This document shows, in pieces, positions 1 through 42,693 of a stretch of 42,693 nt of DNA. Each line of letters begins with the position of its first letter. Within the stretch, counting starts at the first letter, position 1. This stretch comes from a virus, in IMG/VR virus record IMGVR_UViG_3300036399_000410, positions 1 through 42,693 of that record; one strand, written 5' to 3'. The notes under the pieces were generated by a model. It searched no databases. It was not told the DNA's origin and saw only the letters and a program-made list of their open reading frames with translations. Made by a program: the position numbers and the translations under genes.

Positions 1-3000
1 TACCAGTACCCAACACAACACCTTCAACTATTGTATGTGGAACTAATTCAATTGCAGTTGATGTCATTAATTGGCCTGCCGTTGTATATGCATGTCCCAT
101 AGCCGCACTTAATCCATATGCACCAGCCGCAGTTATCATAATTGCTTTTCCAGTTCCAACCATTGCTTTAATTTGCTTTTTTTCTTTTTTATATGATTTA
201 TAAAACAATTCCTTTTGTTTATCTGTCATATCTTCCTTTGGAATAGGTCTATCTTCATTCATCAAATTACCAGTCAACCAATGTCTTTTTTGCATTGGCT
301 TACCAGTCTCAGGATCATTTATTATGTGCCCATGACTATCAGTTTCGTATTGTGGAATTTTTTCATATCTTTTTTTACCATTCTCATCCACAGCTATATG
401 GTCATCGTGGTTAAATCTTTCTCCAGTTTCTGGGTCCTCTATCGTTCCCAAACCACCATAAGCTCCAGCTTCAAAAATAGCAACTCCGGCATCTTTGAAC
501 ATAACCGCATGGTGTACGATACCATCCTTAACGGCTTTTGGTATTCCTTTTATTTTATCTACTAAAGCTTTTCCAAAACTTCTTCTTGGTACTGAACCAG
601 GTTTATGACCACCTCTACCAAAAAACTGCTTTCCAGCTTCTTTCATCACTTTAAACTTTTGTTGAATTCTTTCTTTTTGTTTTTGAAACCAATTTTTCTT
701 TTCTTCTGGGTCTTCTGGTTGTGGTTCTGGTAAAGATGTTACATTTTGTATATCTGATTCTTGATTGGCATCTGCTTTTTTAGCTGCAACTCCTTGCTGT
801 TCGGCGAAATCATTACACATTGGTATGGCTTCTTTAATATCCATATCAATAGCCTGAACTTTCATTGGAATTTGATTATCAGGATTTTTTGCATTATATG
901 CCGTTATAGCTGCCCATCTATGATGACCATCGATTACATATCCATCTCTACTTACATAAATTGGTGCAGTTATGCTTGGATGATTTGGGTCATTTTCCAA
1001 TGCGTTCATCATACCAATAACTTTATCACCAACTAATTCGGATTGAGTTGCTTTTAATTTATCAGAAGGAACTTCGGTTTGAACAACTTTAATTCCTTTA
1101 TCTTCTAACATTTTTTTAAATAATGGTTCGGTATCAACTTCTCCATTTTTATCAACTTCCATATCAGCCGCAGGTGTACCAGGTTGTGGTTTACCTTTGA
1201 ATTGTGGCATTTCTGCTCTTGGTATTCCTAAGTTATCATCACAATATAAGTTGGTACCTGGCACAGTCACATCACATAAGTTAATGTTTGGTGCTTTTTC
1301 ACCCCTTTCTTTTGCATCGGATATTTCTTTAGCAACCTTATCAATATCAGTATTAAATTGTTCTAAATCTTTAGGTTCTATACCAGTTGGAATATCAGGT
1401 TCAGAACCAAACGTATCAGTATTTGCTTTTGGCATTTCCTTTTGAACATCATCTGCATTTATTGGATTAAAATCTCCAGCCTTTGGTTCAGCTTTTGGTT
1501 GCTCCGCAGGTTTTTCAGTTGATGTTGAAGTTGGTTGTGTAGGTTCTTCTTTTGAAGATGCTGCAGCTGCTTTAGCTCTTTGAGTTGCTTTCTTAACTGC
1601 TCTTGGAGGAAGTTCTTGCACCGTTATCTTTTCACCATTTTGTAAAGTACCTGTAATTGATTTTTCGAATAGTGCAAATACATCTTCGTTTAAAGAATCA
1701 TCAAATGCCATTTCAATCACCGATTCGGTTCTTACATATTTTGCAGGTCCATTTGGTTTATCAGAATAATACCCACCACCAACAGAATATAATGAATTAC
1801 CACTATCTGTCTTAGCTTCTTTGCCAGGCTTCTCTTTCTTTATATCATCTTTAGTTGCCTTTGGAGTTTCTTCCGGCTTAGTTGGTTCTGTTGTTGGTTT
1901 ATCCTCAGGCTTAGTATCGGATGATTTTCTCGTCATTTTATCCACCAAATCAACATGACTCTCACCTGCAATAGTAATAGGTATTTTACCTTGCGCCGTT
2001 AATTCTTTATTTTTTTCAATTAAATGTTCATCTCTTGCATCATTAAATGCAACTTGAATATCATTTATTTTTGTTGGTTTATCACCATTATCGTCTGGAA
2101 ATGATAATCTATATAATGTCCCTCTATCACCCGTTCCTTTCCAACCATTTTCTTCACTTGGCTTTTCACCTGTTGGATTATCGAAATTTTCTATTGGAGG
2201 CAATCCTGCTTCTTTAGCTGCATCTTGTATAAATTGTTTACCTTCATCATCTAAATAGTCTTTACTTTTCATAGTATGCTCAGGATCATTTGGGTCTAAA
2301 CCTTCACCCTCTCCCTGTCCAACCATACTTGCCCAATTACCTGCTAATATTTGATTATCTTTAAGGCCTGTTTTTTCTTTTTGTTTTTGGTATAATTTAG
2401 AATCGCTTTTATGTACATCCATATCATCACCATCCCATGTATCAACACCTGCACCCAATTCTTTAAACTTTGGTGCAGCATAATCCATTTCATCATTAAA
2501 ATCTATTTCACCGGTTTCATCGTTGGTTGCACCACCTTCACCTACAAATACAATATCTTTCCATCTTTCTTTTGGTATTTTGGATTTAACATCATCTAAT
2601 ATATCATCAACCATTGCTGTGTTTCCGTGCTTTGTTCCATATACGAATCCACCACCTTCCATTTCCATTGTTTGGATTTCTTCACCAGATTTATTTCCCT
2701 TAAATTTTTGTGCTTTAGATTCAGGATCATCATTAGCAGGTTCTCTTTTTGCTGGTTCTGATGGTTGTTCCGTTGGAGTTTTCTTTTTAGCATCAAATTT
2801 TTGTTGGCTTTCCAAATCAGCTAGTTCTTGTTTTTTAGAAGCAAGTATTTCTTTATTCTTTGCCCACTCAGCTTTCTTTTCAGGTGTTGCAAATTGTTCA
2901 GGATTATTTTGTTTCATCCTTTCCAATGCCTTCAATCTATTCTGAGCTTTTTGTATTTCAATTTTAGTATCTTCTATTTTTTCAACAGGAGGTACTTCTG

Positions 3001-4057
3001 TATCATTTGGAGAATTTGCATCAGGTACATCTTGGTCTGGAGTTGGTGTTGTATCAGGTCTAGCCGGTTCATCCATTGGTGGTTCTGCATTAGGTCCTGC
3101 TTCAGGTCCTGTTGGTTCTTCTGGTTTAGTATCATCAGCTTTTGGTGTCGTATCCGCTACCTTTGCTTTTGGATTATATGTTGGGTCATTATCTTGTCTA
3201 ATACTATCCCACATTGCTGCGTTTTCCATATCACCTTTTCTTTTATTTTTTTCGGTCATATGTTTTGCCCAATCAGCTTTTGCAGCTTTAGCTTCAGATG
3301 AATCCTCACCCTTTTCTTTCATTACATCTGTGAATTTATTCCTAGTATCCAATTCTTTCGATTGAACCTCATCATCACTCATTCCTTCAAAATCTTTATC
3401 GGGAGTATTATCAAAATCTTTATTTATATAATTGGTTAGCTTATCATCTTGTGCTTGTACGGAATCTTTTTCACTAGCAGATGCCTCTTTATCTTTTTGT
3501 GCCAATTTAGCACTAGCTTCTTTTTCTCTATCTAAGCGAGCTCCCATAGCAGGGTCTGCTTTTGGGTCAAACATTGCTGCTGCTTTCTTCTTCTTTTCAT
3601 CTTCAGCATCAGCTCCACCACCCTTTTCATCTTCACCCTCTTTACCCTTCTCATCTTCAGGTGCTTTAGCTTTACCATCTTTCTCCGAACCTAGTTCCTG
3701 ATTCATTGCATCTCTCTCAGGACTTCCTTCCGGTGGTAATGCCGCCTCAGCTGCCTTTCTACCTGGCGAATCTTCTGGTTGTCTTAATAAATTTCCAACA
3801 ATACCTTCTTTATCCTCACCTTTAGCATTTTTATATCTAACTTTTTTATTAAGTGCAGGATTACTAAACCCACCTTCTTCAGCTTCGTTGATACTTTTTA
3901 ATAGTTCGGACTTAATATGCCCTAAACCCATTTCGTTTAATACAATTTCCAATTCCTTTACGTGTATTGGATTTTTTGGGTTTGGCATCCCATCGTTTAC
4001 TCGATATGCCCAATCGGATACTATTTCGTTTATTAATTCAGATAAATTCATATTCAT
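1..4057 (-). CDS. Giant multidomain virion-associated protein with ParB-like domain (partial, C-terminus outside window)
   Basis: The frame is open for 1352 codons from an ATG at 4057 and runs off the left edge without a stop. The start codon shares its A with the stop of the endonuclease gene (TAATG), which implies translational coupling. Residues ~90-460 are rich in Lys, Glu, Asp and Ala, low in complexity and probably disordered or coiled. Residues ~465-705 carry GTKHG, FVGEGG and a later ARDEHL...IAGESHVD, which resembles the spaced His/Glu motifs of the EreA/ChaN superfamily; this is tentative. Around residues 935-960 lies a Cys-containing PGTNLYC...GIPR motif, followed by a ParB-like domain with DGHHRWAA at 1043-1050. 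Related ParB-type domains occur in large phage structural or injected proteins. The cellular role is unknown; an ejected or capsid-internal protein is a guess. The reading frame was checked base by base and has no break. Confidence 0.85.
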   Translation of the reverse strand, partial: MNMNLSELINEIVSDWAYRVNDGMPNPKNPIHVKELEIVLNEMGLGHIKSELLKSINEAEEGGFSNPALNKKVRYKNAKGEDKEGIVGNLLRQPEDSPGRKAAEAALPPEGSPERDAMNQELGSEKDGKAKAPEDEKGKEGEDEKGGGADAEDEKKKKAAAMFDPKADPAMGARLDREKEASAKLAQKDKEASASEKDSVQAQDDKLTNYINKDFDNTPDKDFEGMSDDEVQSKELDTRNKFTDVMKEKGEDSSEAKAAKADWAKHMTEKNKRKGDMENAAMWDSIRQDNDPTYNPKAKVADTTPKADDTKPEEPTGPEAGPNAEPPMDEPARPDTTPTPDQDVPDANSPNDTEVPPVEKIEDTKIEIQKAQNRLKALERMKQNNPEQFATPEKKAEWAKNKEILASKKQELADLESQQKFDAKKKTPTEQPSEPAKREPANDDPESKAQKFKGNKSGEEIQTMEMEGGGFVYGTKHGNTAMVDDILDDVKSKIPKERWKDIVFVGEGGATNDETGEIDFNDEMDYAAPKFKELGAGVDTWDGDDMDVHKSDSKLYQKQKEKTGLKDNQILAGNWASMVGQGEGEGLDPNDPEHTMKSKDYLDDEGKQFIQDAAKEAGLPPIENFDNPTGEKPSEENGWKGTGDRGTLYRLSFPDDNGDKPTKINDIQVAFNDARDEHLIEKNKELTAQGKIPITIAGESHVDLVDKMTRKSSDTKPEDKPTTEPTKPEETPKATKDDIKKEKPGKEAKTDSGNSLYSVGGGYYSDKPNGPAKYVRTESVIEMAFDDSLNEDVFALFEKSITGTLQNGEKITVQELPPRAVKKATQRAKAAAASSKEEPTQPTSTSTEKPAEQPKAEPKAGDFNPINADDVQKEMPKANTDTFGSEPDIPTGIEPKDLEQFNTDIDKVAKEISDAKERGEKAPNINLCDVTVPGTNLYCDDNLGIPRAEMPQFKGKPQPGTPAADMEVDKNGEVDTEPLFKKMLEDKGIKVVQTEVPSDKLKATQSELVGDKVIGMMNALENDPNHPSITAPIYVSRDGYVIDGHHRWAAITAYNAKNPDNQIPMKVQAIDMDIKEAIPMCNDFAEQQGVAAKKADANQESDIQNVTSLPEPQPEDPEEKKNWFQKQKERIQQKFKVMKEAGKQFFGRGGHKPGSVPRRSFGKALVDKIKGIPKAVKDGIVHHAVMFKDAGVAIFEAGAYGGLGTIEDPETGERFNHDDHIAVDENGKKRYEKIPQYETDSHGHIINDPETGKPMQKRHWLTGNLMNEDRPIPKEDMTDKQKELFYKSYKKEKKQIKAMVGTGKAIMITAAGAYGLSAAMGHAYTTAGQLMTSTAIELVPHTIVEGVVLGTG

Positions 4058-4659
4058 TAAAATTTGTGGTCTTCTTTTTCACATATCATTTCTAACTCAT
4101 CCCAATGAAATTTAGGTTTTTGATTTAGAAATACAAAACATTTCCATTTTTTACTTTTTTCAAAATAAATGTGTTTTTGTAAGTGCGATGGAATTGCTGC
4201 TCCAGTTGGTACTCTTTTTACAGGCGTATCAAAGAATGTTTTTATTAGTACAGTTATATTTTCAGTATCATCCCATTTACGAATTTGTTCTTCTAACAAT
4301 CTCCATTCACCTCTATTAAGGTATTGGTCTTGCATTATACAATTTAAGTAAGAAAATGTTTGTTTTAGATTCTCCATATTATCAGAAAATGTTGCAGCTG
4401 GTGCACCATGTCCTTTATCGTATATGTTTTTAGCGTAATCATCCGCATCTGATGTTTTAATATTTGGTTCTTTATAAAAATCCATAGCCCCTCTATTTAC
4501 ATTTGTAGGACGGTTTGTTGAACGATACTTAATTACTAAGGGTTGTTCTAATGATTGTGAGTATAAAACCTCAAACACATCGTTTTTAATTCTTACATTC
4601 TGTCCAAAAGAAACCAAAGAAAGGATTATAAAACTAAAAAGGATACCAATTTTCTTCAT
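4057..4659 (-). CDS. Secreted DNA/RNA non-specific endonuclease (NucA/EndA-like)
   Basis: This 200-residue protein begins with a classical signal peptide: Lys-Lys, a hydrophobic core at residues 4-17, and a likely cleavage site near SFGQ at 17-20. The catalytic motif DKGHGAPA at 81-88 matches the DRGH motif of beta-beta-alpha-metal nucleases, with His84 as general base. It is followed by N106, then NRGEW at 115-119 (Asn115 as metal ligand) and E123, as in NucA/EndA. The size and domain order fit the family. It should cleave nucleic acid outside the cytoplasm, in the periplasm or medium. An ATATTTATA promoter-like motif lies 24 nt upstream, so it is probably expressed late. Its stop overlaps the start of the giant gene. 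A secreted nuclease in a phage could degrade extracellular DNA, scavenge nucleotides or act on competing DNA; the sequence cannot say which. Confidence 0.85.
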   Translation of the reverse strand: MKKIGILFSFIILSLVSFGQNVRIKNDVFEVLYSQSLEQPLVIKYRSTNRPTNVNRGAMDFYKEPNIKTSDADDYAKNIYDKGHGAPAATFSDNMENLKQTFSYLNCIMQDQYLNRGEWRLLEEQIRKWDDTENITVLIKTFFDTPVKRVPTGAAIPSHLQKHIYFEKSKKWKCFVFLNQKPKFHWDELEMICEKEDHKF

Positions 4660-4683
4660 ATTATAGCATATTTTTGTATATAC

Positions 4684-4692
4684 TATAAATAT
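4684..4692 (-). promoter_or_regulatory. ATATTTATA late-promoter-like motif before the endonuclease gene
   Basis: The minus strand reads ATATTTATA followed by GTATATAC, ending 24 nt before the ATG at 4659. The same core and a similar ATA-rich second box recur before other late genes in the window. No terminator hairpin was seen between it and the polymerase stop at 4699. Confidence 0.6.
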
Positions 4693-4698
4693 GGGTTC

Positions 4699-5985
4699 TT
4701 ATAGTTTTCCGTAATCCAAACCCCAACTAGCCTTAACAGGAAACCCACTCCCTTCAATGATTTCCTTCAATCCCCTAATTAATTGCTTATCCACATCAGT
4801 AGGAACATCAAAAAGGAACGAGTCATATGTGTATAAACAAAAGTTAATACCACTTCCCTTTATATAATCCAATATTTTTCTCATAACCTCAATGTTCATT
4901 TCAGTCTCAACGGCTTGTAATAAGTAGTTGAATACCTTTTGTGCATTTGGTTGTTCTATCCACTCTAACGGAATCTCTCTATGTGGTGTTTGTAGGAATC
5001 CTTTCTTTTGTACATCAATCCATAAGTTATCAATGTAATCAGCTACGGCATTAAAATATGGAATTGTACGGAAATCATCATCGATACCACCATAAAGTAA
5101 TTGGAACGTAATACCTTTTGATTCATCCACACTACATCCATATTGTTCGGCTAACCACTCATGCACACTGGTTGTTGGGAGTTCGAAGTTCACCAACTTA
5201 CCAATCAAACGGGGGTGATATGCGTTATAATCCATTTGTAGGAATATCCCATCCGATACGAAACATTCTCTACTACCATCCGTTTTGTTTAGGGCGGCAT
5301 AGTTCACACCACCATGTCTATTTGATGGTCTACCTGTCACCGTAAATGGATTGTATTCGGTGTACACTAAGTTATCGGATGAAAGCTGTTTGGAAGCTTG
5401 AGGCCATCTATCAATAAATTTTTTCCCATCGACACGGATTCCAAATTGTTCGATATCTGAAAGGGTAGGTATAAACACTTCATTGTACCATTTAAGTGTA
5501 GGAGTATAATGTTCTTTATGGAAGTACTTACCGAATTGTGGTTGTATTGCTTCTACAATCTTCATTAGAGGAAGGGATTGTATCAAGTCATCTCTATACC
5601 CTTTGTGAGTTAGAGTTGAAAGGAGGGGATTTAAAGGGGCTTCATAATCAATTACCTTTGCTTCCTTTCTAAAATATGCCGAATCTACATCATATAAATT
5701 TACCGAAACATTAAGAGTATGTAATATCTTCTTTTTTTGAAATATCCACTTTTGTCCGTTGGTATTGAGTACCGTCTCTATTTGCTCAATAGATAGCGAT
5801 AGAGCGTCTGTATGTTTATGTGGTAGAATGTACAATCCATCAGAACATCGTACAACTACGAGCGAAAGAGAAGTGTTTAACGGATGCTTACTATTATCTA
5901 CCCACAATGGATACCAAATAGATGCTTCCGTTTCCAGCTTTTCTTTTAGTTGATTAACTTCTTCAATAGACTCAATAATCTTCAT
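4699..5985 (-). CDS. Family-A DNA polymerase, short and divergent
   Basis: The protein is 428 residues from the ATG at 5985. An in-frame extension to 6021 exists but would cover the promoter and part of the tmRNA terminator. The palm motifs are recognisable. Motif A is MDYNAYHPR (Asp at ~251), corresponding to DYSQIELR. Motif B is KGITFQLLYGG (~290), corresponding to KxxxFGxxYG. Motif C is TYDSFLFDV (Asp388), corresponding to HDE, with His replaced by Tyr and Glu by Ser. The fingers and thumb are reduced. Residues ~15-150 may be a degenerate 3'-5' exonuclease domain (FQKKKILHTL, then a later D), without a clear set of acidic catalytic residues. It could replicate or repair phage DNA, although the altered motif C leaves activity uncertain. 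It lies directly after the tmRNA and has a host-type promoter, so it may be expressed before the structural genes. Confidence 0.8.
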   Translation of the reverse strand: MKIIESIEEVNQLKEKLETEASIWYPLWVDNSKHPLNTSLSLVVVRCSDGLYILPHKHTDALSLSIEQIETVLNTNGQKWIFQKKKILHTLNVSVNLYDVDSAYFRKEAKVIDYEAPLNPLLSTLTHKGYRDDLIQSLPLMKIVEAIQPQFGKYFHKEHYTPTLKWYNEVFIPTLSDIEQFGIRVDGKKFIDRWPQASKQLSSDNLVYTEYNPFTVTGRPSNRHGGVNYAALNKTDGSRECFVSDGIFLQMDYNAYHPRLIGKLVNFELPTTSVHEWLAEQYGCSVDESKGITFQLLYGGIDDDFRTIPYFNAVADYIDNLWIDVQKKGFLQTPHREIPLEWIEQPNAQKVFNYLLQAVETEMNIEVMRKILDYIKGSGINFCLYTYDSFLFDVPTDVDKQLIRGLKEIIEGSGFPVKASWGLDYGKL

Positions 5986-5990
5986 AAGTA

Positions 5991-6022
5991 CAAAGATACA
6001 AAAAAAATCCCAAACTACCAAA
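5991..6022 (-). promoter_or_regulatory. Bacteroidota-type promoter of the polymerase gene
   Basis: The minus strand has TTTG (6022-6019), exactly 20 nt, then TATCTTTG (5998-5991), matching the Bacteroidota -33 TTTG / -7 TAnnTTTG consensus. The spacing equals that of the tmRNA promoter. Only 5 nt separate the -7 box from the ATG at 5985, so the transcript would be leaderless or nearly so. The -33 box lies in the loop of the tmRNA terminator hairpin. Confidence 0.7.
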
Positions 6023-6036
6023 TATAGTTCGGGATT
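6000..6036 (-). terminator. Rho-independent terminator of the tmRNA
   Basis: A 12-bp stem pairs 6025-6036 with 6006-6017 (AATCCC-G-AACTA with TAGTT-T-GGGATT, one G-U pair), with a 7-nt loop. It is followed on the minus strand by a run of eight T. It starts only a few bases after the tmRNA 3' end. Confidence 0.85.
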
Positions 6037-6040
6037 TTAG

Positions 6041-6426
6041 TGGAGATGACGGGACTCGAACCCGTGTCTTACAAAGTAACCATAATACCAGCATGTCACA
6101 CGTTTAGGATAAAGTTTAATCTTATTCACTTTCCAAAATAATTGGGGCCGTATGGTTAATACAGCGATTCCACCATCCTATCAGTATTAAACAGCCGATA
6201 GGTAGAGCTGCGGTTGTTCACTTCTATTTAAATCCCACGAGTGATGCGGGAGGTGATTAGGCTGCTACAGCGTAATCGTAAGCTCCTACAAATGCCATAG
6301 CATCTTCGAAGTTCCAAGTAGATAATTCTACGTCGGTTATTGTTTTGTACAGATTTAAAGACATCTAGCACTTCTGTCTACGTGTGATACTATGTTTCTC
6401 ATTGCAATCAATTCCGTAACATCCCC
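6041..6426 (-). ncRNA. ssrA: Transfer-messenger RNA (tmRNA), phage-encoded
   Basis: tmRNA with SmpB rescues stalled ribosomes and tags the nascent peptide for proteolysis. The 5' end GGGGATG pairs with the 3' end CATCTCC (one G-U), followed by discriminator A. CCA is not encoded (the next bases are CT). The T-arm reads GGGTTCGAGTCCC. The long helix joining the tRNA-like and mRNA-like parts is present: TCACACGT pairs with ACGTGTGA and CATAGTA with TATTATG. The tag frame ends at the stop 6259-6257 and encodes GAYDYAVAA if the resume codon is GGA, or AYDYAVAA if it is GCU, which keeps the UAG context seen just before the E. coli resume codon. The C-terminal AVAA is a typical protease-recognised end. 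Downstream hairpins (CCCGC/GUGGG, CCTATC/GATAGG) fit the pseudoknot region. The length, 386 nt, is normal for one-piece tmRNA. Confidence 0.94.
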
Positions 6427-6440
6427 ATAGTTTATAAATA

Positions 6441-6472
6441 CAAATATACGAATAATAATTTAGATTACCAAA
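6441..6472 (-). promoter_or_regulatory. Bacteroidota-type promoter of the tmRNA
   Basis: The minus strand has TTTG (6472-6469), 20 nt, then TATATTTG (6448-6441), a full match to the Bacteroidota -33/-7 consensus. A start point ~5-7 nt after the -7 box would give a short leader before the mature 5' end at 6426, to be removed by RNase P. The -33 box lies inside the end of the upstream 122-residue gene (stop at 6460). Confidence 0.75.
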
Positions 6473-6828
6473 TCTTTCTTTTTTCTAAATTGAACTAAGT
6501 TTGGTAGATATGATTGTATTAATGGTATTTTATCAACACCTGTCTTTATTGATTTAAAATTACATTCTCTTATTTCTTCATCAGTTCCTTTGATTTTCCA
6601 ATCCAATGATACTGTACTATAAAATGCGTTTTCTACAAATTTACTATATCCAATATAATCTACTTCAGTTATTCTGGATTGTGTATCATTTGCTTTTTGT
6701 ATAAAATATCTTACAATATATCCTCTTTGATAATCCAAATCCGTTGGAGTTGGGATATATGGTGATATTCGCTTTTCTCTAAACTCACTTCCTATATTTG
6801 CTACTTTGTTATATCTACTTAAATCCAT
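6460..6828 (-). CDS. Conserved tail-module protein of unknown function, 122 aa
   Basis: The protein is soluble with no signal peptide or membrane segment. It has a basic C-terminal tail (QFRKKKDLVI) and a central YIVRYFIQK...DYIGYSKF segment of the sort I associate with small proteins beside baseplate genes in T4-like environmental phages; I cannot name the family. It starts 8 nt after the hub gene stop (6837), so it is very probably co-transcribed and is the last gene of the tail operon. Its 3' end carries the -33 box of the tmRNA promoter. A baseplate or tail-assembly role is inferred from position only. Confidence 0.75.
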   Translation of the reverse strand: MDLSRYNKVANIGSEFREKRISPYIPTPTDLDYQRGYIVRYFIQKANDTQSRITEVDYIGYSKFVENAFYSTVSLDWKIKGTDEEIRECNFKSIKTGVDKIPLIQSYLPNLVQFRKKKDLVI

Positions 6829-6836
6829 TTTTATTA

Positions 6837-9149
6837 TTATTTAGGTTGTAATCTAAATCCACCTTCTATTTCAGTTTTCCAAATCATATCGGTAATTGTT
6901 TGTTTTACAGATGTTACTTGAAAGAATCCAGTTTCTTCATATGCAGTTGGAATACCACCAACTCTAAATTTATCTCCTCTTTTAATACCACTTATACCAT
7001 GAATACTAAAACCAAATTTAATTGGCATTAGTGCAGATACTCCTTGAGCTTCACCAACTTTATCCTTACCATTTTTTAATGATTCAAATACCAATTGGTC
7101 ATTATATGCCGTAATATAAGTCATTTTTTCCAATTCTTGATTAAAATCTTCGTTTGGTAGTATATGAACTTTAGGTGCATATCCGATTCTACTTAAAAAT
7201 AACTGCATAGCCTTTTCTTTAGCTTTTTTAGCAGCTTCTTCTGAGGCCTCAGCTGCAGCTTCCTGTTCTGCTGCGGTTGGCGCAGCTGTGGTTGTATTTG
7301 GAGTACCTTGTTTTTTCTCAATACTTTTTAGAACCAAATCTGGCTCATCGGTGAAAAGACCTGCTTTCTTTTTACTATTTACTGATGGCGAAGAACCATT
7401 AACTTTTTGTCCTAATCTATTTCCAATAATTTGATTCATTTTTGCACCACTAATATCCAAATCCAATGATGCATCCATAAAAACAGAATCAGAACCAGCT
7501 ACATCAAATCTATATGGAAGTCCGCTTGTTTGTGGAGACATATTCATATCAACTACACTTAATTCAGTACCACCTTTTGAATCATTTGTTTCCAAAATTT
7601 GGAAATCCCACATACCACATGCTGCCCCAGACATACCATTAAGAAGTTGATAAAGTGCATCTTTTATAGAAAAGTTTTTTGTTTCTAAAATACCTTTTGC
7701 AAACTCCAAATTAACATAAAGGTCATCTAAGAATCCATATGAGTATGCTGGTTTGTTCAATCCTAAAAATGTACCATCATCTCCATATTGAATTTGACCA
7801 GGTGTTCTACCCGCAACCATACCTTTAACAATATTTTGGTCATATGGGAATCTCACTTTTGCTCCACCATATTCTACAGAACAATTTAAAACTGAACTAA
7901 AATCCGTTTGTGCCGAATTTTCAGATGCCTGTAATAATGAAAATTTAGGTGTATTTGGATTTGGTATAAATAATTTATTTTTATCCGTACTAAATATTTT
8001 TGGAAATGCCGCACATACTGTATTTTTTGTATTAACACTAACACTAACTATATTAGGTCCTACTTTATATGCTTCAAATCCAATTTTACTTAAAATTCCA
8101 GATAATACACCAAATTTTATAAAACCAGAATCTCCAATTAAATCAGTACCTTCCGGTAAATCTACTTTTCCAGATGTTGTACTTCCATCGGATGCGGTAT
8201 CGGTTGTTTCCGCCCCACCACCAAATTTAAATCCAAGAAAACTAGTACCTTTCATTTTACTATTCATCTCAGCTTTTACATTTTCATCTACGTTTACGAA
8301 ATTTAAAGGAGATGCGTAAAATGCATCCGTTATTAAATCCTGTACTTTTTTACTTTGTTTATTACTGGGTAATCTATTGAAACCCATCATAAATCTTTTT
8401 TTACCTAAATTTGGTTCTGCTGATATTTTAGATACATCATATGCTTTAGCTGATTCGGCTGTTTGTCCTTCTTTATCTTCGGTGTTATCGGCTGCATTAA
8501 GAAATGCTGGTAGTTCGGTGAATCCCGTACATTTTACACTTATCGTCCATTCTTGTCCACTCATTGAAACACTACCACCCGTTATAAATCCTAAATAATT
8601 ATCATATTGCCCATTGGATGCTTTTCTTTTTTTATTAACGGTTTGAAATGATTGATTGGCCCCAACAGAATCTCCACTTAATGTTGGAGTAAATTGAGAT
8701 ACACCACTTGGTGTATTCCATCCCCATTCTAAAAATATTGTATATCCCGGTTCTAAAAAATACTTACACATTTTATCCAATTGTGCTCTTGTATAGCATG
8801 TTATAGAAAATGTTGCTTTTCTAGAAATATTACCAGCCCCCTCATCTACTTCAATTGAAGTTATATTTGGTTTAGGTCTATAACCGTGAAAATCATCAGC
8901 AGTAACAAGCCCCTTACCATCCCAAGTATATCCTAATGTACCACTCATCGTATTATTTCCATATATAGAACCAGCGCCACCAAACAATGAAAAATTGGGA
9001 TTTGATATTAACTGACATCCACTTCCTACACCAGAAGCAACCCTAACCCAAGCATTTAGATTAGACACTTTCATGATGTTCCCTTTTCTGGAACTTAATT
9101 CGTCTTGAACGTGTTGTGCAATATTTGAAAAATTTGGAAATGATGACAT
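6837..9149 (-). CDS. Baseplate hub protein
   Basis: This 770-residue soluble protein fits the place and general pattern of hub proteins in T4-like phages. The N-terminal ~230 residues contain IEVDEGAGNISRKATFSI and an aromatic-rich YTIFLEWGWNTP segment. Residues ~630-660 form an Ala/Glu/Lys helix (EAAAEASEEAAKKAKEKA). The C-terminus has FGFSIHGISGIKRGD...VTSVKQTI...WKTEIEGGFRLQP, a motif set I recognise from hub or gp27-like proteins. The hub closes the tail tube and carries the puncturing device. No lysozyme or needle domain was recognised, so the spike may be encoded elsewhere. It lies 15 nt after the gp53-like gene stop and 8 nt before the 122-residue gene. The exact equivalence to gp27 is not certain. 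Confidence 0.75.
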   Translation of the reverse strand: MSSFPNFSNIAQHVQDELSSRKGNIMKVSNLNAWVRVASGVGSGCQLISNPNFSLFGGAGSIYGNNTMSGTLGYTWDGKGLVTADDFHGYRPKPNITSIEVDEGAGNISRKATFSITCYTRAQLDKMCKYFLEPGYTIFLEWGWNTPSGVSQFTPTLSGDSVGANQSFQTVNKKRKASNGQYDNYLGFITGGSVSMSGQEWTISVKCTGFTELPAFLNAADNTEDKEGQTAESAKAYDVSKISAEPNLGKKRFMMGFNRLPSNKQSKKVQDLITDAFYASPLNFVNVDENVKAEMNSKMKGTSFLGFKFGGGAETTDTASDGSTTSGKVDLPEGTDLIGDSGFIKFGVLSGILSKIGFEAYKVGPNIVSVSVNTKNTVCAAFPKIFSTDKNKLFIPNPNTPKFSLLQASENSAQTDFSSVLNCSVEYGGAKVRFPYDQNIVKGMVAGRTPGQIQYGDDGTFLGLNKPAYSYGFLDDLYVNLEFAKGILETKNFSIKDALYQLLNGMSGAACGMWDFQILETNDSKGGTELSVVDMNMSPQTSGLPYRFDVAGSDSVFMDASLDLDISGAKMNQIIGNRLGQKVNGSSPSVNSKKKAGLFTDEPDLVLKSIEKKQGTPNTTTAAPTAAEQEAAAEASEEAAKKAKEKAMQLFLSRIGYAPKVHILPNEDFNQELEKMTYITAYNDQLVFESLKNGKDKVGEAQGVSALMPIKFGFSIHGISGIKRGDKFRVGGIPTAYEETGFFQVTSVKQTITDMIWKTEIEGGFRLQPK

Positions 9150-9164
9150 AAACTTTATTTAATT

Positions 9165-9458
9165 TTAATTATTTGTAAAATCCGATACTATTTCTATATA
9201 GTTCAATGGAATTCTTAATACAGTTGCTTCTGGAAATCCTAATGGCGCATCATGTATATTATTTGCTGATGCTATAATCCACCAAAGTGTTGGGTCTTGA
9301 TAATATTGAAATGCTAATGTATCCAACCTATCACCCAATTCAGTCATTACATAGACATCATCATCTCTTAATGGAATATTAGGATATAGTTTTGGTCTAT
9401 ATACTATCCTACCATCGTGAGTTTTTTTAGTTTCTAAATTATAATATCTACTTTGCAT
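9165..9458 (-). CDS. Baseplate wedge protein gp53-like, LysM-type
   Basis: This is a 97-residue protein. The core GDRLDTLAFQYYQDPTLWWI followed by IASANNI is the LysM-like signature shared by T4 gp53 and tail protein X: a Gly-Asp turn, the aromatic Tyr-Tyr, the DPTLWW strand-helix, then Asn-Asn. The short proline-rich C-terminal stretch LRIPLNYIEIV is typical of the family. T4 gp53 clamps the wedge around the hub. Its position between the gp48/54-like and hub genes agrees. The gene is 3 nt from the upstream stop (9462), so the two are translationally close. T4 gp53 is longer; here only the LysM core is present. Confidence 0.82.
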   Translation of the reverse strand: MQSRYYNLETKKTHDGRIVYRPKLYPNIPLRDDDVYVMTELGDRLDTLAFQYYQDPTLWWIIASANNIHDAPLGFPEATVLRIPLNYIEIVSDFTNN

Positions 9459-9461
9459 TTT

Positions 9462-12200
9462 CTATAATGATTTAAGTTCAGCATTTTCTAAAAATTTTAC
9501 AGCTGCTTCGCTTGTGGTACAATCTTTACCCGTTGCATATACAACTTCTTTTCCATTTAAATAAGCAGTTGCAATAAATTGACCAGGTTTTTTTGCATTT
9601 GGTTTTGTGTATATTAATAACGAACTTTGGGGAGGAGATTTAGTTACATATGTTTTAACAAATTTTCCTTTTACTGGGTCATCTGCTGGTATTGGTTGTT
9701 TTGGTTTAGCTCCTTCTTCTATTTTTGTTCCACCTTTAGCTTCTTCTATTTTTTTAGCATCAGTACCAATTGGCGTAGATGTTGCAGTTGATTGTCCAGG
9801 ATTATTTATTTTTGCTGCAGTATTTACTGTGGTTTCTTTTGCCGCTGATGTATTAACTGTAGCTTCTGTTTGCGATACACTATTTTTGGTATTTGCATCA
9901 GATGCTATTTCAGCTGATTTTCCTGTGGTCTCGATACTAACTTTTGGAACTCTTGGTAACTTATCAAATCCATATAAATAACCATTCTGAGTACTACTTT
10001 TTGATTCTACTAAATTCAATGTTACGCTTACATCAATTACTTTAGGTAATTTATAATTGTTTAATGTTGTAGATTCTGCGTTTATCGTAAATGTTTCATT
10101 ATCAGCCATTCCCATACCAGCAGTAGGTCCAACTTCCCAAGTACCATTATCATCAACAGTATATGATAATTGTGAAATAAAACATTCTTTATTTTTATAT
10201 AAATTACCAATAGTAATTCTAAGAAATGGTGCTATCACAGCTATACCTTTGTTATATGCCTGTGGATATGCTAAAGAAGTTAAAAAGTTTAATCTTTGCC
10301 AAGCTGCTATATGCTGTAAAGGTGTAGTTGAATATACTTTAAAATTAAAAGATACACTTCTTTCTATACCAGTATAAGTCCAATATGGAAATGGTGAACC
10401 AATAAATTTAGCGGAATCCCAAGTTGGTGTTGTAGTTTCAGTAATACCAGATAGAGTTGCTCTAAAATTTACAGATTCTCCCTTTGCAATTGATGTAAAT
10501 TTTAAAGTTACAAAATCATAATCATCTAATGTAGAATCCCCTACTTTCAACGAACTACCTTTATATTGAGTGTTTTCATTTACAAAATCAGATTTATCAT
10601 TACTATCAATACCATATTTTGTTTTTAAAGTTACTTTAGGAGTTTGTCCATCTTTTAATGATGAATAAGTAGTTATACCAACTGCTTCTCTAGTTGCAGA
10701 TGTTGCGCTTGTATTTAATGTTGAAGATGCCGCATTCAAAGCTGCCAATTTAGATGATAAATCATTTCTTAATGCAACATCATCTTGAGTTTCATCAACC
10801 GTATCAGAATATTTTGTTTTACCATCATTTTTTGATTCAACTCCAGCTGCTATTGCTTTATCATCCTTTCCTGCTAGTCTTTGTTGTCCTTCTTTTCTAC
10901 CCTGTTCTAATTTTGCAGTTGCTTCCTTTTTTGTAGAATCTATTTTTTCTGATATAGATGCAAATGGATTTTTAACTGGTAGTTTTTTACCAGCAACGGA
11001 TAAATCAGCTGGCGCTTCAGGTACACCCGGTTTAGTTACAACCGCTCCTTTAGATTTTTCTGCTTCGTTTGATACATTTATTGAATCAAGTTTTGATGAT
11101 AAATCATTTCTTAATTTAATATCAGTTGATTTAGCATCTATTGTAGATGAATAAGTAATCTTAGCATCTTTAGCTCCTGCAGCCGCATCTTTTTTAGTAT
11201 CACCTATTTGTGTTTTACCATCTGATATTGCTTGCTGTCCTTGCTTTTGTGCAGCTGCTAATTTAATTCTTCCATCGGCCGTTGCTGTTTTTAACTTATC
11301 ACTAACACTTGAAAATAATCCACCAGTAATATCTAATCCTTTTGATTTTGGTACTAATTCATCTATTTTTTTATTAACAGAAGAACCACCACCCAATGCT
11401 TTTGTTTCTTGTGCAACTAAAACCGATGAAAGGTCATTTCTTTTAAAGAAATCCTCATCAATTGGATTTACTGTATCTGAATATTTTCCTGAACTATCGT
11501 ATTGTACTTCTTGCTCACTTTTACCTGCTAAGTTTTGTGCACCCTGCTTAGGTGCTCCAAATAATTTTTTCTTTATTTCACCTTTAAGTAAATTTATACC
11601 GGCTCCTAATAACTGATTACCAATTTGCTTAGGAGTTCCTCTTGCACTATTCTTTAAAACTTGTCCAATTAAATTACCTTTTGAATCGTTTTTGATTTTA
11701 GCAAGAGTAATCATTGTATCAGGTTCTTTACCTGCTTTGAAATCTGGGTTTAATGAAATCTTAGTTGGTATAGTTGATTCAGGAAAAGCAATACCCAATT
11801 TACCTGCAACTTTTAATCCAAAGTTTTCTGCTTTTTTAAGGAAGTTGCCAACAATACCAGCATCTTGTGGGTTATTGGAATTTACACTATCCTTCATTAT
11901 TTCAACTAATCTAGTTGATTTTTTTTGAAATTTAAATATATCAGTACCATATATTAAGGGTGCTGATAATTTATTTATTATTCGTAATCCACTTGTTTCT
12001 TCTTCTAATCTACTCTCACCTTTTGTTGTTGATATTTTTCTTCTTAGTGCCGTTGCTACTCTAAACGATGGTTGTAATAATACCGTAGTGTTAGCACTTA
12101 TAGGCAAATCCTTACTATTACGGATATCATATTTCTGCTCAGCGGTTTTACCATCTGCTAACACTTTGGTCTTAAATAATTCTTCTATTGTCTTACCCAT
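9462..12200 (-). CDS. Baseplate/tail-tube junction protein (gp48/gp54-like C-terminus) with repeated N-terminal half
   Basis: The protein has 912 residues. Residues ~545-745 carry the recognisable structural domain: FTSIAKGESVNFRATLSGI, a WTYTGIERSVSFNFKVYS strand pair, WQRLNFLTSLAYPQ, then FLRITIGNLY and a WEVGP segment. This pattern is shared with tube-initiation proteins of T4-like phages. The ~500 residues before it are unusual: three ~110-residue repeats, each with a KQGQQ-LAGK-like Lys/Ala/Gln helix, a YSDTVD-like motif and RNDLSSKL. The last ~170 residues are Thr/Ala/Lys-rich linker plus a small domain ending KFLENAELKSL. It probably caps the baseplate and starts the tail tube. It follows the tape measure gene with only 2 nt between. 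The family call is moderate, because T4 gp48 and gp54 are about one third of this length. Confidence 0.68.
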   Translation of the reverse strand: MGKTIEELFKTKVLADGKTAEQKYDIRNSKDLPISANTTVLLQPSFRVATALRRKISTTKGESRLEEETSGLRIINKLSAPLIYGTDIFKFQKKSTRLVEIMKDSVNSNNPQDAGIVGNFLKKAENFGLKVAGKLGIAFPESTIPTKISLNPDFKAGKEPDTMITLAKIKNDSKGNLIGQVLKNSARGTPKQIGNQLLGAGINLLKGEIKKKLFGAPKQGAQNLAGKSEQEVQYDSSGKYSDTVNPIDEDFFKRNDLSSVLVAQETKALGGGSSVNKKIDELVPKSKGLDITGGLFSSVSDKLKTATADGRIKLAAAQKQGQQAISDGKTQIGDTKKDAAAGAKDAKITYSSTIDAKSTDIKLRNDLSSKLDSINVSNEAEKSKGAVVTKPGVPEAPADLSVAGKKLPVKNPFASISEKIDSTKKEATAKLEQGRKEGQQRLAGKDDKAIAAGVESKNDGKTKYSDTVDETQDDVALRNDLSSKLAALNAASSTLNTSATSATREAVGITTYSSLKDGQTPKVTLKTKYGIDSNDKSDFVNENTQYKGSSLKVGDSTLDDYDFVTLKFTSIAKGESVNFRATLSGITETTTPTWDSAKFIGSPFPYWTYTGIERSVSFNFKVYSTTPLQHIAAWQRLNFLTSLAYPQAYNKGIAVIAPFLRITIGNLYKNKECFISQLSYTVDDNGTWEVGPTAGMGMADNETFTINAESTTLNNYKLPKVIDVSVTLNLVESKSSTQNGYLYGFDKLPRVPKVSIETTGKSAEIASDANTKNSVSQTEATVNTSAAKETTVNTAAKINNPGQSTATSTPIGTDAKKIEEAKGGTKIEEGAKPKQPIPADDPVKGKFVKTYVTKSPPQSSLLIYTKPNAKKPGQFIATAYLNGKEVVYATGKDCTTSEAAVKFLENAELKSL
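10750..11560 (-). repeat. Three ~110-residue tandem repeats in the gp48/54-like protein
   Basis: The copies end near 11425, 11095 and 10750 on the minus strand. Each has KQGQQ/KEGQQ plus LAGK or similar, then a Gly-Lys-containing linker, YSDTVN, YSSTID or YSDTVD, and RNDLSS followed by VL or KL. The period is ~335 nt. The copies differ clearly, so the duplication is old or under selection. Confidence 0.75.
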
Positions 12201-12202
12201 CG

Positions 12203-14833
12203 TTATCTTTTACCATATGAATTTGAACTACCTTTATCAACTATTGATGATATTTTTGATGTAACTTTTTGTCCATCCATATGAACGGATATTTTACCAG
12301 AACTTAAATCTGCTCTTAAACCTTTTATTTCATCTATTAATTCACCAGTTCTATCTCCCTTATCACCACCTTCACCACCACCAAATAACATAGCTGCTCC
12401 ACCGGCAACTAAACCTAATGCCATTAAAGCAGGTAATGCTAACATACCACTAACAGCAACAGCTGCTAATGCAAATGCCAATACACTTAATGCTCCTGCT
12501 AATCCTAAAATTGGCATATAATCTATTTGAGATACTGCTGATATTTGTTCCATTATAGCCGGTAGTGATGATGATATTGCTGAGAATCCACTACCAACCA
12601 TTGTTAATCCCGTACCTAATACTATTAACGCAATTCCCAATCCTGTCAACGCCAATAAACCAGCTCCAAATACTAATGCACCAACTCCAGTAAACATTAA
12701 TGCACCTAATGCAAATACAGCTCCTCCAAATATTACCAATCCAGCTGCTGCTGCTAATACAGAACCAATATCCAATCCAGCTATTAAACTCATAGCAAAT
12801 GCGAATGGAATCAATGCCACTCCTAATAATGCTACTGCGATAGCTCCTTTAATCATTTCACCCTGTGCCTTTCCTAATACATAAGCTATTGTTGCCAATC
12901 CAACCAATCCAACCAATCCTTTACCAACATCTTCCCATTTAACAGTTGCAAACTCTTGGAATGCTTTAGCAGATACCCAAAGTGCTGCTGCTAATATTAA
13001 TAATGCGGCCGCTCCTTTTATTAAATCACTTGCTTTTATTTTTCCAAATTTATTAGCTTGGTCAGCTCCCCCACCACCTGCTGCTGGTGTTGTTGCTGCG
13101 GCTGGTGTTGCTCCTGCTGCAGCATTTCGTTGTGCAAGTAATTCTTTTCCTTTTGAAAAACTACCACCAGCAAATTGAGATGCAGATTCCGCAGGTCCAC
13201 CCTTACCAAGCATACCCATCACTTTACTAGCACCAGCTTTAACTATATTTTTTACAAATTCTGCAGATGATTTAACTATACCACCCATATTAACTCCCAA
13301 AGAACTTAATCCAGTTCCCATTTGACCAACTGCAATTAAACTACTACCAAATCCAGTTACTATCTTACCTAATGGACCCGTTGCAATACCCGTCATAGTT
13401 TCCCATATAGAATCCCACTTAGATAATTGTACAGTACCATCATCGTTTAACTTATCAGAATTAGCTGCCATCTTTTGGAATTCATCAACCGATAATCCCA
13501 ATAATTCTGCTGCTTTCCTTTTTTGGAAGATATCCATTTTATTGAATTCTTCTATACCACCTAATTGTTGTAATGTTTCTTTTACAGCCCCACCAATATT
13601 TCCTTCATATGCCAATCCCCTTGCTCTATCTAAGTTAAGTTGTTTACCTAACATAGCTCCCAATTCCATTTCACTATTAATAGATGTTTCAAAATCTAAA
13701 AGAGAATCAGTTACTTTAGTTAATGAATCCATACCAACACCTAACTTAGCTGCTGCTACTGCTGCCTTAGCTATATTTAATCCACCATCTTTACCATATT
13801 CTGCAAACGCTTTTGATGAACCAGCAACATCTTTCATTAAAGAATCAATAGGAACACCAGCTGCTTTACCCATTGCTTTTGTAGTTGCCGCCATATCCAT
13901 AGCAGTTGCGGCAGAACCTTCGTTCATTCTTGCAAAGTTACCAACCACATTTGCAGCCTCAGCACCACTAATACCCATATTAGTTGCCATTAAGTTGGCA
14001 TTTAATTGAGTACTAAATGATACATCTTTTAATCCACCAAATTCTTTAGATAATCCTTTTGCTGTTTCTTCTGCATCTTTAAATGCAAATCCCAAAGCAA
14101 ATGTTGATATTTGTGCTGAATCTACATACCCTCCAAAACTTCTAACACTCTTACCCCACTTATCCAATCCCATACCAACACCCATAACAGCCGCTCCCAT
14201 AGCACCCATCAAATTGGATGTTAATAGACTCGCCGTTTCTAATATGCCACCAATTGTATCTTTTATACCATCATATACAGCTAATTGTTTTTCTAAAAAT
14301 TGTTTTTGAGTTTTTGTCATTTTGCCATAACTAGCAGCCATTGTATTTTGTGCTGCTAAATTATCTAAAATAATCTGGTCTTCTGAGGATATTATTCCTA
14401 TACTTTCTTCTATATCCCTATATTGATTTAGTAATGCAGTATGCTGCTGAACATCTTCAATTGTTAGTTTTGCAATATCTCTATTAATAGATGCTAATTT
14501 ATCAATCTTAGTTACTTGGTCTTGTGTTAGTGAATTACTTTCTTGAGTTTTTGCAATTCTATCTGCTTCAAATTTACTTAAATTTTTATATAGACCAGTC
14601 AAGCTATTATTGATTTCTTCGGCATTTTTTGCACCATCTAATCTTTCCTGATTTAATTTTTTTAGTTCTTTGGCTGCATTTTTAGTTTTTTCTTCTTGAA
14701 TAACTAAATACCTGTTTAATAAATTTTGATTTAGGGCAGAGTTTGCTCTTGCTGCCGCAATAGCTTTTTCACGATCTTCAATTTCTTTAAGTATCGTAGC
14801 CCTTCTCCTTAAATCTTTTTCTTGGTCTGCCAT
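12203..14833 (-). CDS. Tail tape measure protein
   Basis: This 876-residue protein sits just after the tail-chaperone genes, the standard position for tape measures. Residues 1-190 are a charged coiled coil (MADQEKDLRRRATILKEIED and onward). Residues ~190-600 are Gly/Ala-rich and mostly helical. Residues ~605-815 contain about five long hydrophobic segments (for example GAAALLILAAALWV and SGMLALPALMALGLVAGG), the membrane-active part that may form a channel during DNA entry. A Gly-rich hinge and a short amphipathic C-terminus follow. By the usual ~0.15 nm per residue, 876 residues would set a tail of about 130 nm (inference). The gene runs straight into the gp48/54-like gene with a 2-nt gap. 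No lytic transglycosylase or peptidase domain was recognised. Confidence 0.85.
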   Translation of the reverse strand: MADQEKDLRRRATILKEIEDREKAIAAARANSALNQNLLNRYLVIQEEKTKNAAKELKKLNQERLDGAKNAEEINNSLTGLYKNLSKFEADRIAKTQESNSLTQDQVTKIDKLASINRDIAKLTIEDVQQHTALLNQYRDIEESIGIISSEDQIILDNLAAQNTMAASYGKMTKTQKQFLEKQLAVYDGIKDTIGGILETASLLTSNLMGAMGAAVMGVGMGLDKWGKSVRSFGGYVDSAQISTFALGFAFKDAEETAKGLSKEFGGLKDVSFSTQLNANLMATNMGISGAEAANVVGNFARMNEGSAATAMDMAATTKAMGKAAGVPIDSLMKDVAGSSKAFAEYGKDGGLNIAKAAVAAAKLGVGMDSLTKVTDSLLDFETSINSEMELGAMLGKQLNLDRARGLAYEGNIGGAVKETLQQLGGIEEFNKMDIFQKRKAAELLGLSVDEFQKMAANSDKLNDDGTVQLSKWDSIWETMTGIATGPLGKIVTGFGSSLIAVGQMGTGLSSLGVNMGGIVKSSAEFVKNIVKAGASKVMGMLGKGGPAESASQFAGGSFSKGKELLAQRNAAAGATPAAATTPAAGGGGADQANKFGKIKASDLIKGAAALLILAAALWVSAKAFQEFATVKWEDVGKGLVGLVGLATIAYVLGKAQGEMIKGAIAVALLGVALIPFAFAMSLIAGLDIGSVLAAAAGLVIFGGAVFALGALMFTGVGALVFGAGLLALTGLGIALIVLGTGLTMVGSGFSAISSSLPAIMEQISAVSQIDYMPILGLAGALSVLAFALAAVAVSGMLALPALMALGLVAGGAAMLFGGGEGGDKGDRTGELIDEIKGLRADLSSGKISVHMDGQKVTSKISSIVDKGSSNSYGKR

Positions 14834-14851
14834 TTATTCAAAAATTGCGTA

Positions 14852-15064
14852 TTATGAATACTTTTTAATGAGTTGTGAAAGTCTTTGTCTTTCATTCTCA
14901 ATTCTTTCCATACTATCAATTACATCAGGCGGAAATTTGTTTTGTTTCGCTTGTTCTAATGCTCTATTAACGGCGTTTGTTTTTAATCCATCAAAAAATG
15001 CATCAGTAAATTTTTTAGCTGCACCAAATAGTCCTTCTTCTACGGGTTGTTTTTCTTTAGACAT
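14852..15064 (-). CDS. Small tail-module protein, 70 aa, unknown
   Basis: This short, strongly charged, helical protein (GLFGAAKKFTDAFFDGLK, then a helix ending ERQRLSQLIKKYS) is the first gene of the tape measure transcription unit. It is preceded by an ATATTTATA motif 20 nt upstream, which itself follows a strong terminator. The start ATG at 15064 follows an A-rich leader containing AAAGGAT. The gene ends 18 nt before the tape measure start. No family was recognised; a chaperone or minor tail role is a guess from position. Confidence 0.75.
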   Translation of the reverse strand: MSKEKQPVEEGLFGAAKKFTDAFFDGLKTNAVNRALEQAKQNKFPPDVIDSMERIENERQRLSQLIKKYS

Positions 15065-15084
15065 AGTTTTATCCTTTTATATTG

Positions 15085-15093
15085 TATAAATAT
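15085..15093 (-). promoter_or_regulatory. ATATTTATA motif before the tape measure unit
   Basis: The minus strand reads ATATTTATACAATATAA, 20 nt before the ATG at 15064 and directly downstream of the terminator at 15102-15132. A new promoter is therefore expected here. Confidence 0.72.
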
Positions 15094-15101
15094 TGGATAA
15101 T

Positions 15102-15132
15102 AAAAAAGTGAGGATTAACGCATCCTCACTTT
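15102..15132 (-). terminator. Terminator after the gp26/tail-chaperone unit
   Basis: An 11-bp perfect stem (15122-15132 with 15105-15115, core GTGAGGAT/ATCCTCAC) with a 6-nt loop is followed by six T on the minus strand. The stop codon of the 82-codon frame (15117-15115) lies at the loop/stem edge. Confidence 0.9.
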
Positions 15133-15363
15133 CGATTTACTTTGAGCTTTTTTCATCTCCTCAGCTTCTTTTTTCTTCATTTCAACTAATTTATTGAAAT
15201 AAAACCTTCTTAAATATACAGGCATATGGTAAACTTCAGACCAAGTAAATCCATTACTGAACTGAACCATCTCCCAAATTTGAGAATGTAATTGTATCCT
15301 ATAATCAAGCGGTAGGGTAAAAAAAGTTAATCCCGAAGGGTATATCCAGCGCCTCCGATTCAC
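15115..15363 (-). CDS. Downstream frame of the tail assembly chaperone pair, probably made by frameshifting
   Basis: The 82-codon open frame starts only at a GTG (15363) inside the gp26-like gene and overlaps it by 59 nt in the +1 frame. No ATG occurs before residue 32. The recognisable protein starts around LPLDYRIQLHSQIWEM and continues FSNGFTWSEVYHMPVYLRRF, then a Lys/Glu/Met/Ser tail. This pattern resembles the short downstream partner of gp26-like proteins in T4-like phages. A run of seven T lies where both frames meet, so the likely product is a fusion of gp26 residues 1-265 to the last 67 residues of this frame (~332 aa). This mirrors G/G-T tail assembly chaperones, and the locus is in the expected place between tail tube and tape measure. 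Independent initiation at the GTG is the alternative. Confidence 0.7.
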   Translation of the reverse strand: MNRRRWIYPSGLTFFTLPLDYRIQLHSQIWEMVQFSNGFTWSEVYHMPVYLRRFYFNKLVEMKKKEAEEMKKAQSKSKVRMR

Positions 15364-16114
15364 CAGTTATTTGTGATGTAAATTGGAATGTTAAATCCAA
15401 ATCAGGACTTATTTCCTTAACGTACTTTCTAAAAGCCTTTGTATCTTTTGCTAAGAACCCATTATACACCCATCTATTTATAAATCCTCTATCAGTATTA
15501 CCATCAACGGATTTAATCATATACTTCAATCTAGTTGTAACATCATATGAAGTAGATGCGTTTTTATTTAATTTTTCTAAAGCCTGTGTTTCTTTTGTTA
15601 TTTCTTGCTCATCACCATGCGTAAGTAATTTAAATTCAATTTCTTTACCATCAGAAGGTAATATAAATTTGTATGTATTTTCTGAATTTAAAACATCAGT
15701 ATTTATATCTTTTGTTTGAACTTTACCCAAATCAATAGTTACTGCTTGCTTTTCTAAAGTAAAAGGGTCAGTCATTTCTATTTCATAATCAGCACCATAT
15801 CCTAAAATACGAGTTGCCAAAAGGATAGCGTTCTTATCACCAATATAAATATCATTTGGATTTACACCTGGCTCAACTACAACCGATTCAAATAATTTAT
15901 CTAAAACTATACCTTTTTTGATAAGATTTTGTGATGCAAGAATATCTTCTTCTCTTGCTGTCATATATTTGATTTCAATCGTACCCTTTCTTAATGGGTG
16001 TCCTTCTGGGTAAACCAATCCTTGTGATGGTAATTCAATGGTTTCTGTTGGGAAATCATTTTGTTTTGGTGCGGTTTGCATTTGCACCTTAGTTGTATTT
16101 GTCATTTCTGCCAT
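15305..16114 (-). CDS. T4 gp26-like baseplate/tail assembly protein
   Basis: The 269-residue protein has the hallmark segments of the T4 gp26 baseplate family. These are ELPSQGLVYPEGHPL at ~28-42, IEIKYMTAREEDILASQNLI at ~47-66, then GYGADYEIE, a central alpha/beta part, and the C-terminal IPFGINFF. The N-terminal ~20 residues are a variable tail. The gene follows the tail tube gene after a strong terminator and has its own ATATTTATA-type motif 23 nt upstream. In position it takes the place of a tail assembly chaperone, which wraps the tape measure and recruits tube subunits. The last four codons follow a T7 run that may shift ribosomes into the overlapping frame. T4 gp26 is known as a hub component, so a structural role is the alternative. 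Confidence 0.85.
   Translation of the reverse strand: MAEMTNTTKVQMQTAPKQNDFPTETIELPSQGLVYPEGHPLRKGTIEIKYMTAREEDILASQNLIKKGIVLDKLFESVVVEPGVNPNDIYIGDKNAILLATRILGYGADYEIEMTDPFTLEKQAVTIDLGKVQTKDINTDVLNSENTYKFILPSDGKEIEFKLLTHGDEQEITKETQALEKLNKNASTSYDVTTRLKYMIKSVDGNTDRGFINRWVYNGFLAKDTKAFRKYVKEISPDLDLTFQFTSQITGESEALDIPFGINFFYPTA
15319..15325 (-). other. Candidate programmed frameshift or slippage site (T7)
   Basis: The gp26 frame reads AAC TTT TTT TAC CCT ACC GCT TGA. The overlapping frame reads through the same run and continues ACC CTA CCG CTT. Moving +1 (or -2) on the seven T joins the frames four codons before the gp26 stop (15307-15305). Transcript slippage on the run would give the same result. 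Confidence 0.5.
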
Positions 16115-16137
16115 AACGTTGTTTATTTGTTTGTATA

Positions 16138-16145
16138 TATAAATA
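16138..16145 (-). promoter_or_regulatory. TATTTATA motif before the gp26 unit
   Basis: The minus strand reads GTATTTATATATACAAAC, 23 nt before the ATG at 16114, and follows the terminator at 16173-16201. The first base of the nine-base core is G instead of A. Confidence 0.68.
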
Positions 16146-16172
16146 CATAGAAATTAAAAAATTAGAAAGCAT

Positions 16173-16201
16173 AAAAAAGGGGATACTTTTGATATCCCCT
16201 T
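16173..16201 (-). terminator. Terminator after the tail tube gene
   Basis: A 9-bp stem (AAGGGGATA with TATCCCCTT) and 7-nt loop are followed by a run of T on the minus strand. It starts ~20 nt after the tail tube stop at 16220. Confidence 0.9.
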
Positions 16202-16219
16202 ATTTTTATTATTTTTAGA

Positions 16220-16708
16220 TTAGAATTCTAAGATTGCGTAATCATAAGATAGTGTTAATTCGATTGTTGCTGGTTCGTTAGAATCGAATGATAAATCTCC
16301 AAAGTTTGCTTGAGAGATAAATGCACCTTTCAACTTCCATTGTTCAATCTTATCACCAACTGGTCCTAATAAATAGAAATCAACATCTTTCTTATAGAAA
16401 TCAGCGTATCCATCTCTACCAGTGATTGATTCATGTCCTAAACGAATCCACTCCATTACCGCTTGTGCTCCAGAAGGAACGATTGGGTCATAAAGTGTGA
16501 TAGTGATATCTTGCCACTCACCTTTACCTTTCAACTTTCTCTTTACGTTGATATGGTCTAAAGTTACGGTTTCAAATTGAATTGTAGGTCTATTTGCTGC
16601 CTTTACAAGATATGAAGGGATATTGTCTATCTCCATCACATATCTATTTTTCATCTTCGGTTCGAAGTTCGTATAGAACATCTTATCAAACTCTAATATT
16701 TCTGCCAT
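16220..16708 (-). CDS. Tail tube protein (gp19-like)
   Basis: The protein has 162 residues, the normal length for T4 gp19. It begins MAEILEFDKMFYTNFEPKMK and continues NRYVMEIDNIPSYLVKAA, then LDHINVKRKLKGKGEWQDIT, GAQAVMEWIRLGHE, and DFYLLGPVGDKIEQWKLKGA, ending with a beta pair (IELTLSYDYAI). This is the usual tube-protein layout. It polymerises as hexameric rings inside the sheath, and the gene directly follows the sheath gene. It has its own ATATTTATT motif 23 nt before the ATG and its own strong terminator, so a single-gene transcript at high level is expected, as suits one of the most abundant virion proteins. The leader just before the ATG is A-rich (AGGAATAAAAA). Confidence 0.93.
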   Translation of the reverse strand: MAEILEFDKMFYTNFEPKMKNRYVMEIDNIPSYLVKAANRPTIQFETVTLDHINVKRKLKGKGEWQDITITLYDPIVPSGAQAVMEWIRLGHESITGRDGYADFYKKDVDFYLLGPVGDKIEQWKLKGAFISQANFGDLSFDSNEPATIELTLSYDYAILEF

Positions 16709-16731
16709 TTTTTATTCCTTTTATTTGTATT

Positions 16732-16740
16732 AATAAATAT
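16732..16740 (-). promoter_or_regulatory. ATATTTATT motif before the tail tube gene
   Basis: The minus strand reads ATATTTATTAATACAAAT, one base from the ATATTTATA core, and ends 23 nt before the ATG at 16708. It lies in the short gap after the sheath stop at 16761. Confidence 0.6.
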
Positions 16741-16760
16741 CTACTTTATTGATTTTCGTA

Positions 16761-19100
16761 TTATGCGTTAAAACTTGCTCCAGTTGGTAAGATGTTGAAA
16801 TCTATTACGATAAATTCCGCTGTCTTAGCCGGTTGTAAGAAAATTTGTCCTGCTAATATGTTTCTATCAATTACATCAGGTGTGTTGTTACTTTCATCCA
16901 TTACAACTCTGAAAGCGTATAAACCTTGTCTTTGTTGAACTGCCTCTAAGTAAGGGTTCACAGTGTTTAAGAATCTTTGACGAGTTGTAGAAGTATTTTG
17001 TTCGAACACTAAGAAACGAGATGTAGATGCGATAAACTTCTTAAGAGTGATAAGTAATCTTCTAACATTGATTCTATCTAAAGCTGATGCCTTATCTTGC
17101 AATGTTTTCTGTCCGAATGCTACAATACCTTGTCCAGGGAATGCTGCGATTGGGTTTACTTTGTTCTCATATAGAGTATCTCTTTCAGAATGTGTTAATC
17201 TATTCAACACACTAACTGCTCCACTAATACCACCTCTATTCAAACCAGCAGGTGCGAACCATTCAGCTGCCAATCTATCGTTTGCAGCGAATACAGCCGG
17301 CATCAATACTGATGGAGGTACACTCATTAATTTGTTACTATTAGTATCAACTGTCTTAACCCAAGGGTAGTAAGTTCCAACATAGTTAGAATCTACTGAA
17401 TTTGCTTCTTCAGTTGCTTCAGTAATTAATGCGGTTGCTCCCACAAAATCAGCGATATAGAAACAATCTTGTCTATCTTCAACCATATCAATTACTTTTG
17501 TAGTAATAGATGGGTGTAAAGAACGAATAATACCAGGAGTTACAACTAAATTAATATCGTATTCATCTGCATTTGAAATAGCGTTGATTGCTTTTGTATA
17601 TGCAATTGAACCATTTGTTGAGTTATTTGAAAGGTTAAATCCTTGCGAATTTGCCGTAGTTATTGCTGTACCTAAGTTTATTTTTGTTGTTGGTGCCATA
17701 CCATCGAATCCGTATTGGAATCCTAATACAAATTGTCTTTTAACCATATCAGATGAAGTTGAACCAGTCATTTGAAATGCTAATTGAGAATCGAATGCGA
17801 ATGCTACGTTTGCTCCAGTTAATGCTCCGTCAGCAATTGGTTTTAAGTATTGTTTGTTATCATCAGATGTTCCGATAGTTTCGAAATCAAATCCAGAATA
17901 ATATACAGGAGATGATGATGTGTTATTTACTGAACCAGTTTGGTAAACTACTGCAGGTACTTTATTTACATCTCCAGCTCCCATACGAATTGGATTAACA
18001 TATGCTCCATGTCCAAATGGTGCTGATGAAATTGGGAATGAACCCGCTTCAGCTACAACCACTCTTACATATTTTGATTTGTTTGAGTAATCACCATTTT
18101 CAGTTATTTTACCATCAGATTCAATCGTATTCCATCTATCACCTATTCTTCTAGCTATATAGTTAGGAGAAGCAGGGTCTAAGTTTACATTATTAAATGT
18201 TTCAATTACTGTCTTTCTCTTATCAGTATCACTATATCCTCTTACAGTTACAGTAAATGTTGAGTAATCAGTTGCTCCATCTTCACCAGCTGCCTTAACA
18301 TTAGAAATGCCAATTTTGAATTTAGTGTTATATGGAGTACCATGTCCTAAAGTTACAAACTTAAATAAATCGTATCTAACGTTGTTGTTATCTTTTTGAG
18401 ATTTAACGTAAGGAGTTTCAGCTGCACTGATATCACCATATACTTGTGCGGGTAATGCTGATGCTGATACATATGTACCACCTTCCACTCCACCAGCTCC
18501 AAATGCTGCGTTAGTGTAATTAGTTGTTGCTATATTTTTGAAATAAGCGTAAGTGTATGCTGTTTTAGCGCCAAATGGTGAAGTACCAAATGTATCGGCT
18601 ACATCATTTGTAGCAGTTTCTAAAATAGATGCTGATACAATTCCAAATGAAGAAGATAATACAAAAGAACCAGATGCAAATCCAGGTCCAGATGCAGTTG
18701 AAGCCATTCCAAAATTTGGTATTCCAAATCCTACTGCTTCATCACCAGCTTCAGTTGAATATAAAACTCCAATAAGTTTTTCTCCAACCAAACCACCAGA
18801 TGCGAATATACCAATAGGTGCGGTTTGTTGATAACCACCAATACCACCAACTCTTACGATGGTAGCACTTCCAGCTTCTCTTAAATAGTTTTGTACTGCA
18901 TATTCAGTATAATAAGTTCCATCAGGAGTACCGAAGATATCTTCGAATTCTGATTGCGTTCTAACAATTGTTGGAACAAATGCAGGTCCTTGCTTAAAAG
19001 GTCCTATAAATGCTGCTCCAATTTCACCTACTCCTTGCGCTAGGAAGGAAAGGTCATTTTCTCTTGTGAATACGCCGGGTGATACGATTCTTTCTGCCAT
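16761..19100 (-). CDS. Tail sheath protein (gp18-like)
   Basis: This 779-residue protein begins MAERIVSPGVFTRENDLSFL and IGAAFIGPFKQGPAFVPTIV, the conserved sheath N-terminal arm and first domain. It continues with FEDIFGTPDGTYYTEYAVQN. Residues ~110-480 are a variable, surface-exposed insertion region rich in Ser, Thr and Gly. The conserved C-terminal half has DCFYIADFVGA, WFAPAGLNRG, FGQKTLQDKASALDRINVRR, and the terminal arm TAEFIVIDFNILPTG. It contracts to drive the tube through the envelope. At 779 residues it is longer than T4 gp18 (659), mostly in the outer domains. It is preceded by a longer leader (58 nt from the promoter-like motif) than the other late genes and followed by the tail tube gene. 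Confidence 0.95.
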   Translation of the reverse strand: MAERIVSPGVFTRENDLSFLAQGVGEIGAAFIGPFKQGPAFVPTIVRTQSEFEDIFGTPDGTYYTEYAVQNYLREAGSATIVRVGGIGGYQQTAPIGIFASGGLVGEKLIGVLYSTEAGDEAVGFGIPNFGMASTASGPGFASGSFVLSSSFGIVSASILETATNDVADTFGTSPFGAKTAYTYAYFKNIATTNYTNAAFGAGGVEGGTYVSASALPAQVYGDISAAETPYVKSQKDNNNVRYDLFKFVTLGHGTPYNTKFKIGISNVKAAGEDGATDYSTFTVTVRGYSDTDKRKTVIETFNNVNLDPASPNYIARRIGDRWNTIESDGKITENGDYSNKSKYVRVVVAEAGSFPISSAPFGHGAYVNPIRMGAGDVNKVPAVVYQTGSVNNTSSSPVYYSGFDFETIGTSDDNKQYLKPIADGALTGANVAFAFDSQLAFQMTGSTSSDMVKRQFVLGFQYGFDGMAPTTKINLGTAITTANSQGFNLSNNSTNGSIAYTKAINAISNADEYDINLVVTPGIIRSLHPSITTKVIDMVEDRQDCFYIADFVGATALITEATEEANSVDSNYVGTYYPWVKTVDTNSNKLMSVPPSVLMPAVFAANDRLAAEWFAPAGLNRGGISGAVSVLNRLTHSERDTLYENKVNPIAAFPGQGIVAFGQKTLQDKASALDRINVRRLLITLKKFIASTSRFLVFEQNTSTTRQRFLNTVNPYLEAVQQRQGLYAFRVVMDESNNTPDVIDRNILAGQIFLQPAKTAEFIVIDFNILPTGASFNA

Positions 19101-19158
19101 TTTATTTCTCGAATTTGTATTTTAAGTTTGTAATTAAGATAATCCAATTAATTACTTA

Positions 19159-19167
19159 TATAAATAT
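19159..19167 (-). promoter_or_regulatory. ATATTTATA motif before the tail sheath gene
   Basis: The minus strand reads TTATATTTATATAAGTAA, just after the hairpin at 19173-19220. It lies 58 nt before the ATG at 19100, the only copy with a long leader. Confidence 0.65.
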
Positions 19168-19172
19168 AAAGA

Positions 19173-19220
19173 AAATATCCAAAACACAAATTTGTTTATA
19201 AATCTGCATTTTGGATATTT
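19173..19220 (-). terminator. Hairpin terminator after the 134-residue gene
   Basis: A 12-bp perfect stem (AAATATCCAAAA with TTTTGGATATTT, 19209-19220 with 19173-19184) surrounds a 24-nt AT-rich loop. The T tail on the minus strand is short (TTTTC then TTTAT), so termination may be partial. Confidence 0.65.
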
Positions 19221-19244
19221 AACATTTTTTTCTTATAATTTGTA

Positions 19245-19649
19245 CTAAACAGGCGCTGGAGTTGATACTTGCGGTGCAACTACACTACCAGATGTAGGAG
19301 ACCAAGGTAAATTTGCTTCATCAACTTGTAAACTAGTCCACTTATTAGCATTGATTTCTTTTTGTATTTGTCCGTTTATATGCTCCATGTAGTTTGTAGA
19401 TGTATTTGAACCACTTACATGATTTTTTACCCAACCAAGAACTATTTCTTCTGTCAATTCATGATAAGGTACAAAGCTTCCTGTGTTTATATTATTGATA
19501 TTAAACGGAGTTGCTCCAGTAAATGTACCAACATTCCCATCTTCATCGGTTGCTGTGATTTTCCAGTTAGTCCCAACGATAGCTTCATTCACATTTTGGC
19601 TATCTTGCTTTTTTAGCCCTATTAATTTCCATTCGTATGTTAATCCCAT
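19245..19649 (-). CDS. Conserved small protein beside tail sheath, 134 aa
   Basis: The protein has an N-terminal beta-rich domain (YEWKLIGLKKQD, then WKITATDEDGNVGTFTGATP, EELTEEIVLGWVKNHV-like helix residues ~65-82, YMEHINGQIQKEI). The C-terminus is Pro/Thr/Ser/Val-rich. I recognise the ATDEDGN-GTFTGATPF and LTEEIVLGWVK pattern from small uncharacterised proteins in T4-like environmental phages, but cannot give a function. It has its own ATATTTATA motif 24 nt upstream and a hairpin after the stop, so it may be a single-gene unit. The tight regulation like that of sheath and tube suggests a virion or assembly protein (inference). Confidence 0.8.
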   Translation of the reverse strand: MGLTYEWKLIGLKKQDSQNVNEAIVGTNWKITATDEDGNVGTFTGATPFNINNINTGSFVPYHELTEEIVLGWVKNHVSGSNTSTNYMEHINGQIQKEINANKWTSLQVDEANLPWSPTSGSVVAPQVSTPAPV

Positions 19650-19673
19650 AATAAATCAGTTTTGTTTATATTC

Positions 19674-19682
19674 TATAAATAT
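19674..19682 (-). promoter_or_regulatory. ATATTTATA motif before the 134-residue gene
   Basis: The minus strand reads ATATATTTATAGAATATAAAC, 24 nt before the ATG at 19649 and downstream of the end of the 2548-residue fibre gene. Confidence 0.68.
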
Positions 19683-19690
19683 ATTGTTTT

Positions 19691-19710
19691 TAAAAAATAA
19701 CTATTATTTT
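19691..19710 (-). terminator. Weak AT-only hairpin at the end of the 2548-residue fibre gene
   Basis: A 7-bp AT stem (AAAATAA, loop TAG, TTATTTT) overlaps the stop codon 19706-19704 and is followed by T residues. It is weak because no G-C pair supports it, but it sits just before a new promoter-like motif. Confidence 0.4.
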
Positions 19711-22700
19711 CTATCAAATAAAGTTTTTAGCATTTCTTTGATTTCAGAAATTTCATTATTTTGTTTTTCAATAATAGTTTGTTGTTCTTTAATAGCCTCT
19801 ACTAAAAGTGGAACTAACTTATCGTAATCAATTGTTAGATAGTTCTCACCACTCTTAGAACCTTTTATTTCTTTAGTTTCTGAATCTATATCAGTATCAA
19901 ATGGTGCTAAGTGCACAATTTCAGGTAATATACTTTGAACTTCTTGAGCTGACAAACCTAATTGTACTTTGGTATCAGTATATCCTACTGAATGTGCTAG
20001 CTCATTATTTACATAGTAGAATCCATTTAATTTAGATATCTTTTCTAATGGGTTTTCAATATTACCAATTTTTGTTTTTAATCTTTCATCAGAATAGTAT
20101 GCTATAATATTTCCTTGTGCAAATATCCAATCATAACAATATATGTTGTTATTGATAATATAGTTAAATCTAGATGTTGAGTTAAAGTCACCATAATATC
20201 CAGTGTCGTGGTCATAGAAAATCGGAGAACGGATATCGTTATACACATATACACCATATGGTTGCATTGACATTCTATCTGAACCGGCATAGTATAAGTA
20301 AAGAATTGCTCCACTCATTAACCACACCCATCCTCTAGCACTATCATGCACACCAACGTTATCACCCATAGTACTCATAAAGGTATAACGAGAACCTATA
20401 CCCCAACCTTGCCAGCCGTTTCTACCACCATCGTAAGTTGTATAGTTACCATAAGGGTTTCCACCACACTCAGCTGCCCATATACCTCTACCATATGATT
20501 GGTTATACAATCCAGTACAACCATAGTTTCTCCACCATCCGTAGTTATAACCCTGGTCTATGTATATTTCATTCAAACGGTTGCCACCATTTATATCTAA
20601 ATAATATCCAGTATTATCTCTATCGTAAATAAAGTTTGTTCTTATCTCATAAAGATAAGTTCTATTTCCAGAGTAGTGGTTGATGTAAGTTTCATATCCG
20701 TTTTGGCAATCTAAGTGTAAGTTACCATTAGTTGTTACAACAGATGCAGTTCCATCGGGTCTACCATTTGAACCAACATAAAGATATGCTCCCCAAGTTG
20801 GGTTAGGTCCATGTAAAGTACCACCACGTTGTCTAATACACGAATTTGATGTACTATTAAAATCTGCATAATATCCGGTATCATCTGAATCATAGAATAC
20901 GTTTGCACGAAGGTCACCAGAACCTCCACCACCATACATAGCGAATTCTTTCCATCCAGAAACTCCACCACCCCATTTACCTCTTGCCCAATATCTATTT
21001 GCAGTTGCATCACCAGCACCTACCATCATCCAACCATAAGCCGCACCACCATCGGATGTTGCATAGTGTTGTCCCGATACGATACCTTGTGCGTGAATAT
21101 ATCCACCACCTTGAGGGTGACCTGTTCCACCACCCCAAATATCCCATCCAGCAAATCCAGCTTTCCAAGCATTATCCCAGTTTCCAGCAGATGTTCCCCA
21201 TCCAAAAGTACCTGTCCAATAGTTTGTATCACCAGTATAATCAAATCTAGGAGTAATCCAATGATGACCCCTATTCATTGCTGCATGTGTTCTATTAGTA
21301 AATCTATTTAAGTTTGATGTACCATTTGCATCTAAATACCATCCAGTATCGTGGTCATAGAAAATAGGTGACCTCATATCTGCTCTTGCCCAAATAACAG
21401 ATGCTATTGCCGCATTTGTTGTACCATTTTCTACTACTAATAATCCGTGCGTATTTAGGTAACTAGCTTGTCCACCTGCGTTTGGATGCGACCAAGATAA
21501 ACCATATAAGTTACCAAGCGATGTACCATCAACAGGCATTCTCCAAGGAGTACCCATTGAGAATATACCCTGAAAACGAACTGATGTATAAACTCCGAAT
21601 ATAGTTTGTCCGTAGTTATAATCTAAATAAATATGTTCGTTTGCATCAACTCTAATACCACCATTAGCTACTACATAATTTAATCTAGCAGTACCATTAG
21701 GGTTTACATAATACGAAGTATCATTTGAATCATAAAATATTGGTGCTCTTAATGAGTTACCGCCAGTTAAATAATCGTTGGCGTAAACAGTACCATTTGA
21801 ATACCATTCCATTGTACTATAACGAGTACCGCTGGTGTTTGTGTTATAGAAATATGTATTACCACCGGTGTTAAATCTCATATAGGCTTGTCCCTGTCCG
21901 CCATTGATTCTACTAAATCCACCAGGTCCACCACCATCGTTTTGTACGTTAAATCCAAAACCACCATCATTCCAAGTTACACCAGGTTCAGAAACCCACA
22001 TTTGTAAATAAGATGGAGTACCAGTACCCATTTCATTTCCTCTAGCAGTTAATCTAATTGTAGAGTTACCATGCCCACCTGCTACTTCAAATCTACCTCT
22101 TACATAAGAACCACCATTTAAGTCAGTATAGTATTCCGTATTATCGGAATCATAGAATATAGGTGCTCTCATAGATGATGCAGCCTGTAAGTATCCTTCT
22201 GAATATGTGTATCCAGAATAAAAATACATTCTGTACGAACCTCCTCTAGTTATTCTTAAATCGTGATTTGTAAATGAACCAACAACCGATAATCCACCAA
22301 CATGTGAGAACATACCAGTTTCAATACCTTCACTTCTAGCATAAACTCTTATAATTGAGTGAGGACCATTTGAAACGTGAAGTTGAGTACCCCATCCACC
22401 AGGATCGGACCAATCACTACCACCATCACCAACATATAAGTTTCTTAATCTAGAAGATGAGTTAAGGTCTAAACGGAATGTAGTATCTGCTGAATCATAA
22501 AATACAGGTGCTCTCCAATCGGATGTTGCTGTACCAGTACCAGTTATTACCATGCCACCAGAAAATCCAAAACGAGAATAAGTTGTACCATTGTTTCTTA
22601 ATGCCAAATGATGGTCATATCCACTTCCATATTCATAAGCCAATCCATACATATTACCCAATGGCCAGCTTTCTCCAATTGTCCAAATTACTTTGTCAGC

Positions 22701-25700
22701 AGTACCCGTAGAATTATAATCACCCATCAAACCACCTCTATCACGACTTACTAAATAGTTAGTGTAATATGAACGAGCGTACATATTAAGAGTACTATTT
22801 ACATTTAATCCAAGTAAATTAGATGTTGAAGCAGGGTCTGTGTAATATCCGGTATTATTTGAATCATAGAATATTGGTGCTCTCATATCACCATCTGCCT
22901 GCATTTGACCTGCTCTATTAAAATAGAATCTATCACCAATTCCATTAAAATGGAAAATTAATGCTTCATATCCATTCCAACCATCATTTACCAACCAAGG
23001 GTAATATGAATTGCTATATGCAGTATTGCTTAAACCAATTAAATATCTATTATTGTGAGATAATTGTAAAGCGTAAGTATTTCCACCATTAAAGTTACCA
23101 CTATTACCGACTTTTAATGCCAATAATCTAGATTGATTATCACCATCTACATAATATGCACTATTATTAGAATCGTAATAAATTGGAGAATACATTGCAC
23201 TTCCCGCTTGAACATTAGTACCAGCATAGAATGATACTGGTGTTCTTAAATTACGAAGGTCACCTGATATATTTGAATATGAATCGGATTCTATTGCTAC
23301 TGAATATCCTTCAGCAACATCCATTATTCCACTATAATATGAACCATTTTGTATTTTTCTTAAAACAACTTGTCCATAAGACCAAGATGATGAACCATTA
23401 CCAATTACGATACAATATCTACCATCTTTAACACCAACTCTTACAGGTTTATCAGTTTGTCCAATTACTTCTGCATTTATGTTATACCACGCACCATTCC
23501 AGTTATGTCCACCAACTCTTACAGTTGATGCAGCATTTCCATTATATTCGTAGATATCAATTACAGCATGAATCATACCATAGTTACCAGTTCCGCCAGG
23601 GAATTTAATAACTACTGCTCCAGTTGCACCCGTTGCTCCCCAAACTGCGTAAGGTCTACCTACTAAGTTATCTTGCTTTATACCACCTGCTACTCTTAAA
23701 GATGTTGCTGTTGTGGCTGGGTTTAAGAAAAATGCGGTATTGTCTTGGTCATAGAATATTGGAGAACGCATTGAACCATCTGAAAACATATTACCAGATG
23801 TATCTATACCAGCTACTGTTCTACCTGCCGCTTCTGAATAAAAATGGAAACTTTCCGTACCAACTAATTGTGATGATGTTCTTTTACCTACATACCAACT
23901 GCTACCAGATCCTCCAATATAGCGAACCATTGCTTCATAGCCATTACCCGGATTAATAGTAAGATATTTATGAGCTGCGCCTGTTATATTAATAGGAGTG
24001 TTGTTTCCTCCAATCATACCAATATAAGAAACATCATTGATACTATTACCATTCAAATACATCGTACCATACAACCAGTTTGTACCAGTTGAATAAATAC
24101 CAGATGGATGATATGATGCGTTTCCAGTTCCTGCTACGTTACTATTTCCCTGATAAGAATATGCTTGTAATGTATTTAAGTTTGAGTTACCAGCTCCATT
24201 TATAAAATATGCTGTATTATCCGAATCATAAAATATTGGTGCTCTAAAATCTACGTTAGCAGTAATATTTCCAGAACTATTAATATTCATTCTTAAACTT
24301 CCACCAGTAGCATGAGTAATTGCATTATGTGTATAAAAATCTATTTGAGTTGCTGGGTTAGCTTCATATATATTTCCTCCAATATAAATTTGGTTTGCGG
24401 CTGCACTATTATATGCTCCTATAATGGTTGTTCCTTGTGCTTGTGATGTTGCATTATAGTGAGTACCAGTTAAAGTTGAAAATTTATTACTACCTTCACC
24501 AGCAGGTCCCATTAGGATATTACCACCACTACTATTACCAGCAGCGGTTAATCTTATTTTATTAAATGATGGTGAATCTGAAGTTCTTACCGCCTGATTT
24601 AAATAATCTGAAAATTGATAACCATCCCATAAATCTGCATTAAGATTAGTAACAACAGTTGTTGATGTTACTGCCAATGGAGATGTACCAGTTGCTACAG
24701 TTGATGTTATTCTATTGAATGATGGTGAATCAGATGTACGGACATTTTGGTTCATTAAATAAACCTCAGTTGCTCCTTGCCCAGTATCAATTGTACCACT
24801 AAGAACTACATTACCACCTACTTCTAATGTATTATCAGCATACCATCTGTCCGTTGATTCGTTCCAATAAAATGATACGGTGGATGCATTACCTCTCTTA
24901 ACTTCTATACCAGCATTTTCAGTTGGTGCAGTTGATGCTCCAATATCTGCATTAAGTGTAATAATATTATCACCTATGTTAAGAGTTGTTGTATTAATAT
25001 ATGTTGTTGTACCACTTACAGTAAGGTCACCACTAATTGTAGCGTTACCAGTTACTGCTAATGTAGTACCATCAAATCTTAAATTTGCTTCAACGGTTGC
25101 GTTTGGTGCAGTTCCGTTTAATGTGATTACACCATTATCAGTTGTACCAGTTAATGATAGTAACCCAGATGTGCCAGATGTACCACGTGTTCCTGATGTA
25201 CCGCTCGTGCCAGAAGTTCCACTAGTCCCAGACGTACCACCACTACCAAAGGTTCCTGATGTACCAGAAGTTCCTGATGTGCCACCACTTCCAGAAGTTC
25301 CTGATGTGCCACTACTTCCAGAAGTTCCTGATGTACCTCTAGTTCCACTTGTGCCAGAAGTTCCCGATGAACCACTTGCTCCAGAAGTTCCTGATGTACC
25401 AGAAGTTCCCGATGAACCATTTACTCCACTTGTACCAGAAGTTCCTGATGTGCCACGAGTTCCAGAAGTTCCTGATGTGCCACTACTTCCAGCAGAACCA
25501 CTTATTCCAGAAGTTCCTGATGTTCCTGATGTGCCAGACGAACCACTTATTCCGCTAGTCCCACTACTACCACTTATTCCAGAAGTTCCTGATGTTCCCG
25601 ATGAACCGGCACTTCCACTTACACCACTTGTACCAGAAGTTCCCGATGTACCATTTGAGCCCGAAGAACCTTGTGCCCCAGAAGTTCCTGATGTACCATT

Positions 25701-27350
25701 TGAACCTGAAGAACCTTGTGCTCCAGAAGTTCCAGAAGTTCCTGATGTACCATTTGTACCAGAAGAACCTTGTGCTCCAGAAGTTCCTGATGTGCCTCTA
25801 GTTCCAGAAGTTCCCGATGAACCACCAGTACCACTTACTCCACTCGTCCCACTACTTCCAGAAGTTCCTGATGTGCCACTACTTCCAGAAGTTCCTGATG
25901 AACCCGATGTGCCAGAAGTTCCCGATGAACCACTTCCTCCGCCAGCTCCAGTTATACCAGAAGTTCCTGATGTACCACTTGTGCCAGAAGTTCCCGATGT
26001 GCCACGAGTTCCAGAAGTTCCTGATGTACCGCTTGTACCTGAACTACCACCAGCACCACCAATACCGCTTGTACCAGAAGTTCCTGATGTGCCGCTTGTA
26101 CCAGAAGTTCCTGATGAACCACTTACTCCGGAACTACCACTACTACCACCAGCACCACTTACTCCAGAAGTTCCTGATGTTCCAGAAGTTCCACTACTAC
26201 CATTTGAACCCGATGTGCCAGAAGTTCCCGATGAACCACTTGCTCCACTTGTACCACTACTTCCACTAATTCCACTTGTACCAGCTGAACCAGTAGAACC
26301 TGAAGTTCCAGCCGAACCAGAAGTTCCTGATGTACCTCCACTACCAGAAGTTCCTGATGTGCCAGAAGTTCCCGATGTACCACGAGTTCCAGAAGTTCCT
26401 GATGAACCTGATGTGCCAGAAGTTCCAGCCGAACCAGATGTTCCTGATGAACCAGAAGTTCCCGATGTGCCAGAAGTACCACTACTTCCACTTGTCCCAC
26501 TACTTCCAGAAGTTCCTGATGAACCAGACGTTCCTGATGAACCTGATGTCCCACTACTTCCAGAAGTTCCTGATGAACCACTTGTACCACTACTTCCACT
26601 TGTGCCGCTTGTACCGCTTGTGCCAGACGTTCCTGATGTGCCGCTTGTACCTGATGTACCAGACGTTCCAGAAGTTGCTGCTGCAAATCTTCTACTAATT
26701 CTTCCTGTTGTTGTATTAAGAACTAATACTTCGTTTGTTGTATTATCAGTTGGTATTGTATCGCCAGTAACAAACATTGAACCACTAACTGATAAACTAC
26801 CAGTTATTTGTTGGGTATCGTTTGATGCATCACCAAATTTGTTACTTCCACTTGCGTAGATTATAGAAGATGAGATGTATGTTGCAAATAATTCCGTTGT
26901 ATTTATTTTTCCAGCTACATTTAAATCTCCTTTGAATATACCACTACCAGTTACAATTAAAAAATCATTAATCGTAACTCCTGTATTAATTCTTACTCCT
27001 TGATTTGGAGATATTTGTGCAGTTACAGATCCTGATTTTATTCTATTAATATCACCAATTGAATCTGCTGATATATTAAATAATCCACTACCATCTCCTC
27101 TAAATAATGATGCCGTTACAAATGATGAAACACTAAGTGAACCAGTTATTTGAGTATCCGATTTTAATTTCAACGGATTACTTCCAAATGAATCTATTTC
27201 ATCCGTTTGTATTTTGGAAGCACTAAAATTTCCAACCACATCTACCGATTGTGATGAAAAACTAGCTATTCTACTTCCACTTACAAATAAAGAAATTGTA
27301 TCTTTATTTTGTTGATTTAAACCATTAGGATTGTTACCCAAATACTCCAT
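19704..27350 (-). CDS. Giant tail fibre, 2548 aa, with Gly-X-Y repeats and C-terminal S74 chaperone
   Basis: Residues 1-222 consist of fibre modules ([20 protein letters not shown] and SSSIIYASGSNKFGD) shared with the 3491-residue fibre. Residues ~226-729 are uninterrupted Gly-Thr-Ser/Gly-Ser-Ser triplets. Residues ~730-1040 are beta-rich. Residues ~1040-2390 hold 11 repeats with the motif RAPIFYDSDNTAYY or close variants. The C-terminus is an intramolecular chaperone of the peptidase S74 family: SDERLK at ~2420 gives the Ser-Lys catalytic pair, followed by LGLSAQEVQSILPEIV, a conserved YDKLVPLLVEAIKEQ helix and a coiled coil. In that family the chaperone trimerises the fibre and then cuts itself off just before the catalytic serine. 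The gene is the last of the fibre operon, 11 nt after the 110-residue gene. The many aromatic and Gly-rich loops between repeats (for example GWGTSAGNWDNAW) could bind host glycans (inference). Confidence 0.93.
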   Translation of the reverse strand: MEYLGNNPNGLNQQNKDTISLFVSGSRIASFSSQSVDVVGNFSASKIQTDEIDSFGSNPLKLKSDTQITGSLSVSSFVTASLFRGDGSGLFNISADSIGDINRIKSGSVTAQISPNQGVRINTGVTINDFLIVTGSGIFKGDLNVAGKINTTELFATYISSSIIYASGSNKFGDASNDTQQITGSLSVSGSMFVTGDTIPTDNTTNEVLVLNTTTGRISRRFAAATSGTSGTSGTSGTSGTSGTSGTSGTSGSSGTSGSSGTSGSSGTSGSSGTSGSSGTSGSSGTSGSSGTSGTSGTSGSSGTSGSAGTSGTSGSSGTSGTRGTSGTSGTSGTSGSGGTSGTSGSAGTSGSTGSAGTSGISGSSGTSGASGSSGTSGTSGSNGSSGTSGTSGTSGVSGAGGSSGSSGVSGSSGTSGTSGTSGTSGTSGIGGAGGSSGTSGTSGTSGTRGTSGTSGTSGTSGTSGITGAGGGSGSSGTSGTSGSSGTSGSSGTSGTSGSSGTSGVSGTGGSSGTSGTRGTSGTSGAQGSSGTNGTSGTSGTSGAQGSSGSNGTSGTSGAQGSSGSNGTSGTSGTSGVSGSAGSSGTSGTSGISGSSGTSGISGSSGTSGTSGTSGISGSAGSSGTSGTSGTRGTSGTSGTSGVNGSSGTSGTSGTSGASGSSGTSGTSGTRGTSGTSGSSGTSGTSGSGGTSGTSGTSGTFGSGGTSGTSGTSGTSGTSGTRGTSGTSGLLSLTGTTDNGVITLNGTAPNATVEANLRFDGTTLAVTGNATISGDLTVSGTTTYINTTTLNIGDNIITLNADIGASTAPTENAGIEVKRGNASTVSFYWNESTDRWYADNTLEVGGNVVLSGTIDTGQGATEVYLMNQNVRTSDSPSFNRITSTVATGTSPLAVTSTTVVTNLNADLWDGYQFSDYLNQAVRTSDSPSFNKIRLTAAGNSSGGNILMGPAGEGSNKFSTLTGTHYNATSQAQGTTIIGAYNSAAANQIYIGGNIYEANPATQIDFYTHNAITHATGGSLRMNINSSGNITANVDFRAPIFYDSDNTAYFINGAGNSNLNTLQAYSYQGNSNVAGTGNASYHPSGIYSTGTNWLYGTMYLNGNSINDVSYIGMIGGNNTPINITGAAHKYLTINPGNGYEAMVRYIGGSGSSWYVGKRTSSQLVGTESFHFYSEAAGRTVAGIDTSGNMFSDGSMRSPIFYDQDNTAFFLNPATTATSLRVAGGIKQDNLVGRPYAVWGATGATGAVVIKFPGGTGNYGMIHAVIDIYEYNGNAASTVRVGGHNWNGAWYNINAEVIGQTDKPVRVGVKDGRYCIVIGNGSSSWSYGQVVLRKIQNGSYYSGIMDVAEGYSVAIESDSYSNISGDLRNLRTPVSFYAGTNVQAGSAMYSPIYYDSNNSAYYVDGDNQSRLLALKVGNSGNFNGGNTYALQLSHNNRYLIGLSNTAYSNSYYPWLVNDGWNGYEALIFHFNGIGDRFYFNRAGQMQADGDMRAPIFYDSNNTGYYTDPASTSNLLGLNVNSTLNMYARSYYTNYLVSRDRGGLMGDYNSTGTADKVIWTIGESWPLGNMYGLAYEYGSGYDHHLALRNNGTTYSRFGFSGGMVITGTGTATSDWRAPVFYDSADTTFRLDLNSSSRLRNLYVGDGGSDWSDPGGWGTQLHVSNGPHSIIRVYARSEGIETGMFSHVGGLSVVGSFTNHDLRITRGGSYRMYFYSGYTYSEGYLQAASSMRAPIFYDSDNTEYYTDLNGGSYVRGRFEVAGGHGNSTIRLTARGNEMGTGTPSYLQMWVSEPGVTWNDGGFGFNVQNDGGGPGGFSRINGGQGQAYMRFNTGGNTYFYNTNTSGTRYSTMEWYSNGTVYANDYLTGGNSLRAPIFYDSNDTSYYVNPNGTARLNYVVANGGIRVDANEHIYLDYNYGQTIFGVYTSVRFQGIFSMGTPWRMPVDGTSLGNLYGLSWSHPNAGGQASYLNTHGLLVVENGTTNAAIASVIWARADMRSPIFYDHDTGWYLDANGTSNLNRFTNRTHAAMNRGHHWITPRFDYTGDTNYWTGTFGWGTSAGNWDNAWKAGFAGWDIWGGGTGHPQGGGYIHAQGIVSGQHYATSDGGAAYGWMMVGAGDATANRYWARGKWGGGVSGWKEFAMYGGGGSGDLRANVFYDSDDTGYYADFNSTSNSCIRQRGGTLHGPNPTWGAYLYVGSNGRPDGTASVVTTNGNLHLDCQNGYETYINHYSGNRTYLYEIRTNFIYDRDNTGYYLDINGGNRLNEIYIDQGYNYGWWRNYGCTGLYNQSYGRGIWAAECGGNPYGNYTTYDGGRNGWQGWGIGSRYTFMSTMGDNVGVHDSARGWVWLMSGAILYLYYAGSDRMSMQPYGVYVYNDIRSPIFYDHDTGYYGDFNSTSRFNYIINNNIYCYDWIFAQGNIIAYYSDERLKTKIGNIENPLEKISKLNGFYYVNNELAHSVGYTDTKVQLGLSAQEVQSILPEIVHLAPFDTDIDSETKEIKGSKSGENYLTIDYDKLVPLLVEAIKEQQTIIEKQNNEISEIKEMLKTLFDRK
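20190..24240 (-). repeat. Eleven RAPIFYDSDNT repeats in the 2548-residue fibre
   Basis: Eleven copies were counted by eye, each with an R-S/A-PIFYD core followed by S/H/Q-D-N/D-T and YY-D plus Asn- or Ser-rich sequence. Spacing varies from ~60 to ~160 residues because of inserted loops of different lengths. The last copy is just before the S74 domain. Confidence 0.85.
25164..26675 (-). repeat. Gly-X-Y (GTS/GSS) repeat in the 2548-residue fibre, ~500 residues
   Basis: Glycine is at every third position, with Thr-Ser, Ser-Ser, Ala-Ser or occasional Val-, Ile-, Asn- or Arg-containing pairs. No proline is present. The DNA has an 18-nt tendency because GGAACTTCT alternates with GGCACATCG-like synonymous codons. 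The opposite strand is therefore also open and reads as Val-Pro repeats, which are not a gene. Confidence 0.93.
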
Positions 27351-27361
27351 TATCTAAAACT

Positions 27362-27694
27362 TTATGTTATTTCTAAAACCGAAACAATTACATCTGCTGA
27401 ATTTGCTAACGATGATGTCACCGAAATAAAATCAGTTGCTTCTAATACAACTTTTTGCTCACCACCTACTAATACAGTAGAGCTGCCTGGCATAATTAAT
27501 GCATCTTTAACAACATATACAGTTTTATTTCCGGATGCATCTCTCATCATCACACTTACTGATATATTATTTGAATTTACATTTGCCACATTCACACCAA
27601 TCACGGTTGTAGATGAACCAGCGGGAGTTTCGTAAACTTTAACCCCAGTTGTTCCTATTGAACCAGTTATACTATTTTTAAATGTATTTGCCAT
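27362..27694 (-). CDS. Small virion beta-sandwich protein, 110 aa
   Basis: The protein begins MANTFKNSITGSIGTTGVKVYET-like sequence and is almost entirely beta-strand (VIGVNVANVNSNNISVSVMM, VVKDALIMPGSSTVLVGG, VVLEATDFISVTSS, DVIVSVLEIT). This layout is common in small structural proteins of T4-like environmental phages, though the exact role is unknown to me. Both ends match the ends of the 305-residue protein upstream, which looks like the same fold with a large insertion. It sits between the 92-residue gene and the giant fibre gene, 12 nt and 11 nt away, so all three are one unit. The leader AATAAAAAGAA before the ATG is identical to that of the 305-residue gene. A fibre-attachment or tail-tip role is inferred. 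Confidence 0.8.
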   Translation of the reverse strand: MANTFKNSITGSIGTTGVKVYETPAGSSTTVIGVNVANVNSNNISVSVMMRDASGNKTVYVVKDALIMPGSSTVLVGGEQKVVLEATDFISVTSSLANSADVIVSVLEIT

Positions 27695-27706
27695 TTCTTT
27701 TTATTT

Positions 27707-27985
27707 TTATCCTAATGCTATTGCAAAAGCTATTGCTGAATCTAATACGTTTACACCATCAACTAAATATCCGCCAGCTGTTAAATTCATAGAACCTGTC
27801 ATACTAACCGAACCACTAATAGATAATTTATTAGTAACATCCAAATTGGCAAATGCCGCCTGTTGTACATCAATTGTACCTTTGAATGAACCAGTTAATG
27901 AACCTGTGAATGAGCCACTTAAATTTGCGTAAGCAGATGAGGCTTGGGTAATTGAGCCAGAAAATATAGGACTGTGTATAATCAT
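27707..27985 (-). CDS. Short fibre-module protein, 92 aa
   Basis: The sequence (SPIFSGSITQASSAYANLSG, FTGSLTGSFKGTIDV, then LSISGSVSMTGSMNLTAGG) is composed of the same FTGS/ISGS beta modules that make up the N-terminal parts of both giant fibres. The C-terminus (VDGVNVLDSAIAFAIALG) is more hydrophobic. It opens the 27985-19704 transcription unit, 26 nt after an ATATTTATA motif. It may be a small adaptor for the fibre that follows, or a remnant of a duplicated fibre N-terminus. The even codon pattern and own promoter argue for a real gene. Confidence 0.75.
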   Translation of the reverse strand: MIIHSPIFSGSITQASSAYANLSGSFTGSLTGSFKGTIDVQQAAFANLDVTNKLSISGSVSMTGSMNLTAGGYLVDGVNVLDSAIAFAIALG

Positions 27986-28011
27986 TTATATTTATATACT
28001 TTTGTTATAGG

Positions 28012-28020
28012 TATAAATAT
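28012..28020 (-). promoter_or_regulatory. ATATTTATA motif before the 92-residue/fibre unit
   Basis: The minus strand reads TTATATTTATACCTATAAC, 26 nt before the ATG at 27985 and 14 nt after the stop of the fibre chaperone gene. It probably drives the 92-residue, 110-residue and 2548-residue genes. Confidence 0.68.
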
Positions 28021-28034
28021 AAGTAATTTTCCTT

Positions 28035-28478
28035 TTAAGGTTTCACCGGCCAAGTTATACTAAATGGATTAGTTTGAGATGTAATATCTCTTAAAGATTG
28101 TCTGTAATCAGACCAAATTGCTTTTGTTTCGGATGGAATATCTCCCAATTGTGTCCAATCACATTCAGATAATAATTCATTTCGAGTTTCTCTAACAATA
28201 AACCATTGATTTTCCAATCTATAATCTATTTCACTTTGAGATGCATCAGCTTGAATCCAATTTTGATAATATACACCATCGGTTAAAACAGGAGTTCCTT
28301 CGGTAATATTTTTTGTGTAATCGTTTGGCATCGGAGTTGGAGTAACAACATACATATCCCACTCATTCAAAGCTTCATCAGATAATTCGGCAGGTAAACT
28401 TACATTTGGATAAGCTGCTCTTAATTCAGAAATACTATATGGATAGTTTATTGTTTCATCTATAATTCGTAAATACAT
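28035..28478 (-). CDS. Tail fibre assembly chaperone-like protein, 147 aa
   Basis: The C-terminal half carries the conserved set RNELLSECDWTQLGDIP, then W..YRQSLRDITSQ and FSITWPVKP, which I recognise from the phage tail assembly chaperone family found next to fibre genes. The N-terminal ~70 residues (YPYSISELRAAYPNVSLPAE and LNEWDMYVVTPTPMP) match the usual small variable N-domain. These proteins help fold or attach fibre proteins and are not always in the final virion. The gene follows the 301-residue gene with a 1-nt gap and ends its operon; the next unit has its own promoter-like motif. Its partner is probably the 3491-residue fibre or the 301-residue protein, since the other fibre carries its own S74 chaperone. 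Confidence 0.82.
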   Translation of the reverse strand: MYLRIIDETINYPYSISELRAAYPNVSLPAELSDEALNEWDMYVVTPTPMPNDYTKNITEGTPVLTDGVYYQNWIQADASQSEIDYRLENQWFIVRETRNELLSECDWTQLGDIPSETKAIWSDYRQSLRDITSQTNPFSITWPVKP

Positions 28479-28479
28479 A

Positions 28480-29385
28480 TTATTTGAAATTTAAAGGTAT
28501 TGATGCAAAATTTGATAAACCAGTACAATTATTAAATGCATCAGTTCCAGCTGGCGTTGGAATTCTATTCCATAGTTCAGGTGCAGTTCCAGTCAATGCA
28601 TTTGTAGTTGAACTCATATTATATAAGTTAGTAAATGTTGTTACATTCGTATTATTTGTAAATTGTAACACATTTGTTAATGCTCTACAATTTCTAAATG
28701 TACCAGAAAAAGTTGTTACGCTTGTGTTTAAATCAAATAATGTAGATGGTACAGATGTTAAGCCAGAACACGCAAAGAAACAAGATGCAAAAGATGTTAC
28801 TAATGGAACATTATCAAATAATCCAGTTGGTACTGTTGTTATTGTTGGTATTGATGAAAATGCACTATTGAATGATGTTGCATTTGGAGAAAAATCAAAA
28901 ATATCAGCTGGTATTGCCGTTATTCTAGTACCATTCATAAAGTTTGTAAAATTAAGTACTTCTGCTAAACCAGTGTATCCACCAACTCCACTCAAAGATG
29001 CACTACCAGGTATTGCTGTTAAATTTAAACACCCATAAAAGTTTATAGTTCTTAAACCAACAATTCCCCATTGAACTAATTCAGTAATAAGAGTTCTAAT
29101 AGATGCATTATTGTTTACAGCAAATCCAGGCATAAATCCACTTATAGTAATTGTATAAGTTCCAGCATTTACATACGTGTGTGTTCTATTTATAGAATTA
29201 CTTGCAGTTATTAAAGGTGAATTGGCAGAACCATCTCCCCAACTTATTATTAAACTAGGAGTAAGTCCACCATAATCAACCAATGGAGTTGTAAATACAG
29301 TATTAGAAGTAGTTGTTGTTACTTTAAATACAAATGGATATGCCTCCGAACCTTCTTGTGATACTAATCTTCTAAATATTCCCAT
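28480..29385 (-). CDS. PKD-like plus BspA-type leucine-rich repeat protein, 301 aa
   Basis: Residues ~18-85 look like a PKD-type beta-sandwich: SLIISWGDGSANSPL, then HTYVNAGTYTITISG, the usual WGDG and HxYxxxGxYT strands. Residues ~90-290 contain repeats such as LTAIPGSASL, ITAIPADIFDFSPN, ITTVPTGLFDNVPLVTSF and LTSVPSTLFDLNTSVTTF, with Phe/Phe-Ser-containing spacing. This resembles the BspA or DUF285-type leucine-rich surface repeats common in Bacteroidota and mycoplasmas. There is no signal peptide, so it is a virion component and not a secreted host protein. It lies between the largest fibre and a fibre chaperone, so a receptor-binding tip or fibre cap is the best guess. The repeat may have been acquired from a host-type surface protein. 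Confidence 0.72.
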   Translation of the reverse strand: MGIFRRLVSQEGSEAYPFVFKVTTTTSNTVFTTPLVDYGGLTPSLIISWGDGSANSPLITASNSINRTHTYVNAGTYTITISGFMPGFAVNNNASIRTLITELVQWGIVGLRTINFYGCLNLTAIPGSASLSGVGGYTGLAEVLNFTNFMNGTRITAIPADIFDFSPNATSFNSAFSSIPTITTVPTGLFDNVPLVTSFASCFFACSGLTSVPSTLFDLNTSVTTFSGTFRNCRALTNVLQFTNNTNVTTFTNLYNMSSTTNALTGTAPELWNRIPTPAGTDAFNNCTGLSNFASIPLNFK

Positions 29386-29401
29386 AACTTTAAATATAAT
29401 A

Positions 29402-32400
29402 TTAACTTAAATTTTTACCGGCTACAAATCCATAATATGTAGTACCACCATTAAATGTGTAGAATACTAATACATCAACACCAGACGATGTTAGAATTGG
29501 TGCACTTCCACCAGCCCAATCAATACTAGCAGGCCATGTAATTGAATATGCCCCAGCATTTACAACTACTAAAGTAAATCCAAATGCGTTTGATGCAGGT
29601 GGGTTAGTAAACGTTATTGTTGATGTACCATTAAATTGTCTTCTAAAGTTGTTTGCTGTTGATAAATCTAAAGTTACACTACCACCAGTTGATAAATCAG
29701 AATAAGTTTCTCTGAATGTTGTTGATGCAATATAATTTGTTGAACTTATATATCCACTAGCTCCTATATTTCCAGTTAAGCTTATTGTAGTACCATCAAA
29801 TGTTAAATTAGGTTCGGCCTGAACGCCTATTGGTGAATCTATATATGTAAGTACTGCATTATTAGTTGTACCTGTTATTTGCAATCCAGATGTACCAGAA
29901 GTTCCGGAACTGAATCCTACTGCCGATGTACCACTACTACCACTTATTCCAGAAGTTCCAGAAGTAAATCCAGGTGCATTTGTTCCAGAAGTTCCAGAAG
30001 AACCAGCTGCTCCAGTAGAACCATTAGCTCCACTAGTACCACTACTTCCAAAGAATGTACCATCCAATCCAGAAGTTCCTGATGTCCCAGACGTTCCAGA
30101 AGTAGATGTTAAGCCGGATGTACCAGCCGAACCACTTGTACCAGAAGTACCACTACTACCAAAGAATGTTCCATCAAATCCAGATGTACCACTAGTTCCA
30201 GAAGTTCCGTTTGACCCACTTATACCGCTTGTGCCAGAAGTTCCTGATGTTCCACTCGTACCACTACTTCCAAATAAAGTTCCATCTAAACCAGAAGTTC
30301 CCGATGTACCAGAAGTTCCTGATGAACCACTTACTCCAGAAGTTCCTGAAGTTCCTGATGTACCAGAAGTTCCACTGCTACCAAAGAATGTTCCATCGAA
30401 TCCAGAAGTTCCTGATGTACCAGACGTTCCTGATGAACCACTTACTCCACTTGTGCCAGAAGTACCGCTTGTTCCCGATGTACCACTACTACCAAAGAAT
30501 GTACCATCAAATCCAGATGTACCGCTTGTACCGCTTGTACCAGAAGTTCCATTAGTTCCGTTTTCTCCACTTGTGCCAGAAGTTCCCGAAGTACCAGATG
30601 TACCTGATGAACCGAAGAATGTACCATCCAATCCGCTTGTACCAGAAGTTCCGCTTGTACCAGAAGTTCCGCTTTCTCCAGATGTGCCAGACGTTCCTGA
30701 TATTCCAGAAGTTCCACTACTTCCAAACATTGTACCATCCAAACCAGAAGTTCCAGATGTTCCATCCGTGCCACTTATACCACTTGTACCGCTTGTACCA
30801 TTTTCACCAGAAGTTCCAGAAGTTCCAGAAGTTCCCGATGAACCAAAGAATGTACCATCTTGTCCAGAAGTTCCCGATGTACCGCTTGTACCAGAAGTTC
30901 CTGAAGTACCGGATGTTCCTGATGTGCCACTTTCTCCGCTTGTACCAGATGAACCAAAGAATGTTCCATCTAAACCGCTTGTACCAGAAGTTCCATCTGT
31001 ACCGCTGATTCCACTTGTACCATTTGTACCATTCTCTCCAGAAGTTCCTGATGAACCACTTGCTCCAGAAGTTCCTGATGACCCAAAGAATGTTCCATCT
31101 AAACCACTTGTACCAGAAGTTCCCGATGTACCATCACTTCCGTTTATACCACTTGTGCCAGATGTTCCCGATGTACCACTACTTCCACTAGCTCCAGAAG
31201 TTCCTGATGAACCGAAGAATGTACCATCTTGTCCAGAAGTTCCTGATGTGCCATCTATTCCAGATGTACCATCACTTCCGTTTACACCACTCGTACCAGA
31301 AGTACCACTACTTCCACTTTCTCCAGAAGTTCCTGATGAGCCAAAATATGTTCCGTCTAAACCAGATGTGCCAGATGTTCCCGATGTACCACTTACTCCA
31401 GAAGTTCCTGATGTACCATCACTTCCAGAAGTTCCTGATGTGCCATCACTACCAGAAGTTCCCGATGTGCCAGAAGTTCCTTCAGAACCATTTGTACCTG
31501 AAGTTCCTGATGTGCCACTTGTACCATTACTTCCCGATGTACCACTTGTACCATCACTTCCAGAAGTTCCCGATGTGCCATCTATACCAGATGTACCCGA
31601 AGTTCCTTCAGAACCATTTGTACCAGAAGTTCCAGCCGAACCATTTGTGCCAGAAGTTCCTGAAGTTCCAGATGTACCATCTGAACCACTTGTACCGCTT
31701 GTGCCAGATGTGCCCGAAGTTCCATCACTACCACTTATACCAGAAGTTCCTGATGTGCCAGAAGTTCCCGATGTACCATCTAATCCACTTGTTCCAGAAG
31801 TTCCTGATGTGCCACTTGTCCCAGAAGTTCCTTCAGAACCATTAGTACCACTAGTGCCGCTTGTGCCACTACTACCACTTGTACCACTACTACCACTTGT
31901 ACCTTCGGTTCCCGATGTACCAGAAGTTCCTGATGTGCCAGAAGTTCCTGATGTGCCACTACTACCACTCGTACCGCTTGTACCAGAAGTTCCCGATGAA
32001 CCTTCACTACCAGAAGTTCCCGATGTGCCAGAAGTTCCTGATGTTCCAGAAGTTCCGCTTGTGCCACTACTTCCAGATGTACCATCACTACCTGATGTTC
32101 CCGATGTGCCAGAAGTTCCAGATGAACCAGAAGTTCCTGATGAACCAGTTGAGCCTGAAGTGCCAGAAGTTCCTGAAGAACCTGAAGTACCACTACTTCC
32201 AGCTTCACCATCCGAACCACTTGTACCAGAAGTTCCTGATGAACCAGTTGAGCCTGAAGTGCCAGAAGTTCCTGAAGAACCTGAAGTACCAGAAGTTCCT
32301 GATGTACCAGCCGAACCAGATTCACCAGCAGTACCCGAAGTGCCCGCAGTTCCACTACTACCAGACGTACCGCTTGTGCCAGAAGTTCCACTACTACCAT

Positions 32401-35400
32401 TTGAACCAGATGTGCCAGAAGTTCCTGATGTACCAGAAGTTCCCGATGTGCCAGCAGTTCCTGCCGAACCTGTACTACCATTACTTCCACTTGTACCAGA
32501 AGTTCCTGATGTGCCACTTGTTCCTGATGTTCCACTACTTCCAGAAGTTCCTGATGTGCCAGAACTTCCCGATGTTCCTGATGTGCCAGAACTTCCCGAT
32601 GTGCCAGAAGTTCCTGATGTACCTCTAGTTCCAGAAGTTCCCGATGTGCCAGATGACCCAGAAGTTCCTGATGTACCGCTTGTACCATCCACTCCACTCG
32701 TACCAGAAGTTCCTGATGTACCACTCGTACCGCTTGTGCCAGAAGTTCCTGATGTACCGCTTGTGCCGCTTGTACCAGAAGTTCCTGATGTGCCAGAAGT
32801 TCCTGAAGAACCTTCACTACCAGAGGTTCCCGATGTTCCACTACTTCCGCTTGTACCAGATGAACCTTCACTACCAGAAGTTCCTGATGTACCAGACGTA
32901 CCAGAACTTCCACTCTCTCCGCTTGTACCAGAAGTTCCTGATGTACCTGATGTGCCATCCGTACCACTTACTCCAGAAGTTCCTGAAGTACCAGAAGAAC
33001 CAACTGCAGCTGCTATATTTCTATATGCTAATTTTTTTGATATAGTATCCCATATTACTACTTGCTCATAAGATGCGGATGGTAAATTTCCTAACAATAC
33101 ACTACCACTAACTCCCAAACTTCCACTAACAGTTAAGTTTGCGTTAATACTACTATCTTTGTTTACCTGTAAGAATGATGCTGTATTTACTCCTTCCGCA
33201 TTTAGAGCGTAAAGAGCGTATGATGCGGTAAATGCTAATGAAGCAGTACCAACCAACATCGAAGAAGTTTGTGAACTAAGTAAATCACCAGTACCAGTAC
33301 CACCAGTACCACCGCCACCTAATATTCTTACTAATACACCATCTGAACCAGACGATATTACATCAACACCAGAACCAGTAAAATGAATTTTTCCTACTTG
33401 TGCTTTTACTAATGAACTCGTTTGGTATATAAATAATTCAGTACCACCACCTACACCTGCGTTTAATGCGTAAGATGCGGTTAATGCGTAAGAAGAACTT
33501 ACTGCACTAAATACAGCCATTGATGATGTTTGTGAATTTCTTACAAAATTTTCTAAATCACCCAATGCTGCCAATGCCCCACTATCAAATCCAACAATAC
33601 TTTCAGCTATACCAGCTCTAATTGCGTATGATGATGATAAAACATTACCAACTACTCTATCACCAGTTATTGTTCCATTGATTAATGAACCACCACTACC
33701 AATTACAACATGCCCACTAGTCAATCCACTAAATACAATTTGAATAGTATCATCATCAATTGATTTTATTGTGCCAGGTAAAATTTGGTCTTCCGAACCA
33801 GTAGCATAAACCTGAACCATTGGGTATCTGATTCCTAAATTATGTACAATAGTTAAATTACTTACATTATTAAATGATACAGTTTCAGTTAATGAAGTTT
33901 CAGGTTGTGGAATAAAATATCCTCTATTCTCATCAAATCTTAAAATATCATACTGCGCCGATGCAGTTGGTCCTACTCCTTGGAAATTATATGTACCTAA
34001 GAATGAACCACTTACTAATGGAGCAAATACTCTATTTGAAGCAGTAATATCAGTTGCAGTTAAATCATTACCAACATAAAGATTACCCCAAATTGATGAA
34101 GATGTATTTACTACAAATCCTTTATCAGGAGAAATTGATGCGGTATATGAACCACTCTTTAATATAAATGTTTCAAATGATAAGTTAGCAATATTGATGT
34201 TAGTTAATCCACTACCATCTCCAATGAAAGCAGAACCAGAAGAAAGTATAACGTTTCCACCAGTAACAAATAATCCACCACTAACACTTAAATTACCAGA
34301 CACAAATGTCCTAGTACCAATTTCCAAACCTTTGTTTGGAGATATTACCGCCTGAACTGAACCTGATATAATTCTATCTAATTTAAGGTCTTGTAATGCG
34401 TTTGCAGGAATGTTAAATAATCCACCACCATCACCTATATAAAGTGCTGCAGTTATTGGTACGTTTACATCTAATTTTTCTGGGTCAATAATAGCAACAC
34501 CAGAACCAGAATTAATTTTAAATAATTCAAGTCCTTCAATTGATTCCGGTGGGATATTAAATAATCCACTACCATCACCATAGTAAACAGATGCGGTAAT
34601 TGAACCACTAATTGCTACTGATGATGTAAATTGAGATTTATATGAACCAGAAGATGGTGCTGTAATTACTTGGAATAGTTCACCACTTGCCACCGATGCA
34701 GTTGCTGAACCACTTGCTATCAATGGTGCGGCTGATGCTTGTACGTTTGTTATAAATCTACCATCACCAAAAAGAAATCCTCTTGCTGTTAAATCATCTG
34801 CTCTTAATGAACCACTAACATCAATTGAACCAGTAAATCTAGAACCAATAGCCGAACCAGTTACAGCAGTTGTTACTATAAATGTATCTCCACTTTGAAC
34901 GGATGCCGTTGCAGAACCACTACCAATGAATGGTGCAGCTGCTGCTTGTACGTTTGTAATATATCTACCATCACCAACAAAGAATTGAGATTGTACGCTA
35001 CCACTAACATCCACACTACCCGTTATACGAGTACCAATTTGATAATCAAGCCCAGAACCAGTTGCTCCAGTAGTTACTATAAATGTATCACCACTTGTTA
35101 CAGAAGCTGTTGCAGAACCACTTGCTATTAATGGAGATGCTGCCGCTTGTACATTTGTTATAAATCTACCATCACCAATAAAAAATCCATCATTTGATAA
35201 TCGTACACTTCCACTTACTGAAATACTTCCACTAAATTGTGAACCACTATCTTGCGATTGAACTCTAAATCCAAAATTAGGAGATACTGATGCAGTTACC
35301 GAACCGGATTTAATTTCCGTTGATACTAATGCATCTTCCGTTAATGCTGAACGAGGAATGTTTCTAAGATATGTTCCATCCGCAAATATAAATGATGATG

Positions 35401-38400
35401 AATTTATAAATAGTCCTCCACTGTTTTCGTTTATAAACAAACTACCACTTACATCAACCGAACCAGTAAATTTAGAAGCGATTTGAGTTTTATATATAAA
35501 ATCTGGGTTACCATCTAATACATTTATAACTCCCGCCATTGATGAATGGAATTCACAATTATAATATAATGTATTTGGTGCACTTCCAGAAACTAAAAAT
35601 CTTATTTGTCCATTATCTTCACCATTATTTGTAACCCAACTATTATAAAAATTACTATTACCAATGCCAGGTGTTTGATTAATCCAAAATGGATGCCCAC
35701 TTGCATTTACATTAAAAACATATTCATAATTTCTATGTAATGTAAGTGTAGGATTTGAACCACTTATTAACCTATTACTTATATTATAATTGCCACTTCC
35801 ATCATTAGTTACAATGAATACATTATCAAATTCCAAAGAAGATGTAAATGGAGTTTTAACTACGAATCCAAAATCAGGTGAAACCGATGCAGTTACAGAA
35901 CCAGATTTAATTTCTGCTGAAACCAATGCATCTTCCGTTAATGCTGCTCTAGGAATATTTCTTAAAAAAGTACCTTGTGCGTATATGAATGATGATGAAT
36001 CAATTCTAATACTTCCACTAAAGTCAGAACCACTTTCAAATGATGCTACTCTAAATCCAAAATTAGGAGATACAGATGCAGTTACACTACCACTAGCAAT
36101 TCTAACAGTATCCCCAGATATTGCAGATTGTGGAATATCAAATAATCCTTTACCGCTACCACTAAACATTGAAGCGGTAATATTTCCATCAACTTTAGTT
36201 TCTCCAATTAATGTTATTTCAGCTGGAACATATAATGCATCTACTACATTGATAGTACCTGCCATTGATGAGTGTAATTGGCAATTATAATATAATGTAT
36301 TTGGTGCACTACCAGAAACTAAAAATGTTATAACACCAACATCATCTCCATTATTAGTTATCCAAGAATCGTATGCATTATTAGTACCAATGCCACTTAC
36401 CGATTTAATCCAAAATGGATGGCCTGATGCATTAACATTAAATACATATTCTACATTTCTAACTAAAGTTAAAGTTGGGTTTGAACCACTTACTAATCCG
36501 TTACTAATATTATATAAACCAGAACCATCATTAGTTACCGTAAATACAGTATCTATATCATAGTGTGGTATTTCTCTTGCCGATGATGATACAATAAAAC
36601 TTCCACTAATTGTAGAGAATGTATTTACTCTAAGACCATAATCTGGCGAAATCGATGCCGTTGCCGAACCACTTGCAATTCTATTAATTTTAAATGATAA
36701 TGCTGATTCAGGAATATCACTTAATCCACCACCACTACCACTAAAGAACGAGCCACTTTCAACTCTAATATATCCACCACTTACAAATAAACTACCACTA
36801 AATTGTGAACCGCTTTCAATTGATGTTACTTTAAATCCTTCATCAGGACTTACCGAAGCAGTTACACTACCACTTTTAATTTCAACACTTAATAAAGCGT
36901 CTTGTGTTAATGCAGAACGAGGTATGTTTCTAAGATATGTACCTTCAGAAAATATAAATGAAGATGAATCAATTAAAACACTACCACTAAATGATGAACC
37001 ACTTTCAAATGATTCAACTATAAATCCAAAATTAGGAGATACAGATGCAGTTACACTACCACTAGCAATTCTTTTTAATTCTTCAGATAATGCTGAGAAT
37101 GGAATATCCGTTAAACCAGCACCACTACCACTAAATACCGATGCTGATACCGACCCAGAGAAATTGGATACTGATGCAAATACTTCAAATCCTCTATCAG
37201 GAGAAACTGATGCAGTTACACTACCACTAAATATTTTTGAAAGGTCTAAATCTGCTAATGCCGATAATGGTATATCATATAATCTTGCACCACTACCAGA
37301 ATATGAACCAGAGTATAATTCTATACCACTGCCACTTACAAAAATAGAACCTGTAAACTGAGAACCGCTTTCTATTGATTCAACTTTAAATCCAAATTGA
37401 GGAGAAACAGATGCTGTTACGCTACCACTTTTAATTTCAGTACTTAATAAAGCATCTGGCGTTAAAGCTGCTCTTGGTATATTAAATAAGTTTGCACCAC
37501 TACCAGAATAAGTTGAACCAGAAGTAATTGAAACATTTCCATTTACAAGCACACTACCACTTATACTCACACTACCACTAAAGGCAGAACCCCTTTCAAC
37601 TGATGTTACAATAAATCCAGTAATATTATCAACTGATGCAGTAACAGAACCAGAAACTATTTTTGATGATAATTGAGGAGGTACTGATATATTAGTTAAT
37701 TTACTACCATCACCTTCAAAAAATGCAGCTAATACAGAACCAGTAACATATACTGAACCACTTATATCAATAGAACCTGTAAATTGTGAACCACTTTCCA
37801 ATGATTCAACTCTAAAGCCATCATCAGGATTTACTGATGCCGTTATACTTCCACTTGCTATTCTGAATGAATCTCCAGTAAAAGCAGAACGAGGTATATT
37901 AAACAATCCAGCACCATCACCTTGTATAAATGATGCTGAGAATGAACCAGTAAATTCTCTTGCTTTTACAACATCTCTTACAAATAAACTTCCAGTAATA
38001 ACTTCATCGCCATATATAAGAACACCACTATTTCTTTCAACTAATTGGTCTACTATATTAATAGTACCATACATAGCAGGTCCGTTCTGAGAATTATAAT
38101 ATAATGTATTTGGTGCGTTTGAAGGTACTGCAAATGTTATAGTACCATTATCTACTCCGTTATTAGTTACACCATCACTATAAGCTCCACCAGTCCCAGT
38201 ACTAATTTCAGTTTTAATCCAAAATGGTTGAGTTGGTGCCGTTATATTGAATGTATATTCTATACCCCTTACTAAAGATATTGTAGGATTTTGTCTTGTA
38301 GTATCACCATCAAATTGATATGCCGCGTTTGAATCATTTACTACACTAAATACTGTTTTTAAAGATTCAGTTGCGTAATATTTTGCAGATGCTGATATTA

Positions 38401-39877
38401 TCATACTACCACTAAAGGTAGAGAACGTATTTACTATAAGTCCATTATTAGGAGAAATTGATGCTGTTGCAGAACCACTACTAATTTTTGTTAAATCTAA
38501 ATCTTTTAATGCCTTTACAGGAATATCAAATAATCGTTCACCACTACCAGAAAAAGATGAACCAGAAGTTATTTCTATACCTCTAGCCCCACTTACAAAA
38601 AGTGAACCTGTGAATTGAGAACCTGTTTGTTCCGATATTACTCTAAATCCAAAATCAGGAGAAGTTGATGCAGTTACACTACCACTTGCTATTAATGTTG
38701 CTACTAACGCATCAGGAGTTAAGGCAGAACGAGGTATATTAAATAATTTTTCACCACTACCACTATAATATGCACCAACTGCTAATTCAACATTGCCACT
38801 TACAAATAAACTACCAGTAAATTGAGAACCAAATTCAGCAGATTTTACTACAAGTCCAATATTTGGTGCAACGGAAGCAGTTACACTACCACTTGCTATT
38901 AATGTTGCATCTTCCGATAAAGCTGATTGTGGGATATCAAATAATCCTCTACCAGAACCAGAATACATTGATGCGGTTATTGTTGTATTAACTACCAATC
39001 CTAAGTTTGGTGAAATTGATGCAGTTGCAGAACCACTAGCAATTCTAGTTGATACCAATGAATCAATATTTAGTGCTGAGAATGGGATATTAAATAATCC
39101 CTCACCACTACCACTAAAGAATCCACTTCCAGATGGTATTGTTATATTTCCACTTACAAAAAGAGAACCAGTAAATGTAGAACCACTTACTGTTGATGTT
39201 ACTAAAAAACCTTCATTTGGTGATACCGATGCGGTTACCGAACCTGTTACTAATCTTGTTGCTTGAGGTAAATTAAATATATCTCTACCATCCCCAAAGA
39301 AAGAACCGGTAAATGAACTACTTATTGATTGTGATGCAGTTATGTCATTTACAATAATAGATGAACTAACTAATACAGAACCAGTAAATTGTTGTCTATC
39401 ATCATAATTATCACCAAAAACATTTGAGCCTGATGAATAAATTATAGAAGATGAAATATAATTTACAATTATACTTTCAGCATAGATTGTATCATCAACA
39501 TAAAGGTCACCTTGAATTCTAGTGTTTGTATTTACAACTAAATTTCCTTCTACAAAAGATGCAGTTGCTGAACCACTAGCTATTTTAGTAGCAGCTGGTA
39601 AATTAAATAATCCTTCACCATCGCCAATAAATGAACCAGTAAATGAACCTGTAAATTGTCCAGTTACTCTATCTAAATCTAAACTTCTTACAAATCCTCT
39701 ATTACCCTGGTCATCCGAAACTACAATAGCTGGATTTGTTAATAGTGAAGCAGAAAAGTTAGGAACACCTAAATTCGGCTCTGCTTGGGATAAATCCAAG
39801 AATTGATACCTGTCAGATGTTACATTTTTCGGGCTTACAACCCTTACCCTGCCCGTTAATAGATTACTTATTGCCAT
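29402..39877 (-). CDS. Giant tail fibre, 3491 aa, with fibre modules, cupredoxin-like domains and Gly-X-Y stalk
   Basis: Residues 1-~2290 are a chain of beta modules. [12 protein letters not shown]-type motif occurs 22 times by eye, alternating with FTGSLFVSG and [11 protein letters not shown] motifs. Three plastocyanin-like domains interrupt the chain at ~507-610, ~1107-1213 and ~1349-1456. Residues ~2292-3331 are Gly-Thr-Ser/Gly-Ser-Ser triplets with 12 [11 protein letters not shown]-type interruptions. The C-terminal ~160 residues end in a beta domain ([25 protein letters not shown], then [16 protein letters not shown]) that I recognise as a common fibre C-terminal domain. No S74 domain is present. 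It is probably the long fibre or an adhesin extending from the tail. Two late-promoter motifs precede it, and the PKD/LRR protein and chaperone genes follow. Confidence 0.92.
29884..33002 (-). repeat. Gly-X-Y (GTS/GSS) stalk of the 3491-residue fibre, ~1040 residues
   Basis: Glycine occurs at nearly every third residue over ~3.1 kb, with no proline. Twelve [14 protein letters not shown]-type units occur only in the C-terminal part of the stalk (30044-31360). Each adds one residue between two glycines and so shifts the triplet register. The opposite strand reads as a long Val-Pro frame and is not a gene. Confidence 0.93.
35512..35832 (-). other. Cupredoxin-like domain 3 in the large fibre
   Basis: The motifs [37 protein letters not shown] and [15 protein letters not shown] are seen. 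His of GHPF, Cys and His of NCEFH and Met of SSM match type-I copper ligands in order, although the Cys-His-Met spacing is one to two residues shorter than in plastocyanin. Confidence 0.7.
36239..36559 (-). other. Cupredoxin-like domain 2 in the large fibre
   Basis: This is a close copy of domain 3: [37 protein letters not shown] and [15 protein letters not shown]. All four presumed ligands (His, Cys, His, Met) are kept. Confidence 0.72.
38050..38359 (-). other. Degenerate cupredoxin-like domain 1 in the large fibre
   Basis: The fold motifs remain ([42 protein letters not shown]), but the presumed ligands are changed: the GHPFWI His is Gln (TQPFWI), Cys is Ser and the second His is Gly. Met is retained. 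This copy should not bind type-I copper. Confidence 0.7.
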
Positions 39878-39897
39878 GCGTTACATTCCAGCTTTGT

Positions 39898-39926
39898 TAT
39901 AAATATAGAGAATCCCTTATAAATAT
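39898..39926 (-). promoter_or_regulatory. Two tandem ATATTTATA motifs before the large fibre gene
   Basis: The cores are at 39906-39898 (20 nt before the ATG at 39877) and 39926-39918. A 7-bp AT-rich hairpin (39922-39940), possibly a weak terminator of the 305-residue gene, overlaps the outer copy. This is the only late unit with two copies. Confidence 0.68.
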
Positions 39927-39944
39927 CAATCAATGATATTATTG

Positions 39945-40862
39945 TTATTCATTTGCACTTTCTAACAAGGAAAGAACCACAGTTAATTCGGTTGAACCAG
40001 AAACAATAAATCCATAAGTTTCTTCTAATACTAATTTACCAGAAACCACCGGTGAAAGTGAATCTGCTGGCGGAATTGTTACATTTGTTACTAATCTTAC
40101 CGCCTCTTGCTCAACAAATACAGGAGATTCAATTGTAGCTTTGATAACATCTACCAAAGAATTCACCACATATATAGATGCTGATATACCTGCTGTTGTA
40201 CCATTTACAAATCCATCTAACACAGATTGAGTAACTCCACTTTGAAATAATAATGGTGAAAGTGCAGAACCGGTTACAGATTCGTTTTTTATAATTTGAT
40301 TTGATAATACTTTTAAGTAATCTAAAGCAAATATAGATGCAGAATATTCAGTAGTATCAATAAGCGATACTCCATTTTTATCAAAGTATGCTTTTGCTGC
40401 TTTATTTGTTCTGATTGTTGTATTATTAGCTATATCATATTTTATTGCATCTACATCATCTAAAGTGTTTTGTTCAAAATAAGATGATATAAAAGTAAAT
40501 GGAGTTTCCGATAAACTATTTTGATTATTAGTATATGCTGCTATTTCTTTTCTTAAAAATTGTCTATTTGAGTTTAATAGTAAAGATGCGCTAGCAAAAC
40601 TACCACTAAAATTTAATAAAGATACAGAAGAACTTATAAATGAACTACCACTATATACATTTCCAAATTCAGGTACAGGTATTTCTTTATTTGATGTTAC
40701 AAATATAGTTACAGGTTGTGTTACCAAACTATTATTTGTAATTTGACAAGATAACACAATTGATGATACACCTGCGGGAGTTGCATATATTTCATCTTGC
40801 TCACCAGTCAGTCCTGTTACTACTGACTGGAATCGATTTAACGGTACAAAAACTTCTGCCAT
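39945..40862 (-). CDS. Virion structural protein, 305 aa, beta-sandwich with insertion
   Basis: The N-terminal ~65 residues (FQSVVTGLTGEQDEIYATPA, then VLSCQITNNSLVTQPVTIFV) and the C-terminal ~45 (LSPVVSGKLVLEETYGFIVS, TELTVVLSLLES) align by eye with the two halves of the 110-residue protein. Between them lies a ~190-residue insertion. It contains SASLLLNSNRQFLRKEIAAY and an Asp/Asn-rich helix, which resembles a diverged copy of the repeated domain of the upstream protein. It is therefore probably a fusion of two fibre-associated modules. It starts 25 nt after the stop of the upstream gene, with the A-rich leader AATAAAAAGAA, and lies before a separate promoter for the large fibre. A tail-tip or fibre-attachment role is inferred; no enzyme motif was seen. 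Confidence 0.82.
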   Translation of the reverse strand: MAEVFVPLNRFQSVVTGLTGEQDEIYATPAGVSSIVLSCQITNNSLVTQPVTIFVTSNKEIPVPEFGNVYSGSSFISSSVSLLNFSGSFASASLLLNSNRQFLRKEIAAYTNNQNSLSETPFTFISSYFEQNTLDDVDAIKYDIANNTTIRTNKAAKAYFDKNGVSLIDTTEYSASIFALDYLKVLSNQIIKNESVTGSALSPLLFQSGVTQSVLDGFVNGTTAGISASIYVVNSLVDVIKATIESPVFVEQEAVRLVTNVTIPPADSLSPVVSGKLVLEETYGFIVSGSTELTVVLSLLESANE

Positions 40863-40887
40863 TTCTTTTTATTTTTTATTTTCTTTT

Positions 40888-42693
40888 TTATATTTGTAGT
40901 GCCAATGAGAACGGAGTTACTAATGAGAATAGAGATTTACTAAATGTTCTACCCACAAGAGTACCAGTTGCCTGATTAATACTCAATCCAGTACCAATTC
41001 TAAAGTCACCATCCTGATTACCTGATGTGAAGAAGATTCTACCTCCACCCAATTCGGTAATTTCGTATATTGGATTTGCAACACCACTACCACCCTGATT
41101 CGGAGGAAGTGCTTTAAATGTTACCCCACTACCATTATAAGAGTAGTCAATACCAGTTGCCACAATCAATGAACCAAATGATTCTAATGGTGCCCCAGCT
41201 GCTATAAACTCTGCTCTCGTTCTTAAATATCTATTCGTTTCCAAAGTTTCCAATAATTGGTCTCTAGTCACAGCTATTGCACTTCCATATTGACCATCAT
41301 AGTACGAAGATGCTGCTCTAATTCCTCTCTCATTTCCACCATATAATAAATCAGTTACAGCCGCATCTACAATAAATCCAGTATCACGAGAACAACTTGC
41401 CTCATTATATACTAAATATGGGAATGCTCCATTTGTATATCCAATTGCTCTTTGTTTCAATTCATCTTTACCAGCTTTCAATCTTTCAGCTGCTTGTCTT
41501 CTCTTAGTTGATGGTGCTAAGTATGTTAATAAAGTGTTTGCTACAATTTTTTCAGATATTCCTCTTGCGAAGTTTATACCATCTATCGTTTGTTTCTTTT
41601 GTCCATTATTATCACTATAACTATCCACAATTGCTACTGATGGGAATTTGTAGTAGTATGAACCTGCTTCAATACTTCTTTCATTGCCACCATAAACCAA
41701 ATCAGTTCTAATTGCATCTATGATAAATCCTAAATCTCTACTACAACTTATTTCATTATATTTTAAATTACTCCAAGATGCTGATAAGAACGTTATAGTT
41801 TCTTTTTGTATTAATTCTTTATTATCTGTCAACAATTTTGCCGTTGTTAATAAAGATGCCGATGGTACTAAATATGTTGGGTTAGTAATTACCTTTTTAG
41901 ATAATCTTCCAGCATATCTGATACCAGTAAGAGTTGGGTCTAACTGATTTTGAGTAGATGGTACGCCTTTATTAATTGCGTTAGAAGGATATAAGTAATA
42001 ATATTGTCCAGCTATCACACTTCTTTCTTGTCCACCATATAATACATCCGTAGCTGCCGCATCTATTAGATATCCAACATCTCTTTTACAAGTTGTTTCG
42101 TTATAATATACACCACTCCAAGAAGAACTTACATAAGCGATAGTTTCCTCTGCTACAAATGATTTGTTCTTTCTTAATAAATCAAATGATGCTGATGCCT
42201 CTACTGATGCCGTTACGAATAGTATGTTTTGTGCAATCTTTTGTGCTATTCTACTTGCGTAGTTTATACCATCAATTGTTTGTCCTAATTGTCCAACACC
42301 ATCACCATCTCCTTCAATAATTGCCTTAGATGGATATTTGTAATAGAACTCTCCGCTGAATACACCTCTTTCATTTCCACCATATAATAAATCGGTAGTA
42401 ACACCATCTAATATATAACCAACATCTCTCTTACACTTATCTTTATCGTACTCAAATGTACTCCAACTAGCAGTTAAGTAAGCTAGTGTTTCATTTTGTA
42501 TAAACTCTCTATTTTTTCTCAACAAATTAACCGATGCTGATACTATTTGAGATGCTGTCACAAATATTAATGATGCCGCAACATTTTTAGAAAGTTGTCC
42601 TGCGTAATTAACACCTGCTAATGTTGGTTGTAATTGTGAACCTTGCGCTTGTGATGGATATAAGTAATAGAACACCCCAGCGTTTGTACTTCT
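40888..42693 (-). CDS. Tail/fibre-associated repeat protein (partial, N-terminus outside window)
   Basis: The frame is open to the right edge for 601 codons; the first bases read RSTNAGVFYYLYPS in frame, so the true start is outside. Four ~115-residue tandem repeats are seen, each with YYYxYPSxAI, a DGINYA helix, LLRKNKSFVAEETIAY, a YNETTCKRDVGYLIDA segment and DLLYGGNER. Two Cys/Arg-Asp positions recur in every copy. The C-terminal ~150 residues end RIFFTSGNQDGDFRIGTGLS and INQATGTLVG, a motif common near the end of tail and fibre proteins of T4-like marine phages. It is an early gene of the distal-tail operon. The domain does not match an enzyme I know; a repeated structural domain on the tail or fibre shaft is the likely role. 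Confidence 0.82.
   Translation of the reverse strand, partial: RSTNAGVFYYLYPSQAQGSQLQPTLAGVNYAGQLSKNVAASLIFVTASQIVSASVNLLRKNREFIQNETLAYLTASWSTFEYDKDKCKRDVGYILDGVTTDLLYGGNERGVFSGEFYYKYPSKAIIEGDGDGVGQLGQTIDGINYASRIAQKIAQNILFVTASVEASASFDLLRKNKSFVAEETIAYVSSSWSGVYYNETTCKRDVGYLIDAAATDVLYGGQERSVIAGQYYYLYPSNAINKGVPSTQNQLDPTLTGIRYAGRLSKKVITNPTYLVPSASLLTTAKLLTDNKELIQKETITFLSASWSNLKYNEISCSRDLGFIIDAIRTDLVYGGNERSIEAGSYYYKFPSVAIVDSYSDNNGQKKQTIDGINFARGISEKIVANTLLTYLAPSTKRRQAAERLKAGKDELKQRAIGYTNGAFPYLVYNEASCSRDTGFIVDAAVTDLLYGGNERGIRAASSYYDGQYGSAIAVTRDQLLETLETNRYLRTRAEFIAAGAPLESFGSLIVATGIDYSYNGSGVTFKALPPNQGGSGVANPIYEITELGGGRIFFTSGNQDGDFRIGTGLSINQATGTLVGRTFSKSLFSLVTPFSLALQI
41310..42693 (-). repeat. Four ~115-residue tandem repeats in the right-edge protein
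   Basis: Each copy carries a YPS motif, a LL-KN-(E/S)F helix, a Cys-(K/S)-RD(V/L/T)G segment and a (D/T)DL-YGG(N/Q)ER motif. Three boundary regions are strongly alike (ERGVFSGE, ERSVIAGQ, ERSIEAGS). The first copy is cut by the window edge. Confidence 0.85.

Follow-up and report, generated by a model that had tools for sequence, protein, structure and literature searches.

Transfer-messenger RNA (tmRNA) tags are usually seen as short degrons, in which the exact N-terminal sequence has little weight, and their commonest length is 10 amino acids (PMC11915505). The locus considered here lies on the minus strand of a 42,693-base virus record (the window, that is, the whole stretch of DNA analysed), which carries contractile-tail genes for sheath, tube, baseplate and fibres. 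It raises the question of whether a phage tmRNA can bear a tag of a different kind, and what such a tag would do to the chains that receive it.

A conserved phage tmRNA gene with its own promoter and terminator

On the minus strand, ARAGORN places a tmRNA at 6040-6426, and the Rfam model RF00023 matches 6038-6426 of the same strand over its full length with 73.8 bits (gathering score 47; E 5.6e-27), which is the sole Rfam hit in the window. CCA is absent from the gene, and A73 is followed by CUA (Table 1). A search of IMG/VR with the neighbouring polymerase gene gave 79 loci, nearly all of which have an adjoining tmRNA where the contig extends far enough, and a tag-alignment search of viral contigs gave 293 stretches, 80 of which were kept; the comparison set comprises 138 phage loci, equal to 77 distinct tmRNAs. 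The G3:U70 pair and A73 are kept at every one of these loci. Double changes occur in 12 of the 27 given pairs (covariation score 0.304, against 0.125 for shuffled alignments). The acceptor stem, the T-stem and the tag-end hairpin all co-vary, the first two strongly, and a U-A to A-U double change in the hairpin swaps GCU and GCA, alanine being retained in both. As 138 viral loci carry the tmRNA with compensatory changes, it is not a product of chance. The pairs of candidate pseudoknot 1 were named and counted across clades, pseudoknots being outside the model of RNAalifold, and are formed in 55-73% of cells; the PK2-4 region differs from clade to clade. By blastn the window tmRNA has no match among 50,697 phage records, and no named phage was found with a tag of this type. 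A bS21 gene is present in two of five large relatives, of 274 and 134 kb (L082 1408-1674; L081).

Table 1. Features of the tmRNA locus, in window coordinates
Feature	Position	Strand	Remarks
One-piece tmRNA gene	6041..6426	-	386 nt, G1 to discriminator A73; complete
Acceptor stem, 5' strand GGGGAUG	6420..6426	-	G3:U70 alanine identity pair; compensatory acceptor types
Acceptor stem, 3' strand CAUCUCC	6042..6048	-	A73 at 6041; 99.1% of cells paired across loci
T-arm ACGGG-UUCGAGU-CCCGU	6049..6065	-	100% of cells paired; double changes in 5/5 pairs
Candidate pseudoknot 1, GACA/UGUC with GUGC/GUAC	6347..6378	-	Readable in the window sequence
Resume-codon determinant AAUAACC	6335..6341	-	A at -4; A86 rule (PMC2481249)
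Tag frame, 25 codons, DVELSTWNFEDAMAFVGAYDYAVAA	6257..6334	-	Resume GAC 6334-6332; stop UAA 6259-6257
Conserved N-terminal tag module DVELSTWNFEDAMAFVGAY	6278..6334	-	Not in host tags
C-terminal tag end DYAVAA	6260..6277	-	Only host-tag-like part; hosts end ALAA/AMAA/RLAA
Tag-end hairpin GAUUAcGCU..AGCcUAAUC	6255..6277	-	Spans last tag codons and stop; 99.5% of cells paired
Bacteroidota-type promoter TTG-N20-TATATTTG	6441..6471	-	TTG 6471-6469; TATATTTG 6448-6441
Intrinsic terminator, 15-bp stem then T-run	5996..6038	-	Hairpin 6038-6004, -18.3 kcal/mol, z -6.3
Short family-A DNA polymerase, downstream neighbour	4699..6018	-	PHROG 17, E 1.4e-13
122-aa protein, upstream neighbour	6460..6828	-	No family match

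The gene is framed by signals of its own. The -7 box of the promoter starts 22 nt upstream of the mature tmRNA end, and the motif TTTGG..TATATTTR recurs in 45 of 66 distinct upstream regions of relatives, where 0.01 would be expected after shuffling. The terminator hairpin starts 2 nt downstream of A73, and terminator-like hairpins are found in 42 of 61 distinct downstream regions, with none in the shuffled ones. The preliminary description of this DNA had read a one-piece tmRNA with acceptor pairing, T-arm, promoter and terminator in a phage of a likely Bacteroidota host. This picture holds: gene and arms are borne out by ARAGORN, by the homologues with their compensatory changes and by the covariance model it had proposed as a check, which matches above its gathering score; promoter and terminator recur in the flanks of relatives, and the type of promoter, together with the relatives, backs the host assignment.

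The polymerase downstream has a relative in Flavobacterium phage immuto that carries the name DNA polymerase family A. It covers the C-terminal part of PHROG 17 only, so that the exonuclease part is elsewhere or missing. In other clades the tmRNA gene follows a tRNA or different genes. Two genes downstream of the tmRNA lies a DNA/RNA non-specific endonuclease (PF01223, E 1.1e-20; 4057-4659). The window also contains giant open reading frames at 29402-39877 (3,491 aa) and 19704-27350 (2,548 aa), the latter with matches to tail-fibre and collagen-like families.

Integration at ssrA is common (also PMC12656738), and a bacterial tmRNA could in principle have entered the contig through misassembly or through a prophage inserted in that gene, in which case the same RNA would be expected in a bacterial chromosome. 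Phage genes nevertheless flank the tmRNA on both sides, most relatives place it beside the same polymerase gene, and scores of independent viral contigs carry the locus. A profile of the phage tag finds none of 395 Bacteroidota genomes at E 0.001, and in the positive control it recovers 18 of 18 phage contigs with E < 1e-13, once per contig; a genome scan based on the aligned tags yielded 47 stretches that fit the pattern, none of them a confirmed relative. Misassembly of the window tmRNA is excluded, and a bacterial origin by either of these routes has next to no probability.

The tag frame and selection on its N-terminal part

An A four bases before the resume codon is the known determinant of the tmRNA frame (A86 in E. 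coli; PMC2481249). The frame given by this rule (AAUAAnn-G) is kept in 72 of the 77 distinct tmRNAs, and the same frame is open in the 138 loci. The tag of the window is read as DVELSTWNFEDAMAFVGAYDYAVAA because this frame is shared by the relatives and has the A at -4. Tags of relatives have the consensus DVELSTWTFEDAMAFVGADYAVAA and a length of 23-26 aa, amount to 30 distinct peptides, and resume at GAC, GCA or GAT after AAUAAnn. The tag that ARAGORN proposes for the window, EQPQLYLSAV, was rejected: it is in another frame and begins only at position 208, a long way from the one that is conserved.

The preliminary description was right about the AVAA ending of the tag and wrong about its start: with GAYDYAVAA or AYDYAVAA, read from GGA or GCU, it saw only the last third of the tag and missed 14-17 conserved residues upstream, which are what makes the tag unusual. 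A short tag of this kind, with the upstream stretch as a spacer, would at 9 aa equal host tags in length, and an A at -4 also precedes GCU (UAGGA GCU). The GGAGCU context, however, is not kept in the relatives (for example ATGGAGTCTTTCGAT and ATTGGGGCTTCTGAG), whereas AAUAAnn-G is, and the codons upstream of GGAGCU show coding selection, all of which makes the short reading very improbable.

This selection is apparent from the ratio of non-synonymous to synonymous change. Across 34 distinct 72-nt frames, pN/pS for the whole tag is 0.33 in frame, and 1.43 and 2.37 in the other frames. For the first 15 codons it is 0.32 in frame, against 1.12 and 2.20 out of frame and a mean of 1.16 for column shuffles, none of which (0 of 200) gave a value as low. 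Indels in the tag alignment are whole codons. The N-terminal part of the tag is under amino-acid selection. As to its nature, a test for an amphipathic helix in the module performs no better than shuffles (P 0.5), and a comparison of the tag with the Protein Data Bank gives no match up to E 10. One variant, DEKSTFTFEDAMSFVGADYAVSA (L508), has the module unchanged and the end AVSA, which would be likely to weaken a ClpX degron.

Bacteroidota hosts have tmRNAs of their own, as a match is found in all 118 sampled genomes. Ninety fetched regions gave 88 ARAGORN calls and 84 clear tags, every one of which is 9-10 aa long (46 of 9 aa and 38 of 10 aa), with the endings ALAA, AMAA, RLAA, RMAA, SLAA and AYAA. 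The host RNAs (RF00023) resemble those of the phages in the tRNA-like domain with G3:U70, the T-arm, the long helix, the A at -4, the stop codon inside a hairpin and the AA-COOH end. In contrast to the host tags of 9-10 aa, mostly ending in ALAA, AMAA or RLAA, phage tags measure 23-26 aa, carry the conserved N-terminal module and end mainly in AVAA; the window tag, with 25 aa and AVAA, lies outside the host type. The difference from Bacteroidota tags that the preliminary description had noted is thus found. The 14-17 extra residues look as if inserted between a host-like start and the host-like DYAVAA end.

Possible fates of the tagged chains

The reading that we favour, and consider likely, is that the RNA is a functional phage tmRNA in which the long tag module serves as a recognition element, so that rescued chains are treated otherwise than those bearing a host tag. 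The label on rescued proteins is probably the virus's own. In the mechanism proposed, the tmRNA would be expressed during infection from its own host-type promoter, and host enzymes would trim it and add CCA. We infer that it then receives alanine and binds the SmpB of the host; the charged tmRNA would enter ribosomes stalled on broken or stopless mRNA, where the 25-codon tag plus the first alanine would be added instead of the 9-10 residues of the host. Rescue is most likely to take place while mRNAs are being cut in infected cells, and the released chains would receive the phage-specific label. Within the label, the module VELSTWTFEDAMAFVGA most likely acts as the recognition element, and the -AVAA end would probably remain recognisable to host proteases that read protein tails, ClpXP for example, though perhaps to a lesser degree than -ALAA. 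From ssrA variants, -AVAA should leave some ClpX recognition. The part in proteolysis or in rescue that the preliminary description had supposed is plausible.

The partners that such a pathway would use were sought in the phages themselves. A search for smpB, suggested at the outset, found SmpB encoded in none of 21 relatives' contigs of 80-274 kb, although these contigs are possibly incomplete, so that SmpB could be missed; host SmpB must therefore serve, if the tmRNA works. Lon is found in none of 14 large contigs. ClpP occurs in four of the 14, 3.7 kb from the tmRNA, and neither protease is present in the window's own clade. Since ClpP is confined to four contigs of one sister clade, it is not a general reader of the tag. 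In these sister phages (G419, G415, G417 and G420; L381 1149-3714 and 13362-13904), genes for an Hsp20-like protein, GroES, GroEL and ClpP lie upstream of the tmRNA, the first three some 14-17 kb away, and form a small protein-quality-control set. Of the 14 large contigs, 8 encode GroEL, but these do not include the large relatives closest to the window.

A broader proposal is that in Bacteroidota phages the tag has acquired a phage-specific address on repeated occasions, and that a dedicated adaptor, protease or sorting factor, of host or phage, reads the module, so that the virus controls the fate of every rescued chain in an infected cell; we put this forward only tentatively. At the other extreme, the phage tmRNA may be a plain spare copy, which only adds rescue capacity as host and phage mRNAs are cut, with a long tag that has no special reader and an -AVAA end that ClpXP reads. 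The AVAA end does look like a weak ssrA degron, and phage tmRNAs have been proposed to keep translation going (PMC9004378). A functionless tag should drift, however, and the amino acids encoded by the first 15 codons are under selection; a module of this kind is found in none of the hosts sampled; and in E. coli, tagging itself is little affected by changes to the tag codons (PMC2481249). We regard the spare copy as unlikely.

The module could also act on its own account, as a decoy or inhibitor that binds and occupies a protease, adaptor or defence factor of the host, the tagged products shielding phage proteins. Protease inhibitors are known from phages, and conservation of the module, together with its difference from host tags, would suit such a role, but no target is known and large amounts of tag would be required, which leaves it decidedly improbable. 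Recognition of the module on rescued chains thus stays our preferred account.

Other long tags and known systems

Long tags are not restricted to the relatives of the window. Among 88 viral tmRNAs sampled by means of a 3'-end pattern, 15 have an ARAGORN tag call of at least 20 aa, three of these being from the window's family and at least two probably miscalls. A second long-tag family, NAQIEANMNKVFSLL..VAVAA, to which one of the other calls belongs, is represented by 57 IMG/VR contigs, with a core pN/pS of 0.015, and by 29 records of cultured Flavobacterium psychrophilum phages, including Fpv20, with the core NAQVEANMNMAFSLIREDVAVAA. The tmRNA of Fpv20 (NC_031912, about 84.5-84.9 kb; L651 1378-1792) is unannotated and missed by ARAGORN, with an Rfam score of 58.2 bits; read from UAAUU-GGA, its tag would be GNTNNSVVSLEDNAQVEANMNMAFSLIREDVAVAA, of about 35 codons. 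The two families are alike in the long tag with a conserved N-terminal module and in belonging to Bacteroidota phages, the -VAVAA end of the second recalling the -AVAA of the first, but differ in the module itself and in the phages that carry it. Because this second conserved long tag is unrelated to the first, extended tags recur in Bacteroidota phages. Two unrelated phage groups thus keep long tags that are conserved at the protein level, even as the remainder of the RNA drifts, which offers a testable case for viral reprogramming of rescue: viruses may re-programme ribosome rescue, beyond merely supplying it. The presence of the second, unannotated family in cultured Flavobacterium phages makes experiments possible now. 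As tag callers misread several long-tag genes, the class is probably undercounted.

LR756508.1, a huge phage of 484 kb whose sheath and polymerase are related, has a full tmRNA at 92434-92880 (L392 535-981), with a 36-codon frame, GVNNADYESAGFTAEDFAQMDGESLYHGSERKPAAV, that ends in PAAV and not in xLAA. The same genome encodes at 414804-414915 (L393 505-616) a 112-nt RNA that matches the tmRNA tRNA-like domain only (58.2 bits, G3:U70), much like the form reduced to this domain that is reported for phage DS6A and may titrate SmpB. Further viral tmRNAs, some of them permuted (two-piece), have called tags of 24-31 aa (L541, L545, L560, L497, L564, L563, L491 and L489), and the tag of mycobacteriophage Bxz1 is also long. 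Phages may have evolved long tags on many occasions.

Phage-borne tmRNA genes as such are already known, in the mycobacteriophage Bxz1/Wildcat group, Bacillus phage G, Melnitz and huge phages. A tmRNA is present in 402 of 18,146 phage genomes (PMC9004378), phage tmRNAs are listed (PMC4131195), and tmRNAs are described in huge phages, some of which also carry SmpB, unlike the relatives' contigs of the window (PMC7162821). No description of a conserved extended tag in phages was met in the open-access literature searched, as far as its available parts go, and what is new here is the conserved long tag. Bacteroidetes lake phages of 293-331 kb (PMC9723584) share bS21, a large genome and the type of host with the large relatives, a likeness by these features only, the main text of that paper making no mention of tmRNA. 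Among bacteria, Mesoplasma florum has an ssrA tag of unusual length that is read by Lon (PMC8138137). The M. florum tag has its own Lon, in contrast to the phage contigs, and the likeness drawn here is one of tag length; as in the phages, that length departs from the usual, which provides a precedent for a separate protease.
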